A stretch of 64,000 nucleotides of DNA from Pseudomonadales bacterium. Its GTDB lineage: Bacteria; Pseudomonadota; Gammaproteobacteria; Pseudomonadales; Azotimanducaceae. The translations under genes and the position numbers were made by a program. Positions 1 through 64,000 of this stretch are shown here, piece by piece; the stretch's first letter is position 1, and each line of letters begins with the position of its first letter. The notes below the pieces were generated by a model. That model saw only the letters and a list, made by a program, of their open reading frames with translations, made no database searches and was not told the DNA's origin. The stretch is from the NCBI GenBank assembly GCA_028285415.1, contig JANQPF010000008.1, forward strand, positions 1 to 64,000, written 5' to 3'.

Positions 1-430
1 GATTCCGAACCAGGGTGCCGAGGCCGAGACCCTGGTCCGACTTGTGCAATCCGAGCAGCTCTCTCGCCGCGACGTTCATGTCAACAATATCGCCATTGGC
101 GTTCGTGATGATCACCCCGTCGGGGATGACCTCCGCCAGTCCGAGAACCCCACGCAGACGCCCGGCCATCTGGCGGGTACGTTCCCGTTCCCGCTGCAGG
201 GAACGATATGGCCGGTAGGCGAGCGCAAACCAGCTGTCCCAGCCATTGAGCGGCCGACGCAGCGGTCGCTTGGACCAGCTGAGCACTTTGCGGTACTCCG
301 CCGCCTGAATGCCAATCCAGACGAAAGTGGCCAGCAAGAGACACCAGCCAATGGCATCGAGCCAAAGACCAAGCAGAAGCGCCAACGCAAGCAGCGCGGC
401 CGGTACGGCAAGTTCTTTGTATGCATTCAT
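1..430 (-). CDS. phoR: Phosphate regulon sensor histidine kinase PhoR, N-terminal part (runs off the window edge)
   Basis: Reads from ATG at 430 down to the window edge, so only about 143 N-terminal residues are present. They show MNAYKEL, two adjacent hydrophobic stretches (about residues 6-35), a basic linker with RPLNGWDSWFALAYRPYRSL, then a PAS-like start (VIPDGVIITNANGDIVDMN). A short membrane anchor, a DUF3329-like linker and a PAS domain is the classic N-terminus of PhoR, the inner-membrane kinase that phosphorylates PhoB when phosphate is scarce. The kinase domain lies outside the window. A near-consensus Pho box sits about 100 bases upstream. PhoB is not between this gene and the porin, where it is often found, so phoR appears to be transcribed alone. 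Identity rests on the N-terminus plus the Pho box. Confidence 0.8.
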   Translation of the reverse strand, partial: MNAYKELAVPAALLALALLLGLWLDAIGWCLLLATFVWIGIQAAEYRKVLSWSKRPLRRPLNGWDSWFALAYRPYRSLQRERERTRQMAGRLRGVLGLAEVIPDGVIITNANGDIVDMNVAARELLGLHKSDQGLGLGTLVRN

Positions 431-530
431 CGGCGCAGTGCCAGAGTATCCCTGGAGACTGTAACTGTTCTTCTCGAGCGACAAACCATGTGAGGGGCGA
501 GCGGATCATTGCATACTGTGGTGGCTGCCG

Positions 531-548
531 GTGACAATTTTATGACAG
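531..548 (-). promoter_or_regulatory. Pho box upstream of phoR
   Basis: On the minus strand this reads CTGTCATAAAATTGTCAC, two 7-base half sites 11 bases apart, against the known PhoB consensus CTGTCATAAATCTGTCAC. It directly abuts the stop codon of the porin gene and lies about 100 bases before the phoR start, so phoR probably has its own PhoB-activated promoter. Confidence 0.75.
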
Positions 549-1766
549 TTAGTATTTGAAACTTATATCCAGCTGCAGTCGGCGGTATTCGCGTTCCGAT
601 CCGACGTTGATATTGCTGTCGTTGAGAAAGAGGGTGCTCTTGAACGCAATTTGTTTGGACAGGGCATACCCCATTGTGAGGATGTGCCCCTCAGCGTCAG
701 TGCCACCGCCGCCAAAGTTCGAATTGGTGAGAATGCCGAGGACGGCGTCCGCTTCGAGATCCTGGTACGTATAACCCCATTGCCACTTGTTCTGCTTGAG
801 GCGTGCGCCAAACGCGTACCCGGTTTCGAAATCGTCAGCCTCCAGGTTGTGCACGTAGTCGGCAAACAGGGTCAGGTCACCGATGTCCAGGGTTTGCCTG
901 TATTCAGCAAACGCTTCCAGCATTTCGAATCCGGATACGTAGGTTCCGTCGGGATTGACCAGGTTACCGCGGCTGTTGTCGTCGAAGAACACGCTCTCAC
1001 CACGGGCATCAACCACGTTGAAATAGCTCGCACCGGTCAGGAGTTGACCGTCGGCTACGTCGAAAGACAGTCCACCCTGCAAACCGACAAGAAAAGAATC
1101 GTCGTCGCCGCCAGATTCGTCAATCCAGAAGCCGCCACCCCGCGCAAACACGCCGTTTGCCGCCACATAGTCCAGCGCGACGCCCTCCGGACGCAAGTCT
1201 GAGTCCCAGACTAAACCGTTCCCGCCGACGAGCTTGAAGGGATTCTTGAACTTACCGGCGCTGAGCGAGAGATTCTCGACCGGGGTACGCCACTTGACGT
1301 AGGCCTGATCCAGGGCGAGGTTCTTTGACGAGTTCGCATCATCCAGGGTCTGGTTCGCAGAAAGTGGATCGTCGCTCCCCGTGGCAACCGCAAGGCCGAC
1401 GGTGATGTCCTCGTTGACTGCCGCCGTCAGCTCCGCGCGGGCACGGATGCGCTGGCGGTGACGTTCGCGTTGATCCTCGACGTCAAACGCTTCGTGGCGG
1501 TACCTGAAGTCACCCTTGAATTTGAACTTATCCGCCCACCCGGGTGCCGCGGGCGCGCTCGTTACTTTGGGCTCGGCATAGGTTGCCTGTCGCACTGTCT
1601 GGCGACTCTCCAATTGCGCAAGCCGCTCGCTCAGCTCAGCAACCTGTGCTTTCAAGACCGCCACTTCTTCGTCAGATGAAGCAGCAAGTGCGTGCATGGG
1701 AACCACGCTCACGAACACAATCGTGAGCGCTACTCGAAACGTTTTAACCATTATGTTGATCGACAT
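549..1766 (-). CDS. Putative outer-membrane porin (phosphate-starvation type)
   Basis: 405 residues. A signal peptide (about 1-29, ending ALAA) is followed by a short coiled coil rich in Glu/Leu (about 30-55), then a beta-rich, glycine- and aspartate-rich body ending in an aromatic-terminated strand (LDISFKY), as expected of a trimeric outer-membrane porin. It resembles the putative porin / phosphate-selective porin O/P group. The start at 1766 is supported by GGAGGGG six bases upstream. A Pho box lies 46 bases before the start codon and phoR follows, so induction under phosphate limitation is likely. Whether it passes phosphate, polyphosphate or other anions cannot be read from the sequence. 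Confidence 0.75.
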   Translation of the reverse strand: MSINIMVKTFRVALTIVFVSVVPMHALAASSDEEVAVLKAQVAELSERLAQLESRQTVRQATYAEPKVTSAPAAPGWADKFKFKGDFRYRHEAFDVEDQRERHRQRIRARAELTAAVNEDITVGLAVATGSDDPLSANQTLDDANSSKNLALDQAYVKWRTPVENLSLSAGKFKNPFKLVGGNGLVWDSDLRPEGVALDYVAANGVFARGGGFWIDESGGDDDSFLVGLQGGLSFDVADGQLLTGASYFNVVDARGESVFFDDNSRGNLVNPDGTYVSGFEMLEAFAEYRQTLDIGDLTLFADYVHNLEADDFETGYAFGARLKQNKWQWGYTYQDLEADAVLGILTNSNFGGGGTDAEGHILTMGYALSKQIAFKSTLFLNDSNINVGSEREYRRLQLDISFKY

Positions 1767-1811
1767 CCGCGACCCCTCCAGATGGGACGCGGCGCATGAT
1801 CGGGCCGAATT

Positions 1812-1829
1812 GTTACACTTTTATGACAC
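1812..1829 (-). promoter_or_regulatory. Pho box upstream of the porin gene
   Basis: Minus strand GTGTCATAAAAGTGTAAC. It matches the PhoB box except for the first base of each half site and one further base, and keeps the 11-base spacing. A lone half site, CTGTCAC, lies further upstream at 1853-1859. The position just ahead of the porin start fits an activator site. Confidence 0.7.
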
Positions 1830-1860
1830 TATGAAGGCTTTCCAAGCCAATTGTGACAGT

Positions 1861-2742
1861 TCAGACCTCCATCGGTTTGAGCAGTTTCGGCCAGTTTTCC
1901 ATCGAATCGGCCATTGCTTCACCAATCTCTGCCACGGTCCAGGGACCGTCGAGCCCATCCTTCTGGGTGATCACATCGACCTGCCAGGACAGGAGGGACA
2001 CGCGGTTGCCACTGACGCAGAACTGACGTCCGGTGACCTTGGCCGCCTCGTCCGTGCACAGCCACACGACGGTCGGCGAGACTTTTTCCGGCGCGAGGCG
2101 ATCAGCCGTCTCCGGCGAATCGGGCATCAGGTCCTCGGTCATCCGCGAGAGAGCCGCAGGCGCCAGCACGTTGACCGTAATGCCGTACTTCATGCCTTCG
2201 AGAGCGAGGACCCGCATGAACCCGGCAATGCCGGCTTTCGCGGCGCCATAGTTGGTCTGCCCGAAGTTTCCAATGAGCCCGGAAGTGGACGACGTCACGA
2301 CGATGCGTCCGCCTTCCCCCTGCTCGAGCATCTGCCGCCAGGCGTGCTTGGTGACGAGATAGGTGCCTTTGAGATGCACATCGATGACAATGTCCCATTC
2401 ATCGTCGGTCATGTTCTTGAACGATTTGTCGCGCAGAATGCCCGCGTTGTTGATGAGAATGTCGAGGCGGCCGAAGTTGTCGACTGCCGTCTTCACCATG
2501 CCGGCAGCAGCCTCGTCGTCGGTCACCGACCCGTAGTGGGCAACGGCGCTACCGCCTGCCGCTTTGATCTCTTCGACGACGCCGTCCGCCATGCTGGTGC
2601 CTCCGCCGACGCCGTGCCGGTCGCCACCGAGATCATTGACGACAACGCTTGCGCCTTCGTGCGCCAGCAGCAGCGCGTGCGCGCGCCCCAGGCCTCCGCC
2701 CGCGCCGGTGACCAGCGCTACTTTTCCATCCAGACTTCCCAT
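1861..2742 (-). CDS. Short-chain dehydrogenase/reductase, 3-hydroxyacyl-CoA dehydrogenase-like
   Basis: 293 residues. The NAD(P) site is TGAGGGLG at about 12-19, NNAG is at 98-101, and the catalytic group is Ser151/152, Tyr165 and Lys169 (NYGAAK). The GGGLGRAHAL form followed by VVVNDLGG is typical of the dehydrogenase part of peroxisomal multifunctional enzyme 2 and its bacterial stand-alone relatives, which act on 3-hydroxyacyl-CoA or steroid-like CoA esters. The start at 2742 has GGAGGG eight bases upstream. A longer reading upstream is only the antisense of the neighbouring gene. The acyl-CoA dehydrogenase just upstream on the same strand (26-base gap) points to a shared beta-oxidation-like pathway. 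Substrate unknown. Confidence 0.85.
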   Translation of the reverse strand: MGSLDGKVALVTGAGGGLGRAHALLLAHEGASVVVNDLGGDRHGVGGGTSMADGVVEEIKAAGGSAVAHYGSVTDDEAAAGMVKTAVDNFGRLDILINNAGILRDKSFKNMTDDEWDIVIDVHLKGTYLVTKHAWRQMLEQGEGGRIVVTSSTSGLIGNFGQTNYGAAKAGIAGFMRVLALEGMKYGITVNVLAPAALSRMTEDLMPDSPETADRLAPEKVSPTVVWLCTDEAAKVTGRQFCVSGNRVSLLSWQVDVITQKDGLDGPWTVAEIGEAMADSMENWPKLLKPMEV

Positions 2743-2768
2743 GGTTTTTCCCTCCAGGTTGTGTGTTC

Positions 2769-3956
2769 TCAGTAAGACCGCGGCATGTTGAGCACATGCT
2801 CGGCGACAAAGCTGAGGATCAGGTTGGTTGAAATCGGCGCAATCTGATACAGCCGGGTCTCCCGGAATTTGCGCTCGATGTGGTATTCCTTTGCGAAGGC
2901 GAAGCCGCCGTGGGTCTGCATGCAGACGTCTCCCGCTTGCCAGGACGCCTCTGAAGCCAGCAGTTTGGCCATGTTTGCCTCCGCACCGCAGGGCAGGCCC
3001 GCGTCGAAGAGCCGCGCGGCTTTGTCCACCATGAGGCTGGCCGCTTCGACCTGGGTATAAGCCCGGGCGATGGGAAACTGCACGCCCTGATTCTGTCCAA
3101 TCGGGCGGTTGAACACCTCGCGTTCGCCGGCGTAGGCGCTGGCTTTGTCGACGAAGTAGCGCCCGTCGCCCACACATTCAGCGGCAATGAGCACCCGCTC
3201 GGCGTTCATCCCATCCAGGATGACTTTGAAACCTTTACCTTCTTCGCCCAGCAGATTGGCTGCGGGTATGCGCAGGTCGTCGAAAAAGAGCTCGCAGGAG
3301 TGATGATTGATCATTGATTCGATCGGCCGGATCTCGAGCCCGTTCCCTTCGGCAGCTTTGACATCGACGATGAAGACAGACAGCCCCTCGGTCTTCTTTG
3401 TCGTCTTGTCCTTGTCCGTCGTGCGTGCCAGCAGCAACATGAGATCCGAGTGCTGGATACGGCTGATCCAGACTTTCTGCCCGTTGACGACGTAGTCGTC
3501 ACCGTCGCGTCGCGCCGTCGTTTTGAGGCTTGTCGTGTCGGTACCCGTCGTCGGCTCGGTGACGCCGAAGCTCTGTAAACGCAGCTCGCCGCTGGCAATC
3601 TTCGGCAGGTACTCGGTTTTCTGGGCGTCGCTGCCATGACGCAGTACCGAGCCCATGACGTACATTTGCGCGTGACAGACGCCCGCATGCGCACCGGAGC
3701 GGCAAACTTCTTCCATCACCGCTGCCGCTTCCAGCACGCCGAGGCCCGAGCCGCCGTATTGTTCCGGAATCAGCACGCCGAGAAACCCGGCGTCCGTCAG
3801 CTCAGCGACGAACTCGGTGGGGTAGCCATGGGTGCGGTCCATTTCCAGCCAGTAATCTTCACCGTATTTTGCACATAGCTGGCGTACGGCCAGGCGGATG
3901 TGTTCGATCTGCGCATCCCGGTCTTCGCCGGTTGTCGTGACGCTTTGTTCTGCCAT
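2769..3956 (-). CDS. Acyl-CoA dehydrogenase
   Basis: 395 residues and full length for the family. The N-terminal helical domain has GFLGVLIPEQYGGSGLG, the middle domain has FGVTEPTTGTDTT and NGQKVWIS, and the C-terminal domain has QTHGGFAF. It oxidises an acyl-CoA to the enoyl-CoA using FAD and passes electrons to ETF. The C-terminal position that usually carries the catalytic Glu reads LYQIAPIS. A Glu in MNAERVLIAAE (E253) matches the alternative catalytic position used by isovaleryl- and long-chain acyl-CoA dehydrogenases, so the enzyme is probably active. MAEQSV at 3956 is preferred over an in-frame TTG further out. It likely forms an operon with the downstream SDR. Confidence 0.87.
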   Translation of the reverse strand: MAEQSVTTTGEDRDAQIEHIRLAVRQLCAKYGEDYWLEMDRTHGYPTEFVAELTDAGFLGVLIPEQYGGSGLGVLEAAAVMEEVCRSGAHAGVCHAQMYVMGSVLRHGSDAQKTEYLPKIASGELRLQSFGVTEPTTGTDTTSLKTTARRDGDDYVVNGQKVWISRIQHSDLMLLLARTTDKDKTTKKTEGLSVFIVDVKAAEGNGLEIRPIESMINHHSCELFFDDLRIPAANLLGEEGKGFKVILDGMNAERVLIAAECVGDGRYFVDKASAYAGEREVFNRPIGQNQGVQFPIARAYTQVEAASLMVDKAARLFDAGLPCGAEANMAKLLASEASWQAGDVCMQTHGGFAFAKEYHIERKFRETRLYQIAPISTNLILSFVAEHVLNMPRSY

Positions 3957-4108
3957 TGACGCTACCTGATTGACTGCTTGGGTGTCCCGGCAGCATTGTA
4001 CCGCCTGGCGTGACAGCTTGCTTCCCGCATGGCGCTTGACGGCTCGGTCGCGCAAATGGGACGATCAATCCTGTCGAACAAGAACTATTTTCCATGAGGG
4101 GAGAGCAC

Positions 4109-4957
4109 ATGGGTTGGCTGAAACGCAGTTTGAACATTCTGGTGATGGCGTTGCTTGGTGTCACCGCAGGCGCAGGCGCGGACGAGTACAAAGCACCACG
4201 CCTGGAGGGCAGTGACCTTCCCAACCTGAACGGCATCTGGCAGGCGCTCAATGCAGCCAACTACAACATCGAGATGGCAACCGCGAGCCATTCCCTGCAG
4301 CTGCGCGAGGGACCGATGGGTCCGCTGCCGGCGGTCAAGACGCTATATCTCGGCGCGGTAGGCGCCGTACCTCCGAGCCTGGGTGTCGTGGTGGGCGGTA
4401 AAATCCCGTACAAGCCGGAAGCGCTGGCTCTCCGCGACGAGAACAAAGCCAACTGGATCGACCGCGATCCTGAAATCAAGTGTTTCCTGCCCGGCGTGCC
4501 GCGCGCAACCTACATGCCGCAGCCGTTCCAGATCTTCCAGAACGCCGACTCGGTGTTCATTGCTTATCAGTACGCGGGCGCCACCCGCGAGATCTACATG
4601 GAAGACCCCGGCGAAGCGCCGGTCGACAGCTGGATGGGCTGGTCCCACGGCACGTGGGATGGCGATACGCTGGTGGTCAAGGTTACCGGACAGCTCGACA
4701 GCACCTGGTTCGACCGCGCGGGTAATCACCACAGCGCGTACATGACCGTCACGGAGCGGTATACGCCGATGAGCGACAACCACCTGATGTACGAAGCCAC
4801 CATCGACGATCCGCAGACGTTCACCGAACCGTGGACCATACGCATGCCGCTGTACCGTCGCATGGAACCCAATGCCCAGCTGATGGAGTTCCGCTGCGTC
4901 GAGTTCGTCGAAGAGCTGATGTACGGCGAGTGGCGCCGCGAGCCGCTGCCGAGATAA
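4109..4957 (+). CDS. Secreted protein of unknown function, paired with a DUF6152-type protein
   Basis: About 282 residues beginning MGWLKRSL. AGGGGAGAG lies 4-12 bases before this ATG, which is why it is preferred over the in-frame ATG 15 bases upstream. A signal peptide (hydrophobic 9-22, cleavage near AGA/DEY) leads to a mature protein opening LEGSDLPNLNGIWQAL and rich in Trp, Tyr and His (SWMGWSHGTWDGDTLVVKV, HHSAYMTVTERYTP). I do not know an assigned activity. Similar NGIW-containing secreted proteins recur in marine gammaproteobacteria, often beside DUF6152 proteins, as here. A periplasmic location is inferred from the signal peptide. Confidence 0.65.
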   Translation: MGWLKRSLNILVMALLGVTAGAGADEYKAPRLEGSDLPNLNGIWQALNAANYNIEMATASHSLQLREGPMGPLPAVKTLYLGAVGAVPPSLGVVVGGKIPYKPEALALRDENKANWIDRDPEIKCFLPGVPRATYMPQPFQIFQNADSVFIAYQYAGATREIYMEDPGEAPVDSWMGWSHGTWDGDTLVVKVTGQLDSTWFDRAGNHHSAYMTVTERYTPMSDNHLMYEATIDDPQTFTEPWTIRMPLYRRMEPNAQLMEFRCVEFVEELMYGEWRREPLPR

Positions 4958-5061
4958 GCGGGGCTGAACGGTCACTGAACAGGCACCCGGACACGTCCCT
5001 TAAATAAGGCGGTGCGAACGGGTATCATATGAAGATTCTCGAATAGAGAGGGAAGAAAAGA

Positions 5062-5499
5062 ATGACGTTGCTAACCGTTAAACGTCTGGCCGCGCTGGCA
5101 GGTTTTGCCGGCCTGATGGTCAGCTCCACGCAATCCTGGTCCCATCACGCGTTCGGCGCGGAGTTTGACCCCAACCGACCGCTCGTGCTGCGTGGACCGG
5201 TGGTCAAAGTCGAGTGGGTGAACCCGCACGCGTGGATCCATCTCGAGCACACCACTGAGGATGGTGAAAAAGAGGTCTGGATGGTGGAAGGCGGTACGCC
5301 CAATACGCTGCTGCGACGCGGTCTTTCGCGTCGCTCGCTGATGCCGGGCACCGTGATCGTCGTTGACGGTTATCAGTCCAAGGACCGCTCCAAGCGCGCC
5401 AACGGCCGTGACGTCACGTTCGAAGACGGCAGCAAAATCTTCATGGGCTCTTCCGGCACCGGAGCACCGCGAGACGGTCGCGACCCGACGGAGCAGTAA
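5062..5499 (+). CDS. DUF6152-type periplasmic protein
   Basis: 145 residues. A signal peptide (about 1-26) is followed by SHHAFGAEFDPNRPLVLRG and KVEWVNPHAWIHLE, the hallmark opening of DUF6152 proteins, a family of unknown function. The His-rich SHHAF could bind metal, but that is a guess. GAGGGAAG lies 8 bases before the ATG. A possible promoter upstream has TATCAT at 5022-5027 with TTAAAT 17 bases before it. It probably works with the secreted protein 104 bases upstream. A strong hairpin terminator follows. Confidence 0.7.
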   Translation: MTLLTVKRLAALAGFAGLMVSSTQSWSHHAFGAEFDPNRPLVLRGPVVKVEWVNPHAWIHLEHTTEDGEKEVWMVEGGTPNTLLRRGLSRRSLMPGTVIVVDGYQSKDRSKRANGRDVTFEDGSKIFMGSSGTGAPRDGRDPTEQ

Positions 5500-5532
5500 A
5501 GCCGCGCCTGGCGCAGAGCTGAACGAAGCCAC

Positions 5533-5560
5533 AAGGCCGGCACACACGCCGGCCTTTTTT
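5533..5560. terminator. Rho-independent terminator
   Basis: AAGGCCGGC, loop acacac, GCCGGCCTT, then a run of T. A near-perfect stem with a T tract on the plus strand ends the DUF6152 transcript. The A residues on the left side would let it act weakly for the convergent kinase gene as well. Confidence 0.85.
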
Positions 5561-5582
5561 GTGCCCCGCAAATGTGCCCGTT

Positions 5583-7931
5583 TCAGACCCCGGTCGCTTC
5601 GACCTGGGTATTGGTGTGCTCCGCCACCGCCTCCAGCATCGCCTCGATGCTGAACGGTTTCTGCAGGTAGGTATTGACGCCGAGCTTGGTGAGCATGTCG
5701 GCGTCGGTGCTCTGGGTATAGGCAGTGATGTAGATCACCGGCAGCGACGCGCGCACGGCCTTGATCTGCTCGACGAGCTCGAGGCCCGATATGGCCGGCA
5801 TGGAGCCGTCGGTCAGGAGCACCGCAACGTTGTCGATATTGGCCTTGAGATACTCGAGCGCAAGCGGACTTTCAGTGAAGACCACCGTGGGGTACCCCTT
5901 GTCACGCAGCACCTCGCCGATGAAATTGGCGACCGACACCTCATCGTCGACGACCACAATGCGGCCGTTCATCTTCGGCGCGGGCACGCTGTGTATCTCC
6001 GCGGTGTCGGGCAGGGCGCTTGCGGGGGGCAACACAATCCGGAACGTCGTGCCGACGCCTACCGTGCTTTCTACCGTGAGGTGACCATGGTGCTCATGCA
6101 CCAGGTTGTTGATCATCCAGAGCCCGAATCCCGTGCCTTGGTCCGGAGCGCGCGTGGTGAAGTACATCTCGAACACTTTGTCCAGCAGATCCGGCGCTAT
6201 GCCGTGGCCGGTGTCCGAAACGCTGATGACCACGCCGCCCGGCTCGACAGCTTCGCCGCAGGTGTGACAGACAAACGTTTCCTCACACGCGGCCACGCGG
6301 ATCCCTATCCGGCCGTTCCCCGTGATCGCGTCACGGGCGTTGACGAGGAGGTTGATGATGATCTGTTGAATCTGGATGGGGTCCACCATGACGGGTGGCA
6401 GGTCGTCGGCAAAATCGGTGTCGACGACGATCGTCTTGGGAATTGCCGCGTGCAGCATCCTCGACACGTCGGAGATTGTGCGCGTGATATCCGCCGCCTG
6501 AGTTTCGCCGCGCTGAGCCCGGGTGAAGGTCAGCATCTGTGAGATGAGATCACGAGCCCGGTGGCCGGCGGTGACCACCTCGTCCAGATAGCTGTTTACC
6601 TGGCCTTCGTTCAGACGCTCGCGTGCGTTCAGTACGAGCTCCGCGTAGCCGATGATGCTGGCAAGGATATTGTTGAAATCGTGGGCAATCCCGCCCGCCA
6701 CCTGGCCGATGGCTTCCATGCGTGCGGCCTGTTGCAGCTGCTGCTGTAGTTGCAGACGGTCCTGCTCGGCACGTCGCTCGTGGGTGCGGTCGCGAATGCT
6801 GGCAAGCATACAGCGCTCACCCTCGAGCAGCAGCGCACGCGCTCGCACTTCGAAGAACCTGAGCTCACCCTGGATGTGATGTTCCAGGACGGCGTCGTAG
6901 TGCTCAGGATTGGCCTCGAGGCCGGCAACAAACTCTCGCCTGGAAAACGACTCGTTCCACAAAAACCGGTCCGAGCTGTCATCGTCGACGCCCATGACGC
7001 TGCAGATGGCCAGAAAATTCGGATTGCGTTCGACAATGGCGCCATCGTCGATTCGCGCGATGAACACCGCGTCCGGGCTGTCGATGAAGAGACTGTAGAA
7101 TTTCTGTTGGCTCTGCGTCAGCTGCTGACGGGTACGGTGAGATTCGGTGACGTCGCGTATGACGCCATAGGTGCCAACGAACGTGCCGTTGTGGTCCGCG
7201 TCGCGACCTTCGTAAACGCCGCGTGAGGACAGCTCCAGCGTGTGTCTTGTGCCTACGTTCGTGACGTAGCTGAACGCCTCCCCGAGCGTCGCCCGCATCC
7301 CGGTGCGCATCTCGTTGATGTGGCAATTCAGTTGTTCGACCAGGGTGTCGTGACCGGCAAAGAGTGCCTGCCAGGGCTCGCCGGCGAGCCGTTCGTAGTC
7401 GACGTCGAAAACGTTGTCGAGCTGATGGTTGGTGAATTCGAACCTGCCTTCGGCGTCGAGCAGGTACACCAGGTCGGGAGACGCATTGAGCAGGAACTCG
7501 TAAAGGCTCGTGGTCTCCGCCGCTTCGGCCGCGAGGCTTGCGTTCTGCGCCTCGAGTTGGAACGCTGACAGGGCATTGGCAACGCTGGTCACGAGCTGCG
7601 GAACCTGGAACGGCTTGCCGATGTAATCGTACGCGCCCAGATTCAAGATTGGCGCAACCGCGCTCAAATCGTTTTCGCCGCTGAGCACCACGGTTTTGGT
7701 GTTGATACCATGCTCACGCATAGCCTCGAGAATTTTCAGCCCGGGAAGATCGGGAATGTGCAGATCGAGGACGAGCACCTGGTAGGGTGTACCGGCGTCG
7801 TGCGCCTCGCGGAGTTTTGCAAGCCCTTCCTGCCCGGCGGATGCAACGTCTGCAGGATAATTGTGAGCCGCGAGTACGTCCCTTACACTGCGTCCGTGAA
7901 TTACATCGTCATCGACAATGAGAATGTGCAG
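5583..7931 (-). CDS. Hybrid sensor histidine kinase (REC-PAS-PAS-HisKA-HATPase-REC)
   Basis: About 782 residues and no membrane segment, so cytoplasmic. Order: receiver domain (HILIVDDD, phospho-Asp about D56, KPF), PAS about 145-265, PAS about 275-385, HisKA with phospho-His about H417 in GGIAHDFNNILAS, HATPase with NLLVNARDAI and DTGHGI, and a C-terminal receiver (VVVDDE, D708 in LLTDGSMP, KPF). A CxxC pair (FVCHTCG) sits in the ATPase domain, as in many HDFNN-type kinases. The receiver needs HILIVDDD, yet no ATG, GTG or TTG opens that stretch. CTG at 7931 with GAGG upstream is the best start. An ATG at 7961 is in frame but meets TAA after four codons (ATG GAG AGG AAG TAA). The gene may start at CTG, reinitiate, or carry a nonsense change. 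No DNA-binding partner is adjacent. Confidence 0.8.
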   Translation of the reverse strand: MHILIVDDDVIHGRSVRDVLAAHNYPADVASAGQEGLAKLREAHDAGTPYQVLVLDLHIPDLPGLKILEAMREHGINTKTVVLSGENDLSAVAPILNLGAYDYIGKPFQVPQLVTSVANALSAFQLEAQNASLAAEAAETTSLYEFLLNASPDLVYLLDAEGRFEFTNHQLDNVFDVDYERLAGEPWQALFAGHDTLVEQLNCHINEMRTGMRATLGEAFSYVTNVGTRHTLELSSRGVYEGRDADHNGTFVGTYGVIRDVTESHRTRQQLTQSQQKFYSLFIDSPDAVFIARIDDGAIVERNPNFLAICSVMGVDDDSSDRFLWNESFSRREFVAGLEANPEHYDAVLEHHIQGELRFFEVRARALLLEGERCMLASIRDRTHERRAEQDRLQLQQQLQQAARMEAIGQVAGGIAHDFNNILASIIGYAELVLNARERLNEGQVNSYLDEVVTAGHRARDLISQMLTFTRAQRGETQAADITRTISDVSRMLHAAIPKTIVVDTDFADDLPPVMVDPIQIQQIIINLLVNARDAITGNGRIGIRVAACEETFVCHTCGEAVEPGGVVISVSDTGHGIAPDLLDKVFEMYFTTRAPDQGTGFGLWMINNLVHEHHGHLTVESTVGVGTTFRIVLPPASALPDTAEIHSVPAPKMNGRIVVVDDEVSVANFIGEVLRDKGYPTVVFTESPLALEYLKANIDNVAVLLTDGSMPAISGLELVEQIKAVRASLPVIYITAYTQSTDADMLTKLGVNTYLQKPFSIEAMLEAVAEHTNTQVEATGV

Positions 7932-8024
7932 CGGCGGCCTCGCTCGTTACTTCCTCTCCATGAACAAAGCATACTCCAAAGTGCCGGTCGGGGGGAGTAA
8001 CCTCGGACGTGGAATACGCTGTGT

Positions 8025-9476
8025 GTGGATGTATTTGTGGATCTGAACAGTCTGATTGACTCGCTGATGCAACTGCTCGAAGCCGGTTGGCCGCTACTGG
8101 TGGGCGGCATTCTCATCGGCTGCGGCATAGGCCTTCTCGCGGCGCGACGCCACGCCGGCCGGGCCGCGGACGAGGCGTTCGAGGCAGGCCTTCAGCAGAG
8201 CGCTGGCAGCATGGCCGAAGAGCGTCGCCTGATGGACGAACGCATGGCTGCCATGGATGACCGCCTGCAGGAAGCACAACGGCGCCACGCCGCCGACGAT
8301 GCCCGGCTGACGACCCTCAGCAACCAGATCGAAGCGCAGCAGCGCGAGCTCGAGACCCGCCGCGAAGCCCTGGCCGAAACACGCTCGGAAGTTGCCGCCA
8401 ACCGGGCGCGGCTGGAGGAAGCGCAAAAAGGCTTCGCCGAAAAAGAGGCGCTCTTCAAAGATTCGAGCGCGCAGCTCAAGAAAGACTTCGAGCTCCTCGC
8501 CAACCAGGTGTTCGAGCATCAGGGTGAACGCCACCAGGCGTCGTTGCAGAACGTCCTGACACCGTTCAAGGATCAGATCATCGACTTCAAGAAGAAGGTC
8601 GAGGAGGTCTACCACACCGACACCAAGGAGCGGGCAACGCTCCTGAACGAAATCAAGAACCTCCAGAGTGCCAGCGAACGCATCAATGCCGAGGCGGAAA
8701 ATCTGACCAAGGCGCTCAAAGGCGACAAGAAAATACAGGGCAACTGGGGGGAAATGGTGCTCGAGCGCGTGCTGGAAGAGTCGGGGCTGCGCCGCGATCA
8801 CGAGTACTTCCTGCAGAGCGGTCAGCGGACAGCGGAGGGTGACCTCAAACGACCGGACGTCCTGATCCGTCTGCCGGACAACAAAGACGTCGTGGTGGAC
8901 TCGAAAGTTACGTTGAACGCGTACGAAGAAGCGCTGGCTGCCGAAGACGACCTAAGACGCGAGCAGCTCCTGCGGCAACATCTGACGAACATGCGTAATC
9001 ACGTCAAGCGTTTGAGTGAGCAGGACTACGACCGCCTGCCGGACGTGCGCTCCCTCGACTTCGTGCTGCTGTTCATACCCATCGAGTCGGCATTCACTCT
9101 CGCCATGGAGCTCGACCACAAACTGTTTACCGATGCGTTCGATAAGCGCATCGTGATTGTCAGCCCGACGACGCTCATGATGACGCTGCGCATCATCAAC
9201 AACGTCTGGCGCTACGAAAAGCAGAATCGCAACGCGCAGGAAATTGCGCAGCGCGCCGGCGCGCTCTACGACAAGTTGCGGGTGCTTGTTGAAGAAATGG
9301 AGACGCTCGGCAAGCAGCTCAACACCGCCGGCAAAACCTACGATTCCGTCTACGCGAAGCTTGCGACCGGCAAAATGAACCTGGTGCGTCAGGTCGAGAA
9401 GTTCCGCGAGCTGGGCGCTCAGGTGAAGAAACCGATGCCCAGCAAGTTAGTGGACAAGGCGGCTGAGGAAGATTGA
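8025..9476 (+). CDS. rmuC: DNA recombination protein RmuC
   Basis: 483 residues. An N-terminal membrane anchor (LLVGGILIGCGIGLLAA, about 24-40) is followed by a long coiled coil (about 45-165) and then the RmuC domain with KGDKKIQGNWGEMVLERVLE, RPDVLIRLPDNKDVVVDSKV and the C-terminal GKTYDSVYAKLATGK. RmuC limits inversions between short inverted repeats, and the domain has a predicted PD-(D/E)xK-type nuclease core. The GTG at 8025 is used. A second GTG twelve bases downstream is possible because neither has a strong ribosome site. It diverges from the hybrid kinase gene and is followed by csrA on the same strand. Confidence 0.93.
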   Translation: MDVFVDLNSLIDSLMQLLEAGWPLLVGGILIGCGIGLLAARRHAGRAADEAFEAGLQQSAGSMAEERRLMDERMAAMDDRLQEAQRRHAADDARLTTLSNQIEAQQRELETRREALAETRSEVAANRARLEEAQKGFAEKEALFKDSSAQLKKDFELLANQVFEHQGERHQASLQNVLTPFKDQIIDFKKKVEEVYHTDTKERATLLNEIKNLQSASERINAEAENLTKALKGDKKIQGNWGEMVLERVLEESGLRRDHEYFLQSGQRTAEGDLKRPDVLIRLPDNKDVVVDSKVTLNAYEEALAAEDDLRREQLLRQHLTNMRNHVKRLSEQDYDRLPDVRSLDFVLLFIPIESAFTLAMELDHKLFTDAFDKRIVIVSPTTLMMTLRIINNVWRYEKQNRNAQEIAQRAGALYDKLRVLVEEMETLGKQLNTAGKTYDSVYAKLATGKMNLVRQVEKFRELGAQVKKPMPSKLVDKAAEED

Positions 9477-9538
9477 GGCAGACGTCTCACTTTTTCCCCC
9501 AATTCCCCACGCGAACTGTCAGCAGGGTCACAGAACCC

Positions 9539-9554
9539 ACCCGGACAACCGGGT
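9539..9554 (+). promoter_or_regulatory. Hairpin in the csrA leader, possible CsrA autoregulatory site
   Basis: ACCCGG ACAA CCGGGT forms a 6-base stem with GGA at the stem-loop junction, 40 bases before the csrA start. The ribosome site of csrA (gagaGGAaaacc) carries a second GGA. CsrA binds GGA in hairpin loops and represses its own mRNA in Escherichia coli, so autoregulation is plausible. The GGA here is partly paired, and the hairpin could instead be a weak end for rmuC. Confidence 0.3.
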
Positions 9555-9594
9555 AGATTTACCCCTGCAGAAACGGATTGCGAGAGGAAAACCT

Positions 9595-9783
9595 ATGCTG
9601 GTGCTGACCAGACGAGCCGGCGAATCGATCATGATCGACAACGAGATCGAGCTCAAAGTACTGAAGATTCGCGGCAGCCAGGTGCATCTGGGAATAGATG
9701 CGCCCAAGAAGTCTACCGTGCACCGCAAAGAAGTGTGGCTGCGCATCCATGGCGAGCCCCAGCAGGCAACCGCCAAAGGCTGA
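9595..9783 (+). CDS. csrA: Carbon storage regulator CsrA (RsmA)
   Basis: 62 residues, the normal size. It opens MLVLTRRAGESIMI and keeps the core VLKIRGSQVHLGIDAPKKSTVHRKEVW, including the RNA-contacting Leu4, Arg6-Arg7 and the VHRKE segment. CsrA is a small dimeric RNA-binding protein that blocks or stabilises mRNAs through GGA motifs, controlling carbon flux, motility and exopolysaccharide. AGAGGAAA lies 7 bases before the ATG. A polysaccharide locus lies elsewhere in this window, but any link is only suggested by general CsrA biology. A short stem (GTGCCGT/ACGGCAC, 9842-9860) downstream lacks a T tract. Confidence 0.95.
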   Translation: MLVLTRRAGESIMIDNEIELKVLKIRGSQVHLGIDAPKKSTVHRKEVWLRIHGEPQQATAKG

Positions 9784-9879
9784 TCGACCCGTTATCCCGC
9801 ATGCAGCATTACGCCAGACTCTGAGCCTCTCCTGATCCAGCGTGCCGTGCAAAACGGCACCAAATCCCAGATTGATCCC

Positions 9880-10401
9880 TCAACGCCCCGTCGGCACGCC
9901 AAGCGCCTCGCTGATGAATACCGGGGTTTCGCAAATGGCGTACGGGTGAATGTGGTGCTCATCGAGACTCTGACGTGAGACCTTGATGTGCTCCAACCGT
10001 TCGCGTTCGAGCTGTTCCTGGCTCGGCTTCACGAACACCGAATCCACCGCCTCCCAGATCGGATTGAAAGGCTGCAGCCGATCGAAGCTGCAGCGGCTCT
10101 CCCACTGGCCACGGTGCAACTCCACGACGTCAATGGCCCGGATCACGCTCCAGTGACTGAAGTGCATGCCATGCCCGGCCGAGGTGGTTGCAAAGAGAAT
10201 GGGCAGCTCCCGGCCCAGAGCCTGGGCTTCCGTGAGCATCTGCGCGGCAACGAGCCAGGGGTGCTCGTCGCGATAGCTGCCCGTGCCGCTGACCTCGAGC
10301 ATCGCCTCGACGGCTTTTTCCGTCACCACGGTGGCAATGCAGAAGGGATGGCTTGCCGTTGCAGAACGCTCAGTTGAAGAATCCATTGAAGAATTTGCCA
10401 A
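9880..10401 (-). CDS. Conserved-looking hypothetical protein
   Basis: About 173 residues; I do not recognise the family. TTG at 10401 is chosen as the start because AGGAGAG lies 6 bases upstream. An ATG at 10386 has no such site. There is no signal peptide or membrane segment. Notable stretches are PFCIATVVTEKAVEAMLEVSG, MHFSHWSVIRAIDVVELHRG with two His and a Trp, and a basic/acidic helix SQEQLERERLEHIKVSRQSLDEHHI. It is divergent from the FAN1-like nuclease gene with about 43 bases between starts, so they may share a promoter region. No function is proposed. Confidence 0.6.
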   Translation of the reverse strand: MANSSMDSSTERSATASHPFCIATVVTEKAVEAMLEVSGTGSYRDEHPWLVAAQMLTEAQALGRELPILFATTSAGHGMHFSHWSVIRAIDVVELHRGQWESRCSFDRLQPFNPIWEAVDSVFVKPSQEQLERERLEHIKVSRQSLDEHHIHPYAICETPVFISEALGVPTGR

Positions 10402-10444
10402 GGAGTGCTCTCCTAACCGACTGAATTGAACGTAGTTGGCGCCA

Positions 10445-12070
10445 ATGACTGCTGCCATGTTAACGCCCGGAAGGCCGCCTCCGGAAGACTACTACCAGAA
10501 CAACTGGCGCATCCTGCTCGAATTTGTTGCCACACGGCACCGCGCGCTGCTCGAGCCGGCGGAGCTATCGTATCTCACGACGCTGTTACAGATGAGTGAC
10601 GACGCCCAGCGCCTCTGCGCGCGGCTCTTGACGCGCAAGGGGCCACTCATACGCGAAGACTCGCTGGCCTACGCTGAGGTGACCGACACGGACGCTGCGC
10701 TGGTGGAGCTTGCGGGCAACGGTGTCATTGTCCGCAACGGCCCCGCACCGGCGGACCTGCTGTTGAACCTCATGCGCAAGGCAGAACTCGTCGACGCGTT
10801 CGGCAATCTCCCTCGCGGCGTGCGCAAAGAGACGCTCTGCCTGACACTCCTCGGCCGTCACGCGGATCGCGCACTGCACGAGCGGATCGGTCGGTGTCTG
10901 GCGTGGCTCGAGATCAACCACGGTGCGTTGTGGCGGCTGGTCAAACTCCTGTACTTCGGTGACGCGGAGCACGACTGGTCCGCGTTCGTGATACGTGATC
11001 TGGGCATGGTGAAGTACGAAGACATCCCGATGACAACCCCGCGGTTTGCCGGGGCTCACGATCTTGCGGAAGAACTCGGCTATCGAGAGCTGGCGCGCCT
11101 GTCGCGACGCGTGGAGGAGTTTCCCGAGCTAGCCGGAGAGCTTCGCGCACGGCTGCAGCACCCGCACGCGGACCGCTTCGTCGAAGCCCGTCGCCAGCGC
11201 GCGCTCATGCGGATCGGCCAGTGGCATGAAAGACGCCGCGACGTCGCCGAAGCCGTCGATGCCTACGCGGCTGCGGCCATGCCGCCGGCCCGCGAGCGCA
11301 TCGTGCGTACGCTGCATCGGGCCGGAGAGTCTGCAGATGCCGAGTCCTGGCTGGAGCAGATTCGCCGTCAGCCGCTCACCGAAGAGGAGCTGCAGTTTGC
11401 CGAGCGCTTCGGCAAACGCGGCGCCGGCTACCAGCCTGAAGTCAGAACGCTGGTCGTAGACGCGGTTGAACCCGACGTCGAAGCGCAGGCGCTGGAACTT
11501 GTACTCGAGGAGGGTCAGTGGGGTGCCCACGTCGAAAACTCGCTGGTGCGCACCTTGACCGGCCTGCATTACTGGGAGGCGATCTTCGCCGACGTCCAGG
11601 GTGCATTTACCAATCCTTTCCAGTTTGCCCCCAACGACCTCTATCGCGACGATTTCGCGAGCGTTCGCCTGCATGTCATCGAAGCCATCGAGGCACGCAG
11701 CGACGCCGAGACGCGCAGCCAGCTGCTACACCGTGCCGAGGACAGACACGGCGTCGCAAACAGTCTGGTCAACTGGCAGATGCTCGATGCAATTGGTCTC
11801 GACGCGTTGCTGGACGCGATGCCCATTGGTGATATTCGCCGCCTCACCGCGTTCCTGATCAGAAATCTGGCTTATCGCCGTGCTGGCTTGCCTGATCTGT
11901 TTGTCTGCAGAGGAAAAGGGCAATACGAGCTCATCGAGGTGAAAGGACCTACCGATCAGCTGCAGCCCGGACAACGGGTCTGGTTCTCGCACCTCGAACA
12001 GCTCGAGATTCCGGCCTGGGTGTTGAAACTGAAGCGGGCGCCGGTTCCGCCCGCGAGCAAGTCCGCATGA
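10445..12070 (+). CDS. FAN1-like VRR-NUC domain nuclease
   Basis: About 541 residues. The C-terminal VRR-NUC domain carries RAGLPDLFV, ELIEVKGPTDQL and GQRVWF, giving the PD-(D/E)xK catalytic set (Asp, then Glu-x-Lys 14-16 residues later, then Gln). The middle is helical with TPR-like repeats. This is the layout of FAN1 from human and Pseudomonas, a structure-specific 5' nuclease that unhooks DNA interstrand crosslinks. The bacterial protein lacks the UBZ finger. The ATG at 10445 is used; an ATG twelve bases later is as likely. Its stop overlaps the next start (ATGA, 12067-12070), so nuclease and helicase are translationally coupled. Confidence 0.88.
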   Translation: MTAAMLTPGRPPPEDYYQNNWRILLEFVATRHRALLEPAELSYLTTLLQMSDDAQRLCARLLTRKGPLIREDSLAYAEVTDTDAALVELAGNGVIVRNGPAPADLLLNLMRKAELVDAFGNLPRGVRKETLCLTLLGRHADRALHERIGRCLAWLEINHGALWRLVKLLYFGDAEHDWSAFVIRDLGMVKYEDIPMTTPRFAGAHDLAEELGYRELARLSRRVEEFPELAGELRARLQHPHADRFVEARRQRALMRIGQWHERRRDVAEAVDAYAAAAMPPARERIVRTLHRAGESADAESWLEQIRRQPLTEEELQFAERFGKRGAGYQPEVRTLVVDAVEPDVEAQALELVLEEGQWGAHVENSLVRTLTGLHYWEAIFADVQGAFTNPFQFAPNDLYRDDFASVRLHVIEAIEARSDAETRSQLLHRAEDRHGVANSLVNWQMLDAIGLDALLDAMPIGDIRRLTAFLIRNLAYRRAGLPDLFVCRGKGQYELIEVKGPTDQLQPGQRVWFSHLEQLEIPAWVLKLKRAPVPPASKSA

Positions 12071-14373
12071 TTCGGGGAAACCTCGCCGTTCGCCAACTCG
12101 CCGCTCTCGTTTTCACCAGCGGAGATCTGTATCCCGCCAGCGCAGGCAGACCCGTCGATGCGGAAGAGGGCATTACCCGGCAGCGCGAAGCACAGGCGCG
12201 GCGGTTCGATGGGTGGCCCGGCTATCAGGCTGAGGTGTCGTTCAAGCTCGAGTTCAGCTGTGGGACAAGTACGCGTGTGCTCGGCGGCCGCCTGGACGGC
12301 TTGCTCGAGCGCGACGGTGCGACGCTCATCGAAGAATTCAAATGCACAAGCGTTCTGCCTGATCAAGCTGACAGCGTAGACCGTGGGCAGGCGTGGCTGT
12401 ACGCCGGTCTGCACGCCTGCAGGGCCGCACAAGACGATGAGCGGACAGGTTCCAGCTATGAGATCAGCGTTGTCTACATCGACGCCGAGACCCGCGAAGA
12501 ACGCAGTTTTACAGAGCACGCATCCACCAGTGAAGCGCTGGATTTTCTCAGCTGGGCGCTCCTCTGCTATGTCGCTCGGATCGAGCGTCATCAGGAGCGC
12601 ACCGCGGCGCGCGATGCCTGGAACGCTGATCTTGCCTTCCCCATGCCGGCCTACCGGCCGAGCCAGCAGGCGATCGCACGGCGCGTGTATCGCACGCTCA
12701 CGACGTCCGGCAATCTCCTCCTGGAAGCACCCACGGGCAGCGGGAAGTCGCTGGCGGTGCTGTATCCGGCGGTGCGGGCACAGCAGAAAGACGCCCAGAT
12801 ATTCTTTTTGACGAGCCGCAACGCCGGCGCACGCGCGGCCCTCGAAGCAAGCGCACAAATTGACTCGCAACCGGCACACCTCATCACGCTGGAGATTACT
12901 GCCAAGGAAAAGATCTGTTTCGTCGAAGGGATGCCGTGCGACCCCGAACGTTGCCCCTACGCGGCGGGCTACTACGACCGCGCGCCCGCCGCGGTCAACG
13001 AGCTTCTGCAGAGGGGCTACGGCGATCGAGCGGCAGTCGAGGACGTTGCCCGCACGCACGAGGTGTGCCCGTTTGAGCTGTCACTCGATACGGCTCGCTG
13101 GGCTGACCTCATCGTTGGCGACTATAACTACCTGCTCGATCCGGTCGTGCGGCTGCAGCGTTTCGGCGGCCATGATGAGCTGCACGTGCTCATTGACGAA
13201 GCGCATCAGCTGAGCGCGCGGGTGAGCGACATGCTGAGCGTATCGTTGACGCGCCGAAGCGTACGCGGCGCGGCAGATACGGGGCACGCGGCACTCGCCA
13301 GGCGCGTTGCCTCCATCGACCGGGCGCTCTTGAAGCTGCGACGCGAGGGCGGGCAGGGGGAGTCGGAAGTCTCTGATCCTGCGAGTCTCAATCGGGCCGT
13401 CTCGCGGTTTCTGGAAGCCGCGGCGGGCGAAGATCAGCTGCTGACGCTGTATCCGGAGCTCACGGATCTGTATTTCGAGGCATGGCGTTGGCAGCGTTCG
13501 GACGCCTGGCTCGATGACGACGTGTCGGCGGTGTTGTTGAACGCTTCCGGACGTCAGATCGAGGTCACGCGTCTGTGCCTGGACCCCTCCCGGTACATCG
13601 CGCAAACGCTCGACGAGTACGGAGGTGTTGTGCGCTTCTCCGGCACCGTTACTCCCATGCCGCTTTACCAGCGCCTGCATGGCGCGGCAACCGGCGAGGC
13701 TGAGCGCGCGCAGTCCCCGTTTCAGCAGGAGCAAACGCTGGTCCTCGCGGTTGACGACATACCGACGTTTTACCGGCAGCGTGAGCAGGGACTTGAGCGA
13801 CTCGCGCGAATGATCGAAGCGCTGGCAGCGACCAGACCGGGTCGTTATCTCGTCGCCGTGCCGTCGTACGAATATCTGCAGCAGGTTGCCGCTGCCTGCC
13901 ACCCGGATCTGATTTGCCACGTGCAGACGCCAGGCATGACCAGGACGCAAACGGACGATGTGTTACGGGAATTTGCCTGCCGTGACAAAGGTATTCTTTT
14001 CATCGTCAGCGGCGGGATTCTGGGCGAAAGCGTGGACTTCACGGCAAGCGCCCTGTGCGGCGTTGTGCTCGTTGGTCTCGGCCTGCCGCCGCCGAGCCTG
14101 AGCCGCGACCTGGTGGCGGCTCACTTTGATGAGACCGAAGGTGACGGCTGGGGGCAGATGGTCGCCTACGCGCAGCCTGCGCTCGTCAAAAACGTACAGG
14201 CCGCGGGTCGATTGATTCGCAGTCCAACCGATTTCGGCGTAATCTGTCTCGTCGATCCCAGATTCACATCCCGGGACGTGCAACGTTTTTTTCCAGGTCA
14301 TTGGACACCGCAACGAGCGAGCGCCCGGGACGTCCCGGCGCTCGCAGCATCATTCTGGCAAGGAGTAGTTTGA
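12067..14373 (+). CDS. XPD/DinG-like Fe-S DNA helicase with an N-terminal RecB-type nuclease domain
   Basis: 768 residues. The helicase part has Walker A APTGSGKS (221-228), DEAH (377-380) and four cysteines at about 284, 291, 296 and 334, spaced as the iron-sulphur cluster ligands of XPD-family 5'-3' helicases. Before it, residues 1-180 hold GGRLDGLL (D77), LIEEFKC (E90-x-K92) and GQAWLYA (Q108, Y112), the metal-binding and Q-x3-Y pattern of RecB/Cas4 nucleases. One chain thus appears to join a nuclease and a Fe-S helicase. It overlaps the FAN1-like gene by four bases. Joint action on crosslinks or branched DNA is likely. Nuclease activity is inferred from motifs only. Confidence 0.85.
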   Translation: MIRGNLAVRQLAALVFTSGDLYPASAGRPVDAEEGITRQREAQARRFDGWPGYQAEVSFKLEFSCGTSTRVLGGRLDGLLERDGATLIEEFKCTSVLPDQADSVDRGQAWLYAGLHACRAAQDDERTGSSYEISVVYIDAETREERSFTEHASTSEALDFLSWALLCYVARIERHQERTAARDAWNADLAFPMPAYRPSQQAIARRVYRTLTTSGNLLLEAPTGSGKSLAVLYPAVRAQQKDAQIFFLTSRNAGARAALEASAQIDSQPAHLITLEITAKEKICFVEGMPCDPERCPYAAGYYDRAPAAVNELLQRGYGDRAAVEDVARTHEVCPFELSLDTARWADLIVGDYNYLLDPVVRLQRFGGHDELHVLIDEAHQLSARVSDMLSVSLTRRSVRGAADTGHAALARRVASIDRALLKLRREGGQGESEVSDPASLNRAVSRFLEAAAGEDQLLTLYPELTDLYFEAWRWQRSDAWLDDDVSAVLLNASGRQIEVTRLCLDPSRYIAQTLDEYGGVVRFSGTVTPMPLYQRLHGAATGEAERAQSPFQQEQTLVLAVDDIPTFYRQREQGLERLARMIEALAATRPGRYLVAVPSYEYLQQVAAACHPDLICHVQTPGMTRTQTDDVLREFACRDKGILFIVSGGILGESVDFTASALCGVVLVGLGLPPPSLSRDLVAAHFDETEGDGWGQMVAYAQPALVKNVQAAGRLIRSPTDFGVICLVDPRFTSRDVQRFFPGHWTPQRASARDVPALAASFWQGVV

Positions 14374-14378
14374 GTCAC

Positions 14379-15788
14379 ATGCAGAGCAGCATCCGTCGCA
14401 CCAAGATTGTCTGCACCATCGGGCCGGCAACCGCCAGCTATCCGGTACTGGAGCAGCTGTACCATGCCGGCATGAACGTGGTGCGTCTGAATATGTCTCA
14501 CTCGGATCACGCCAGCGCGCTCAAAATCATCAACTGGATCAAAACGCTGAACCGTAAGATTGAGCACCCCATTCCAATTCTGCTCGACACGCAGGGGCCG
14601 GAAATCCGCACGGGGGTGCTCGAGCAGCCCATGGATCTGACCAAGGGTGAAATCGTGACCTTGACGGTGCGCGACGCCGATCTGGTGGAAACGAAATCCA
14701 TCAAGGTGAACTACGACGAAATCGTGGACGTGGTGGACGTCGGGCGCATCGTCACCGTCGACAATGGTCTGCTCAACTTCGAGGTGCTCGAGAAGAGCGA
14801 CAATCTGCTGACCTGCCGCGTCGTCGACGGCGGCACGCTCGGCAGCCGCAAACACGTCAATTTGCCCGGCGTGCGGGTCAATCTTCCGGCCATCACCAAG
14901 AAAGACCGCGCCGACATCGAGTTTGGGGTGGCCAACGACGTCGACTTCATTGCGCTGTCGTTCGTGCGCAGTCCCGACGATATCGTCGAGCTGCGCGAAT
15001 TTCTCGGTCCCAAGCGAAACACCATCAAAATTGTTGCAAAAATCGAGGATCAGGAAGGCGTCACGCACATCCATGACATCGCGCGCCTCGCAGATGGGGT
15101 GATGGTGGCACGCGGCGATCTTGGCATCGAAACGGATATTGCCGACCTGCCCAACGTGCAGCGACGCATCGTCCATTCCAGCGCGCAGTGGGGCAAACGC
15201 TGTATCGTCGCCACGCACCTGCTCGAATCCATGATAGACAACCCGATCCCCACTCGCGCCGAGGTCACCGACGTCGCCAACGCCATCTACGAAGGTGTCG
15301 ACGCGGTCATGCTTTCAGGCGAAACCTCGGTGGGGAAGTATCCGGTGCGCTGCGTCGAGCAGCTTTCGGCAATCGCGCAGAAAACGGAGCGTTTCCCCGG
15401 CCTCGGCTATGAAAAGGACCTCATCGCAAGCGATGACAAGCAGCACGTTGCCATCCACGCGGTGGCTCTCGCCGAGTCCCTGCAGGCTGAAGGCATTGTT
15501 GTCATCACACGCCGCGGCATCATGGCCGATTTTGTCACCAACGCGCGTCCGCTCAAGGTGCCCATTTACGCCTTCACCAATCACAGCCAGACACGACGGC
15601 GCCTGTCCCTGAACCGCTCCGTGTATGCATTCCGCACCGCGTTCAGCACCGATCCGGAAAAAACGCTGCAGCGCGCATTCGACGTGCTGCGCCGCCGCGA
15701 CGGTCTCTCCGAGGACGCCAAGCTCGTGGTGATTTCAGACGTGCTGGCTGATCAGAAAAGCGACGCCATACAGATTCGCCACCTCTGA
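14379..15788 (+). CDS. pyk: Pyruvate kinase
   Basis: 469 residues. Motifs: TKIVCTIGPA at the N-terminus, RLNMSHSDH, DTQGPEIRTG, IVAKIEDQEG with the catalytic Lys, VMVARGDLGIE, and EGVDAVMLSGETSVGKYPV. It turns phosphoenolpyruvate and ADP into pyruvate and ATP, the last step of glycolysis. The usual ATQMLESM reads ATHLLESM. The ATG at 14379 starts just after the helicase stop. A TTG at 14370, only four bases after AAGGAG and overlapping that stop, is an alternative. The helicase gene reads straight into this one, so part of its transcription may come from the repair operon. Confidence 0.95.
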   Translation: MQSSIRRTKIVCTIGPATASYPVLEQLYHAGMNVVRLNMSHSDHASALKIINWIKTLNRKIEHPIPILLDTQGPEIRTGVLEQPMDLTKGEIVTLTVRDADLVETKSIKVNYDEIVDVVDVGRIVTVDNGLLNFEVLEKSDNLLTCRVVDGGTLGSRKHVNLPGVRVNLPAITKKDRADIEFGVANDVDFIALSFVRSPDDIVELREFLGPKRNTIKIVAKIEDQEGVTHIHDIARLADGVMVARGDLGIETDIADLPNVQRRIVHSSAQWGKRCIVATHLLESMIDNPIPTRAEVTDVANAIYEGVDAVMLSGETSVGKYPVRCVEQLSAIAQKTERFPGLGYEKDLIASDDKQHVAIHAVALAESLQAEGIVVITRRGIMADFVTNARPLKVPIYAFTNHSQTRRRLSLNRSVYAFRTAFSTDPEKTLQRAFDVLRRRDGLSEDAKLVVISDVLADQKSDAIQIRHL

Positions 15789-15818
15789 GGCGAGGCTCGA
15801 CTCAGTAAGCCCGACCCA

Positions 15819-16619
15819 CTAAAACGCGCTCCACAACATACGCGCGGAAACAAATACGAGAAGCACCCCGAATGCCTGCTTGAGCGTTCTGGCGGGGACG
15901 CGCAGCGCCAACTTCACACCCAGGGGTGCCGCAACCAGCACACCCGCAATGACGCCGGGCAGGGCAGCAAGATCGAGATATCCCCACCCCCCAGACGGTG
16001 CAGAGGTTAGCGGCGCCAGCGCGTAAACGAGCGCGGCGCTGAACGCGATCGGCACGCCGAGGGCACTGGCGGTTGCCGTGGCGTTGTGAATCGGCGTGTT
16101 GAAGTACACCAGCGTCGGGACAATCACGTTGCCCCCGGCAATACCTGCCATGCCTGCTGCAAAGCCGCCACCAAGCCCTATGCCGCCTGCCCCGAGCCAC
16201 CCCGGAAAGCGCCTGTGTGGATGCGGCTGCCAACTGGACAACATGACAATCGCAACAAAACCGAGAAACACACCAATGAAAACACGAAACAAGGAGGCTG
16301 GCAGGTAGGGTGCAACCAGGCCGGCCAGGCTGCTCCCCGCAATCAGGAAAATCACCAGCCGTCTGGCAAGATCCCAGCGCACCTTCCCGGCGCGATATTG
16401 TGTGTACGCGGCGGCCGCTGAGGTAAAAACGATGCAAGCCAGGGAAGTTGCAACAGCTACCACTGTCGCGGTTTCGGGGCTGTACCTGCCGCTCGCGTCG
16501 TAGAGCAGAATCAGGGCTGGAACGATGACAATGCCTCCCCCGATACCGAGCAGCCCGCCCAGAAAACCACTGCAGAGCCCCAGCGCAAGGCACAGCGAAA
16601 TAAAGAAAACTTCGTCCAA
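15819..16619 (-). CDS. TauE/SafE family sulfite/sulfoacetate exporter-like permease
   Basis: 266 residues, hydrophobic throughout with about eight membrane segments. The first reads FISLCLALGLCSGFLGGLLGIGGGIVIVPALIL, and the family repeat recurs in the middle as GLGGGFAAGMAGIAGGNVIVPTLVYF. The two Gly-rich GxxGGGxxxVP motifs define the TauE/SafE (DUF81) family of inner-membrane anion transporters. The substrate is not readable. It is convergent with pyruvate kinase, and its start lies 51 bases from the MORN-protein start on the opposite strand. Confidence 0.85.
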   Translation of the reverse strand: MDEVFFISLCLALGLCSGFLGGLLGIGGGIVIVPALILLYDASGRYSPETATVVAVATSLACIVFTSAAAAYTQYRAGKVRWDLARRLVIFLIAGSSLAGLVAPYLPASLFRVFIGVFLGFVAIVMLSSWQPHPHRRFPGWLGAGGIGLGGGFAAGMAGIAGGNVIVPTLVYFNTPIHNATATASALGVPIAFSAALVYALAPLTSAPSGGWGYLDLAALPGVIAGVLVAAPLGVKLALRVPARTLKQAFGVLLVFVSARMLWSAF

Positions 16620-16670
16620 TTGCAGTAATGTGTGGAGTTGAGAACAGGCAGTCTATAGAACTTGAGCATC

Positions 16671-17654
16671 ATGCAGAACAGCTTGCCATGGTTGCTGGTG
16701 CTCGCCGTGCTGCTGGCGAGTCCCGCAGCTCACAGTCAGCGCGTCGAGCTTGCCAACGGCGACATCTACGAGGGTGAACTCGCCGATGGCCTGCGTAACG
16801 GCAAAGGCACCTATTTCTGGGTAGACGGGAATCGCTATGAAGGCGATTTCGAAAACGATCGCCTCCACGGAAAGGGTACGTACACGTGGGCGGACGGGCG
16901 GACATACGTCGGCGACTTTGTACGTGATCGGCGCGAAGGCGAGGGCACGCTGCAATGGCTGAACGGCGATCGCTATGTCGGACAGTTCGTCAACAACCAG
17001 ATGCACGGCGAGGGCTTGTTTCGCTGGGCAAATCAGGACACCTACGAGGGCGACTTTGTCGCCGGACAACGCACCGGTAAAGGTGTCTTCAAGTGGTATT
17101 CAGGCGCCGAGTTCAGCGGCGACTTCGTTGCCGGCGTCATGCAGGGACAGGGCCACTACAGCTTCCCGGACGGCCGACAGTTCATCGGTAATTTCCAAGA
17201 CGGCAAGAAGTCCGGCCAGGGCGTATTTCTCTGGCCGAACGGCAACCGCTACGTCGGTGCATTTGTCGACGACCAGCGCGGTGGCGCCGGTGTTTTCTAC
17301 TGGCGTGACGGCACGGTTTACCGGGGTCAGTTTGCGGAAAACAAAATGCACGGCTGGGGCATCAAGCGAGCCCCGGACGGACCCATGGAAGTGCAACGCT
17401 GGGGGCAGGGTGAGCTCAACGAAAGCCTGCCCGTGATACCCAGCGAACGCTGCGCGCTGAATCACCTGAATCAGCGCTGGATGTTCAACAGCGATCAATG
17501 CATCAACGGCCTTGCCCATGGACGCGGCGTTGCCGCAAGTCTGGACGGTCTGATGGTCATTCCCGACGGGCGTTTTGTCCTTGGCAATCTGGTGGCCGGT
17601 GAGGTGCTGGCCCTGCCGACAGACGACGCGGTAGCGACCGTTGAAGGCCGCTGA
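16671..17654 (+). CDS. Secreted MORN-repeat protein
   Basis: 327 residues. A signal peptide (about 1-23, ending AHSQ) is followed by nine consecutive 23-residue MORN repeats of the form (N/D)G-x2-Y-x-G-x-F-x8-GxG-x4-W, from about residue 28 to 240, then a non-repeat tail. MORN repeats make a beta-hairpin ribbon that binds lipid or protein. The signal peptide implies a periplasmic or outer-membrane role. The ATG at 16671 is preferred over a TTG nine bases earlier. The Ser/Thr kinase gene starts 19 bases after its stop and an FHA gene follows, so the three genes look like one unit. Confidence 0.83.
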   Translation: MQNSLPWLLVLAVLLASPAAHSQRVELANGDIYEGELADGLRNGKGTYFWVDGNRYEGDFENDRLHGKGTYTWADGRTYVGDFVRDRREGEGTLQWLNGDRYVGQFVNNQMHGEGLFRWANQDTYEGDFVAGQRTGKGVFKWYSGAEFSGDFVAGVMQGQGHYSFPDGRQFIGNFQDGKKSGQGVFLWPNGNRYVGAFVDDQRGGAGVFYWRDGTVYRGQFAENKMHGWGIKRAPDGPMEVQRWGQGELNESLPVIPSERCALNHLNQRWMFNSDQCINGLAHGRGVAASLDGLMVIPDGRFVLGNLVAGEVLALPTDDAVATVEGR

Positions 17655-17673
17655 ACCGCGCGGACCGATCAGA

Positions 17674-19953
17674 ATGGACATTTCTCTGCCAGGATACACG
17701 CTTCAGGAGCAGATCGGTCACGGTGGCTCCGCCGAGGTTCATCTCGGCGTCGATGACGAAACCGGGCAGCGCGTGGCCATCAAGATCGTTCGCACCAACC
17801 CGGCCACACCTTCCGTGGAGGCGTTGCGATTTCTGCACGGTGCCGAGCTGAACGCCGCCATACATCACAAAAACGTTGCGGAGGTTTTTGCCCACGGCTC
17901 CTGCGCTGCGGGTGCCTATCAGGTTGCCGAATTCCTGCCGGGCGGGGATCTGGCAACCCGGCTGCAGCGAGGCATGCACATCCAGGCCCTGCTCAAGGTC
18001 ATCAAGGACGTCGCGCGCGCGCTCGACCACATTCACGCAGAAGATATCGTGCATCGGGACGTGAAACCCGAGAACGTTCTGTTCCGCGGCAACGGCGCAG
18101 CGGTGCTCACCGATTTCGGCATCGCGGAGTACGTCAGCGAAGCGTCAGACTCGACGATGACAAACAATGGCACGGTCATCGGCACACCGGAATACATGAG
18201 CCCCGAGCAGGCAGCCGGACGCGCCATCGACGGCCGCTCGGACGTCTACAGCCTGGGCGTGGTTTTCTATCGCATGCTCACCGGAGAGCTGCCGTACCGC
18301 GCGGATACTGCCGTCAGCCTGGGCGTCAAGCATCTACAGGATCCTATTCCACGACTGCCTGGTTATCTCTCGATGTTTCAGGGCGTCGTCGACCAGGCAC
18401 TTGCCAAGCGACCGGATCAGCGCTTTGCCAGCGGGGCCGCGTTCGTTGCCGCCCTCGACGCGTTGCGCAACCTCCCGAGCATGCCGGAAGTGACCATCAA
18501 GACGAGGCCAATTTCCACCCAGGAGATTATGGCCGTTGGCGGTGATCTGCTCTCGACCCAGCGCGATCCGGTGCGCGCCGAGCGCCGTTCCGCAAAGCTC
18601 AAAAAGCGTCAACGCGTGCTCTCGACCACGCTCACCCTGGTGATGCTCGGAGGTCTCGGCGGCGCCCTCTACTGGAGCTATGAGCAGGGTTACATCAGCC
18701 AGGAGGTACAGACGCAGCTCCTCAGCCAACTCGGCATTGGCGAAGACCCTGCCGTGAGCAACGCCTGGAGCGAGGCGCAGTCTCTGCGCCAGGATCCCAA
18801 CCAGGGCTTGAGCGCGATTGTCGCAGGCTATCGACGCGTACTTGCGTTGGATCCGGAGCATGCGGGTGCACTCGCGGAGGTTGCCGGCCTTGCCGCGGAC
18901 TGGCGGCAGAATATCAACGAAGCCCTCGTGCAGGGTAATCTGGAGCTGGCAACCACCCGCCTCGAAGAGGCCAACGCAGTTTTCCCCAATGATCTGGAAT
19001 GGGTGCAGCTGAACGTTCGCCTGCAGAACCGCCAGCGTGCTGACCGCATCATGGTCAGCACCGAGGCGCTCCTGACGAGCCACGGCTTGTCCGATCTTCC
19101 CAGCGCCACTGCCGCGATACAGTCGTACCAGGAGGTGCTGCGCCTGGCACCGGAACACGCGGGCGCACGACAGGCGCTGGACGAGCTCGGCAGTCACTAC
19201 GCGCTCCTCGCGGAAAACGCCGCCAGAACCGGTGAGGTGACCGCCGCCATCAACATGCTCGAGCGCGCCACGGCGGCAAACGACGCGCTGCCTCAGCTCG
19301 CCCAGGTCAGAGAGCTGATCTCACAGGCAACCACGGCCCAGGCGGCCATCGACGAGCTGTTGCAACAGGCTCGTCGCTACCGGGCGCTCGATCAGCTGAT
19401 CGTTCCCCCCGGAGAAAACGCAGCCGAGCTCTACCATAGGGTGCTTGCTACCGACCCGGACAACGTCTTCGCAGCGCAGGGTCTCGACGAGGTCACCGCA
19501 CAGGTTACGGCCGGCGCCAACGAGCTTCTTGCGGCCGGCGAGCTGGGCTCCGTAGACATGCTTGTCAATCAAGCCGCGGCGGCGGGCCTGGGCCCCAACG
19601 TCATCAACGACATACGATCCCAGCTGGACGCGCAGACCAGTCGTCTCGAGGACATCACCATCAATCTGCGCATGGCGCAGCAGCTCATGGCGCAGGGTTA
19701 TCTGACGGCGCCGCCGGATAAAAATGCGGTTGCCTATCTACGCGAGGTGCAGCAGCTGGATCCAGGGAACGCCGAAGCGGGCAATCTGCTGCGTCTGTGC
19801 GCAGAGCGGTTAGCCAGCGTCGCAAGAGAAGCGCACGAGTTCGGCTTGCAGGATACGGCGGAGCGATACCTCGACCTGGCGCTGACGATTACTCCCGAAG
19901 TAGAGGAATGGGTAGCGCTGCGGGACAGCTGGGAAACGAGCGAGCGCTCATGA
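17674..19953 (+). CDS. PknB-type membrane Ser/Thr protein kinase with TPR-like sensor region
   Basis: 759 residues. Kinase domain about 8-275: GHGGSAEV P-loop, VAIK (K37), HRDVKPENV catalytic loop, DFG, GTPEYMSPEQ activation segment and DVYSLGVVFY. A juxtamembrane basic stretch (RRSAKLKKRQR) leads to one membrane segment (STTLTLVMLGGLGGALYW, about 312-332), and the remaining 420 residues are helical with TPR-like units such as YRRVLALDPEHAGALAEVAG, placed outside the cytoplasm. The ATG at 17674 has no strong ribosome site, which fits coupling to the MORN gene. Its end overlaps the FHA gene start (ATGA). Phosphothreonine binding by the FHA protein is the likely output. Confidence 0.9.
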   Translation: MDISLPGYTLQEQIGHGGSAEVHLGVDDETGQRVAIKIVRTNPATPSVEALRFLHGAELNAAIHHKNVAEVFAHGSCAAGAYQVAEFLPGGDLATRLQRGMHIQALLKVIKDVARALDHIHAEDIVHRDVKPENVLFRGNGAAVLTDFGIAEYVSEASDSTMTNNGTVIGTPEYMSPEQAAGRAIDGRSDVYSLGVVFYRMLTGELPYRADTAVSLGVKHLQDPIPRLPGYLSMFQGVVDQALAKRPDQRFASGAAFVAALDALRNLPSMPEVTIKTRPISTQEIMAVGGDLLSTQRDPVRAERRSAKLKKRQRVLSTTLTLVMLGGLGGALYWSYEQGYISQEVQTQLLSQLGIGEDPAVSNAWSEAQSLRQDPNQGLSAIVAGYRRVLALDPEHAGALAEVAGLAADWRQNINEALVQGNLELATTRLEEANAVFPNDLEWVQLNVRLQNRQRADRIMVSTEALLTSHGLSDLPSATAAIQSYQEVLRLAPEHAGARQALDELGSHYALLAENAARTGEVTAAINMLERATAANDALPQLAQVRELISQATTAQAAIDELLQQARRYRALDQLIVPPGENAAELYHRVLATDPDNVFAAQGLDEVTAQVTAGANELLAAGELGSVDMLVNQAAAAGLGPNVINDIRSQLDAQTSRLEDITINLRMAQQLMAQGYLTAPPDKNAVAYLREVQQLDPGNAEAGNLLRLCAERLASVAREAHEFGLQDTAERYLDLALTITPEVEEWVALRDSWETSERS

Positions 19954-21071
19954 GCACGGACATCTCCTATCTACTGTACTGGGATGACGACAGCATCCCG
20001 ATCGACGGCAACATGACGCTTGGCAATCATCTGGACAACGACGTTGTCGTGCCGGGAGAAGACGTCTCGGACTACCACGCGCGCATCGATCTGTCAGACC
20101 GCGGCCCGGTGATCATCCCGCTGGGCAACGCAACCATCAGCGTGAACGGACATGAGGCAGCCGTGCCCGTGCAGGTGATGATCGGTGACGTGGTTGGCAT
20201 CGGCCAGGCCACCATGCAGATTGGCATCGAAACCGAAGGCGTTGCCGAAGCCGAAAGCTGGGCCCTTCACGCCGAGAACGGCGACGCCGCATATCCGATC
20301 AGCGGGGAAATTTCGATCGGGCGTGCAGACGACGCCGACATCAGCCTGCGTGACGAGCATATCTCCCGGTTTCACGCGCGCTTCGTGGAAAAACACAGCG
20401 TCGTCTGGGTGCAGGATCTGCATTCGGCGAACGGCACCCGGATCAACGGTACTCCGCTGGTGGGTGGCGCACGGCTTTTCCACGGTGACTTCGTATCGTT
20501 CGACAAACAGCGCTTTCAGCTGATCGGCAAAGGCGGAGAGTTGACGCCGGTCAAAGCGTTTGTCGATCCGCTGCGCGGCACCACCCACCATCCACCCGCC
20601 AAACAGGCCGACACCACAGAATTTGCCGCCGTGAGCGACGAGGAGCTGCGGCCGGTACAGATTCCAGAGCTCAGTGAGACCGGCGCTTTCCTGCTGGGAA
20701 TCTCTGAGTCCGTCGATGGCGAAGTATTCCGCGTGGGTCTCGGCGAATGCCTGCTGGGGCGCGGGGAACAGTGCCATATCGTGCTGGGCGACAACACGGT
20801 CTCGAACGAACACGCGCAGCTGATGGTGCGCCCGGAAGGGGTGACCATCACCAACCTGAATTCCACCAACGGTACCAAGATCAACGGCGTTGACGTCACC
20901 ACCGCCAAGCTCGGCGATGGCGACGTGGTGCGGCTCGGCAAGGTCAGCATGGTCTTCAAGGACATACCCGCCGCAACCATCGACGCCTACCCGCTGCTGA
21001 ACCGGCTGTCAGCCTGGACCCTGGCGGGTATCAGCCTCGGTGCCATTCTGCTCCTTCTGCTCGTTCTTTAG
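19950..21071 (+). CDS. Triple FHA-domain protein with C-terminal membrane anchor
   Basis: 373 residues. Domain 1 (about 15-90) is a worn FHA fold (TLGNHLDNDVVVPGEDVSDYHARI). Domain 2 (about 110-190) is complete (SIGRADDADISLRDEHISRFHARF, LHSANGTRING). Domain 3 (about 255-340) is complete (LLGRGEQCHIVLGDNTVSNEHAQL, LNSTNGTKING). A last hydrophobic segment (WTLAGISLGAILLLLLVL) ends the protein at the membrane. FHA domains bind phosphothreonine. The start overlaps the kinase stop by four bases, so it is almost surely a substrate or reader of that kinase. The Arg, Ser and Asn ligands are visible in domains 2 and 3 but not in domain 1. Confidence 0.9.
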   Translation: MSTDISYLLYWDDDSIPIDGNMTLGNHLDNDVVVPGEDVSDYHARIDLSDRGPVIIPLGNATISVNGHEAAVPVQVMIGDVVGIGQATMQIGIETEGVAEAESWALHAENGDAAYPISGEISIGRADDADISLRDEHISRFHARFVEKHSVVWVQDLHSANGTRINGTPLVGGARLFHGDFVSFDKQRFQLIGKGGELTPVKAFVDPLRGTTHHPPAKQADTTEFAAVSDEELRPVQIPELSETGAFLLGISESVDGEVFRVGLGECLLGRGEQCHIVLGDNTVSNEHAQLMVRPEGVTITNLNSTNGTKINGVDVTTAKLGDGDVVRLGKVSMVFKDIPAATIDAYPLLNRLSAWTLAGISLGAILLLLLVL

Positions 21072-21146
21072 GGAGGCGCCTCGGGAACGTTGCTTTTCCC
21101 CAGACCCGATCCTATATTGCGCAGCGCGATTTGAGGAACTTCGACC

Positions 21147-22049
21147 ATGGCAGTACAAATTCCGTTCTCACGAAAGCTCGATTTCAGCTACGGCACCGCG
21201 GAGCAGATTGCCCCGGGCGTCCGTCGCGTCATCGCTGAGAACCCGAGCCCGTTTACGCTCTACGGCACTGGCACCTACATCCTCGGGACCGGCAGGGTGG
21301 CCGTGATCGATCCCGGTCCGGCGGACGCGGCCCACATTGCAGCCCTCCTCAAAGCCGTTGAAGGCGAAACCATCTCCCATGTGCTCGTCACGCACACCCA
21401 CATGGACCACTCTCCAGGCTGCGCGCTTTTGAGCGAACACACCGACGCCAGAACCTACGCCTACGGCCCGCACGGTGCCGGCAAGCTGGAACAGGGCGTG
21501 CCCGTGGAAGAGGGCGGGGACATGGAATTTGCTCCCGACGAGCTGGTCCGCCACGGTGATGTCCTCGAAGGAGACGACTGGTCCGTCGAATGTGTCTACA
21601 CACCCGGCCACACGTCCAACCACATGTGCTTTGCGCTGCGCGAGCAGAAGGCACTCTTCACCGGGGATCACGTCATGGGATGGTCAACCAGCATCATCTC
21701 CCCGCCGGACGGAGACATGGCCGCATACATGGACAGCCTTGCGCTCCTGCTCGATCGCGACGACGAGGTGTACTGGCCGACTCACGGTCCAGCCATCCGC
21801 GATCCCAAAGCGCTGGTGCGCGCGTTCATTGAGCATCGCCACGAGCGCGAAGCGCAGATTCTCAGCTGCGTCGACGAAGGTATCCACACCATCACGGAGA
21901 TGGTGCCGGTCATGTACAAAGGTACGCCGGAGTTCATGTACCCGGCGGCGGCGCGCAGCGTGCTGGCTGCCATAGAGTATCTGGTCGTTCGTGGTGATCT
22001 GGCGTGTGACGGTGAGGTCAACCTGGACGCAACCTACCGCCGGGCCTGA
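21147..22049 (+). CDS. Metallo-beta-lactamase-fold hydrolase (LACTB2-like)
   Basis: 300 residues. The metal-binding signature THTHMDHSPG gives H83, H85, D87 and H88. A further His is in YTPGHTSNHMC, an Asp in LFTGDHVMGW, and the last His in YWPTHGPAI. The C-terminal 70 residues form a winged-helix-like tail (RHEREAQILSCVDEG, YPAAARSVLAAIEYLVVRGDL), the arrangement of LACTB2 and many bacterial MBL-fold proteins annotated as glyoxalase II-like. Two Zn ions and hydrolysis of a thioester, phosphodiester or RNA are all possible. It ends four bases from the convergent kinase gene. Confidence 0.85.
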   Translation: MAVQIPFSRKLDFSYGTAEQIAPGVRRVIAENPSPFTLYGTGTYILGTGRVAVIDPGPADAAHIAALLKAVEGETISHVLVTHTHMDHSPGCALLSEHTDARTYAYGPHGAGKLEQGVPVEEGGDMEFAPDELVRHGDVLEGDDWSVECVYTPGHTSNHMCFALREQKALFTGDHVMGWSTSIISPPDGDMAAYMDSLALLLDRDDEVYWPTHGPAIRDPKALVRAFIEHRHEREAQILSCVDEGIHTITEMVPVMYKGTPEFMYPAAARSVLAAIEYLVVRGDLACDGEVNLDATYRRA

Positions 22050-22053
22050 CGCC

Positions 22054-24243
22054 TCAACCCGCCGACACCCGCTCTGACACGATGGGTGCGGCGCGCGACT
22101 CCTCAGCAGGTTCTGCCAGCGGCAGCTGCACCATCACCGCAACGCCGGAACCGTCAGCCAGATTCATGGCACGCACGAAGCCACCATGGTGTTCCGCAAT
22201 GATGCGGACGACGTAGAGCCCCAGCCCGAAGTGCAGGCGATTCTGTGCGCCGCGATGGCTCACCATCGAATCGAAGACGGATTTCTCCACCGCCTCCGGC
22301 AGCACCGGCCCGCGGTTCGCCACCGTCAGCTGCAGCTGGTCGCGGAAGCAGTCGAGCTGCACGCGAATGGCGCTGTCCGCACGGTGAAAGTCGATGGCGT
22401 TGTCGATGATCTTATCGAGGAGCTGCTCGATCCTGAAGTCTGACACCATAGCCCAGGCGGGGTTGCCCGGGCCCCGGTATACGAACTCGCAGCGGGGATG
22501 GACGAGCTTACAGTTCGCCACGTAGTTCTCGAGGAGCAGATTGAGATCGACGAGCTCCATCTCTTCCGCTTCCAGGGATTCCTCCAGATTGGCGGCATCT
22601 GCCAGATTCTGCACGATGGAGCCAATCCGGTGCACACCTCGCTTTGCGCTTTCGAGATACTTACTGTCCTCTACGCCCGGGTATTCCTCCTCCAGGTTCT
22701 GCAGTGAAGTGCTCAGCGTGTTGAGCGGGTTGTTGATCTCATGCCTGAGCGTTCGCGGCATGCTCTCGAGGAACGTGTTGTGGCGATGCAGCTTGGAAAG
22801 CATGTTCGACACGCTGCGCGCAAGGTCACCGATCTCGTCACCCGCGGCCATCTCGTTCTGCAGCTCGTTGGTGCGCAGGCGCCCGTACGAGTCGATCGCG
22901 GCGCTGGCCTCGCGGCGCAGATTGCGGATGCGCCACGCCAGCCGGCCTGCAAACGCGAGCAACGCAATGAAGACGGCAAACAGGCTCAACACCGAAACGA
23001 GAATGACCTGTTCGAGCGCAGTGCGTTGAAACGACAAGATGGTATCGATGTTCTGCTCGACGATGACGGTACCGATGATCGCGTCGGCGGAGACAATGGG
23101 GTGCGCGGCCAGGATGATCTCCGTGCTGCCACTACCGCGGCTGCGCATGGCAATCGGTTCACCGGACAGACTGGACGTGATCGCACGGTCCCCGGCCATC
23201 TTGGCCTCAGTCTCACTGCCGCCGAACTCCACGTAGGCTTCGCCCATGACAACCGCGTGTATCCAGGGGCGCACGCGATCGAACAGTTCGCCGACTCTAT
23301 CCAGCCAGGAGACCACCTCAGCCGTTTCGACGGCGCTTGTCACAGCGCCGGTTTCCGCGCGGACCCTGCGTTCGCTGTCGATGACGAGAATACGCGCGCC
23401 GGAATAGCCGAGCCCCTGGATGATGTTGCGCACTTCCCGGGTTCTCAGCACCACCAGGTTGAAACTCTGCTGTCCTGCCGTCGGCAGCGTCTGCGTGGTG
23501 TTGACGACCTCGCGGGTCGCCGCGTCGTCCACGTCCACCCAGGTGAGGCCAAAGTGCCGGGTCGAGCCGAGCAGGGTCAGCGGGATACGGAACTCGAGGT
23601 TGACCGTATCCCCCTCGTGGACAACGCTGCCCTGAATTCGATTGTCCGCCGATCCCGTGGCCGAGAAACGCCAGGACTCGTCCATGGCAAACCCGGTTAC
23701 GGCGCCGCCTTCTTCGAGCACCAGGGCAATCCGGCCGTCCTCGCCGTCAGCCTGAATGAAACTCAGGCGCACCTGGTCTGCGTTGTCGAGCCGCAGAATG
23801 CGCGGATCACGACGGACCAGATCCGCATCGACGATACGCAGTTGCGCATAGAGCTGACCTGCGCGCTCCCCCAGGACCAGCTGAAAGTCGCCATCCTGAG
23901 TGCCCTCGGCAGTGCCGAAGCTCAAACGCTCATCGAGGAGACCTTCGTCCCAGTCGTCCGCCAGACCGTCCATGCGTATGTTGTTGGCCAGCGGGTGGGC
24001 ATACAGCGGTTCGAAGTCTTCGACATCAATCGGCAGATCGTTGAACAGATCTTCGCGTCCATTGAAGAGCGTGGAGATGCCTTTTGCGGAAAGCAGCTGC
24101 GCCTGCGACTGCCCCAGAATCAAGAGCTCCTCCATCTCGACGAGCTGCCGGTAGCTCAACATCGGCACGATGAGCAGCGCCATGCCCAGCAGCGCAAGCT
24201 TGGTGCCGAGCCGCGGTCCGCGAAACCCGCTGAAGAGTCTCAT
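22054..24243 (-). CDS. Sensor histidine kinase resembling the proteobacterial dedicated sortase system kinase (PdsS-like)
   Basis: 729 residues. Membrane segment 1 about 15-30, a large outside region (about 31-410) whose first half looks like a carbohydrate-binding family 9 / DOMON-type beta domain (DGLADDWDE, LYAQLRIVDADL, VNLEFRIPLTLLG), membrane segment 2 about 413-437, a HAMP-like stretch, HisKA with H501 in TLRHEINNPLNTL, and an ATPase domain (IIDNAIDFH, FGLGLYVVRIIAEHHGG). The glycan-binding-like sensor and the regulator next door match the kinase that usually accompanies a one-substrate sortase in marine proteobacteria. No sortase or target gene is in reach here. The signal may be a surface glycan or protein. 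Assigned by recall of the family, not by search. Confidence 0.75.
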   Translation of the reverse strand: MRLFSGFRGPRLGTKLALLGMALLIVPMLSYRQLVEMEELLILGQSQAQLLSAKGISTLFNGREDLFNDLPIDVEDFEPLYAHPLANNIRMDGLADDWDEGLLDERLSFGTAEGTQDGDFQLVLGERAGQLYAQLRIVDADLVRRDPRILRLDNADQVRLSFIQADGEDGRIALVLEEGGAVTGFAMDESWRFSATGSADNRIQGSVVHEGDTVNLEFRIPLTLLGSTRHFGLTWVDVDDAATREVVNTTQTLPTAGQQSFNLVVLRTREVRNIIQGLGYSGARILVIDSERRVRAETGAVTSAVETAEVVSWLDRVGELFDRVRPWIHAVVMGEAYVEFGGSETEAKMAGDRAITSSLSGEPIAMRSRGSGSTEIILAAHPIVSADAIIGTVIVEQNIDTILSFQRTALEQVILVSVLSLFAVFIALLAFAGRLAWRIRNLRREASAAIDSYGRLRTNELQNEMAAGDEIGDLARSVSNMLSKLHRHNTFLESMPRTLRHEINNPLNTLSTSLQNLEEEYPGVEDSKYLESAKRGVHRIGSIVQNLADAANLEESLEAEEMELVDLNLLLENYVANCKLVHPRCEFVYRGPGNPAWAMVSDFRIEQLLDKIIDNAIDFHRADSAIRVQLDCFRDQLQLTVANRGPVLPEAVEKSVFDSMVSHRGAQNRLHFGLGLYVVRIIAEHHGGFVRAMNLADGSGVAVMVQLPLAEPAEESRAAPIVSERVSAG

Positions 24244-24265
24244 AGCCTCGTCACCGCATATCGGC

Positions 24266-25003
24266 TCATTGCTGTGACCACCGGTAGCCGTAGCCGTACT
24301 CGCTCTTGATACAGGCGAAGTCGGAGTCGGTTTTCTCGAATTTCTTGCGGATGTTGCGCATGTGCGTGTTGATGGTGTTGTTTGTGACCAGGCTCTGCAT
24401 GGTCGCGTTCATCAGGGTTTCATAGCTGACCGCGTGACCCGGCATCCGCACGAGCTTTGCAAGCATGCGGAATTCTGTACCGGAGAGGTCGATACGCTCA
24501 CCTTTCCAGGAGGCGAGGAGGGCATCCTGGTCCAGCGTCAGGTCACCAATCTGGCGCGCTGACGGGCTGTCGGCTTCGGGTTCCTGGTCGCGGGCTTCGT
24601 TGATGCGCAGCAGCGACGAGATGCGTTCCGCCAGATAGTCGAGTGAAATCGGCTTCGGCAGGTAATCCCAGGCGCCCAGACGCAAACCCGAGATCTTGTC
24701 GATTTCGTCGATCCGCTCGGTCAGGAAAATGACTGGCAGATTAGGCGCTCGCGCGAGCAGGTCCCGGCACAGCTGAAAGCCCGCATCCACCTCCTCACCC
24801 AGGATGATGTCGAGGATCGCCAGATCCGGCAGGCCTGCATCGAACCCCTCCAACGCCTCTTCGCGGCTGCCATAGGCATGCACCTCGTAGCCTTTTTTGG
24901 TGATCGCGTCGGTGTAATTGGAGCGTTGGTCGGCGTCGTCTTCGACTATGGCGATGATCTTTGCCAAAAGCCTCTCCGGGTCGGGTTTTGCAAACGGGTG
25001 CAT
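24266..25003 (-). CDS. OmpR-type response regulator, partner of the PdsS-like kinase (PdsR-like)
   Basis: 245 residues from the ATG at 25003. Receiver domain with acidic EDD (21-23), phospho-Asp D65 (LAILDIILGEE) and YLPKPIS, then a winged-helix DNA-binding domain (SGTEFRMLAKLVRMPGHAVSYETLM, NTINTHMRNIRKKF, GYGYRW). A TTG at 24967 (LAKIIAIVED) with GGAG six bases ahead is a real alternative start and would give a more normal receiver N-terminus. The kinase gene follows 22 bases later. Three 11-base-period direct repeats just upstream could be its own binding site. Confidence 0.85.
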   Translation of the reverse strand: MHPFAKPDPERLLAKIIAIVEDDADQRSNYTDAITKKGYEVHAYGSREEALEGFDAGLPDLAILDIILGEEVDAGFQLCRDLLARAPNLPVIFLTERIDEIDKISGLRLGAWDYLPKPISLDYLAERISSLLRINEARDQEPEADSPSARQIGDLTLDQDALLASWKGERIDLSGTEFRMLAKLVRMPGHAVSYETLMNATMQSLVTNNTINTHMRNIRKKFEKTDSDFACIKSEYGYGYRWSQQ

Positions 25004-25010
25004 CTTACCT

Positions 25011-25040
25011 GGTTTTGTCCGGGTTTTGCCTCGGTTTGCC
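25011..25040 (-). promoter_or_regulatory. Three direct repeats with 11-base period upstream of the response regulator gene
   Basis: On the plus strand ggttttg starts at 25011 and 25022, and ggtttg at 25033, each exactly 11 bases after the last. OmpR/PhoB-type regulators bind tandem half sites with one-turn spacing, so this is a candidate autoregulatory site for the adjacent regulator. A fourth ggttttg at 24984 is out of phase. It could be chance in a short stretch. Confidence 0.4.
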
Positions 25041-25128
25041 CCACGATTGAGACGTGCTGGCCAAGGTGCTTTCTTTCAGAAAAAGTCGATAAAACTATTA
25101 ATAAACAGTAGTTTATGGACTTTTTATC

Positions 25129-25145
25129 ATGTTATTTGATAACAT
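25129..25145. promoter_or_regulatory. Perfect inverted repeat in the divergent intergenic region, operator candidate
   Basis: ATGTTAT TTG ATAACAT, a 7-base perfect inverted repeat with a 3-base centre, in an AT-rich stretch (about 25080-25160) between the response regulator and the small protein/pnuC genes. The size suits a dimeric repressor. The 286-base gap otherwise holds only the 11-base repeats and a looser inverted pair (aaacta/tagttt near 25095-25115). Confidence 0.4.
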
Positions 25146-25289
25146 TGAATATTGTGCGCCACGTCAAAGCAGGCGTCCCATATTCCTCCATCATTTGTCC
25201 CGCAGACTCAAGAATTACTGCACCAGGCGTGGCGAATGCCACGGTTTAATGACGTCACACGACAAGACGTTTTCTGCACAGGACGTGAT

Positions 25290-25514
25290 ATGCGCGACAA
25301 TACCGACAACAGCGACAACAACCACACCGGCAAGGTTTTTGTGCCTTTCAGCGAAGACCTGCTTGCCACCACCGGCACCCCGCTGGGCGAGCTGGTGCCT
25401 TTTCAACTCGACTATCGCTGCGTGCACCTGCTGGATGGCACGTACGAATTCGAATTCACCACGCCCGCTGAGGGCAGCTTGAAAACCGCACCGCAGATGG
25501 GGCACGCTGCCTGA
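25290..25514 (+). CDS. Small hypothetical protein ahead of pnuC
   Basis: 74 residues from the ATG at 25290, with AGGA seven bases upstream. The first 15 residues are polar and Asn/Asp-rich (MRDNTDNSDNNHTGK), then VFVPFSEDLLATTGTPLGELVPFQLDYRC, then HLLDGTYEFEF. There is no membrane segment. Its stop is 24 bases before pnuC, so they are probably cotranscribed. I do not recognise it. The codon use looks coding, but the small size leaves doubt. Confidence 0.5.
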   Translation: MRDNTDNSDNNHTGKVFVPFSEDLLATTGTPLGELVPFQLDYRCVHLLDGTYEFEFTTPAEGSLKTAPQMGHAA

Positions 25515-25538
25515 TCCGATATCCGCTGCGGAAACCGC

Positions 25539-26144
25539 TTGGCTGAATACATCGCTGCAAACTGGCTGGAGATGCTGGGCCTGATCTCCGGCCTGTTGTG
25601 CGTCTGGCTGATGATCAAGGAGAACGTCCTGACGTTCCCCATTGGTCTGGTCTACGCCGTCATCACGGTTGTCGTCGTTGGCCGCGCCAGTCTCTATGCT
25701 GACGTCATCCTGAACCTCTACTACGTCGTCATGAACGCCTACGGCTGGTATTTCTGGCTGTACGGCGGCACGCATCGACGCCGTCATGATGCGCAGCACG
25801 AGCTGCAGGTTGGCTGGGTGCCGGTACGTCTGTGGCCGGTCATCGCCGCCGTCGGCATCGGCGGCACGCTCTGCATGGGGTGGTACTTTGCGTCCTACAC
25901 CAACGCCGCGCTGCCATATCCCGACAGCTTCACGACGGTCGCGAGCTTCGTAGCCATGTGGATGTCCGCACGCAAATACCTGGAAAGCTGGATACTGTGG
26001 TTTGTCATCGACGTCGTGCAGGTATGGCTGTACCTCGTCAAAGGCATCGAATTCTACGCCATCCTCTACCTCGTCTATCTCGGCATGGCCGTTGCCGGTT
26101 GGCTGGCCTGGCGCCGGCACCTGGTCACGAGCCCCGCAACGTAG
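25539..26144 (+). CDS. pnuC: Nicotinamide riboside transporter PnuC
   Basis: 201 residues from TTG at 25539. Seven or so membrane segments (EMLGLISGLLCVWLMIKENVLTFPIG, YADVILNLYYVVMNAYGWYFW, SWILWFVIDVVQVWLYLVKG). The WPIG/FPIG-type turn, N-x2-YV-x3-YGWY and W-x3-N/D-x3-V are PnuC features, including the aromatic and Asn residues that line the riboside site. It takes up nicotinamide riboside by facilitated diffusion, trapped by phosphorylation. The gene directly downstream encodes a NadR-type riboside kinase, which makes the substrate call firm. Confidence 0.92.
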   Translation: MAEYIAANWLEMLGLISGLLCVWLMIKENVLTFPIGLVYAVITVVVVGRASLYADVILNLYYVVMNAYGWYFWLYGGTHRRRHDAQHELQVGWVPVRLWPVIAAVGIGGTLCMGWYFASYTNAALPYPDSFTTVASFVAMWMSARKYLESWILWFVIDVVQVWLYLVKGIEFYAILYLVYLGMAVAGWLAWRRHLVTSPAT

Positions 26145-26151
26145 CGCCGGC

Positions 26152-26655
26152 ATGCTGTTCGTCCTGACAGGACCGGAGAGCAGCGGGAAAAGTACGCTGA
26201 CAGAAACGCTCGCAGCGCACTTTGCGACGCGGTGGATCACTGAGGCAGCACGGGACATGCTGACCGACGCGGTCTATCAGGCCCACAATCTCCTGCAGAT
26301 TGCCGAGGCACAGCGCCGCGCAGAGCGGGCGCACGATGACGCGCTCGCGTTCGCCGATACGGACCTGCAAACGATCTACATCTGGTGGCAAGAGCGTTTC
26401 GGGCCGGCGCCGTCGTCTCTCGTCGAAGCCTATGCCCGGCAGTCCCCCCGGTTTTATCTGCTCTGCCAGCCCGACCTGCCGTGGCAGCCTGATCCTCTGC
26501 GCCAGAATCCACATGACCGGGAACGATTGTTTGCACTCTACGAGCGCGACCTGTGCGCCCGAGGATTGCCGTACGAGATTGTCAGCGGCGCGGGTAACGC
26601 GCGCGCCGAACGGGCCATTGCCACGGTCAAGCGCGTGCTTGCAGCTCCGCCTTAG
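26152..26655 (+). CDS. NadR-type ribosylnicotinamide kinase domain protein
   Basis: 167 residues. P-loop GPESSGKST at 7-15, ITEAARD, DTDLQTIYIWWQERFG, then a lid region RQNPHDRERLFALYERDL, matching the C-terminal kinase domain of NadR. The repressor and adenylyltransferase domains of the Escherichia coli protein are absent, so it should only make NMN from imported nicotinamide riboside. It starts 8 bases after pnuC. The last 29 bases overlap the convergent small-molecule kinase gene. Confidence 0.87.
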   Translation: MLFVLTGPESSGKSTLTETLAAHFATRWITEAARDMLTDAVYQAHNLLQIAEAQRRAERAHDDALAFADTDLQTIYIWWQERFGPAPSSLVEAYARQSPRFYLLCQPDLPWQPDPLRQNPHDRERLFALYERDLCARGLPYEIVSGAGNARAERAIATVKRVLAAPP

Positions 26656-27430
26656 CACGCTCTGCCTGCTCGCGGACCTCCTGACGGACGTTACCGTGAC
26701 GCATTTGATACTCCGCCCAGCCGAGCTCGCGCAGCCAGAAATTCCGCAACACGCCTTCCAACCGTGATGCAGTCGCGCGTGGCGAAGAGGCGAGAAACGC
26801 GGCGGCCATTGGCAGAAGTTCTTCCGCAGGCAGCGCGAGACCCTGGTGGAGCGTGACCAGATCGAAGAGTGGATCGTTGCGACCCGCAAACTCCCAGTCG
26901 AGCGTGATCCAGCCATCGGGCGTCACGATCACGTTCCATGGGTTGAGGTCGTTGTGACAGGTGACGGTCTCCGGCCCCAAAGGTGTCGGCACGAAAGGTG
27001 GCGGCCCCTGCCAGAACTCCCGGGCGAGGGCAGCAACGTCATAGACAGCCTCGGCAACCGGCAGGCGCCGATGCAGCCGGGCCAGGTAATCAAGGAGGTC
27101 AGCCACGTCGAGGCCCGGCCACGCGTCAATCAAAAGTTCCCCTTCGATCCAGGGGACAATCATGTGCCCGGTTCGGGTGTCGAGAACGAGCGGCTTGACG
27201 CTGAGCCCATCGGACAGGCGCTGATACCAGCCATGTTCGCGCTTCCGGTCGACGTACGGCTGCTCGCGCTCCGGCATCCGCAGCACGTAGCGCGCTTCAC
27301 CGTGACGAAACGTATAGTTGGCGTTGCTGTAGCCCCCTTCCAGGTAGTGGATGTCGACAATCTCACCCCAATCGGGCTGCAGCAGCGCTACGGCATGACG
27401 GACCGCTTGTTCAGTCGCGGCGCTCAGCAT
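26627..27430 (-). CDS. Aminoglycoside phosphotransferase-fold (choline/thiamine kinase-like) protein
   Basis: 267 residues. GGYSNANYTF (nucleotide loop), YVLRMPE with the ATP-binding Arg/Lys position, the catalytic loop HNDLNPWNVIV (Brenner motif) and DWEFAGRNDPLFDLV (metal-binding Asp). This is the APH/choline kinase family, which phosphorylates small alcohols such as choline, ethanolamine, thiamine or sugars. Nothing visible fixes the substrate. It overlaps the NadR-like gene end by 29 bases, and the sirtuin gene lies 6 bases upstream on the same strand, so sirtuin and kinase are probably cotranscribed. Confidence 0.82.
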   Translation of the reverse strand: MLSAATEQAVRHAVALLQPDWGEIVDIHYLEGGYSNANYTFRHGEARYVLRMPEREQPYVDRKREHGWYQRLSDGLSVKPLVLDTRTGHMIVPWIEGELLIDAWPGLDVADLLDYLARLHRRLPVAEAVYDVAALAREFWQGPPPFVPTPLGPETVTCHNDLNPWNVIVTPDGWITLDWEFAGRNDPLFDLVTLHQGLALPAEELLPMAAAFLASSPRATASRLEGVLRNFWLRELGWAEYQMRHGNVRQEVREQAERAKAELQARA

Positions 27431-27436
27431 CAGAAA

Positions 27437-28192
27437 TCAGTTGAGGCCAACCACCAACGCCATCGTCGGACCGATCTGCTCGCGCACGACAACGTCCGCC
27501 ACGGGATCCAGCGGCGTCTCTTCACGATTGACGATGGCAAGGCCGGCGCCCAGGCGCTTGGCATACTCTGGAAATCCGGCGGCAGGATAAACGCTCAGGG
27601 AAGAGCCGAGCACAATGCACATGTCGCAGGATTCGATTTCAGCCTGAGCCCTGCGCATCTCGTCTTCCGGCATGGACTGACCAAACGATATGGTTGCCGT
27701 TTTGATGATGCCGCCACAGCGGGGGCAAGGCTCTACGCGAGAGAGTTTTGCAAACTGTTGCTCGAGCTCAGCGAGCTCGTAGCGCGTGTGACAGGAAAGG
27801 CAGCTGGCGTAGGAAGCGTTACCATGCAGCTCGATGACGCGCTCGTCCGGCACCCCTGAATTCTGGTGCAGGTTGTCGACGTTCTGCGTGATGATTGCGC
27901 TGCATTTACCGGTTTCAACGAGCCGCGCCAGGGCAAAATGCCCCTGGTTCGGCTGCGCGTTTTCCATGGTGCGATCGCTGGAAAACTTCCGCTCCCATGA
28001 CTCGCGGCGCGCTTCCTCAGAGGCGATGAAGTCCTGAAATTGAATGGGCTTGATTTTGTTCCATAGTCCCGTGCCCGGGCTGCGGAAGTCCGGGATACCC
28101 GATTCCGTGCTGATGCCCGCGCCCGTAAAGCAGACGATACGCTGCGCATTGTCGATCATACGCCCCAGCGCCTGCACGTCCTCTTCGCTCAT
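27437..28192 (-). CDS. Sir2-family NAD-dependent protein deacylase
   Basis: 251 residues from ATG at 28192, with GGGAGAG six bases upstream. Motifs: GAGISTESGIPDFRS, ITQNVDNLHQ, ELHGN with the catalytic His, a Zn site made by CLSC and CPRC, SFGQSMPEDEM and GSSLSVYPA. It removes acyl groups from lysine using NAD, giving nicotinamide. Neighbouring NAD salvage genes on the other strand (pnuC and NadR-type kinase) would refill the NAD it uses. The deacetylase or desuccinylase preference (Tyr-x2-Arg signature) is not obvious: the corresponding segment reads ARRESWERKF. Confidence 0.92.
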   Translation of the reverse strand: MSEEDVQALGRMIDNAQRIVCFTGAGISTESGIPDFRSPGTGLWNKIKPIQFQDFIASEEARRESWERKFSSDRTMENAQPNQGHFALARLVETGKCSAIITQNVDNLHQNSGVPDERVIELHGNASYASCLSCHTRYELAELEQQFAKLSRVEPCPRCGGIIKTATISFGQSMPEDEMRRAQAEIESCDMCIVLGSSLSVYPAAGFPEYAKRLGAGLAIVNREETPLDPVADVVVREQIGPTMALVVGLN

Positions 28193-28254
28193 GTATCGCT
28201 CTCCCTGTAGCCTTGCCATGTTACCATCTGCGCGCAATCAACAGAGGATGCGCC

Positions 28255-28854
28255 TTGCCCACGCTGGAATTTTTTTTCGACTGCTCAAGCCCCTGGACGT
28301 ACCTTGCATTCGAAGGCGTGCAGCCGCTTGTCGAAGCGCCAGACGTGGAGGTTGTCTGGCGTCCATTCCTCGTCGGTGGGGTATTCAACACCGTCAACCC
28401 GAGCGTCTATGCAAACCGCGAGAATCCCGTTCCGGTGAAGCAGGCGTACTACGCCAAGGATCTCAAAGACTGGGCTCGCTACCTCGGGCTCGAAATCGGT
28501 ATGCCGCCCGTATTCCCCGTGAATAGCGTCAAAGTCATGCGCGGGGCGTTCGTCGCGATCGAGGCGGACGTGCTGGTGCCCTACGCACGAGCGGCTTTCC
28601 GTCGGTACTGGAGTGAGCTCAGAGACATCTCCGAGCGCGACGAGGTCGGCGCTATTGCTGTCGAAGCAGGACTCGATCTCGAAGATTTCTGGCAGAAAAT
28701 CGAGAGCGATCCCTACAAATCCCGTCTGCGCGGGAATACGTCGGAGCTGATGGAGCGGGGCGGCTTTGGTTCTCCCACAATGTATCTCGATGGCGACGAC
28801 ATGTATTTCGGCAACGACCGGCTGCCGCTGGTTTTTCACAAGCTTGGTCTCTGA
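28255..28854 (+). CDS. DsbA-fold 2-hydroxychromene-2-carboxylate isomerase-like protein
   Basis: 199 residues. TTG at 28255 is chosen because AGAGG lies 7 bases upstream and translation then opens PTLEFFFDCSSPWTYLAFEG, the normal N-terminus. FDCSSPWTYL with Ser-Pro in place of the CxxC, the helical insertion, and GGFGSPTMYLDGDDMYFGNDRL near the end are typical of the HCCA isomerase/kappa-class glutathione transferase family. It probably binds glutathione and isomerises an aromatic breakdown intermediate or handles a related electrophile. No aromatic pathway genes are adjacent. The next gene starts 3 bases after the stop. Confidence 0.85.
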   Translation: MPTLEFFFDCSSPWTYLAFEGVQPLVEAPDVEVVWRPFLVGGVFNTVNPSVYANRENPVPVKQAYYAKDLKDWARYLGLEIGMPPVFPVNSVKVMRGAFVAIEADVLVPYARAAFRRYWSELRDISERDEVGAIAVEAGLDLEDFWQKIESDPYKSRLRGNTSELMERGGFGSPTMYLDGDDMYFGNDRLPLVFHKLGL

Positions 28855-28857
28855 AGC

Positions 28858-29880
28858 ATGCTGCTTAGACTGATCAGATGGATTCTGATCATAGCGGCGC
28901 TTTGCGGGCTCGGATTTTTCCTGCTGTTTGTCGGTTATGGTCTGAGCCGCGGCTACGATGTCGGTGCCGGTCTGTATCATCTATTCGAGCTGGCGCCTTC
29001 ACCGGTATCCAGTAACCCGACCCTGACAAACGTTTTCCAGCAGGAAGTGGTCTGGCTGGCTGACATAGCGAATCGCGATCTCGACGAATCCAGCGGTCTC
29101 ACAGCCAGTCATCGTTTCGACGGGATCCTTTATTCCATCAACGACAGCGGCAGCGAACCAGTGCTCTACGCGATGGATCTCAACGGTCGGCATCGCGGCA
29201 CCTGGCAGATTGACGTCGACGAGGCGGTCGACTGGGAAGCCATGGACGCGGTCATCCTGAACGATGAGCCTCATCTCTTGATTGCCGATACTGGAGACAA
29301 TCTACGTTGGCGCGACGCTGTCACCCTGTTGCTTGTACCCGAACCGCACTATCTGGACACGGAGTCCGGAAGCCTGGCTGTAGCAGGTCTCGTCAAGGTG
29401 ACTTATCCGACTCAGGCGTACGACGTCGAGGCGGTTGCCATCGACGCCACGGAAGGCTGGATTTACCTTCTGAGTAAACGCACGTTCCCACACTATCTCT
29501 TCCGAATCCCTCTAGCAGCCGATGGCAACGTGGTCGCGGAGTTGGTCACCACAATCGACTCGTTACCACAGCCGGATGAGATGGACTATTTGGCATTCGA
29601 AGAAGAAGCCAAATACCGACATTTGCCGACGGGCATGGACATCGCTCCGGGCGGCAGACTGGTAGTAACTACGCTGAAACACGCGTATCTGTTCGATACG
29701 AGACGTCTTGACGCATCGCCCCTGCGCATCAGGCTACCCACGGTAGGACAACGCGAGGCAATTACTTTCGCGGCTGACAGCAACGATACCTTGTACTTCA
29801 GTAGAGAACGCTACGAGGGAAAAGGCGACGCAGACCTCTACCAGCTGAAGTTGAAGCAGATTTACCCGAGTGAACCCTAA
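28858..29880 (+). CDS. Membrane-anchored beta-propeller-like protein of unknown function
   Basis: 340 residues. One N-terminal membrane segment (LIRWILIIAALCGLGFFLLFVGYGL, about 5-29) and an outside domain with repeated beta units (DLDESSGLTAS, FDGILYSINDSGSEPVLYAMDLNG, DVEAVAIDATEGWIYLLSKR, GMDIAPGGRLVVTTLKHAYLFD). DxSGL and NDSG-x4-LY occur in SdiA-regulated / phytase-like esterase propellers, so a six- or seven-blade propeller is likely. No active site is assigned. Base composition is more AT-rich than the genes before it, like the following rmlB and CPT-like genes. Confidence 0.6.
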   Translation: MLLRLIRWILIIAALCGLGFFLLFVGYGLSRGYDVGAGLYHLFELAPSPVSSNPTLTNVFQQEVVWLADIANRDLDESSGLTASHRFDGILYSINDSGSEPVLYAMDLNGRHRGTWQIDVDEAVDWEAMDAVILNDEPHLLIADTGDNLRWRDAVTLLLVPEPHYLDTESGSLAVAGLVKVTYPTQAYDVEAVAIDATEGWIYLLSKRTFPHYLFRIPLAADGNVVAELVTTIDSLPQPDEMDYLAFEEEAKYRHLPTGMDIAPGGRLVVTTLKHAYLFDTRRLDASPLRIRLPTVGQREAITFAADSNDTLYFSRERYEGKGDADLYQLKLKQIYPSEP

Positions 29881-29883
29881 ACA

Positions 29884-30942
29884 TTAAGGCGATACCGCAC
29901 CAAACCGCCTCAGCCGGTAATCACCACTCAATATCTCCTGCCACCAAACCTTGTTCTCCAAATACCAATCGACAGTGCTTGTCAGCCCGGTGCTAAGACT
30001 CTCCAGCGGTCGCCAACCAAGCTCGGACTGAAGCTTGATACTGTCGACGCAGTACCGCCTGTCGTGCCCCGGGCGATCTGGTACAAACGAGATCATTTCC
30101 TTATGCGAAGAGCCGTCGACCCCGTCATGTCGATCGAGAATGTCGCAGAGCATTTCTAAGACCACGAGATTCGGCACCGCCTTTCCCGTTCCGACTACGT
30201 AACGTTCACCTGCGCGACCGTTGCGCACAATCGCCAACAAACCGGCTGCCAGGTCGCCTACATGATTCCAGTCACGCGCATTCAGACCATCGCCATACAA
30301 GGGCAACGGTGACCTCTGCAGCGCGTTCAAGATAATGTGTGGAATGAACTTCTCCGGAAACTGGTATGGCCCATACGCGTTGGAACAGTTCACAACAACC
30401 GTCGGCAAACCATAGGTTTTCCACCACGCTTGAACGAGATGGTCCGCAGCGGCCTTGGTCGCGGAGTAGGGCGAGCTGGGCGCATAGTTAGAGGTTTCGC
30501 AGAATTTCCCGTCGCTATCGCCGAGATCCCCAAAAACTTCGTCTGTTGAGACGTGCACAAATCTAAAGGCAGATTGTCTGTCGGGCTCAAGATCCTGCCA
30601 GTATTTTCGAGCCGCGCTGAGCAGGCAAAATGTACCGTCAACGTTTGTGCTTACGAATCGGTCTGCGGCGTCAATGGAACGATCAACATGAGTCTCTGCT
30701 GCGAGATGCAGCACAGCGTCGGGTTGGTGGCTTCCGAACGCCTGGTCCATGAGGGCCCGATCATTAACATCACCGCGCAGGAACGTGTAGCCGGGATAAT
30801 CTACAACGTCCGCCAGCGACCTCAAATTACCAGCGTAGGTCAGCTTGTCGTAGTTGACCACTTCGCATCCCAACTGGCGCAAAGCCATCCTCACAACCGC
30901 GGAGCCAATGAAACCGGCGCCGCCGGTCACTAGTAGTTTCAC
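29884..30942 (-). CDS. rmlB: dTDP-glucose 4,6-dehydratase
   Basis: 352 residues from GTG at 30942 with GAGGTG upstream. NAD site TGGAGFIGS (6-14), HLAAETHVDRSI, the catalytic segment STDEVFGDLG with Asp-Glu, YSATKAAAD with Tyr-x3-Lys, and NCSNAYGPYQFPEKFIP. It makes dTDP-4-keto-6-deoxyglucose from dTDP-glucose, the common precursor of rhamnose and other deoxysugars. RmlA, RmlC and RmlD are not in the window, which is unusual. It may supply the polysaccharide made by the locus at 46-64 kb. Confidence 0.93.
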   Translation of the reverse strand: MKLLVTGGAGFIGSAVVRMALRQLGCEVVNYDKLTYAGNLRSLADVVDYPGYTFLRGDVNDRALMDQAFGSHQPDAVLHLAAETHVDRSIDAADRFVSTNVDGTFCLLSAARKYWQDLEPDRQSAFRFVHVSTDEVFGDLGDSDGKFCETSNYAPSSPYSATKAAADHLVQAWWKTYGLPTVVVNCSNAYGPYQFPEKFIPHIILNALQRSPLPLYGDGLNARDWNHVGDLAAGLLAIVRNGRAGERYVVGTGKAVPNLVVLEMLCDILDRHDGVDGSSHKEMISFVPDRPGHDRRYCVDSIKLQSELGWRPLESLSTGLTSTVDWYLENKVWWQEILSGDYRLRRFGAVSP

Positions 30943-31016
30943 GAAATCACCTCAAGCCCTGCGGTGAGCATCAGACACCCTCCATTCACCGTTGGACCGT
31001 ACATGTTCTAGCGCAC

Positions 31017-31637
31017 TTAGAATGCCTTACCTAGTCCAAATTCGCTAAAGGCGCGGGGCGGGCTTTCGAGGCACTGAACGATGGCCATTGCACAGTCGCG
31101 CGGCGAGGAAGCGGTAGTGTCCACTTCCAAATCGTAAGCCGCACCGTGCGCATGGACTGTTTCAAAGTGGGATGCAGCGGTGCCGGGAAATCGCCCAACA
31201 CGCTGCGCTTCTCGTTGGCTGATAACATCGAGTTCACACTTAACACCGATGAACCATGTCCGCTGCGGATTGAGCACGCGAGCATAGTCTTCCAAATACT
31301 CGCGCTTGAACAGAAGATCATCGAGAATCACATTGACGCCAAGATCAGCAAACGCTGCCACAGCCCGGCGCATACCCTTTAGAACAAGTTCACCATGCTC
31401 TCCGAAGCGGATTTCTGTGACACGCTCACCTTCACGCTCAACAGGCACTACATTGAGGCCGCTGGCACCAGGCGTATCTGGAGGTGCGTTCAACCCTCTC
31501 AGTCTGCTTGGCAGCCCGTCACGAAATTGATCGAGCGCAACGTGCTGATAAGGCTCCGGAAGCAACTGCTGCAGCTTTAAAGCCAGCGTCGTTTTCCCGG
31601 CGCTGGAACACCCATTCAAAAATATGACGTTCGCCAT
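31017..31637 (-). CDS. Chloramphenicol phosphotransferase-like P-loop kinase
   Basis: 206 residues. P-loop NGCSSAGKTTLA at 8-19, VALDQFRDGLP, GVNVILDDLLF with the conserved acidic pair, and REAQRVGRFPGTAASHFETVHAHGAAYDLEVDT. The layout matches the CPT family, whose founder phosphorylates chloramphenicol in its producer. Other members probably phosphorylate unrelated hydroxyl compounds, so resistance should not be assumed. It sits alone between rmlB and the phosphopantetheinyl transferase. The start at 31637 has no clear ribosome site. Confidence 0.8.
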   Translation of the reverse strand: MANVIFLNGCSSAGKTTLALKLQQLLPEPYQHVALDQFRDGLPSRLRGLNAPPDTPGASGLNVVPVEREGERVTEIRFGEHGELVLKGMRRAVAAFADLGVNVILDDLLFKREYLEDYARVLNPQRTWFIGVKCELDVISQREAQRVGRFPGTAASHFETVHAHGAAYDLEVDTTASSPRDCAMAIVQCLESPPRAFSEFGLGKAF

Positions 31638-31720
31638 TACAAAACCGGATAAAACACGGGGACGGCTACTTTATACTGGGCGTATGGCAGTTCAACCTTC
31701 AGCGCAACGGGCGGAACGAT

Positions 31721-32392
31721 ATGCGCTGGCATAGCGAAGAGGCCACGTTGTCGATACTGCAGGACACCATCGATGAGGATGCTGCGGTGGCGATGAGCAC
31801 CGTGGGCGACTACCGCGGGCACCTGTTGCCCGGCGAATCGGAAACCATGGGGCGCATGGCCGAGGTGCGCCAACTCGGATTTTCCAGCGGTCGTCATTGC
31901 GCGCATCTTGCGCAGGGCTTGCTTGGCCTGACACCAGAGAGCGTGCTCAGAGAAGAGCGGGTTCCCGTATGGCCGGCAGGCAGCGTCGGCGCCATTACCC
32001 ACAGCGACGATATTGCCGCCGCTGTCGCCTCGACGACGCATCAGGGTGTCGGTATCGATGTCGAGGCGACGGGCAGGGTGGATGAGAGTATGTACAGAAT
32101 TCTCTTTACCGCCGAAGAACAGGCGGAGTTAACGCGGCTCGCGCAGGCAGTCGACGAGCCGGACACGCTGATGTTTTCTGCCAAGGAAGCCGTGTACAAA
32201 GCAATTTATCCAACCGGCAGGAAGTACATCGGCTTTCGCGAAGTTGAGGTTCATCTGAATCCCGACCGGCGGATCTTCACGATGAGCTATCTGGGTGAGC
32301 ACGCACCAAACCAGGCGATGACCCGCGGCATCGGTTACTGGACCACCGGCGTCGGCCACGTCCTCACGCTCTTCTTCATTCCGCGGGTGTGA
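31721..32392 (+). CDS. 4'-phosphopantetheinyl transferase (EntD/Sfp type)
   Basis: 223 residues. FSSGRHCAHLA, GAITHSDDIAAAVAS (CoA-binding His), GIDVEATGRVDE (Mg-binding Asp-x-Glu) and FSAKEAVYKAIYP (W/F-x-x-KEA motif) are the four signatures of EntD-like transferases. It moves phosphopantetheine from CoA to the serine of carrier domains. It is the only such gene here, and two proteins with carrier domains (39671-42982 and 59607-62168) need it. The last 17 bases overlap the convergent threonine aldolase gene. Confidence 0.92.
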   Translation: MRWHSEEATLSILQDTIDEDAAVAMSTVGDYRGHLLPGESETMGRMAEVRQLGFSSGRHCAHLAQGLLGLTPESVLREERVPVWPAGSVGAITHSDDIAAAVASTTHQGVGIDVEATGRVDESMYRILFTAEEQAELTRLAQAVDEPDTLMFSAKEAVYKAIYPTGRKYIGFREVEVHLNPDRRIFTMSYLGEHAPNQAMTRGIGYWTTGVGHVLTLFFIPRV

Positions 32393-33374
32393 ACGACTCT
32401 ATCATTGTAATCAGAAGGTCCACGTCGCTATCGTCGATGTCCAGGTGAAACACCCAGCGCGGACGCCTGACGGTGACACCGTGCTGCTGGAGATGGTCGC
32501 GCAGGCGTGCGTACGCGGTCTCAGGCAGGTGGACATGCACCATGTTGGTGTCGTGCGCGACCGCATCATCTCCGAACTTGTCAGCAACCGCCGCCGCCAC
32601 GGCCGCGGCGTGGCGATGATCGTCCGCCAGCCGTTCGACGTGATGTTCGAGCGCATAAAGGCCGGCGGCTGCGATGACACCCGCTTGACGCATCCCTCCG
32701 CCAACCATTTTGCGCCAGCGGCGAGCGCTTGCGATGAACGCTTCCGTGCCAATCAACAGCGACCCGACTGGCGCACCCAGTCCCTTCGACAAACATACGG
32801 AAACGGAGTCGAACGGCTCAGCCAGCGTCTCCGCGGAAACTCCTGTCGCAACGACTGCGTTGAAAAAGCGCGCGCCGTCGAGATGCAGACCGATTCGATG
32901 ACGATTGCACAACGCGCGCGCGTCTGTCAGATAAGACAACGGCAACGCCTTGCCGCCGGTGGTATTTTCCAGGCACAACAATCGCGTTACCGCGAAGTGG
33001 AAATCGTCCGGCTTGATGTTCGCCGTAACCCGATCGAGATCCAAAGTACCGTCTGCTTCGAACTCGAGCGGCTGCGGCTGGATACCGCCCAACGCCGCCG
33101 CGCCACCGCCCTCGAAACGGTAAGTGTGCGCCGCCTGCCCGACGATGTACTCATCCCCGCGTCCGCAGTGTGACAGCAGGGCAAGCAGATTCGACTGCGT
33201 GCCGGAGGGCACATACAACCCGGCCTCCTTGTCGAGCATGGCGGCACCGGCCGTCTCGAGTGCGTTGACCGTAGGATCTTCACCGTAGACATCGTCGCCA
33301 ACGTCGGCACGGGCGATCGCTTCGCGCATGCCAGCCGTGGGGCGGGTCACCGTATCACTACGCAGATCAATCAT
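32376..33374 (-). CDS. ltaE: Low-specificity L-threonine aldolase
   Basis: 332 residues from ATG at 33374 (GGAG eight bases upstream), opening MIDLRSDTVTRPT, the family hallmark. DVGDDVYGEDPTVNALE, SGTQSNLLAL, HTYRFEGGGAAALGG, HLDGARFFNA and SVCLSKGLGAPVGS with the PLP-binding Lys are all present. It splits L-threonine or L-allo-threonine into glycine and acetaldehyde, and also cleaves other beta-hydroxy amino acids. Ends convergently into the phosphopantetheinyl transferase gene. Confidence 0.92.
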   Translation of the reverse strand: MIDLRSDTVTRPTAGMREAIARADVGDDVYGEDPTVNALETAGAAMLDKEAGLYVPSGTQSNLLALLSHCGRGDEYIVGQAAHTYRFEGGGAAALGGIQPQPLEFEADGTLDLDRVTANIKPDDFHFAVTRLLCLENTTGGKALPLSYLTDARALCNRHRIGLHLDGARFFNAVVATGVSAETLAEPFDSVSVCLSKGLGAPVGSLLIGTEAFIASARRWRKMVGGGMRQAGVIAAAGLYALEHHVERLADDHRHAAAVAAAVADKFGDDAVAHDTNMVHVHLPETAYARLRDHLQQHGVTVRRPRWVFHLDIDDSDVDLLITMIESFTPAE

Positions 33375-33407
33375 TGATTCAGCTCCGCTCGAACGTAACT
33401 GCGGCGC

Positions 33408-33434
33408 ATAAAAAAGGCCGGACAACCGGCCTTT
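33408..33434 (-). terminator. Rho-independent terminator of the exbD transcript
   Basis: AAAGGCCGG ACAA CCGGCCTTT with a six-base A run on the plus strand, i.e. a T tract on the minus strand. It lies between exbD and the threonine aldolase gene and ends minus-strand transcription. Confidence 0.85.
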
Positions 33435-33455
33435 CGCGAACGCGGTCGAGTCACG

Positions 33456-33866
33456 TCAATTTGATGCCAGCGACACGTTGTAGACACCCGCCTGACGCGC
33501 CGAGTCCATGACATGGATCATCAGGTCGGTTGTGGAGTCGGGGTGAGGCTGAATGATCACCGGCGCTTCCGGATTCTCCGCATGCAGTCGCTCGATATTC
33601 GCACGAACGCTGCGGCGATCAACGTCACGCTGCGCAATGATGATGCGATCGCGATTGGTGATTCGCACGACAATGCTCTTCTTGTCGGGATCGACGGTCT
33701 TGGGCTTGTCGTCGTCGGGCTGGTTGACGTCGAGGCCAACCTCTTTGACAAACGTGGCCGTGACGATGAAGAAAATCAACATGATGAACACCACGTCGAG
33801 CATGGGTGTCAGATTGATCTGGTTCTCGCCTTCTTCTTCCCGGCCACGGCCGAATGGTCTACGCAT
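33456..33866 (-). CDS. ExbD/TolR-family biopolymer transport protein
   Basis: 136 residues. A short charged cytoplasmic start (RRPFGRGREEEGENQ), then INLTPMLDVVFIMLIFFIVTATF with the proton-path Asp in the single membrane segment, then a periplasmic domain (VVRITNRDRIIIAQ, VIIQPHPDSTTDLMIHVMDSARQAGVYNVSLAS). It normally works with ExbB and TonB to energise outer-membrane receptors. Neither gene is adjacent, so it is an orphan or a second ExbD as in split TonB systems. GTGAGGGGAAG precedes the ATG. Confidence 0.9.
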   Translation of the reverse strand: MRRPFGRGREEEGENQINLTPMLDVVFIMLIFFIVTATFVKEVGLDVNQPDDDKPKTVDPDKKSIVVRITNRDRIIIAQRDVDRRSVRANIERLHAENPEAPVIIQPHPDSTTDLMIHVMDSARQAGVYNVSLASN

Positions 33867-33992
33867 GACTTCCCCTCACAGCGCCGATGCTTTGCGCCCG
33901 GCTTACTTCGAGGGCGTAGTGTATGCGAGGTCCTGGAAAAAAACCAACCTCGCAGCACCGCCGGAAGCCACGTCCGTTTTGCTTCATTTGTT

Positions 33993-34904
33993 TCACTTGT
34001 TGAGGTAGTTCAACGGCAAACCGGGCACCGGCCAGGGCAGGGACACCAGCTGCCCCGTAGAGGACAACGTCACGTATGCCGTATCGAGATCGTCGCCCCC
34101 GAAGCAGATGTTGGTCGTCAACCGATCCGGCATCGGCACAAAATCGGGCTCGCTCCCATCTGGCTTGAGGGTAGTGACGCCGCCGTCGACGATGGTCGCC
34201 ACGCACACACCTCCCGCGGCATCCACGGCGAGCGAGTCATACAGATGGTAACCCGGTCGGTCGACGAGCAGGCGTCGATCACCGTTACCCTGCAGCCGCC
34301 CGGGACCATCGAGGCGGAATGCCCACACCCTGCCGGGCACCGTCTCGGCAACGTACAGTTCATCCTCGAGCGGCGAGAGCCCGATGCCATTGGGTCCCTC
34401 CATGGGGAAGATGACCTCTTCGATGAACGAACCATCCGCTCTGGCGTAGAACACGCCAGTCCGATCACGCTCACGCGCCCGGGTTTTACCGTGATCAGTG
34501 AACCAGAAGCCACCGTGGGCATCGAAGACAAGGTCGTTCGGCCCGCGCAGCGGCTGTCCGTTGCAGTGGTTGTAGAGCACCTCAACCGCACCGCTGTCGA
34601 GATCGACGCGCTCGATACGTCCGCCAACGTAGTTGGCGGGTTGATCGCCGGGATAAATCCGACCGTTGCGTTCAATCCACTCGAACCCACCGTTGTTGCA
34701 AACGTAGCAGTGGCCGTCGGGACCAATGGCTGCTCCGTTGGGTCCACCACCGAGCTCGGCCACCACCTCGACGCTGCCGTCCACCACCCGTGAGAGCGTA
34801 CCCCGGGCGATCTCCACCAGGAGGACGCTGCCGTCCCGCATGGCAATCGGGCCTTCCGGAAATCTCAGCCCCTGAGCGAGCACATGCATCGTGCCGTCTT
34901 GCAT
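33993..34904 (-). CDS. SMP-30/gluconolactonase-family protein
   Basis: 303 residues. RFPEGPIAMRDGSVLLVE (metal-binding Glu), GGGPNGAAIGPDG, GPNDLVFDAHGGFWFTDHG (metal-binding Asn and Asp region), GPNGIGLSPLEDELYVAET and DSLAVDAAGGVCVATI are the repeated six-blade propeller motifs of this family. Members hydrolyse sugar lactones or other lactones with a divalent metal. No signal peptide. The substrate is not given by context; the neighbours are unrelated. Confidence 0.85.
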   Translation of the reverse strand: MQDGTMHVLAQGLRFPEGPIAMRDGSVLLVEIARGTLSRVVDGSVEVVAELGGGPNGAAIGPDGHCYVCNNGGFEWIERNGRIYPGDQPANYVGGRIERVDLDSGAVEVLYNHCNGQPLRGPNDLVFDAHGGFWFTDHGKTRARERDRTGVFYARADGSFIEEVIFPMEGPNGIGLSPLEDELYVAETVPGRVWAFRLDGPGRLQGNGDRRLLVDRPGYHLYDSLAVDAAGGVCVATIVDGGVTTLKPDGSEPDFVPMPDRLTTNICFGGDDLDTAYVTLSSTGQLVSLPWPVPGLPLNYLNK

Positions 34905-34956
34905 TCAACCTCCCTCCCTTGCTTGAATCGCGTATTAAATCCTAAAGGAGAAGTCC

Positions 34957-35274
34957 GTGCGAAATCCCATAAGCGTCATGTTCGTGCTGCTGGCATTGGC
35001 AGTCAGCGGCTGCCAGGGTTATCGCAGCGACAGCGCCCGTACCCCTGGGGAGTTTACCGACGACGTGGCGATCCAGACCGCGGTGAAAACCGCGCTCGTG
35101 CGCGCCGAAGGTGTCGGCGGCCGCGCGATCAACGTGGAAGTCCGGCGCAGTGTCGTGACGCTCTTCGGCCGGGTGGGGTCCGATGCTGAGCGCAATCTCG
35201 CGCTGCAGACGGCTCGCGAGGTCGGCGGGGTTGCATCGGTGGTCGACCGGCTGACGCTGGTCAAACCGGATTAA
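34957..35274 (+). CDS. BON-domain lipoprotein
   Basis: 105 residues from GTG at 34957 with AAAGGAG seven bases upstream. Lipoprotein signal with lipobox LAVSGC (Cys19), so anchored in a membrane from the periplasmic side. One BON domain about 35-103 (DDVAIQTAVKTALVRAEG, INVEVRRSVVTLFGRVGS, ALQTAREVGGVASVVDRLTLV). BON domains bind phospholipid and occur in envelope maintenance proteins such as OsmY and DolP. The latter has two BON domains; this protein has one. Confidence 0.87.
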   Translation: MRNPISVMFVLLALAVSGCQGYRSDSARTPGEFTDDVAIQTAVKTALVRAEGVGGRAINVEVRRSVVTLFGRVGSDAERNLALQTAREVGGVASVVDRLTLVKPD

Positions 35275-35283
35275 CAACCCGGT

Positions 35284-35454
35284 TTATACACATCCCGCCG
35301 CGCGCGAACGAAATGACAAGACTGCACATCCAGTCTTGATAAATTCCATAACTTACTGAAATTAAAACAATTTATTCGGTTACGATATCATGATGTGTGT
35401 AGTATCTGCACAATCACACAGGGTGATCGAAATTAATCCCCAGAGTTATCCACA
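35284..35454. other. AT-rich gap between convergent genes, flanked by two DnaA-box sequences and holding an inverted repeat
   Basis: TTATACACA (35284-35292) and TTATCCACA (35446-35454) both fit the DnaA box TTWTNCACA in the same orientation. The second lies inside the last codons of hemF. Between them is an 8-base perfect stem CAAGACTG-cacatc-CAGTCTTG (35317-35338), with no T run, followed by a clearly AT-rich stretch (about 35335-35400). The stem may end the BON-protein or hemF transcript. Two boxes alone do not make an origin. Confidence 0.35.
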
Positions 35455-36350
35455 AGGCTGAGCCAATCCCTGGGGACAAGGTAGTACTCCGTCAGCTCCG
35501 CTTCGGGGCTGCCAGGCTCAGGTTGAAAATCGTAGATCCACTTGGCGATCGGCGGCAACGAGGCGAGCACCGATTCGATGCGACGCCCGCTTTGAATGCC
35601 GTACTTGGTACCCCGGTCGATCGCAAGATTGAACTCCGCGTAACGGCCGCGGCGATAGAGCAGGAACTCGCGCTGCTCCGTTGTAAACGTCTCTTCCTTA
35701 CGAGCTTCGAAAATCGGCAGGTAGGCGGGTAGAAACGAATCGCCCACACGGCGCACGAACGCAAAGCTTTCGTCAAAGCCGCCCTCGGTCCAATCGTCGA
35801 AGAACACGCCACCAACCCCGCGACACTCTTTTCTGTGGCTCAGATAGAAGTATTCGTCGCACTGTTTCTTGAGCGCCGGGTAATGGTCGCCAACCGCTCC
35901 GGCGGCGGTACGGTGCCAGTGCACGACGTCCTCCAGGCGGGGGTAGTAGGGGGTCAGGTCGTAGCCGCCGCCGAAGTACCAGACCGGCTCCTCGGCGTCG
36001 ACGGCAAAAAAACGTAGATTCATGTGGGTGGTCGGCACGTGCGGATTTACCGGATGCACAATCATCGAGATGGCAGTCGCTTGAAAAGGTACCCCGGCAA
36101 GATGTGGGTTACGCGCCGTCGCCGCGGCCGGCAGCGAGTCTCCCTTCGAGTGCGTAAACTGCACCGCAGCTTTTTCGATGTGCGCACCGTCGGCAAGCAC
36201 GCGTGGTTGTGCCAGGCCGCCGTTGGGATCTTCGATGGGATTCTGGCTGAAGGCCTCAGCACCGTCGGCCGCGGCCAGTGCGTCGCAGATCCGGGTTTGC
36301 AGATCGATGAAATACCGGCGAACGTCGAGAACGGTCTGGTCTACCTGCAT
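35433..36350 (-). CDS. hemF: Oxygen-dependent coproporphyrinogen-III oxidase
   Basis: 305 residues from ATG at 36350. ISMIVHPVNPHVPTTHMNLRFF, the diagnostic WYFGGGYDLTPYYP, YFYLSHRKECRGVGGVFFDDW, RGRYAEFNLAIDRGTKYGIQSGRRIESVLASLPP and the C-terminal Trp-rich end are all complete. It converts coproporphyrinogen III to protoporphyrinogen IX with O2, a haem step, so aerobic life is expected. Slightly longer readings upstream lack a better ribosome site. It stands alone, convergent with the BON lipoprotein. Confidence 0.96.
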   Translation of the reverse strand: MQVDQTVLDVRRYFIDLQTRICDALAAADGAEAFSQNPIEDPNGGLAQPRVLADGAHIEKAAVQFTHSKGDSLPAAATARNPHLAGVPFQATAISMIVHPVNPHVPTTHMNLRFFAVDAEEPVWYFGGGYDLTPYYPRLEDVVHWHRTAAGAVGDHYPALKKQCDEYFYLSHRKECRGVGGVFFDDWTEGGFDESFAFVRRVGDSFLPAYLPIFEARKEETFTTEQREFLLYRRGRYAEFNLAIDRGTKYGIQSGRRIESVLASLPPIAKWIYDFQPEPGSPEAELTEYYLVPRDWLSLVDNSGD

Positions 36351-36441
36351 GTTGAACTCACGTCGTGGGAGGGCGGCTTTATAGCACAACCCGTCCGCCA
36401 TCCCGATACTCGTAATATCCGAAAGCCCTTATACTCGCTGC

Positions 36442-38025
36442 ATGAACACCATTGCCATCGACCATCTGGAGCGCATCCAGACCCTCCTCGACCGAGCGGC
36501 GAAGCACCTGCAAGGCGATCTCTTCGACGAGCAGCTCGAACTCTACGATCTTGCCTTCGCCACCGCCGAGGTGCAGGCCGCCGGGGCGTTGAATCGGCTG
36601 GCAGCGTCCACCACCGAACCGCTGGTCAATGATCTCGCCAACTATGTCACCGCGCGCGCCATTGTCAGCGTCAGTCAGCGCCTCAGTCTGCGCGCCGCGG
36701 CTTATGGGCTCCGTGCGGACGACATGCCGGGCATCGAGTTGGTCAACCAGCCACTCGATCCCACCGCGATCCGCAATCTCGGTGAGCGCATTCTGACACA
36801 GGGCCTGCCGGAACAGCCGCTCGACGAAGCCCAGCGCATCATGCGCGACACGTTCAGGAGCTTTGCCAGCGACGTGGTGCAGCCGCTGGCGGAACGGATT
36901 CACCGCGAAGATCTGCTGATCCCGAAAGAGATTCTCGATCCCCTCAAGGAGATGGGTTGTTTCGGTCTGTCCGTGCCTGAGCGTTTTGGTGGCCTGAAAC
37001 CCGACGAGCACGAGGACAGCGTCGGCATGGTCGTGGTGACTGAAGAGTTGTCGCGCGGCTCCCTGGGCGCCGCCGGCAGTCTCATCACTCGCCCGGAAAT
37101 CATGGCACGTGCCATTCTCGAAGGCGGCACTGCGGAACAGCAGGCGCGCTGGCTGCCTGGCATTGCCAGCGGCGAGACACTCTGCGCCATCTCGGTGACC
37201 GAGCCAAACACGGGCTCCGACGTCGCTGCCGTCGCGCTCAAAGCAACGCCGGTCAACGGCGGGTGGTTGCTCAACGGCGGCAAAACCTGGTGCACGTTCG
37301 CGGGTGCCGCCGGTGCGATCCTTGTCCTTGCCCGCACCGAGCCTGACGCCCGGCCGCCGCACCGCGGTCTGTCACTGTTTGTCGTCGAGAAGCCGACCCA
37401 GCACGGCCACAGCATCGATATCGAGCAACCGGACGGAGGGCGCCTGAGCGGGCGCGCCATAGCCACACTCGGCTACCGGGGCATGCACTCGTTCGAGATG
37501 TTCTACGACAACTACTTCGTACCGGATGACAATCTGATCGGTGGTGAAGCCGGACGCGGTAAGGGTTTCTATTTCACAATGCGTGGATTCATGGGCGGGC
37601 GACTGCAGACCGCGGCGCGTGCCTGCGGGCTGATGCGCGCTGCCTACGAGGCGGCTGTAAGCTACGCTGCCGATCGGCGCGTCTTCGGTCAGCCCGTTTC
37701 GAACTATCCGCTGTCACTGGCTAAGCTCGTCGACATGGCGGCGGACATTGTGGCGTGCCGCGCGTTCACTCATGAGGTGGCGGCACTCATGGACAAAGGG
37801 GAGGGCGCAACCGAAGCGAGCCTCGTCAAGCTCATCGCCTGCCGCGCCGCCGAAGCAGTCACCCGTGAAGCCCTGCAGCTGCACGGCGGCATGGGCTACG
37901 CGGAGGAGTCTGCCGTCAGCCGCTATTTCGCTGACGCCCGGGTGCTGTCGATCTTCGAAGGTGCAGAAGAAACCCTGGCAATCCGCGTGGTTGGCAAATC
38001 GCTGGTCGAACAACACGCGCGCTAG
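36442..38025 (+). CDS. Acyl-CoA dehydrogenase with long N-terminal extension
   Basis: 527 residues, about 130 longer than the classic enzyme. The extra N-terminal part (1-130) is helical (MNTIAIDHLERIQTLLDRAA, NRLAASTTEPLVNDLANYV). The usual enzyme follows: MGCFGLSVPERFGG, AISVTEPNTGSDVAAVAL, LNGGKTWCTFAG, RRVFGQPVSNYP, LQLHGGMGYAEESAVSRYFADARV and IFEGAEE with the catalytic Glu. It uses FAD and an acyl-CoA. The paralogue 70 bases downstream suggests a heteromeric or sequential pair. The substrate is unknown. Confidence 0.88.
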   Translation: MNTIAIDHLERIQTLLDRAAKHLQGDLFDEQLELYDLAFATAEVQAAGALNRLAASTTEPLVNDLANYVTARAIVSVSQRLSLRAAAYGLRADDMPGIELVNQPLDPTAIRNLGERILTQGLPEQPLDEAQRIMRDTFRSFASDVVQPLAERIHREDLLIPKEILDPLKEMGCFGLSVPERFGGLKPDEHEDSVGMVVVTEELSRGSLGAAGSLITRPEIMARAILEGGTAEQQARWLPGIASGETLCAISVTEPNTGSDVAAVALKATPVNGGWLLNGGKTWCTFAGAAGAILVLARTEPDARPPHRGLSLFVVEKPTQHGHSIDIEQPDGGRLSGRAIATLGYRGMHSFEMFYDNYFVPDDNLIGGEAGRGKGFYFTMRGFMGGRLQTAARACGLMRAAYEAAVSYAADRRVFGQPVSNYPLSLAKLVDMAADIVACRAFTHEVAALMDKGEGATEASLVKLIACRAAEAVTREALQLHGGMGYAEESAVSRYFADARVLSIFEGAEETLAIRVVGKSLVEQHAR

Positions 38026-38095
38026 TCCGGATAGGGACCGGGACACGCCTGGCCCCATGCGCTATCGTCGATTAGAATTGGCCGGTTAATTTTCC

Positions 38096-39328
38096 ATGAA
38101 TGAGGTGTTGACCTTGGATTTGACTTTCAGCGATGCGGACCGCCAGTTCCAGCAAGAAGTACGGCAGTGGCTCGAGACCGCCTGGCCGCAGGAATTGCGA
38201 GACAAACAGGCGCGCAGCGCCCAGGGACGGCTTTCAAAAGACGACCTGGTGGCCTGGCAGAAACGTCTTGCCGAGAAAGGCTGGGCGGCCACGAACTGGC
38301 CGGCCGAATATGGCGGTGCGAGGTTCACGCCTACGCAGAACTACCTCTTCGACCTCGAACGTGCACGAGTCGGCGCTCCCGGCGTTGTGCCGTTCGGCAT
38401 CACAATGGTTGCGCCTGTCATCATGAAGTTCGGGACCGATGAGCAGAAAGCCAGCTTTCTGCCGAAGATTCTCAACTCCGACATCTGGTTCTGCCAGGGC
38501 TACTCGGAGCCGGGTTCAGGCTCAGATCTCGCGTCCCTCTCAACCAAGGCTGAGGACAAAGGCGACCACTATCTCGTCAATGGCGTGAAAACCTGGACGA
38601 CTCTCGCGCAGTACGCGGACTGGATGTTCTGCCTGGTACGCACCTCGCAAGAAGACATTCGCCAGCTTGGCATCAGCTTCATCCTCGTCGACATGAACAC
38701 GCCCGGCATCGAAGTCAAACCGATCATCACCCTGGATCAGCCCGGTGACGGGTTCCAGGAAATCAATATGGTGTACTTCGAAGACGTCAAAGTGCCAAAG
38801 GAAAACCTCGTCGGCGAAGAAGGCAAAGGTTGGACCTGCGCCAAGTACCTGCTCGAATTCGAGCGAGGCAACGCCTACTCACCCGGACTCAAAGGTGCAA
38901 TGTCACACCTCGAAGGCTTTGCGAAAGCAGAGCAGAACGGCGGTGGCGCAAGCTACTGGGACAGTCCCGATTTCCAGCGTCGCTTTCACGACGTGCAGGT
39001 GCAGATTCTCGCGATGGAATACACTGAGCTCAGAATCTTGGGTGCGCTTGCCGCCGGGCAGAACGTGGGGCCTGAAAGCTCCATGCTGAAAACCCGCGGC
39101 ACCGAGCTGCAGCAGGCGGTCACCGAGCTTGCCATGGAAATCAGCGGTGTGTACGCCGCGCCACTGGACCAGTCCACGCCTTATCCCGGAGACAACTTCC
39201 AGCCGGTGGGGTCGCAGGACGCGAACGGCACCGCGCAAGAATATTTCAACACCCGTAAAGTTAGCATCTATGCGGGATCGAATGAGATTCAACGCAATAT
39301 CATGAGTAAGTTGGTGCTGGGATTGTAG
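38096..39328 (+). CDS. Acyl-CoA dehydrogenase
   Basis: 410 residues. KGWAATNWPAEYGGARFTP, CQGYSEPGSGSDLASLSTKA, LVNGVKTWTTLAQYADWMFCLVRT, a longer middle region (VKPIITLDQPGDGFQEINMVYFEDVKVP) and YAGSNEIQRNIMSKLVLGL. The end reads AGSNEIQ, where many relatives have EGTNEIQ. This form is common in the FadE17-like and steroid-CoA dehydrogenase branches, which often act as alpha2beta2 pairs. Pairing with the upstream gene on the same strand is therefore likely but not proven. An in-frame GTG nine bases into the gene is a possible alternative start. Confidence 0.88.
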   Translation: MNEVLTLDLTFSDADRQFQQEVRQWLETAWPQELRDKQARSAQGRLSKDDLVAWQKRLAEKGWAATNWPAEYGGARFTPTQNYLFDLERARVGAPGVVPFGITMVAPVIMKFGTDEQKASFLPKILNSDIWFCQGYSEPGSGSDLASLSTKAEDKGDHYLVNGVKTWTTLAQYADWMFCLVRTSQEDIRQLGISFILVDMNTPGIEVKPIITLDQPGDGFQEINMVYFEDVKVPKENLVGEEGKGWTCAKYLLEFERGNAYSPGLKGAMSHLEGFAKAEQNGGGASYWDSPDFQRRFHDVQVQILAMEYTELRILGALAAGQNVGPESSMLKTRGTELQQAVTELAMEISGVYAAPLDQSTPYPGDNFQPVGSQDANGTAQEYFNTRKVSIYAGSNEIQRNIMSKLVLGL

Positions 39329-39670
39329 CCGGGCCCGAAACTGAAACTCGCACCGGAACGCTACGGTCATCTGCGCTGACGCAGGGTGGATCGAGAGACG
39401 GGAAAACGCGCCACCATGTGACGATTATCTCATCTGATCCTAACGTTATTCTTACAACTAGCAGTATTTGAGCTCCGATCGCATGTCATAATCCTGTGAC
39501 AAAAGGTGCATCCTTCTTGGATTTTTTTTGAAGACCATTTGTACGCCGTATTGCCAGACACTCGACGCAAGTTTGATTGCACGAACCCACTTCGCTCCAA
39601 CCTGTCACCCGATAAAACGGGATTGGCCATTTGAGCTTTGTGCGCTGCAGGTATAAGGAACTCGTTCATT
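39329..39670. other. Intergenic region before the NRPS gene
   Basis: 342 bases with no convincing gene. It marks the visible change from GC-rich to more AT-rich sequence. A short stem ATCC-ttctt-GGAT followed by a run of T lies near 39505-39530 and could be a weak end for the acyl-CoA dehydrogenase transcript. AAGGAA at about 39655 is the ribosome site for the NRPS start. I see no integrase, tRNA or direct-repeat boundary. Confidence 0.5.
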
Positions 39671-42600
39671 TTGGTAGATCTCGACACAAAACAAGTTGAC
39701 CCGACGTATTTCTCTCCCTGGAAGGAGCGACCCGACCCTCAAGCGATCGCGCTCTATGGCCAAACAATTGAACCGAACACGCAGAAGGAAGATCTCCATT
39801 GGACCATGCGTGAGTTGGACACTGAGCTCTCAGCACTGGTGCGACAACAGATTGCGGCACAGGGGATTGTCCCTTCGGTTTTTTGGACCGCCATAACGAG
39901 CGCATGGATGGCCCGAGTCTCCGAACAAACGACTCTGCAGCTGCTGACTTGCGAGCACGACTGGCGCCTTCAAAACAAGAAAATAGACTCCTTTGCGACC
40001 TATCTACCACTCGTCATCGATACTGCCGGCAATCCGAGATTGGATGAGATCGTCGAACGCGTGGCTGCAGATCGAGAGCTGATGGTGCAATGCGCCCCCG
40101 AATCGTTGCCCAACTCTGCCGGGTTTGGTCCCGTCCGCTGCAGCTACAGCCGAATTACGACGTTTGATCAAACCGAATCAAGTGCAAAGGCATTCGCTGA
40201 TACAGAACCGGCAATAGCCTCCGTTGCTATCGACGTTCTGGAATCCGGTCCGAATTGGCCCTTGCAAATTCGCTTTGGTTTTGACGCCCACATTTTCGAG
40301 CCACAGCAGCAAGAGACAGCCGTCCGTCACTACCTGCGTATGTTGGAGGGTTTGCTTGCCGATCACGCACGGCTCCATTCCATACCACTGGTGACGCCTG
40401 AAGAATGCCACGGTTTGGCCGGGCCTGGCCCTGAACAGGAAGTCGACCATCTATTAGATCAACTGCAGGTGTGGGTGCAATCGACACCGGCGGCACCCGC
40501 TGTTCGTCAGGAAGACACCATAATCAGTTTCGCCGAGTTAGACTTCCGTGCGCGTCGCTACGCAGCCGCGTTAAGAGCGTCTGGCGTAGGCTCCGGAGAC
40601 CGAATTGCGGTTTGCCTCTACCGCACCACTGAACTCGTCGCTGCCATGGTGGGAACGTTCTACGCGGGCGCGACGTACGTGCCGATCGATGCATCAAACC
40701 CCGGTGCCCGCAAACGGAAAATCATTGCGGACGCCGAACCCAGCCTCATCATCCTCGATGCCCAAACCAAGCTCGAGTTTCCAGAGGACATGACGGTGGT
40801 CAGTCTCGAAGACGAACTGCCGCCCCCAATGGAAGGCACAGGCGCTCGTGACAAGTCCAGCTACATGATTTACACGTCCGGATCCACGGGTGCACCCAAA
40901 GGCGTCTGCGTGGGCCACTCAAGCCTTGCAAATCAGCTGCAGGCGATGCGCTCTCGAATCGCGTTTCGACCTTCCGACCATCTTCTGGCAGTGACTACCA
41001 CTGCCTTCGACGCTTCCGTTTTTGAGCTTTGCTTTCCCTTATGGTGCGGTGCCTGCGTAGAAATCATCAGTGACGCTCAGCGCCGGGATCCCAAATACAT
41101 TGCAGCGCGTCTCGACGAGGGGAACGTTAGCGCCATGTTTGCGACACCAGCAACCTGGCACATGCTGATAGCCAGTGGTTGGTCGGGGCAGAATCCGTCT
41201 TTTCAGGTCATCTGCGGTGGTGAAGCACTCTCTCGACAGCTGGCTGATGATCTACTTGAACGCGCACACAAAGTCTGGAACATCTACGGGCCCACGGAAA
41301 CGACCATCTGTTCGACGGTTGCGGACGTTAAATCAGATCACGCTGTCGTTCCTCTTGGTGATCCAATTGCCCACACGACCTTACGGATACTCAATGAACA
41401 AATGCAGCTTGTTCCGCAGGGTGTCGTTGGTGAGCTATACATCGGCGGTGCTGGTGTTGGTGAGGGCTATTATCGTCAGCCAGAACTGACCGCAGAACGC
41501 TTTCTGAATGATCCTTTCGATCCGGAACAGCGACTCTACAAGACGGGCGACATTGTTCGCCTGGAGGCTGGCAACAAGCTGATCTACCTCGGGCGTTCCG
41601 ACAACCAAGTCAAACTCCGGGGTTATCGCATCGAGATCGGCGAAGTGGAGGCGGCCCTCCAATCACTTCCGGAAGTCAAGCGAGCAGTGGTGGTGATGCA
41701 GGGAGAAGTTCTGCAGGAGCGATTTCTCCACGGTTTTGTTGAGGTCAGCAGCGAACTCGATCACGGCGAGGCACTGCACAGGCTCAACGATCTGATACCT
41801 GGCTACATGGTACCGAAGTTGCTGACGACGGTGACGGAACTGCCGATTACGACAAACGGCAAAATAGATCGTCAGCGTCTCATCTCTGACGCAAGCACCG
41901 CGATACCTGCTACTACGTCCGGAGGGGATTTGCCTCAGAGTGACCTTGAGGTCAAAGTTGCACAGGTCTGGCGCGAAACACTGCAATTAGATTCTGCCCG
42001 CGACAGCAATTTCTTCGACAATGGGGGTAACTCACTGCTTGCGGTCAACTTACTCTCTGCTCTTGAAGAAAGAATTGGCGGACACATTTCGTTCCGCGAA
42101 TTCTACGAAGATCCAACCATTCGCGGCCTGGCCAGCTATATCGATCGCACAACTGGTAACATCGGACCGGATACGCCGGTGTTACTTAACGACTGTCCCA
42201 ATAAGACTGCAACGCCGCTTTACTGTATCGATGGCGTGCATCTCTACCAGTCCTTGGCCAAAAGCCTGCAATCCGACCTGCCTGTCTATGGCGTCTACTC
42301 AAACGATGAGCAGCAAATGCTTGCGAATGTGATCGCGGGGAACGGCGTTGACAACTTCCCGTCTCCGGCTGATTTAGCCTCCCGCTATTATAAGATATTG
42401 CGGAAGTTTCAGCCGCAGGGTCCGTATCGTCTGGCCGGATTTTCCTACGGGGGAATGGTCGCCTACGAGCTCGCGCGGATGCTACGTGGCAGTGGCGCAG
42501 AAGTGGATGCGCTGATCCTCTTAGATACGCCACTCATGCGTTCGATCGAGAGGTCCAGAGGTTGGCTGCACCTGACCAAGCACAATACTCGCATTCGTCT

Positions 42601-42982
42601 TCAGGAACGCGGTTTCAATGTCATCAACAAGGATCCGCTGAATATCTGTCGTATCCTCGCAGCGGACAATTACGAAAATGAGGTGTCCTCTTGCGAGGAG
42701 CCTGCGCTTTTGTGCAGAGCGTTAGGAGAAAGCCGGACCCGTCGCGAAATTGAGCCGTCACTAGGCTGGATTGCACACATTGCGAAGCTGACAGTCGTTG
42801 ACTGCCCCGGCGATCACTTCGGAATGCTTGCGGAGCATCACGAAGACGTCGCAGCGGCGATTCGCACTTATATTTCCAACCAAAGCCGTCCTGATAGGCC
42901 GGTGTTTGCCACCAGCTCAGAGCCCTCGAATGGCGCACGAGCAAGCCTTTCCGACGTTAGCATCAAATTTCGTAGCGAATGA
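39671..42982 (+). CDS. Single-module NRPS: partial condensation, adenylation, carrier, thioesterase
   Basis: 1103 residues from TTG at 39671 (AAGGAA ten bases upstream). Residues 1-265 resemble only the C-terminal half of a condensation domain; HHxxxDG is absent. Adenylation domain about 270-760: IYTSGSTGAPKG (400-411), NIYGPTETTIC, YKTGD, GRSDNQVKLRGYRIEIGEVEA, NGKIDR. Carrier domain FFDNGGNSLLA with phosphopantetheine Ser788. Thioesterase GFSYGGMVAYELA with nucleophile Ser925. By eye, pocket residues begin D-A-F as in GrsA-like DASVW, but I cannot name the amino acid. Probably releases a modified or dimerised amino acid. The phosphopantetheinyl transferase at 31.7 kb would arm it. The 3' end overlaps a convergent TonB-dependent receptor gene by 20 bases. 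Confidence 0.88.
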   Translation: MVDLDTKQVDPTYFSPWKERPDPQAIALYGQTIEPNTQKEDLHWTMRELDTELSALVRQQIAAQGIVPSVFWTAITSAWMARVSEQTTLQLLTCEHDWRLQNKKIDSFATYLPLVIDTAGNPRLDEIVERVAADRELMVQCAPESLPNSAGFGPVRCSYSRITTFDQTESSAKAFADTEPAIASVAIDVLESGPNWPLQIRFGFDAHIFEPQQQETAVRHYLRMLEGLLADHARLHSIPLVTPEECHGLAGPGPEQEVDHLLDQLQVWVQSTPAAPAVRQEDTIISFAELDFRARRYAAALRASGVGSGDRIAVCLYRTTELVAAMVGTFYAGATYVPIDASNPGARKRKIIADAEPSLIILDAQTKLEFPEDMTVVSLEDELPPPMEGTGARDKSSYMIYTSGSTGAPKGVCVGHSSLANQLQAMRSRIAFRPSDHLLAVTTTAFDASVFELCFPLWCGACVEIISDAQRRDPKYIAARLDEGNVSAMFATPATWHMLIASGWSGQNPSFQVICGGEALSRQLADDLLERAHKVWNIYGPTETTICSTVADVKSDHAVVPLGDPIAHTTLRILNEQMQLVPQGVVGELYIGGAGVGEGYYRQPELTAERFLNDPFDPEQRLYKTGDIVRLEAGNKLIYLGRSDNQVKLRGYRIEIGEVEAALQSLPEVKRAVVVMQGEVLQERFLHGFVEVSSELDHGEALHRLNDLIPGYMVPKLLTTVTELPITTNGKIDRQRLISDASTAIPATTSGGDLPQSDLEVKVAQVWRETLQLDSARDSNFFDNGGNSLLAVNLLSALEERIGGHISFREFYEDPTIRGLASYIDRTTGNIGPDTPVLLNDCPNKTATPLYCIDGVHLYQSLAKSLQSDLPVYGVYSNDEQQMLANVIAGNGVDNFPSPADLASRYYKILRKFQPQGPYRLAGFSYGGMVAYELARMLRGSGAEVDALILLDTPLMRSIERSRGWLHLTKHNTRIRLQERGFNVINKDPLNICRILAADNYENEVSSCEEPALLCRALGESRTRREIEPSLGWIAHIAKLTVVDCPGDHFGMLAEHHEDVAAAIRTYISNQSRPDRPVFATSSEPSNGARASLSDVSIKFRSE

Positions 42983-44855
42983 TCATTCGAAACAAGCGCT
43001 CGGGGGAGGGCGTCCCGACCGCTTCTCGGTACTTGTTGTTGAGAACGTTGTCGACTGACAGCGCAATGGACACGCCGTTTTCGAGCGAAATCGAGCTCGT
43101 AAAATCCAAAGTGTCGTATTCTTCAAGCTCAACAAAGCCCGTGACCAGCGACGATTGATAAACTTCGCCGACCCGCCTATAGGCCGTAAACACTTCGACC
43201 TTCTCAGTGGGTTTGTAGGCGATCGTTGCCCCAAATTTGAGATCGGGACGGCCGCGCAACCTCACCCCGGCCGGAGCATCATAATCTACGTACGTGCTAT
43301 GAATTGCCAGGTCCAACGTCGCGCCAATAATCCACTGTAACCGGCTTTCCAATCCCTTCGCAGACACCCGACTTCGATTTAGATTGGTGAACGACTCCGG
43401 ATCGAAATCTATGAGGTCTTGGTAATCGTTATCAAAGTAAGTGAACCTCAAATTCGCGGGCGTTTCGCGGAATTGATGCTCGTACTGCAGCTCCCAACCA
43501 CGGCTTCGTTCCGGTTGCAGCGAGGGATTGCCGACCAGACTGTTACCAAGAGCAAAAAAGCTCGGCAGTTTGTAGCCTTCGTTCCAGTTGACCGAAATTC
43601 GCGAGCGACTGCTCGCGAATGGATAAGACACCCCGACGCTGAGCGCGCTTTCTTCATCAAACTCATCGGCGTGATCCACGCGCACACTTGCGGAGAGCTC
43701 GGCGCCAACCAGTTCGCTCTGAATCTCAGCGAACACGCCATACTGTTCTCGCTCCAACGAGTAGGCACTCTCAATGGGCGTGCCGAAAAACTCGACAAAG
43801 CCGTCACTGCTGCCATCCTCGTAGCGAGTATCCATTCCCAACCTTATTTGCCCCCAAGCGCCACTTCGTGAGCCCCAGACGGCGGCAGTTCGTCTGCGAA
43901 ACTCACTGTCGGTATAATTCGGGGGCACACGATCAAACGGCGCGATCCCAGGAGAGTCGAGTTTGTCCTGGATCTCATGCCAACCGACCTTCGCATGAAC
44001 CCGCATGCCGCTGACGAATTCGCGGCTGGCGTTTACCCCAAACGTGACTTCCTGCGTCTCACCCTCGTCAAGACGCCGCGACGCGGCTAACTCTGGACCA
44101 CCACTATCCTCAGGGAACGCACTACGATCTGCGTCGACCATGCGCGCAAAGGCAGACAGGCGACTCTTTGCATCATCAGAGCTGTGGTAACTCAAATCCA
44201 GGTAATCAGCGTCGTGCGTATAACCCTCGACAGATTCTCCGGCATCTACCGACCGAGCTCCGAGCGTGAGCGAGCCGTTATTGACGGGTGCATGAATTCT
44301 TGCCCCGGCGCTCTTCCCACCTTCCGACGTGCCGCCTAGTTGTAACAGAACCCTTTGACTCTGCTGTCCCCTGGCGGTGACGACATTGACCAATCCCGAA
44401 AGGGAATCTGACCCGTAGACGGCAGATTGAGCACCTCGAACCAGCTCGATGCGATCAATACTCTGCAAGTCGAGATTGTCGAAATCATAGGCCCCACCCC
44501 GACTGTTGCCGGGGTCGTTGACTTGAATTCCGTTGATCAGCACCGGAACAAAGTTAGCTTCCCCGCCTCTCAGGTAGATGCTCGAAACTCCACCAGCGCC
44601 ACCTGCCCGGGAAACCGAGATACCGGGCAGCATCCTCAAGGCATTGACCACGCTTTCAGCGTTAGACTGCTGTAGGGCGGTTCGATCCAGAAAATCGAAA
44701 CTCCCGGTCCGACCTAGCGTAAAACGCTCTTCAACCGAACCGTGCACCACAACTTCCTCAATGGGTTGATCCGTGCTCGGGTATCCAACAGTCGCGCTAA
44801 CAGCAGACTCACAAACAACAAAAAAAAGGCAAATAGCGCCAAATTGCACTCTCAT
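42963..44855 (-). CDS. TonB-dependent outer-membrane receptor (BtuB/siderophore-like)
   Basis: About 630 residues from the ATG at 44855. Signal peptide (1-21), TonB-box-like PIEEVVVHG, plug domain (SNAESVVNALRMLPGISVSRAGGAGGVSSIYLRGGEANFVPVLINGIQVND, RIELVRGAQSAVYGSDSLSGLVNVVT), then a 22-strand barrel ending in an aromatic-flanked strand (ERLFRMIIRYEI). SIYLRG and VYGSDALSGVIN-like motifs are nearest BtuB-type receptors. I found no cobalamin riboswitch or Fur box by eye in the 200-base leader. Next to an NRPS it could take up a small metallophore. It is divergent from the PQQ-type dehydrogenase. Confidence 0.88.
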   Translation of the reverse strand: MRVQFGAICLFFVVCESAVSATVGYPSTDQPIEEVVVHGSVEERFTLGRTGSFDFLDRTALQQSNAESVVNALRMLPGISVSRAGGAGGVSSIYLRGGEANFVPVLINGIQVNDPGNSRGGAYDFDNLDLQSIDRIELVRGAQSAVYGSDSLSGLVNVVTARGQQSQRVLLQLGGTSEGGKSAGARIHAPVNNGSLTLGARSVDAGESVEGYTHDADYLDLSYHSSDDAKSRLSAFARMVDADRSAFPEDSGGPELAASRRLDEGETQEVTFGVNASREFVSGMRVHAKVGWHEIQDKLDSPGIAPFDRVPPNYTDSEFRRRTAAVWGSRSGAWGQIRLGMDTRYEDGSSDGFVEFFGTPIESAYSLEREQYGVFAEIQSELVGAELSASVRVDHADEFDEESALSVGVSYPFASSRSRISVNWNEGYKLPSFFALGNSLVGNPSLQPERSRGWELQYEHQFRETPANLRFTYFDNDYQDLIDFDPESFTNLNRSRVSAKGLESRLQWIIGATLDLAIHSTYVDYDAPAGVRLRGRPDLKFGATIAYKPTEKVEVFTAYRRVGEVYQSSLVTGFVELEEYDTLDFTSSISLENGVSIALSVDNVLNNKYREAVGTPSPERLFRMIIRYEI

Positions 44856-45055
44856 GTTAGAGTTCACCGTATTCAGAAAATCTGGGTACCGCCCTTCATA
44901 AGCGCCAAAGAACTGGCCGGGGCGAACAAAGTTCGGGCACGTTATCCTAACGCGTTTGGAACTACAACAACCGAGACTCTTTACTCAGACAACGTAACGA
45001 ACCCGACTTTCAGCTCGAGTCGGTACTGTAATTTTGGAAAGGAAATTATCCCGAG

Positions 45056-46846
45056 GTGAACAACTCCAAGCACTACCGTTTTCACACACTCGCCTGCCTC
45101 ATTCTGGTCGGACAGACCTGGCTACATACACCCGCGTGGGCTGATGACGAATGGATGTCGGACTGGGCGATCAGAGAGGGCTTCAAAATTGAGGTGGCCG
45201 CAGACGGTTTCGAGCTACCAACAGCCGTAGCTGTCGTTCCTAACCCCGGAAGCGCGCCGTCCGACCCAGTTGTATTCGTGACCGAATTGATGGGTGCCAT
45301 CAAGACAATAAACAACGACGGTAGCGTCTCAGTCTTCGCCGATGACTTCTTCGTTCTGGAGCATGAAGCCCAATTGCCAGACTTTGCCGGTGAGGTTGGA
45401 ATGGCTGGCATCGCGCTGGCACCGGAGTATGGCTACGTGTTCGCCAGCTTCGCTTACCAGGATCAGAACGGAACGCTCCGCAACAATATCGTCCGATTTG
45501 AAACTACGCCGGGAACATTCAACGCTCAGCCGACAAACTCCATTCGATTCGACAACGTGTTCGCACAACACCCGTCATCGGTATCTCACCAGATCGGCCC
45601 CATGGTCATTCAAAACGATACGATGTTTGTCGGTGTCGGTGATGCGGAAACCATCGAGATGGCGCAAAACCCTGACTCGACCAACGGCAAAATTCTGCGC
45701 ATGACGCTGGACGGACAGCCTCTTGACGACAATCCGCTTTATCTCGAGGACGCGGCCAATTCGGCTCGAAACTATGTTTGGGCAATGGGGGTCCGAAACC
45801 CGTTCTCTCTCTCAATGGCATACGATCGATTGTTTGCTGCAGACAATGGGCCCATCGTCGATCGGTTTATGGAAGTCAATGAGGGCTACAATTACGGCTG
45901 GGATGGTAGCGACTGGAGCATGTCCATCGACGCCGAGTTCGTGTTCTTACCTTCGGTAGGTCCTGTCCAAATGGACTTCATCGGATCTCAGCACAGCGCG
46001 TTCCCCGCGAGCTATCGGCAGAGATTTTACGTCGCGTTCGGCGGACTTCCGTCGCAACCGCCAGGACCGGGGGAGCGTCAAGATAGATCGATTGTGATGA
46101 TCGACTTCGACTTCGAGAAGAATTTTGTCCCGCAAACGCCCAGCCAGTTTCTCCGCTATCAAGGCAGTCTTCGTCAGATGCCGGTCGGAGTGGCATTCAG
46201 TGACGAGGCGATGTACATGGCCGCATTGTTCCCTTACTCCGAAGGAAGGGGCGGGGCGGTGTTCAAAATCAGCTACGATCCACAAAACCAGCATCCGGTG
46301 GTGTTGGGCCGCAATCAATCCGCCCCTGAGTTAATCGAAAAGTTCGGGTGTGCAAGTTGTCATGGGGTCGATGCCGAGGGAAGCCGCGCTGGCTCATTGG
46401 AATTCTCCCAGCTTGTACCTCGGGTCATGGCTCACATCCAGAGCGCTGATTTCCAGCAGGCGATTGCAGAAGATACGGGAGAAGAAAATGCGGACAACGC
46501 GCTGGGCCAACTAAGGCAGCTCACGCCAGACATTAACGGCGCCCGCGACTATATTCGCCTTAAGCTCCTGTATCCCAGGGTTGACAACCCCAGCTCACAG
46601 ATGCCCGATTTCGGATTCTCAGAGGACACCGCGGCGCAACTCGCGCGCCATCTGACCATCGAACCGGAGGGCGATACGTTGGTCATGCAAATTCGCGGTC
46701 TGGTAAACCTGTTTATTCCAGCTGTCGTACGTCAGCGGCACGTCATTATCGGCTTTGGCGTCGGGGGCGTGCTCGGTGCCGGTGGCGTGATCTTTCTTAT
46801 CCTGGTCTGGCTCGGCTGGCGCAGATTTCGCACACGGAACGCGTAA
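45056..46846 (+). CDS. PQQ-type sugar dehydrogenase fused to cytochrome c and a membrane anchor
   Basis: 596 residues from GTG at 45056. Signal peptide (1-28), a GSDH/sorbosone-dehydrogenase-like propeller (about 35-415: AVAVVPNPGSAP, GEVGMAGIALAPEYG, NGKILRMTLDGQPLDDNP, WAMGVRNPFSLSM, EVNEGYNYGWDG), one class I cytochrome c motif CASCH (about 429) and a closing membrane segment (HVIIGFGVGGVLGAGGVIFLILVWLGW). Electrons from periplasmic alcohol or sugar oxidation would pass to the attached haem. The axial Met is probably in SSQMPDFGFSE. The role beside the receptor and NRPS is unclear. Confidence 0.85.
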   Translation: MNNSKHYRFHTLACLILVGQTWLHTPAWADDEWMSDWAIREGFKIEVAADGFELPTAVAVVPNPGSAPSDPVVFVTELMGAIKTINNDGSVSVFADDFFVLEHEAQLPDFAGEVGMAGIALAPEYGYVFASFAYQDQNGTLRNNIVRFETTPGTFNAQPTNSIRFDNVFAQHPSSVSHQIGPMVIQNDTMFVGVGDAETIEMAQNPDSTNGKILRMTLDGQPLDDNPLYLEDAANSARNYVWAMGVRNPFSLSMAYDRLFAADNGPIVDRFMEVNEGYNYGWDGSDWSMSIDAEFVFLPSVGPVQMDFIGSQHSAFPASYRQRFYVAFGGLPSQPPGPGERQDRSIVMIDFDFEKNFVPQTPSQFLRYQGSLRQMPVGVAFSDEAMYMAALFPYSEGRGGAVFKISYDPQNQHPVVLGRNQSAPELIEKFGCASCHGVDAEGSRAGSLEFSQLVPRVMAHIQSADFQQAIAEDTGEENADNALGQLRQLTPDINGARDYIRLKLLYPRVDNPSSQMPDFGFSEDTAAQLARHLTIEPEGDTLVMQIRGLVNLFIPAVVRQRHVIIGFGVGGVLGAGGVIFLILVWLGWRRFRTRNA

Positions 46847-46870
46847 AAAAAACGCCGTCGCAGGTACCAA

Positions 46871-47992
46871 CTAGGCCCAAGGCATCGGTTCGACGGGATC
46901 AAAACTGGTCGTCAGCCGGTAGGAGCCCGTGTCAAATGCATTGGATATGGCCAGGGTCAGCTCGTTCACGTGCAGACAGAAGCGAGCTGATAGCCTGTGC
47001 GGTCGGTTTTCCTGTATCGCCGCAACCATATCGGCGACGCCCCGCAAGAAATCCATTCTCGCCGCACCGGTATCCTGAATCTTCGATGCGCCCCCGCGCA
47101 ACAGAGATACCTTCCGCCGCCACGGCGTCTCAAAGGTCCGTCTACGAATGGTCATTCTCTGCGTGCGGTAGACGGGCGAGTCATAGTGCCAGGTGTCTTT
47201 GACAGACAGAGTGCCATTGTCTGCAAAGACACGAACTGTGTGGTCATGCGGTGCGATTATGCTGCACGTGAGCCTGGCAACAACGCCGGAAGCAAACTGG
47301 ATGCAGGCAACGGAAAAGTCAGGCGCGTTGACGTCAAGCGGTTGCTCCGTCCCTTTATCGGGGATCAGGCATGACGAAAAAGCAGTCACTCGCTCCGCAG
47401 GCCCAAATATGCCTGCCAGCCAGGTTAGAGAGTAACCAGCGTGCTCCATCGTACAACCGACTTCAAACTCGTCTTTGTACGGCCACGGCACGCCAAGATC
47501 ATTCACCCATTGGTCATAACGCATTTGGTGGACCATCCCATCGTCCATCTCCGCGTAGACGAGTCGCGCAGGACCTGCAAGCTGCTCTCTAACCGCCTTG
47601 GCAAGCGTCTGCGCGGATTCAGACAGGAAGTTGCAAGGGGCTGAAGAAAGCCTCAGTCCTTTTGACTCTGCCAGCGTCACCAGCTCAGTGGCCTCATCCA
47701 TTGCCATGGCCAGCGGCTTTTCAGAGTAAACGTGTTTACCGGCGAGCAGGCAGGCTTTGCTGATTTCAAAATGACTGCGGGGGTTGGTCAAATTCAGGAC
47801 CAACGGGATCTGTGGATCATCCAAAATCGATGACAGCGTTTCCACACGGTTGATCCCAAACTTTCCGGCAAGTCGGGACGCCCTTTCAGGGACTAGGTCA
47901 CTCAAGGCGGCGCACTCAAGCTCAGGATAGTGTTTCAGTGCGGTCAGGTAGAAGTTTGCGACGAAGCCGCTACCAATGATTGCGAATCGCAT
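46871..47992 (-). CDS. Gfo/Idh/MocA-family oxidoreductase
   Basis: 373 residues. Rossmann start MRFAIIGSGFVANFYLTAL, LNLTNPRSHFEI, YSEKPLAM with the conserved Glu-Lys-Pro of the active site, and a C-terminal alpha/beta domain. It acts on sugars or nucleotide sugars with NAD(P). It begins two bases after the stop of the glycosyltransferase gene (AAGGA site in the last codons), so it is the last gene of a minus-strand operon. A run of eight T on its coding strand follows the stop without a clear stem. Confidence 0.85.
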   Translation of the reverse strand: MRFAIIGSGFVANFYLTALKHYPELECAALSDLVPERASRLAGKFGINRVETLSSILDDPQIPLVLNLTNPRSHFEISKACLLAGKHVYSEKPLAMAMDEATELVTLAESKGLRLSSAPCNFLSESAQTLAKAVREQLAGPARLVYAEMDDGMVHQMRYDQWVNDLGVPWPYKDEFEVGCTMEHAGYSLTWLAGIFGPAERVTAFSSCLIPDKGTEQPLDVNAPDFSVACIQFASGVVARLTCSIIAPHDHTVRVFADNGTLSVKDTWHYDSPVYRTQRMTIRRRTFETPWRRKVSLLRGGASKIQDTGAARMDFLRGVADMVAAIQENRPHRLSARFCLHVNELTLAISNAFDTGSYRLTTSFDPVEPMPWA

Positions 47993-47994
47993 AG

Positions 47995-49248
47995 TTATCC
48001 TTGCTGCTGCCCTGTGCCTAATTCATCTGTCGACGTCTGCATGAGCTCGCCGTGAGATGCCTGAAACAATTTGGCTAGCTTGCGCGTTTCGATGGAAGGA
48101 TTGTGTTCACGTGCGATAGCACTGGCACCATCACAACCCATCGCAGTCAACTGCGAAGGTGGCGCCTCGAGTAATTCCCTCATCGCCGATGCGGTGGCCT
48201 CAGACGAACCGGCCGGAATCAGCCAACCGTTGACGCCCGGTACAACAAGCTCAGGAATACCCGCAACGTAAGTACTGATAACAGGGCGACCTAATGCGAA
48301 GGCTTCCATAATAACGACCGGTAGTCCTTCTGCGAAGCTCGGCAGGACCATGCCGCGGCACTCGCGCAGGTGTTGCTTTATCTGATCCTCGGTAGCCCAG
48401 CCGGCTAATTCTATTTTGTCATCAAGATTGTAGGCCGTGACAAGACGCTCAATGTCTCCCCGCAATGGACCATCACCAATGAGACGAAGTTTAAAATCCA
48501 CGCGCTGCTCATCAAGCATTCGAGCTGCTTCGATCAGCTGGAGATGCCCTTTCTGTTCACCCAGGCGGCCAACGTTAACCAGCATGTTGCTGTCGGGCAC
48601 CGGTGAATCCTGTCCGAGAAAATCTTCGTCGACGACGCAATGCACAACGTGGATTTTCGACCAGTAAGTATGGTTTACCAAACGAAATGCCTGGCTTCGC
48701 GCAAACGAAGATATGACGGTAACGAAGGCTGCACGTTTTATCTTGTAATCCAGATTCAACGCATGAGGCATGTCCCACTCGAGGGGGCCATGAATCATAA
48801 AGCTATACGGGGGGCCTCCGAGAGAGTTACAAAACATGGCAACAGCAGTGGAGTTTGTGCCGAAGTGAGAATGCACGTGGGTGATACCAAGTTCCCTGCA
48901 CCACCTGGCAGCTATGCAAGCTTCGAGTACGTATACGAAGTATACAAAAACGCCACGGTCAGACCTCCAACCGGTACGCAAAGCGAGCAGGAGTGTTTGC
49001 ACCATCTTCAGCGGTCGCTGTAAGAATACGAGGAAAAAACTCAGTAAGAGGCCGACAACTCCTTGTGCCAGAACAAACCTGGTTTTCTTAATCTCGTCCA
49101 CGTCTCTTTCGTCCACCAGGTCGTATTCTGAGCTTCGGATGGAAAATCGAGCGACGTCGATTCCTTGCGCTTCGAGCCCGACTATCTCCCGACGAATGAA
49201 CGTACAGCTGATATACGGATACTGATTCAGCAGATAACCTATTTTCAT
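47995..49248 (-). CDS. GT4-type glycosyltransferase
   Basis: 417 residues. N-terminal half with ITHVHSHFGTNS and a hydrophobic stretch about 66-85; C-terminal GT-B half with NVGRLGEQKGHLQLIEAARML, LRLIGDGPLR and the E-x7-E motif in PSFAEGLPVVIMEAFALGRPVI. It is a retaining transferase using a nucleotide sugar at the cytoplasmic face, probably for the exopolysaccharide. Its start overlaps the stop of the upstream Gfo/Idh gene (ATGA), showing coupling. The opening MKIGYLLNQYPYISCTFIRREI is typical of WcaL/colanic-acid-like transferases. Confidence 0.88.
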   Translation of the reverse strand: MKIGYLLNQYPYISCTFIRREIVGLEAQGIDVARFSIRSSEYDLVDERDVDEIKKTRFVLAQGVVGLLLSFFLVFLQRPLKMVQTLLLALRTGWRSDRGVFVYFVYVLEACIAARWCRELGITHVHSHFGTNSTAVAMFCNSLGGPPYSFMIHGPLEWDMPHALNLDYKIKRAAFVTVISSFARSQAFRLVNHTYWSKIHVVHCVVDEDFLGQDSPVPDSNMLVNVGRLGEQKGHLQLIEAARMLDEQRVDFKLRLIGDGPLRGDIERLVTAYNLDDKIELAGWATEDQIKQHLRECRGMVLPSFAEGLPVVIMEAFALGRPVISTYVAGIPELVVPGVNGWLIPAGSSEATASAMRELLEAPPSQLTAMGCDGASAIAREHNPSIETRKLAKLFQASHGELMQTSTDELGTGQQQG

Positions 49249-50345
49249 GATGCTCCCGGGAACTCAAGACCAATAGTGTCCCTCACGTTGTCCAGTGTCT
49301 GGAGAATTTCAATAGATTCCGCGAGCGGCATCAGGCCGCTTTCTGTCTCACCGGCACGAATGCAGCGCATCACCTCCGCGGCCTCGTAATTCAGACCATT
49401 CCCCCGAAACGGTTCTGCCAGCACCTTCGAATTCACGTCAAAGCTCCCAAGTTTTGCATGCAGAATCTGAGCGACATGATTGCTTCGAAGGCGCTTTTTG
49501 ATATTCGTCACGAATCCACCGGCGTCTGGGCTTTCTGCTGGCTCGTGAGACGAAGCTTGGGAAATCCTGTGCGACCGAAAGAACGGGTTGTGGAGTTTCA
49601 AGTGACCTTTTGATCCGAGAATCACAGCCTCATTCGGTGTGTTGGTGGTAAGCGACGCGCTCACGGTGGCCAAACAGCCACGATTGTAGCGGCACACGAG
49701 CGCAGATTGTTCATCAACACCGGTCTCGCCAATGTTACTGAGCGCCACTACGTCGTCCGGGCTACCCATCAGAAACGAGATGAGCGACAACCCGTAAACG
49801 GCTCTGTCGAGCAGGGCGCCACCGCCTTGTCCCAGGTCGAAGTGTCGTGAGTCAGGGTCGTAGTGAGTCGCAACCCCGAAGTCGATATTGATCATCTGAA
49901 CATCCCCGATCACACCGCTCTCGATCAGTTGTTTCACTCGCAGGGTTGCGGGAATGAATCGCATCCACATTCCTTCCATACAAAACACACCTCGAGCTTG
50001 TGCGACATCGACAATCTGTCGCGCCTCGAGGCTATCCAGTGCAAACGGTTTTTCGCACAACACAGCCTTATCAGCCTGCAAACAGGTGATACAGACAGAT
50101 TTGTGCTGGTGGTTGGGTGTGGCGACATAGACAACGTCGATATCGTCGTCTGCGACGAATTGCTGAATATCGTGATAGCCCGATTCAGCATCAAATTGCT
50201 GGGCAAATTCGGCAGCCTTAGCCGCGGAGCGGGAACAAACGGCCGCCAATCTTGCATCAGGAAGGAGCTTCAGATCGTGGGCAAAATCAACCGCCGCCTG
50301 GCCTGTACCAACAATACCCCAACGGACGCACTGCGAACTTTCCAT
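49245..50345 (-). CDS. Gfo/Idh/MocA-family oxidoreductase
   Basis: 366 residues. VRWGIVGTGQAAVDFAHDL, VYVATPNHQHKSVCI, LCEKPFALD and EGMWMRFIPATLRVKQLIESGVIGDVQ match the trans-1,2-dihydrobenzenediol / 1,5-anhydrofructose reductase branch of the family. GAGG lies about six bases ahead of the ATG. It overlaps the glycosyltransferase gene by four bases. With the second Gfo/Idh enzyme it could reshape a sugar precursor, for example an oxidised or aminated one. Confidence 0.85.
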   Translation of the reverse strand: MESSQCVRWGIVGTGQAAVDFAHDLKLLPDARLAAVCSRSAAKAAEFAQQFDAESGYHDIQQFVADDDIDVVYVATPNHQHKSVCITCLQADKAVLCEKPFALDSLEARQIVDVAQARGVFCMEGMWMRFIPATLRVKQLIESGVIGDVQMINIDFGVATHYDPDSRHFDLGQGGGALLDRAVYGLSLISFLMGSPDDVVALSNIGETGVDEQSALVCRYNRGCLATVSASLTTNTPNEAVILGSKGHLKLHNPFFRSHRISQASSHEPAESPDAGGFVTNIKKRLRSNHVAQILHAKLGSFDVNSKVLAEPFRGNGLNYEAAEVMRCIRAGETESGLMPLAESIEILQTLDNVRDTIGLEFPGAS

Positions 50346-50560
50346 TTGAACCTCAACTTACCCAGGGTTTAGGTATACCGGATCTCAAAGCGTAACGCGC
50401 ATGGCTCGTTGAACACTTTTCGGCACACGCAAGGCTGCAGTCGCGAACGGAACCGACATGAGCGTTTTTTCTGGGCGGCTTTTCCAATTGAGAAACTGCC
50501 TCCTCCCGGCAGGCATTCATAAGCCTTCAGTTGCAAGAGAGAAACCGCGTTATACAGCAT

Positions 50561-51706
50561 TCAGATATGGGTGTTCGAGGTGCGAGAAAAGCGTCGCTTG
50601 AGTCGTAAAAACCAGGACTCGAAGTAGCGGAAGCTGAGCTCCGCGGCGAGGACCGAAGCACCCAAACCAAGAACAAATTTTGCCAGGGGGGAATAGAAGT
50701 TCATAAAGTACAGCACCGATTCAACCGCATGAAGTGCGTGAGTATGAAAAATATAAACCCCGTAGCTCACGAGACCAATTCGAACCACAAGCCGGTTGCG
50801 CAGCAGTGGCATCAGAATATGGTCTTCCCGCACGACACAACTGCCGACAAACGCGAACATTATCAAATGAATGGACAATCGATGCAGGCCGCTGATATCA
50901 GAATTGGGAATCGACGCGATTACAAACAGTGCTACCAGCCACAGTGTCGACGCGTAACGGTGGAAGAAGAGCGCACGAAACAGGTTGAACTGATTGCGGT
51001 CATGCAACAGGTGAGCAAGCAAAACGCCCAACAGGATGGGTGTAAAGGTGACCTGCACGATCGCTAACTCACTCAACTCGGCATAGCCAAGCCAATCACC
51101 GATAGCGGCTCGAGTATCTGGAAAATTGAACAGCTGATTGAAGCTGATCGCCACGATCATGATCGGTAGAAACAGATGTGACAGATAGCGTTCGACTTGT
51201 GGCCATACGAGATAAAACTGTTCCTCCGCAGCCAACGACCAAACAACCGTCCAACCGATTACGAAAAAATTTCCCGTATAAGTCAGATATATCCAGATGT
51301 CCTGTACAAACGTCTTACCCACGTTAGAGCTGGGATTAACAAACAAAAAGTAGGCGAGGAGCAGGAACACCATTCCATAGTAGAGAGGGAATATCCGCAG
51401 TGAGCGCCGGATATAAAAGTTTCGGATACTTATGTCACCGTTGGCAGATTTTTCCCGCAGCAGAAGCGTGACAATCAAGAAACCGCTGATAACGAAGAAC
51501 AGGTCAACCCCGAGAAACCCTCTTGAACTGATAGGCAGGTAATCTACAAACGGCCCCGAGTGATGCCAGACGACGGAGACGATAGCGAGGCACCGCAACG
51601 CATCAAGCGCGCCGAACGACTTCTGCTCAAGAAAAGCGGCATGGGCCCTGTCGTCGTTTTCGCCGCTTGCCAACAACCGAGCTTGTTTTTGCGAGTGAGA
51701 AAGCAA
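50561..51706 (-). CDS. Acyltransferase-3 (OafA/YrhL-like) membrane O-acyltransferase
   Basis: 381 residues from TTG at 51706, the only start before the domain. LDALRCLAIVSVVWHHSGP holds the Arg and His signature, GFLGVDLFFVISGFLIVTLLLRE follows, then NFYIRRSLRIFPLYYG, and about ten membrane segments in all. It moves an acyl group, usually acetyl, to a sugar hydroxyl across the inner membrane. The 215 bases between it and the downstream Gfo/Idh gene hold nothing I can call. Lies at the head of a minus-strand polysaccharide operon. Confidence 0.87.
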   Translation of the reverse strand: MLSHSQKQARLLASGENDDRAHAAFLEQKSFGALDALRCLAIVSVVWHHSGPFVDYLPISSRGFLGVDLFFVISGFLIVTLLLREKSANGDISIRNFYIRRSLRIFPLYYGMVFLLLAYFLFVNPSSNVGKTFVQDIWIYLTYTGNFFVIGWTVVWSLAAEEQFYLVWPQVERYLSHLFLPIMIVAISFNQLFNFPDTRAAIGDWLGYAELSELAIVQVTFTPILLGVLLAHLLHDRNQFNLFRALFFHRYASTLWLVALFVIASIPNSDISGLHRLSIHLIMFAFVGSCVVREDHILMPLLRNRLVVRIGLVSYGVYIFHTHALHAVESVLYFMNFYSPLAKFVLGLGASVLAAELSFRYFESWFLRLKRRFSRTSNTHI

Positions 51707-52244
51707 TTTGAATTTCTAGGTACAAATCCGTGGAGAATATTCCAGTAATGTGAACATCAACCTCCTTGAAACCGAAGGCATCGCTATCGCCCAGATCCGG
51801 TTGACTCACCGCGGACTCGATGATCGAACATCGCGGACTGGAAGATCGAAGGTTAGTTTAGTCTGCTACGACACTTTCTATCGTGACAGTTCACACATGC
51901 ACACACTATCTTGCGAAAAAAAATCTTCATATGAGAGAGTTGTGAAGCCATGTCCGACTTGTATCTCCTTGTATTATTCTGAAAACAATCCACAGAACGT
52001 TTACAACACCAAATTCGAGATCGTTCCCGCTCTGGCATACTATTCCGCGCTTGTGGAAACAGTTCGGCAACGAGCAGGCAAGAGATGAGTTCCGTTCGGG
52101 ACTCGAACATTCACATCACGTATGCTCGAAAAGCCCGGCAACTGTTAATAAAAGAATCCAACCCCGATTGGTTTACCGTTTCACGTTTTCGATGCTTCAA
52201 ATAGCGAGAATGGTAAATTACTCCGAACAAAGGAAACTGACCAA
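51707..52244. other. Divergent intergenic region of the polysaccharide locus
   Basis: 538 bases, visibly AT-rich around 51850-52050, with no convincing gene. It must hold promoters for the acyltransferase (minus) and UDP-xylose synthase (plus). I see no JUMPstart/ops element. A pair GACTCACCGCGGACTCGATGATCG / ATCGCGGACTGGAAGATCG-like segments near 51805-51850 repeats CGCGGACT twice, 30 bases apart. Confidence 0.45.
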
Positions 52245-53207
52245 ATGACGAGATCGTTAAGCGCCAAACGAGTGTTGGTAACCGGAGGTGCCGGCTTCCT
52301 GGGTTCCCACCTGGTGGACAGACTAGTTAAGTCCGGTGCAGATGTTCTCGTAGTCGACAACTATTTCACCGGTAGCAAGCGAAATTTAGAGCCGCACTTG
52401 CAGGCGCCAAATTTTGAGTTAGTGAGGCATGACGTGACATTTCCACTCTACGTGGAGGTAGACGAAATCTTCAATCTTGCATGTCCCGCCTCACCAATCC
52501 ACTACCAACACGACCCCGTTCAGACCACCAAGACTAGTGTCCACGGTGCAATAAATATGCTCGGCCTCGCCAAGCGCGTGGGCGCGAAGATACTACAGGC
52601 CTCCACTTCTGAAGTGTACGGCGATCCTAGTATTCACCCACAGGTCGAGAGTTACTGGGGTAATGTGAATCCGATCGGTACACGCTCATGTTACGACGAA
52701 GGTAAACGCTGTGCGGAAACGTTGTTCTTCGATTACCAAAGACAACACGGACTTGAGATAAAAATCGCCCGCATCTTCAACACCTATGGACCACGGATGC
52801 AACCCAACGACGGGAGAGTGGTATCAAACTTCGTAATCCAGGCTTTGCAAGGGAATCCGATAACAATATACGGGGACGGTTCACAAACTCGATCGTTCTG
52901 CTTTGTGAACGATTTGATCGAAGCGCTTCTGCGTCTAATGGACACGCCCGAAGATTTCACTGGGCCTGTCAACCTGGGTAATCCAACCGAGTTCACCATG
53001 CTCGAACTCGCCGAACTCGTCATCAATCTGACAAGTTCGAAATCCAGCCTGGAATTCAAACCACTACCGGAAGACGACCCGAAGCAGCGCAAGCCCGACA
53101 TCACGCTCGCCAATGACGTACTTGATTGGCGGCCCACCACGAGCTTGGCCGAAGGACTAGCACCTACGATCGACTTCTTTGATAAGTTGCTGAAGACACA
53201 ACGCTGA
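52245..53207 (+). CDS. UDP-glucuronate decarboxylase (UDP-xylose synthase)
   Basis: 320 residues. NAD site TGGAGFLGS (13-21), [56 protein letters not shown] (Tyr-x3-Lys with the Arg-Ser-x-Tyr form), [11 protein letters not shown] and [17 protein letters not shown] are the exact signatures of UXS. It makes UDP-xylose from UDP-glucuronate, so the polysaccharide probably contains xylose or a derivative. AAAGGAA is nine bases upstream. First gene of a plus-strand run of seven. Confidence 0.93.
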
Positions 53208-53350
53208 TTCGCATTGTCTGCAGACAACGGTTAGGCAGGGATAGTGTAGCTCTAGGCATCGGATTGACAAGACAAGTCTTGTTGGACTCACTGTGATTCT
53301 GCCATCGCGACTTGAATGGGCGTGCGGGTCAACTAGACAGAGGGCATCAA

Positions 53351-54352
53351 ATGAATCCAAATATCCAAAGTTCCAGCGAGTGGCCTGCGCTATTTGAAGC
53401 TAGCGAACAAGCAGATCTATCTTCGTTCGTTGCCGAGAATTCGCAGGAAGTCGAACAAGCACTCGAGAATGACGGCATTGTGCTTTTTCGCGGTTTTTCA
53501 GTTGGCGACGCCGACGACTTCGACCGATTCGTCAAGGCCATATCCACGGCGCGAATGGACTACGTCTATGGCTCGACCCCACGTACCGCCGTAGGCAACA
53601 AAATCTTCACGGCGACAGAATATCCTGCCAACAAAGAGATACCCCTGCACAGTGAAGTTTCTTATCACACCGAGTGGCCGCTCAGGCTTGCGCTTTGTTG
53701 CATCGTCCCAGCATCAACCGGGGGAGCCACTCCGGTGGCGGATTTGCGCAAAGTGACGACGACGCTGGGCGAGGAATTCGTCAATACGTTCACGGAACGT
53801 AAAGTCCGTTACGTCAGGCACTATCACCCCCACATCGACGTTCCGTGGCAGCAAGTGTTCCGCACGGATAGCAAGAAAGAAGTAGCCCGTTTCTGCACGG
53901 CAAACGCGATAGATTTCGAATGGTTGGACAATGAGGTGCTCCGCACGTCTCAGATTTGTCAGGGCACAATTGAACACCCGAAAACGCAAGAAATCTTCTT
54001 TTTCAACCAAGCGCACCTTTTCCATATCTCAGGAATTGAAGCGGACAAAGCCGAGGCCATGCGGGAGATGTTCGGCGAGTCTATGCTGCCGCGAAACGCA
54101 TACTTCGGGGACGGCGAAGAAATCCCGGCCGAAGCAATCAGGAAGATTGCTGATGCATACGAGTCTGCGGCGGTTGACCTCAACTGGCAACAGGGAGACG
54201 TTGCGCTCCTGGACAATCTGAGAGTCGCACACGGGCGCAGGACATTCACAGGCGAACGGCGGATCCTGGCGGCCCTGATGGATCCTTCAATCGGAGAGCG
54301 TTTTCCTCTACCGCGTTCCACGCAGAAGAAATCCTGGTGGAAAATCTGGTGA
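53351..54352 (+). CDS. TauD/SyrP-like Fe(II)/2-oxoglutarate dioxygenase
   Basis: 333 residues from ATG at 53351. IVLFRGFSVGDADDFDRF, PLHSEVSYHTEWPLRLALCC with the metal-binding His-x-Glu, GGATPVADLRKV, FFFNQAHLFHIS, WQQGDVALLDNLRVAHGRRTFTGERRILAAL with the distal His and the 2-oxoglutarate Arg. Close relatives in NRPS pathways, such as SyrP, hydroxylate an amino acid while it is bound to a carrier protein. Here it sits inside the polysaccharide genes, 13 bases before the flippase, so a product linked to the glycan is suggested. Its substrate could be an acyl on the carrier of the 59607-62168 protein. Confidence 0.85.
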   Translation: MNPNIQSSSEWPALFEASEQADLSSFVAENSQEVEQALENDGIVLFRGFSVGDADDFDRFVKAISTARMDYVYGSTPRTAVGNKIFTATEYPANKEIPLHSEVSYHTEWPLRLALCCIVPASTGGATPVADLRKVTTTLGEEFVNTFTERKVRYVRHYHPHIDVPWQQVFRTDSKKEVARFCTANAIDFEWLDNEVLRTSQICQGTIEHPKTQEIFFFNQAHLFHISGIEADKAEAMREMFGESMLPRNAYFGDGEEIPAEAIRKIADAYESAAVDLNWQQGDVALLDNLRVAHGRRTFTGERRILAALMDPSIGERFPLPRSTQKKSWWKIW

Positions 54353-54365
54353 TCCGGACTCTAAT

Positions 54366-55760
54366 TTGAAATCCGCCCCAACAAGCAGGACTGCAGCGAA
54401 CGAGGCGCAACACACAGAAGCCGCAGACAGAATGACGATTGGCAACCGTATTCTGAAAGGTACTTTGTCGGTTCTCGGCGGCGATGCGTACGGACACATT
54501 CTACGCCTGATCGCCAACCTGATAATGACCCGGCTGTTGATGCCGGAAGCCTTTGGCTTGCTTCTCATCGTCAATCTCGTCCAGGGTGCTCTGCAGATGC
54601 TCTCGGATGTGGGGATAAGGGGGGCGCTGATAACAAAACGGGATTTCCTCGACGACGAGTACATCGATACCGCCTGGACAATTTCAATTATCCGAGGAAT
54701 TGCGCTATGTGTCGTAGGCATGCTAGTCGCTTTACCGGTTGCGTATTTCTACTCAGAACCCCAGCTCACGGGATTGCTGCTGTTATCTTCCGTTGCCCCC
54801 TTGCTTACCGGCTTCTGCTCACCGTTTCCAATTCTTGAAGAAAAGAAGGTAAAGCTCCTCAGGGTGATTGCTTGGAAATCACTTGCTCAAACCGTCGCGG
54901 TCGTAGCTACGATCGTCTGGCTCCTCATTCACCCAACCGTTTGGGCGCTGGCAGCAAACGGAGTAATCAGCGCGCTCGTGCTTTCCGTCAGTTCTTTCCT
55001 TTTTTTCCGGAATCGCATGCCGAAGTTAACGTGGAACCGGGAGGCCGTCAGAGCGATTGTCCAGTTTGGGAAATGGGTCTTCTTGGCAACCGCACTCACA
55101 TTTTTTGCCAGGCACGCCAATCTTTTCATCATGAGCAAATGGGTGACCACAAGCGTTTTGGGCGTCTTTAGCATCGCCGTAGGTCTGGTCAAGCTCGTGG
55201 AGAACGTACCTTCAAGTATCACCTTCTCGCTGTTGTTGCCCGTATACGCGGAACTCGGAAAGGGCGAAGAAGCTGAGCTCCACAAGCATCGAATCAGAAT
55301 CAAGGTTGCACTGTTCGGCCTGGCCGTCGCCCCCGTCGTCACGCTGTCCGTCTTCGGCGCGGAAATAATATCGCTCCTCTATGCTGAGGAGTACCATAGC
55401 GCTGGGTGGATGTTAGAAGTCATGTCCGTTGGAAGCCTGGCACTCATTCTAAGTGCTTCAGTCGAGAACATCCCACACTCCCTCGGCAACTCGTATCTGC
55501 ATATGTGGCTCCAATTCTACCGTGGTGCCCTGATGCTACTGAGCATGTGCATTGGCGGACTATGGTTTGGGCTCACCGGATTGATCATCGGGATCAGTGC
55601 TGGGTCCTTTGTGTTTCTTCCAGTCCTTTCCTATTTGGTTAGGCAATATGGGATTCGCGACTACGTCTTGGATATCTCCCTGATCTCCGGCGGACTAGGC
55701 TTGATCTACCTGGGTTGGTGGACGTTCGGTTTTCCTGTACAGACGATCAGTAGCGGGTGA
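54366..55760 (+). CDS. Wzx-type polysaccharide flippase (MOP superfamily)
   Basis: 464 residues from TTG at 54366; ATG at 54432 (MTIGNRILKG) is an equally good start, as neither has a clear ribosome site. About 12-14 membrane segments. ILKGTLSVLGGDAYGHILRLIANLIMTRLLMPEAFGLL and SDVGIRGALI are typical of the PST/O-antigen exporter group. It moves a lipid-linked oligosaccharide or the chain precursor across the inner membrane. Its end overlaps the next glycosyltransferase start (GTGA). Confidence 0.88.
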   Translation: MKSAPTSRTAANEAQHTEAADRMTIGNRILKGTLSVLGGDAYGHILRLIANLIMTRLLMPEAFGLLLIVNLVQGALQMLSDVGIRGALITKRDFLDDEYIDTAWTISIIRGIALCVVGMLVALPVAYFYSEPQLTGLLLLSSVAPLLTGFCSPFPILEEKKVKLLRVIAWKSLAQTVAVVATIVWLLIHPTVWALAANGVISALVLSVSSFLFFRNRMPKLTWNREAVRAIVQFGKWVFLATALTFFARHANLFIMSKWVTTSVLGVFSIAVGLVKLVENVPSSITFSLLLPVYAELGKGEEAELHKHRIRIKVALFGLAVAPVVTLSVFGAEIISLLYAEEYHSAGWMLEVMSVGSLALILSASVENIPHSLGNSYLHMWLQFYRGALMLLSMCIGGLWFGLTGLIIGISAGSFVFLPVLSYLVRQYGIRDYVLDISLISGGLGLIYLGWWTFGFPVQTISSG

Positions 55761-57028
55761 GTCAAGTGAATCTCGAGACGGAAGAAAGACACGATCCCAT
55801 TGAAGTCATTCTGGTTGCCGAAAACGCGTCCGCAGAGTTCGGCGGTGAGTCCATCCTGCCGTTACACTACTTCGTCCGGCTCCATCGGAGGGGGGTACCG
55901 GTGAAGTTAGTAGTGCATGAGCGGGTACGGGAGGAGCTTGCTGAGCACCACCCAGATTTAATGGGCTCAATCGAGTTCATAGACGACAATTGGCTGCAGG
56001 TAGGACTAAACGCGTTAGGCAAGCTCCTGCCTTTGAGATTACGCGACCACACAGTGCTTGTTCTCATTTCATTTTCCACCGCCCGCCGCCAGCGTCAGGC
56101 AGTTAAGAGATTAGTGTCGTCTGGCTTCGGCGACATCATTCACCAGCCAACCCCGGTTTCGCCGCGAGCGCCGTCCTTCATGTACGGATTCGGCAAGCCG
56201 GTCATTATTGGGCCTGTCAACGGGGGTATGGACTATCCTCCTGGTTTCAAGCGACTTGAAACCAGGCTCGAAGGTTTGGTTTTGAAGCTGGGCCGCCAGG
56301 CGGCAGTGATGTTGAACACGCTGATCCCCGGCAAACCCAATGCAGCGCTGGTCCTTGGCGCCAACGAGCGCTCTTTGCAAGCTCTGCCGGACAACTGTAG
56401 CGATCAGCGCGAAATAATGGTGGAGAACGGTGTAGATCTTGCACTTTGGCAAATCCCTGAGCATTCAAATTCCAATGAAGACCGCGTCTCGTTTGTTCAC
56501 CTGGGAAGGTTGATAGAACTCAAGATGGTTCACATACTTGTCCAGGCACTAGAGCTCGTTGAAGAAAACATCGTTCTTGAAATCATTGGAGACGGGCCAG
56601 AGAAAGACCGCCTGGAAACACTTGCCCAAGAATTGGGCGTGTCTGAGCGAGTAAGGTTCCATGGGTTTTTGCCGCAACGCGAATGCGTCGCACACATCCA
56701 GTCATCGCGCGCTTTGTTACTTCCCAGCGTGCGGGAGTGCGGTGGTGCTGTTGTGCTCGAGGCCATGGCATGTGCACGCCCGGTAGTCGCGACAAACTGG
56801 GGCGGACCAACCGATTATCTGGACGAGGCTTGCGGTATTCTCGTTGACCCCGACTCAGAACCTAGTATGATCGCGGCGTTTGCGGACGCTATGAAGAAGC
56901 TGGCCGCAGATGAGCACTTAGCGAAGACGTTGGGTGGGTCTGGCCGAATGAAGGTCGAACGCGACTTTGATTGGAATAAGAAGATCGACGCCATCATTGC
57001 AAAGTATTCAACATTGGCTGGTAAATAG
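55757..57028 (+). CDS. GT4-type glycosyltransferase
   Basis: 423 residues from GTG at 55757. GT-B fold with IEVILVAENASAEFGGESILPLHYF at the start, PVNGGMDYPPGFKRLETR, FVHLGRLIELKMVHILVQALEL, IGDGPEKDRLETLAQELGVSERVRFHGFLPQ, and the nucleotide-sugar motif SVRECGGAVVLEAMACARPVVA. Cytoplasmic retaining transferase building the repeat unit. Overlap with the flippase gene shows coupling. A short inverted repeat lies 20 bases after its stop. Confidence 0.88.
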   Translation: MSQVNLETEERHDPIEVILVAENASAEFGGESILPLHYFVRLHRRGVPVKLVVHERVREELAEHHPDLMGSIEFIDDNWLQVGLNALGKLLPLRLRDHTVLVLISFSTARRQRQAVKRLVSSGFGDIIHQPTPVSPRAPSFMYGFGKPVIIGPVNGGMDYPPGFKRLETRLEGLVLKLGRQAAVMLNTLIPGKPNAALVLGANERSLQALPDNCSDQREIMVENGVDLALWQIPEHSNSNEDRVSFVHLGRLIELKMVHILVQALELVEENIVLEIIGDGPEKDRLETLAQELGVSERVRFHGFLPQRECVAHIQSSRALLLPSVRECGGAVVLEAMACARPVVATNWGGPTDYLDEACGILVDPDSEPSMIAAFADAMKKLAADEHLAKTLGGSGRMKVERDFDWNKKIDAIIAKYSTLAGK

Positions 57029-57047
57029 GGTACGCTGGCTCTTGCCC

Positions 57048-57064
57048 CATGATCTACGATCATG
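57048..57064. repeat. Perfect short inverted repeat CATGATC-tac-GATCATG
   Basis: 7-base arms, 3-base loop, in the 226-base gap after the glycosyltransferase gene. No T run, so not a terminator. CGTCAC occurs twice nearby (57094-57099 and 57109-57114). It could be a regulator site for the beta-helix gene or chance. Confidence 0.3.
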
Positions 57065-57254
57065 CAAAAGTGTGACTGCTGCCCGATTCTACAAGCGTCA
57101 CGATGACAATCGTCACAGATACATTGATCTTATTAGGTAAACTCCGTTTCCATCGTCAAGAATCAAAACGGTGAATATTCGGTTTTGAGAGGCCCGTATT
57201 TCCCGTTGAGACAGACAGAGATTCAAGCACGAGGGTTTTTCGAGGGACAATTTT

Positions 57255-58352
57255 ATGAAGTATTTGGAATTTCTAGTGGTGACCCTGGTCGCCATTGCAG
57301 TAGCAAATTTTGCCTACGCGGCACCATCAAATCCCCCTGAGGTAAACTGCAATGGAGATTGCGTCACGGAATTCGACTACGACCTCAGTCGTTTTTCGAT
57401 ACCGTTTCCTGTCAACTGGGCAGCGCAGCCTGTTACAAGCTCGACAATCGATATTGCTCCCGGTGATGGTGCCGGTCTGCGCGCCGCCATTGGCGTACAG
57501 GGAGCCAGGATCAACGTTCCAGCCGGAACGTACAATACGAGCTTGCCGAACGGAGCATGGGCGTCAGACGTAGACCTGGTGTTTGCGCCGGGCGCTGTGG
57601 TGAACGGCGACGTTGTGATCGGCAGCGGCTTACCAAACTCTTCCAGACCAGAAAGAATTCGAATAACAGGTGGTTCGTTTTTCGGTAGCTCATTCGGACC
57701 CGAGCACCTGAACGATCTCACGCTGAATGACGTCTACGTGGAGTTGACCACCGGGGCGAACAATTGGACAAGTCCCGGCGACGGAGTAAATACGAATTGG
57801 GAACGCATTACGGTCATTAACAGCACAATCAGTGTTTTGGACAATGCGTCGAGCACCTCCGGTTGGACAATCCTGTTGGGCGCACCCGCGAGCAACCCAC
57901 CGCCGATGGCCCACACGGATCTGATCATTGCGGGTTCGCTCCTGAAATCCACAGATCAGGTCAGCCGGATCAACAACATAACTCGACTGATCATCGTAGA
58001 CTCTATGTTCAAGGCCCTGAACGGCAGTTCCAGCTTCAGACGCGAACAATCGACACACGACATGTTCTGGGGAAATTCGGTTTTCAGAGGGGCAATACAG
58101 GGTAATGCCGGTATGCCATCTTCTGGTTTGCACATGGACGGAGTAGATCACTACCACGCTCTGAACAATGGCGTAACCAACGTCATGGCAGGCAGCAGCG
58201 GTTCTACGGCAAACAATGTGACCATACATGATTCGGGCTCCGGACCCTTTGGCTCAATCGGCATTTCGCCTGCTACGGGATCGAACAATAGGAGCGTTTC
58301 CTGGGATGGCTCTTCGTTACCGAGTGAATCCTCGTATGGTGCCAACCGCTGA
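57255..58352 (+). CDS. Secreted right-handed parallel beta-helix protein
   Basis: 365 residues. Signal peptide (1-22, ending AYA), then a body of short repeated beta turns typical of pectate-lyase/right-handed beta-helix folds (ARINVPAGTYNTSL, VNGDVVIGSG, IRITGGSFFGSS, HLNDLTLNDVYVEL, ERITVINSTISVL, NITRLIIVDSMFKAL). It could cut or modify the exported polysaccharide as a lyase or epimerase, as AlgG/AlgL-type proteins do in alginate loci. No catalytic set is evident. GAGGGA is eight bases upstream. The reading frame continues after its TGA into the next protein without a break. Confidence 0.72.
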   Translation: MKYLEFLVVTLVAIAVANFAYAAPSNPPEVNCNGDCVTEFDYDLSRFSIPFPVNWAAQPVTSSTIDIAPGDGAGLRAAIGVQGARINVPAGTYNTSLPNGAWASDVDLVFAPGAVVNGDVVIGSGLPNSSRPERIRITGGSFFGSSFGPEHLNDLTLNDVYVELTTGANNWTSPGDGVNTNWERITVINSTISVLDNASSTSGWTILLGAPASNPPPMAHTDLIIAGSLLKSTDQVSRINNITRLIIVDSMFKALNGSSSFRREQSTHDMFWGNSVFRGAIQGNAGMPSSGLHMDGVDHYHALNNGVTNVMAGSSGSTANNVTIHDSGSGPFGSIGISPATGSNNRSVSWDGSSLPSESSYGANR

Positions 58353-58394
58353 TACAAGAGTCGAGATGATTGCCCTGTTGATTGGGGGCTAACC

Positions 58395-59579
58395 CTGGCA
58401 AAGAACGCACTCACCGCAATCGTAGTCTGCGCTCTTTGCCTCGTTCTTGCCGAGCTACTGTTACGGTTCGTTTATCCGTTGGGTAACACCATCTACCGTT
58501 TGAACGAACAACACTTTCAAGAACATATACCCGGACAAAGCAAAGTCTACGTCCATTTACCGGCCAACGGCGGGAATAGGATAAGGGTCGACATTAACTC
58601 GGACGGCTTCCGGGGGCCTGAGCTGCTCGGTGACGGATTGAAACCGAGGCTGATGGTTTATGGCGATTCTTTTACAGTGGCTGAGTATTCAGAACTCGAA
58701 GCGTCCTTTCCCGCGATGCTGGCGCAAGGACTCGGCAATGAGGTTGAAGTAGTCAATGCAGGCGTAGTCGGACTGGGCCCAGATCAAATCAGTCTTCGAC
58801 TAAGAACCGAATTGCAACAACACTCTCCCGATTTTGTCGTGCTGCTGGTCTTCAGCGGCAATGATCACGGCGACTTAATCAGGAACAAGATTTACCAACT
58901 GGATGCTCAAGACCACCTGGTTTTGCGTAATGCAAGAGTAAGCGAAGACCTGGCACGCGAGTTCTCTCGTACGGGTATGGCAGGCTTTGCACTCGGGCGC
59001 CTGGTTAAACGGGCTTCTACATCAGTACCGAGGCGTTTCTTCAATCAAGCAACCGAGGACCGTGAAAGTCCGTTTGGGAACAGCGAAGATTTTTATGAAC
59101 GCCTGATTCGGATCGCGCAACTGGAATTCGAAGCGTACAACTCAGAACCCACAAACGTCACAAACCTGTTCAACGACGGGTATGACGCAGACATTGCGCT
59201 GAAACCCGAGGCCGCTTCCGCCAAATACAAGCGTAGGTTGATGTTCGCCGTATTGAGTGAAATCCAGCGAACAGTGCAACGATTCAACGCGGAAATTCTG
59301 ATCGTGTCAGTGCCAGCGCCGCGCGACCTCATACCGAACTACGATGGGCTGAACATAGATGTCGCCAAGTGGCCCGACTACGCGCCAAACAGGCTGGCCG
59401 ATGAAGTCTGTTCAGGATTGGATCCTTCGATCTGCATCAGCCTCTTTGATCTGTTTGCAGCACGCGATAGTTCCGCTTTGTATTTCAAGGGGGGGAATAA
59501 TCATTGGAACGATCTCGGACAAGCAGTTGCGGCTGAATATGTCACCCCCCATATCGCAGAAGCCCTGAATCTACGCTGA
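58395..59579 (+). CDS. Membrane-anchored SGNH/GDSL hydrolase-like protein, irregular start
   Basis: About 394 residues. Block I VYGDSFTVAEYSE (Ser nucleophile), NAGVVGLGPDQI, FSGNDHGD (block III, Asn-Asp) and GGNNHWNDLG (catalytic His; the usual Asp three or two residues before is Asn/Gly). Such SGNH proteins (AlgX/AlgJ-like) acetylate polysaccharides. An N-terminal membrane segment (NALTAIVVCALCLVLAELLLRFVYPL) is clearly coded ahead of the first ordinary start (TTG at 58479). CTG at 58395, with GGGGG six bases upstream, is the best start for it. The frame is the same as that of the beta-helix gene and is open back to its stop at 58350. Confidence 0.72.
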   Translation: MAKNALTAIVVCALCLVLAELLLRFVYPLGNTIYRLNEQHFQEHIPGQSKVYVHLPANGGNRIRVDINSDGFRGPELLGDGLKPRLMVYGDSFTVAEYSELEASFPAMLAQGLGNEVEVVNAGVVGLGPDQISLRLRTELQQHSPDFVVLLVFSGNDHGDLIRNKIYQLDAQDHLVLRNARVSEDLAREFSRTGMAGFALGRLVKRASTSVPRRFFNQATEDRESPFGNSEDFYERLIRIAQLEFEAYNSEPTNVTNLFNDGYDADIALKPEAASAKYKRRLMFAVLSEIQRTVQRFNAEILIVSVPAPRDLIPNYDGLNIDVAKWPDYAPNRLADEVCSGLDPSICISLFDLFAARDSSALYFKGGNNHWNDLGQAVAAEYVTPHIAEALNLR

Positions 59580-59606
59580 TTCGCCTCTCGTCCGTACTTT
59601 TTTCGT

Positions 59607-62168
59607 TCAATAGTAAATTTTGTATACCCTGACCAGGATATAGGCCATAGAGACAAAGAAAAGTGACATCGAAATTGTCAGGGCGCCCGGAACATGGAGA
59701 GCCATCAACAGGTCTTTAAGCGGTATAACAAGTTCATGCCCGATGAAGAGTGGGAACGCCATAATACCCACGATCGACATGACCTTCAGGGCAACATCTG
59801 TAAACCGGCTTCGATCGTCTGCCATTGCAAGATTAAAAACAATGTGAGTACAGGCGAGCACGAAGCCGGTATAAACCACCCACATCCAGACGTAAATTGG
59901 CTTCGGCCAGACCATCCAAGTCTCCAAATGACCAAACCTGATCGACAACACGAAACCGGCTAGCATGAGCAGCAAGCCGATAGCAAAACTGTTCCCCGGG
60001 TTGTCGTGTTCACTCACAACACCGCGCAACCAGTAGCCAAGCGCTAGACCAATCAGCACACCCGTCGAGATCTCGAAATAGTTGAACTTCGCGGTCAACA
60101 GCAGGATTCCTGTTTGCAGGATAGGGTTGGCAGAGGGTTCAGGAGCCCAAACCAGGACCAGTTCGTGAATCAGGTAGAAAACCAGAGCCAGAAAGAGCGT
60201 TGCAATGACAAACGAGCGTGCACGAGTCAGCCAGGAGAGCCAGATGGGAATGCTCAGTACCGCCAGCATGTAATACATAAGTACACCCCAAAAAGCATTT
60301 GAGTAATCAACCGGTCTCATCGGCTGATCCCCCAATAGATCGCCAGTAATCCGCACAGCTGCTAACACTACTATTCCCGCTAGCAACAGCAGAGCATTGC
60401 GGATTACCAACGAGTTGACAGATTCGCGACTTCTCATAAATCGGGGTAAGTACGCAAATCCGACCCCAAGCCCGAAAACTACGGCGAAACCAGGTGTCCC
60501 TCCGCTGTAGAAGAACGACAGCAGTTTGTTTGCGTCTGCAATGCCAGGTATCCGTTCTACCACTCCCGGCATCCAATGCGAGGCGACGACGAACAGAGCC
60601 AGCATTCCGCGAACGGCGTCTATTGACTGGCTGGTCGCAGCCAGCGGCTGCTTTTCCATTGAATCCGCTGAGCTGTCCACAATCTGGGCAATTGTGACCC
60701 CCTCAAATATCTGGCGGGATACTTCTCGCGGAATGCCGCTCTTCTCCATGCGGATAGCAACGTTGATAGCGGACAGTGAATCGCCTCCCAAATCGAAAAA
60801 GCTGTCGTGAGGAGAAACAGGTCGGATTTGGAGTACTTCTTCCCACAAGCTCACCAATTCGGCAATTCTTGGATCTTCGTGGCCCGCCGCCGGCGAATCG
60901 ACGGCAATCTTGTGATCTTCCCCCTCCTCAGCAAGATAGAGATCACTCACGCTCGAGCGTCGCACTTTGCCTGTTTCAGTCACAGGAAACGATTCCACCG
61001 CTAACGTTTTGAGGCTATGCCCAGGTTCAATACCGATGCCGTGAAGTGCCTCGGCAGCAGCGCTTTTGACCGCGGTGGCATCAACATCGGGCAAGTGCGC
61101 AATCAGGATCCCGTCACCTCGAACTGGATCTGGAATCTTCGCCACCGAGAGCGCGCCGGAGACCTCCAACTGATTACTCAATTGGGTCTCCAGGTAGTCC
61201 GGAGACACTTTGACTCCCGCGCAGTTTATCAAGTCGTCCGCGCGTCCCTCGTAGTACAAGTACCCATCTTCAATGCGTCCGAGGTCGCTCGTCACGAGCC
61301 ATCCGTCGTCGTCCGTCAAGCGTATCTGCTCTCCACCGACGATTGAGGTCATCGCGAGGTGAGGCCCCCTAATCAAGATTCTGCCGTCATCGCGTATTCG
61401 TACTTCGACGCCATCTTCTGCTTTGCCAACCGACTCCAGCCGCTCTTCGCCGGTATTTTGCACATCGAGAAAGGTTGTCCGGGAAGCTTCCGTCAAACCG
61501 TAATGCTGCACAATCCGTGCGTTCGGAAACAGCGCTCGGACCTGCTTCTTCTCCTCCGCGCTCATGTACTGACTACCTATCTCGATCCACAGTACGCTTC
61601 CACCGACTTCCTCAAAGAGCGCGGCATTCTGGAGGAGCACGCGCCACAACGAAGGTACGGCAGAAATTGCGTTGATTTCCTTACGCTGAAGCATCTCACT
61701 GAGTTCGAGGGGGTCGAACCCGCGATTCGGTATGTATACCTCCCCACCTGCTTGTAACACCGCACGGCATCGGCCGAAGCCGAATGAGTAGTAGACTGGC
61801 ACACCAACGTACTCTCGTATGCGCTCATCGATTTTCATCTTGCTAATGAGGCGATCCGTTGAATTGGCCAGAGCGCTGTGACTGATCAATACCGGTTTAG
61901 GCTCACCTTCGGTGCCCGAGGTAAACTGAATCTGTCCTACTTTGGAACTATGCTGAGGTTCATAGCGCGGACTGCTTATCCAACCCGTTGTATCATTTGG
62001 ATTCACGACTTCGTCAGGTTCGACCATATTGTGCCGCTCATCGTCGTCCTCTCGTCTCAGAGTGACGATCGCCTTGCCCTGATTGAGACATTCAATCGCC
62101 GAGGCGATAAAATCGCAGCTATTGGTTGCGACAATCCCGGTGACCGAATTCCCGATACGAGCAGCCAT
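59607..62168 (-). CDS. Tripartite adenylation / carrier / acyltransferase-3 membrane fusion protein
   Basis: 853 residues. Adenylation domain 1-410: QFTSGTEGEPKPV (81-93), HYGLTEASRTT, TSDLGRIEDGYLYYEGRADDLINCAGVKVSP, and ETGK with catalytic Lys401; about 40 N-terminal residues of the usual fold are missing. Carrier domain about 430-505: FFDLGGDSLSAINV with Ser464. From 515 an acyltransferase-3 domain with DAVRGMLALFVVASHWMPG (Arg520, His531) and about ten membrane segments to the end. Domains for activating, carrying and transferring an acyl group thus lie in one chain, as DltA, DltC and DltB do separately for D-alanyl teichoic acid. AAGG lies six bases before the ATG. Substrate unknown. Confidence 0.9.
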   Translation of the reverse strand: MAARIGNSVTGIVATNSCDFIASAIECLNQGKAIVTLRREDDDERHNMVEPDEVVNPNDTTGWISSPRYEPQHSSKVGQIQFTSGTEGEPKPVLISHSALANSTDRLISKMKIDERIREYVGVPVYYSFGFGRCRAVLQAGGEVYIPNRGFDPLELSEMLQRKEINAISAVPSLWRVLLQNAALFEEVGGSVLWIEIGSQYMSAEEKKQVRALFPNARIVQHYGLTEASRTTFLDVQNTGEERLESVGKAEDGVEVRIRDDGRILIRGPHLAMTSIVGGEQIRLTDDDGWLVTSDLGRIEDGYLYYEGRADDLINCAGVKVSPDYLETQLSNQLEVSGALSVAKIPDPVRGDGILIAHLPDVDATAVKSAAAEALHGIGIEPGHSLKTLAVESFPVTETGKVRRSSVSDLYLAEEGEDHKIAVDSPAAGHEDPRIAELVSLWEEVLQIRPVSPHDSFFDLGGDSLSAINVAIRMEKSGIPREVSRQIFEGVTIAQIVDSSADSMEKQPLAATSQSIDAVRGMLALFVVASHWMPGVVERIPGIADANKLLSFFYSGGTPGFAVVFGLGVGFAYLPRFMRSRESVNSLVIRNALLLLAGIVVLAAVRITGDLLGDQPMRPVDYSNAFWGVLMYYMLAVLSIPIWLSWLTRARSFVIATLFLALVFYLIHELVLVWAPEPSANPILQTGILLLTAKFNYFEISTGVLIGLALGYWLRGVVSEHDNPGNSFAIGLLLMLAGFVLSIRFGHLETWMVWPKPIYVWMWVVYTGFVLACTHIVFNLAMADDRSRFTDVALKVMSIVGIMAFPLFIGHELVIPLKDLLMALHVPGALTISMSLFFVSMAYILVRVYKIYY

Positions 62169-62307
62169 GCAAGAACCTTAATAACAAAACAGGAAGGGGT
62201 GACTGCATTATAGCGAGGCAGGGCGTTCTAGAAGTGTCGAAAATACATTGTTAACACAAGATCCCATATTATCCTGCACCGAGAGGGTTAACATGACGCG
62301 GTCGGGT

Positions 62308-62331
62308 TTTGAGCGCGCGTTTGAGCGCGCG
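62308..62331. repeat. Exact tandem 12-base repeat, TTTGAGCGCGCG x2
   Basis: Two perfect adjoining copies in the 213-base divergent gap, 51 bases before the chain-length determinant start. A second 12-base tandem pair follows at once (62339-62362). The gap also holds GTTAAC twice (62250-62255 and 62287-62292). Confidence 0.7.
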
Positions 62332-62338
62332 CAAGTAC

Positions 62339-62362
62339 GCTGTCCAATGAGCTGTCTAATGA
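62339..62362. repeat. Second tandem 12-base repeat, GCTGTC(C/T)AATGA x2
   Basis: Two adjoining copies that differ at one base, ending 19 bases before the ATG at 62382. Together with the pair upstream it could affect promoter spacing or leader length. Copy-number change would be a simple way to tune expression, but that is unproven. Confidence 0.65.
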
Positions 62363-62381
62363 ATAGTTGCAAAGTAAATTC

Positions 62382-63944
62382 ATGAACGATCTGTTGAACG
62401 AAATCCTGGGTTTGCTGAAGAAAGCATGGCGCTTTCGGTGGTGGGGTTTGGCCGCTGCTTGGGCATTTTGTATGGTCGGCTGGGCCGTTGTGAGCATGCA
62501 GCAACCGGTTTACGAGGCCTCCGCGCGAGTCTACGTAGATACCAAATCTATGCTGCGAGCACTGTTGGATGAGCAAATTGTCGATACAACCCTGGACGAA
62601 CAGCTGGGCTTCGTACGTGAAGCCATGCTGGGATCTACGCAACTCGAAGTCATTGCCCGCGAGGTAGGATTCATCGATCAAACATCAACGTCGAATGAAA
62701 TAGTCAGCGTAGTCGGCTCGCTACAGAGGACGATCCGGATATCAAGCCTCAACGATTCGCTGCCACCAGGTCTTCGTCTTGCGCGTGCTCCCGCAGACGA
62801 TACTTACACGATCAGCTACGAAAACAACAACCCCGAAGTCGCAGCTGCCGTCGTGAAGAAGTTGCTCGAGGCTTTCGAGCGAGATGCAATCACCGGCAAG
62901 CGGACGAGTTCTGAACGGGCAGGGCAGTTTCTGCGTGAGCAAATCGCAACGTATGAAAGTCGCCTACGTGACGCTGAGACGAAGCTGGCGGCTTTCAATC
63001 AAGAGTACTACGACCGACTACCTAATCTGCAGGGCGGCTATTTCGCTGAGTTGCAAACGAAGACAGAAGAGTTGGCAGACGCACGTAAGAGTCTCAGTCT
63101 GGTGGAGTCGCGATTAAGCAACATAGAGCGTCAACTTCGGGGTGAAGCATGGGTAGTAGGCAGTAGTGCCGAGATTGATCCGGCAAGCACCGAGGGCAGA
63201 ATTCGAACCGCGCGAGCAAATCTCGACGAACTTCTTCTCCGATTCACCGATAGTCATCCTGACGTAAGGGCCCTGCGAGAAAACCTGGCAATCCTGGAAG
63301 AGAAGAAAATCAGGGAACTCGAGATGATAGGAGAGGGTGACGCAAACGTTCTCTCCAACAATCCCGTCTATCAAGCACTGCAGATCTCTAAAAACGAGGC
63401 AGAAGCGGAGATTGCGACTTTGCGTGCGGATGTTGGGGTCAGAGAAGCACGCCTTAACCACCTGCAGGGACTTATCAACGAAATGCCCAAAGTGGAGGCA
63501 GAACGTTCACAGCTGAATCGGGACTACGAAGTGATCAAAAGTCACTATCAGTCGCTACTGAATAACCTGGAACGGGAAAGATTGAGCAGTGAAGTTGTTG
63601 CCAGCGACGAAATCGAATTTCGCGTCATTGACCCGCCAGTTGCGCCGACCTCGCCAGTATCTGTCTTGCCGCATCTGCTCCATGCCGCTGTATTCATGGC
63701 CGGATTGGGCGGCGCCGTTGCACTAGCCATTCTGCTCGCCCATCTGAGGCCGGTCGTTTCTTCGTTGAGCGAATTGACTCAGATCATCGATGCACCTGTT
63801 CTGGGAGCGATCTCTCGCACTTCCACTGCATCGGTAGGGCTTCGAAACTCATGGTTCTATTTTTCTTCCGGATGTCTTGGGTTCGCATTCTTCGGGGTCC
63901 TTTACGCGGAAACGGCAGGAATGGGTCTGCGTGAAGTCTTCTAA
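62382..63944 (+). CDS. Polysaccharide chain-length determinant (Wzz/GNVR type, XrtA-associated form)
   Basis: 520 residues from ATG at 62382. N-terminal membrane segment (WGLAAAWAFCMVGWAVVSM), then YEASARVYVDTKSMLRALLDE, a signature of the XrtA (PEP-CTERM) exopolysaccharide chain-length proteins, a long coiled coil (about 180-410), the GNVR-like region (LNRDYEVIKSHYQSLLNNLERERLS) and a second membrane segment (LLHAAVFMAGLGGAVALAILLAHLRP). It sets chain length and couples to a tyrosine kinase and the outer-membrane export protein, both expected beyond the window edge. No exosortase gene is in the window. Confidence 0.9.
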   Translation: MNDLLNEILGLLKKAWRFRWWGLAAAWAFCMVGWAVVSMQQPVYEASARVYVDTKSMLRALLDEQIVDTTLDEQLGFVREAMLGSTQLEVIAREVGFIDQTSTSNEIVSVVGSLQRTIRISSLNDSLPPGLRLARAPADDTYTISYENNNPEVAAAVVKKLLEAFERDAITGKRTSSERAGQFLREQIATYESRLRDAETKLAAFNQEYYDRLPNLQGGYFAELQTKTEELADARKSLSLVESRLSNIERQLRGEAWVVGSSAEIDPASTEGRIRTARANLDELLLRFTDSHPDVRALRENLAILEEKKIRELEMIGEGDANVLSNNPVYQALQISKNEAEAEIATLRADVGVREARLNHLQGLINEMPKVEAERSQLNRDYEVIKSHYQSLLNNLERERLSSEVVASDEIEFRVIDPPVAPTSPVSVLPHLLHAAVFMAGLGGAVALAILLAHLRPVVSSLSELTQIIDAPVLGAISRTSTASVGLRNSWFYFSSGCLGFAFFGVLYAETAGMGLREVF

Positions 63945-63970
63945 ACCAGCAACCTGCAACTGGTCAGCGA

Positions 63971-64000
63971 GTGAATCAGCACCCCATAAATCGTTCGGGA
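63971..64000 (+). CDS. Possible start of the next gene, cut by the window edge
   Basis: GTG at 63971 opens a frame (VNQHPINRSG) that runs to the window end. In related loci a tyrosine autokinase follows the chain-length gene. Ten codons are too few to identify it, and there is no clear ribosome site. Confidence 0.2.
   Translation, partial: MNQHPINRSG

Follow-up and report, generated by a model that had tools for sequence, protein, structure and literature searches.

A fused adenylation–carrier–membrane acyltransferase in a bacterial polysaccharide locus as a candidate self-loading enzyme with relatives bearing alternative tails

Our analysis of a 64,000-nucleotide stretch of a Pseudomonadales genome (hereinafter the window) centers on a single gene whose product unites an adenylation domain, a carrier domain and a ten-helix membrane domain of divergent acyltransferase-3 (AT3) type in one polypeptide; we propose that this protein is probably a self-loading membrane acyltransferase. 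The best evidence in this direction is that acyltransferase-type tails of different kinds have been swapped on one and the same front end, which argues that the tail spends the acyl group bound to the carrier. In the following, we lay out the domain architecture, the spread of the fusion and its tails, the nature of the donor and of the activated acid, and the genomic surroundings, weighing other explanations wherever the evidence touches upon them.

The open reading frame (Table 1) starts with an ATG, has no internal stops and codes for 853 residues. The three domains, which the sequence-only reading had placed in this one frame, are borne out by Pfam: the AMP-binding profile matches residues 39–273 (E = 2.5e-31; profile positions 129–381 of 384), PP-binding matches residues 437–498 (E = 2.5e-9) and Acyl_transf_3 (PF01757) matches residues 515–839 (E = 5.8e-5), the last of these at 22.7 bits with the whole protein and 26.5 bits with the domain alone, and hence under the cut-off of 31 bits. 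The motifs likewise lie where they had been claimed, with SGTEGEPK running from residue 84, the GGDSL serine at residue 464 and the R-X10-H signature at R520 and H531. The short N-terminus of the adenylation domain, which had been thought odd, is real but not peculiar to the window; it is a trait of the family, given that SGT(E/T)G begins at residue 78–94 in 20 of 28 homologues (the window included). A longer open reading frame precedes the motif in seven others, probably because the start chosen was the most upstream one, and in one more (L039) a base close to the start is unread. As the short N-terminus is common to homologues, a truncated gene start can be ruled out. A model of the whole chain (pLDDT 79) has a pTM of only 0.49 and hence leaves the mutual docking of the domains unfixed; its Foldseek matches include adenylation–carrier structures of non-ribosomal peptide synthetases (McyG A-PCP), MatB, MenE and DltA. 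The best match by sequence in the PDB is linear gramicidin synthetase.

Table 1. Coordinates of the fusion gene, its parts and the neighboring genes discussed in the text.
Feature	Position in window	Strand	Basis or remark
Fusion gene, 853 aa: adenylation, carrier, membrane acyltransferase	59607..62168	(-)	ORF, Pfam, homologues
Compact adenylation domain, residues 1-415	60924..62168	(-)	Pfam AMP-binding, 28-sequence alignment, Foldseek
Carrier (thiolation) domain, residues 433-503	60660..60872	(-)	Pfam PP-binding
Ser464 codon, predicted phosphopantetheine attachment site	60777..60779	(-)	Serine invariant 28/28
Ten-helix membrane domain, residues 504-853, divergent AT3/TmAT type; R520, H531	59610..60659	(-)	
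4'-Phosphopantetheinyl transferase, candidate carrier activator	31721..32392	(+)	PF01648
NRPS-like gene	39638..42982		
Two Gfo/Idh/MocA oxidoreductases and GT4 glycosyltransferase block	46871..50345	(-)	Pfam, clusters
Stand-alone AT3 acyltransferase with usual RxxR motif, unlike the fused domain	50561..51706	(-)	
TauD/TfdA-type dioxygenase	53312..54352	(+)	Homologue beside fusion in 2 other loci
Wzx-type flippase and GT4 glycosyltransferase, polysaccharide context	54366..57028	(+)	Pfam
SGNH/AlgX-like protein, convergent neighbor of fusion	58479..59579	(+)	Pfam, under cut-off
XrtA-system polysaccharide chain-length determinant	62367..63944	(+)	TIGR03007, above cut-off

The search for the same three-domain architecture recovered it in 16 other proteins, which align with the window's whole chain in single blastp pieces at 34–44% identity, except for the two of them with extra carriers, which align in several pieces at 30–48%. 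This recurrence, together with the lack of any frameshift, rules out a misassembly or frameshift joining separate genes. As for the expectation that the fusion be found in related genomes, the outcome is divided: among the 146 nearest genomes searched at E≤1e-30 a match was obtained in the window's own genome only and the 145 others lack it, but it recurs in those 16 proteins elsewhere. A scan of 84,980 genomes (one per species) with six exact short peptides, which is biased toward relatives sharing those peptides, yielded 6 loci. With the carrier-plus-membrane part as the query, matches were found in 22 of 369 genomes of a class sample (E≤1e-6), with both domains spanned in the window's own genome only, and in 11 of 398 genomes of a phylum sample, with the membrane part covered only in the window and in a four-carrier relative, G714 (Cognatiyoonia). 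The whole protein matched in 2 of those 398 genomes. Within the order to which G714 belongs, 15 of 341 genomes yielded front-end homologues, and within the family of a Microbulbifer genome, 9 of 144 gave matches. The 28 homologues compared below are the window's protein, six from the peptide scan, 14 from the order of G714 and seven from the Microbulbifer family, with none dropped. Standing outside these counts are three copies on plasmids (3 of 72,556 records at E≤1e-40: Paracoccus, Novosphingobium and Neorhizobium, the last of these being broken), which, judged by eye, resemble the second of the tail types described below. The Paracoccus copy is not inside a polysaccharide locus, and its protein gives no PF01757 match at E≤0.01. 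When the plasmids were searched with the carrier-plus-membrane part, nine records were returned, with coverage never above 30% of the query.

An acyltransferase-type domain follows the carrier in all 28 front-end homologues, and these domains are of three kinds. Seventeen carry the window's divergent AT3-like membrane domain. Six (L084–L088 and L090, the unscanned L086 and L088 being assigned by alignment) have another membrane domain that is more clearly AT3, with the Pfam cut-off reached in all four that were scanned (31.3 to 92.4 bits). The remaining five (L089 and L107–L110, the unscanned L108 and L109 being assigned by eye) terminate in a soluble left-handed beta-helix resembling EpsC, CysE and WcaB; the three that were scanned contain Hexapep repeats and have those three enzymes as their best NCBIfam models, all under cut-off, and one such tail retrieved serine acetyltransferases from the PDB at E 2e-16. 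The adenylation parts of the 28 proteins form one clade with respect to eight other AMP-binding sequences (support 99/99), and on a tree with outgroup, whose outgroup branches are long, the tail labels require four changes as against a possible minimum of three. For a single front-end clade to bear three tails, tails must have been exchanged, or fusions must have arisen separately, no fewer than two times. The carrier itself has been multiplied on occasion: L042 has four tandem carriers by Pfam and L044 has three GGDSL repeats, with 37–44 of 68 positions identical between repeats inside one protein. The spacing between the carrier serine and the R of R-X10-H (Ser464 to R520) is 56 residues in the window and 50–89 across the 23 membrane types. 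In the same class, the window's membrane domain also has a relative that stands alone (L010, 27% identity).

Briefly, we advance the following mechanism of action. A phosphopantetheinyl transferase would arm Ser464, and the adenylation domain would turn a small free acid, one without an alpha-amino anchor, into an acyl-AMP, from which the acyl group would be loaded as a thioester on the tethered phosphopantetheine arm. From the cytosolic side, this arm would then insert the thioester into the ten-helix domain's pore, and there R520 and H531 might assist in passing the acyl group on to a glycan on the far side, either lipid-linked or already polymerized, that offers a hydroxyl or an amine as acceptor. 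We infer that a free acyl-CoA pool would be unneeded for this donor. Three of 28 loci encode a TauD-type dioxygenase beside or near the gene, and in these the enzyme may add a hydroxyl to the acyl group during its stay on the carrier. The wider reading, namely that of a family of CoA-independent self-loading acyltransferases in which one adenylation–carrier engine serves interchangeable tails and the carrier arm threads the TmAT pore, is offered tentatively, as we would give it slightly less than an even chance; the same reserve, just shy of even, applies to its further proposition that two membrane types move a protein-bound thioester across the membrane while one type acts in the cytosol.

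The five soluble tails, which are expected to be cytosolic, also lend themselves to a different explanation, wherein the transfer occurs on the cytosolic face, to a nucleotide sugar or a lipid-linked unit, with the membrane domain serving as anchor and catalyst but not carrying the acyl group to the other side. We consider this unlikely for the window, as its domain resembles HGSNAT, an enzyme of transmembrane acetyl transfer according to the available text of PMC12423673. This explanation overlaps that of self-loading in every step except the last.

As for the nature of the membrane domain, AlphaFold2 was run on the last 350 residues with 16 of the 17 sequences of the window's tail type; the resulting model has a pLDDT of 92 and a pTM of 0.90 and predicts about ten long helices, in agreement with the approximately ten membrane segments recognized earlier. 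Foldseek comparison of this model with the PDB placed human HGSNAT first, as the sole probability-1.00 fold among the best 50 rows (three chains; query TM 0.53–0.56; E only 0.036–0.14); HGSNAT has been grouped with the AT3 proteins in one superfamily, TmAT (PMC12423673). Further, the R-X10-H of the first transmembrane helix (TMH1) is kept in all 23 fused membrane domains. At the sequence level, a PF01757 match at E≤0.1 is obtained for 4 of 16 window-type tails, three proteins of this type scanned whole (L042, L104 and L106) give no AT3 match at E≤0.01, and hhalign of the membrane domain against stand-alone AT3s returned 3.4% over 110 columns. MBOAT was found neither in the window protein nor in the family listings of the 16 tails. 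The earlier identification as acyltransferase-3 stands with regard to the predicted fold and R-X10-H, on which it rests; by sequence, given the Pfam and hhalign values, it is weak. A comparison with viral models gave one probability-1.00 match, which is without a name.

With respect to the donor, AT3 proteins are reported to use acyl-CoA and not ACP in the available text of a review (PMC9558356), and in simulations of OafB both R14 of R-X10-H and R74 of RXXR touch the 3'-phosphate of CoA (PMC9833829, available text). The third transmembrane helix (TMH3) of the fused domains departs from this pattern: R-x-x-R-[IVLMA]-x-P is present in none of the 23, as against all eight stand-alone AT3s of these loci (two of which, L082 and L083, are near copies). 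Some R..R pair nevertheless occurs in the TMH3 stretch scanned in 7 of the 23, including the window. The missing motif fits a donor without the adenosine 3'-phosphate; however, a lost CoA site as proof of CoA bypass was rejected, as R-X10-H stays and those seven domains keep an R..R pair. These same observations bear on the explanation that the front end is a supply line for acyl-CoA or acyl-ACP, which hands its acyl group to CoA or a separate enzyme, with the membrane domain using acyl-CoA. The list of NCBIfam models for the fusion protein is led by acyl-CoA ligases (the best 25 of 96, all far under cut-offs), and both the retained R-X10-H and the acyl-CoA donor of characterized AT3s (PMC9558356) would suit such a role. 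We deem it quite unlikely, nonetheless, since a pure supply enzyme would need no fusion, and here a tail of one of three kinds lies behind the carrier without exception; the loss of the stand-alone TMH3 signature from every fused domain also counts against it.

The self-loading reading further supposes an acid of a particular kind, and here the adenylation domain offers some pointers. In the 28-sequence alignment, 60 positions are invariant when up to two gaps are tolerated, the SGT-G motif and K91 included; D295, R309, K401 and the carrier Ser464 are present in 28 of 28. The proteins thus display the features of an NRPS-type A-T module, with the A domain and carrier in one chain and K401 as the A10 lysine (28/28), as well as the Dlt-type feature of an adenylation domain plus a carrier with a predicted phosphopantetheine serine (28/28). 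In the NRPS code, an Asp in motif A4 anchors the amino group of alpha-amino acids. Motif A4 of this family reads P-x-x-x-S-F-G-x-x-R-x-R in all 28 proteins, with no Asp in any, which argues against an alpha-amino acid such as D-alanine as the substrate. S128, F129, G130, R133, R135 and R230 are invariant as well; the three arginines might contact a substrate group that is polar or acidic. The closest acid-activating enzymes of solved structure include malonyl-, oxalyl- and 4-coumaroyl-CoA ligases. Hence, a functional twin of Dlt or Alm that makes an amino-acyl ester, for instance by placing alanine or glycine on a glycan, appears improbable in the face of this Asp-less motif, notwithstanding the DltA and NRPS A-PCP structures among the fold matches, the linear gramicidin synthetase match and the condensation-domain annotations over 3 of 20 listed TauD plasmid matches.

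Comparison with known systems helps to place the self-loading fusion. In Dlt systems, separate proteins convert an acid to an AMP ester, thence to a phosphopantetheine thioester, and a membrane acyltransferase passes it to a surface polymer. AlmEFG of Vibrio, which glycylates lipid A, shares by description the adenylation–carrier–acyltransferase logic in a Gram-negative setting; it comprises three separate proteins with glycine as the substrate, and AlmG is of the lipid A acyltransferase family rather than AT3. Pls/PosA, again compared by description, has adenylation, thiolation and transmembrane parts in one chain, and its membrane part is not known to be of the acyltransferase-3 fold and makes isopeptide homopolymers of diamino acids. 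EpsC, CysE and WcaB, the beta-helix enzymes resembled by the tails of five relatives, are stand-alone and CoA-dependent, in contrast to the beta-helix fused behind a carrier here. To our knowledge, Dlt, Alm and Pls/PosA are nearest in logic, and none has this set of parts. The earlier description of the fusion as Dlt-like is apt for its logic of activation, carrier and transfer, with DltA among its Foldseek matches, but does not extend to the membrane domain, since DltB is an MBOAT protein whose fold is distinct from AT3/TmAT (PMC12423673, available text). The fusion in one chain, the pocket without the amino-acid Asp and the lack of an MBOAT match are further differences. With OafB, OatA and HGSNAT, the window's domain shares the predicted ten-helix fold, R-X10-H and the proposed setting of a cytosolic donor and an outer acceptor; it differs in that those enzymes use acyl-CoA and in the TMH3 motif not being conserved in the fused domains. 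The AT3 fusions named in the available text of PMC9558356 and PMC12423673 are with SGNH, NRF and racemase (VanTG) domains, none of them with adenylation or carrier domains, and the string 'adenyl' occurs zero times therein. Our literature search, which mostly did not reach subscription papers, found no description of an adenylation–carrier–acyltransferase fusion. For the AT3/TmAT superfamily, the way in which an acyl group is taken up and brought to the other side of the membrane is still an open problem. A fusion that naturally tethers its donor makes this problem directly testable, since the donor lends itself to loading, to mutation of a single serine and to tracking by mass, and with the soluble beta-helix relatives the same engine can readily be tested in a membrane-free setting. 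The swapped tails also suggest a simple route to non-acetyl groups on bacterial glycans.

Turning to the surroundings, the polysaccharide locus described from the window's sequence is confirmed by its Wzx-type flippase, GT4 glycosyltransferase and XrtA-system chain-length determinant. Counting only clusters with a Pfam-labeled member (GT4, Wzx, Wzz, Wzy-like, exosortase), and with flanks of unequal length between the loci compared, at least one polysaccharide or exosortase cluster is present in 16 of 17 window-type loci (L104 having a Wzy-like cluster only, with a Pfam score under cut-off) and in 4 of 5 beta-helix loci. No such labeled cluster was seen in L044, L107 or five of the six second-type loci; in view of these five, glycan acceptors should not be generalized to the whole family. 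The phosphopantetheinyl transferase is the single PF01648 match found in the genome (one candidate scored), and AcpS was not found there by a first-look search whose reach may be limited; lying in the same region, the transferase may serve both the fusion and the NRPS-like gene. The adjacent SGNH protein is not an obligatory partner: at E≤1e-5, the stretches retrieved for the other 27 loci contain no counterpart of it.

The TauD-type dioxygenase lies 5.3 kb from the fusion in the window, 11 bases upstream of it in L042 and, split over two frames, overlaps the end of the fusion gene in L044. Genome-wide, homologues at E≤1e-10 were found in 6 of 28 genomes (3/7 and 3/21), in three of which dioxygenase and fusion are on different contigs; with proximity in just three of 28 loci, we rejected it as a general core partner. 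Among the 20 plasmid matches listed for it, 3 lie within features whose annotation names a condensation-domain protein, a hint of a substrate bound to a carrier. Exosortase-cluster genes are present in L042, L079, L080 and L081 (Pfam having been run on L081 only), and members of the GT4 and both Gfo/Idh/MocA clusters of the 46871–50345 block recur near the fusion in L077, L078 and L081.

In the plasmid pPZ01 of Paracoccus zhejiangensis (locus L115), the homologue of the fusion with the clearer AT3 membrane tail, as judged by eye, adjoins genes for an encapsulin, a Dyp peroxidase, a glycolate oxidase and a gamma-glutamyltransferase. These surroundings are not a polysaccharide locus, and the acceptor of this homologue may be something other than a glycan. 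The copies on the Paracoccus and Novosphingobium plasmids are uninterrupted, whereas that of the Neorhizobium galegae plasmid is divided between its adenylation and carrier parts and is apparently a broken copy.

Coordinates of relatives of the fusion, and of features in the window
Feature	Location	Remark
Second-type homologue in two ORFs	L117:7974-10193	Neorhizobium galegae plasmid
Relative with four tandem carrier domains	L042:9941-13351	
Relative with three tandem carrier domains	L044:9983-13237	
365-aa protein	window 57255-58352	between glycosyltransferase and SGNH genes
Two acyl-CoA dehydrogenases, then adenylation-carrier-thioesterase protein (1114 aa)	window 36442-42982	
Phosphopantetheinyl transferase	window 31721-32392	accompanies the NRPS-like genes

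A TauD-type dioxygenase directly adjoins both tandem-carrier relatives; its copy in L044 is split over two frames.

At 5.97 Mb, the genome of the window exceeds in size each of the 20 genomes listed from its genus (1.6-5.8 Mb), none of which has the fusion at E<=1e-30. Neither Pfam (E<=0.1) nor NCBIfam (E<=0.01) gave a match for the 365-aa protein, the start of which resembles, by eye, a signal sequence. The acyl-CoA dehydrogenase and adenylation-carrier-thioesterase genes, together with the phosphopantetheinyl transferase, constitute a small NRPS-like cluster of their own.
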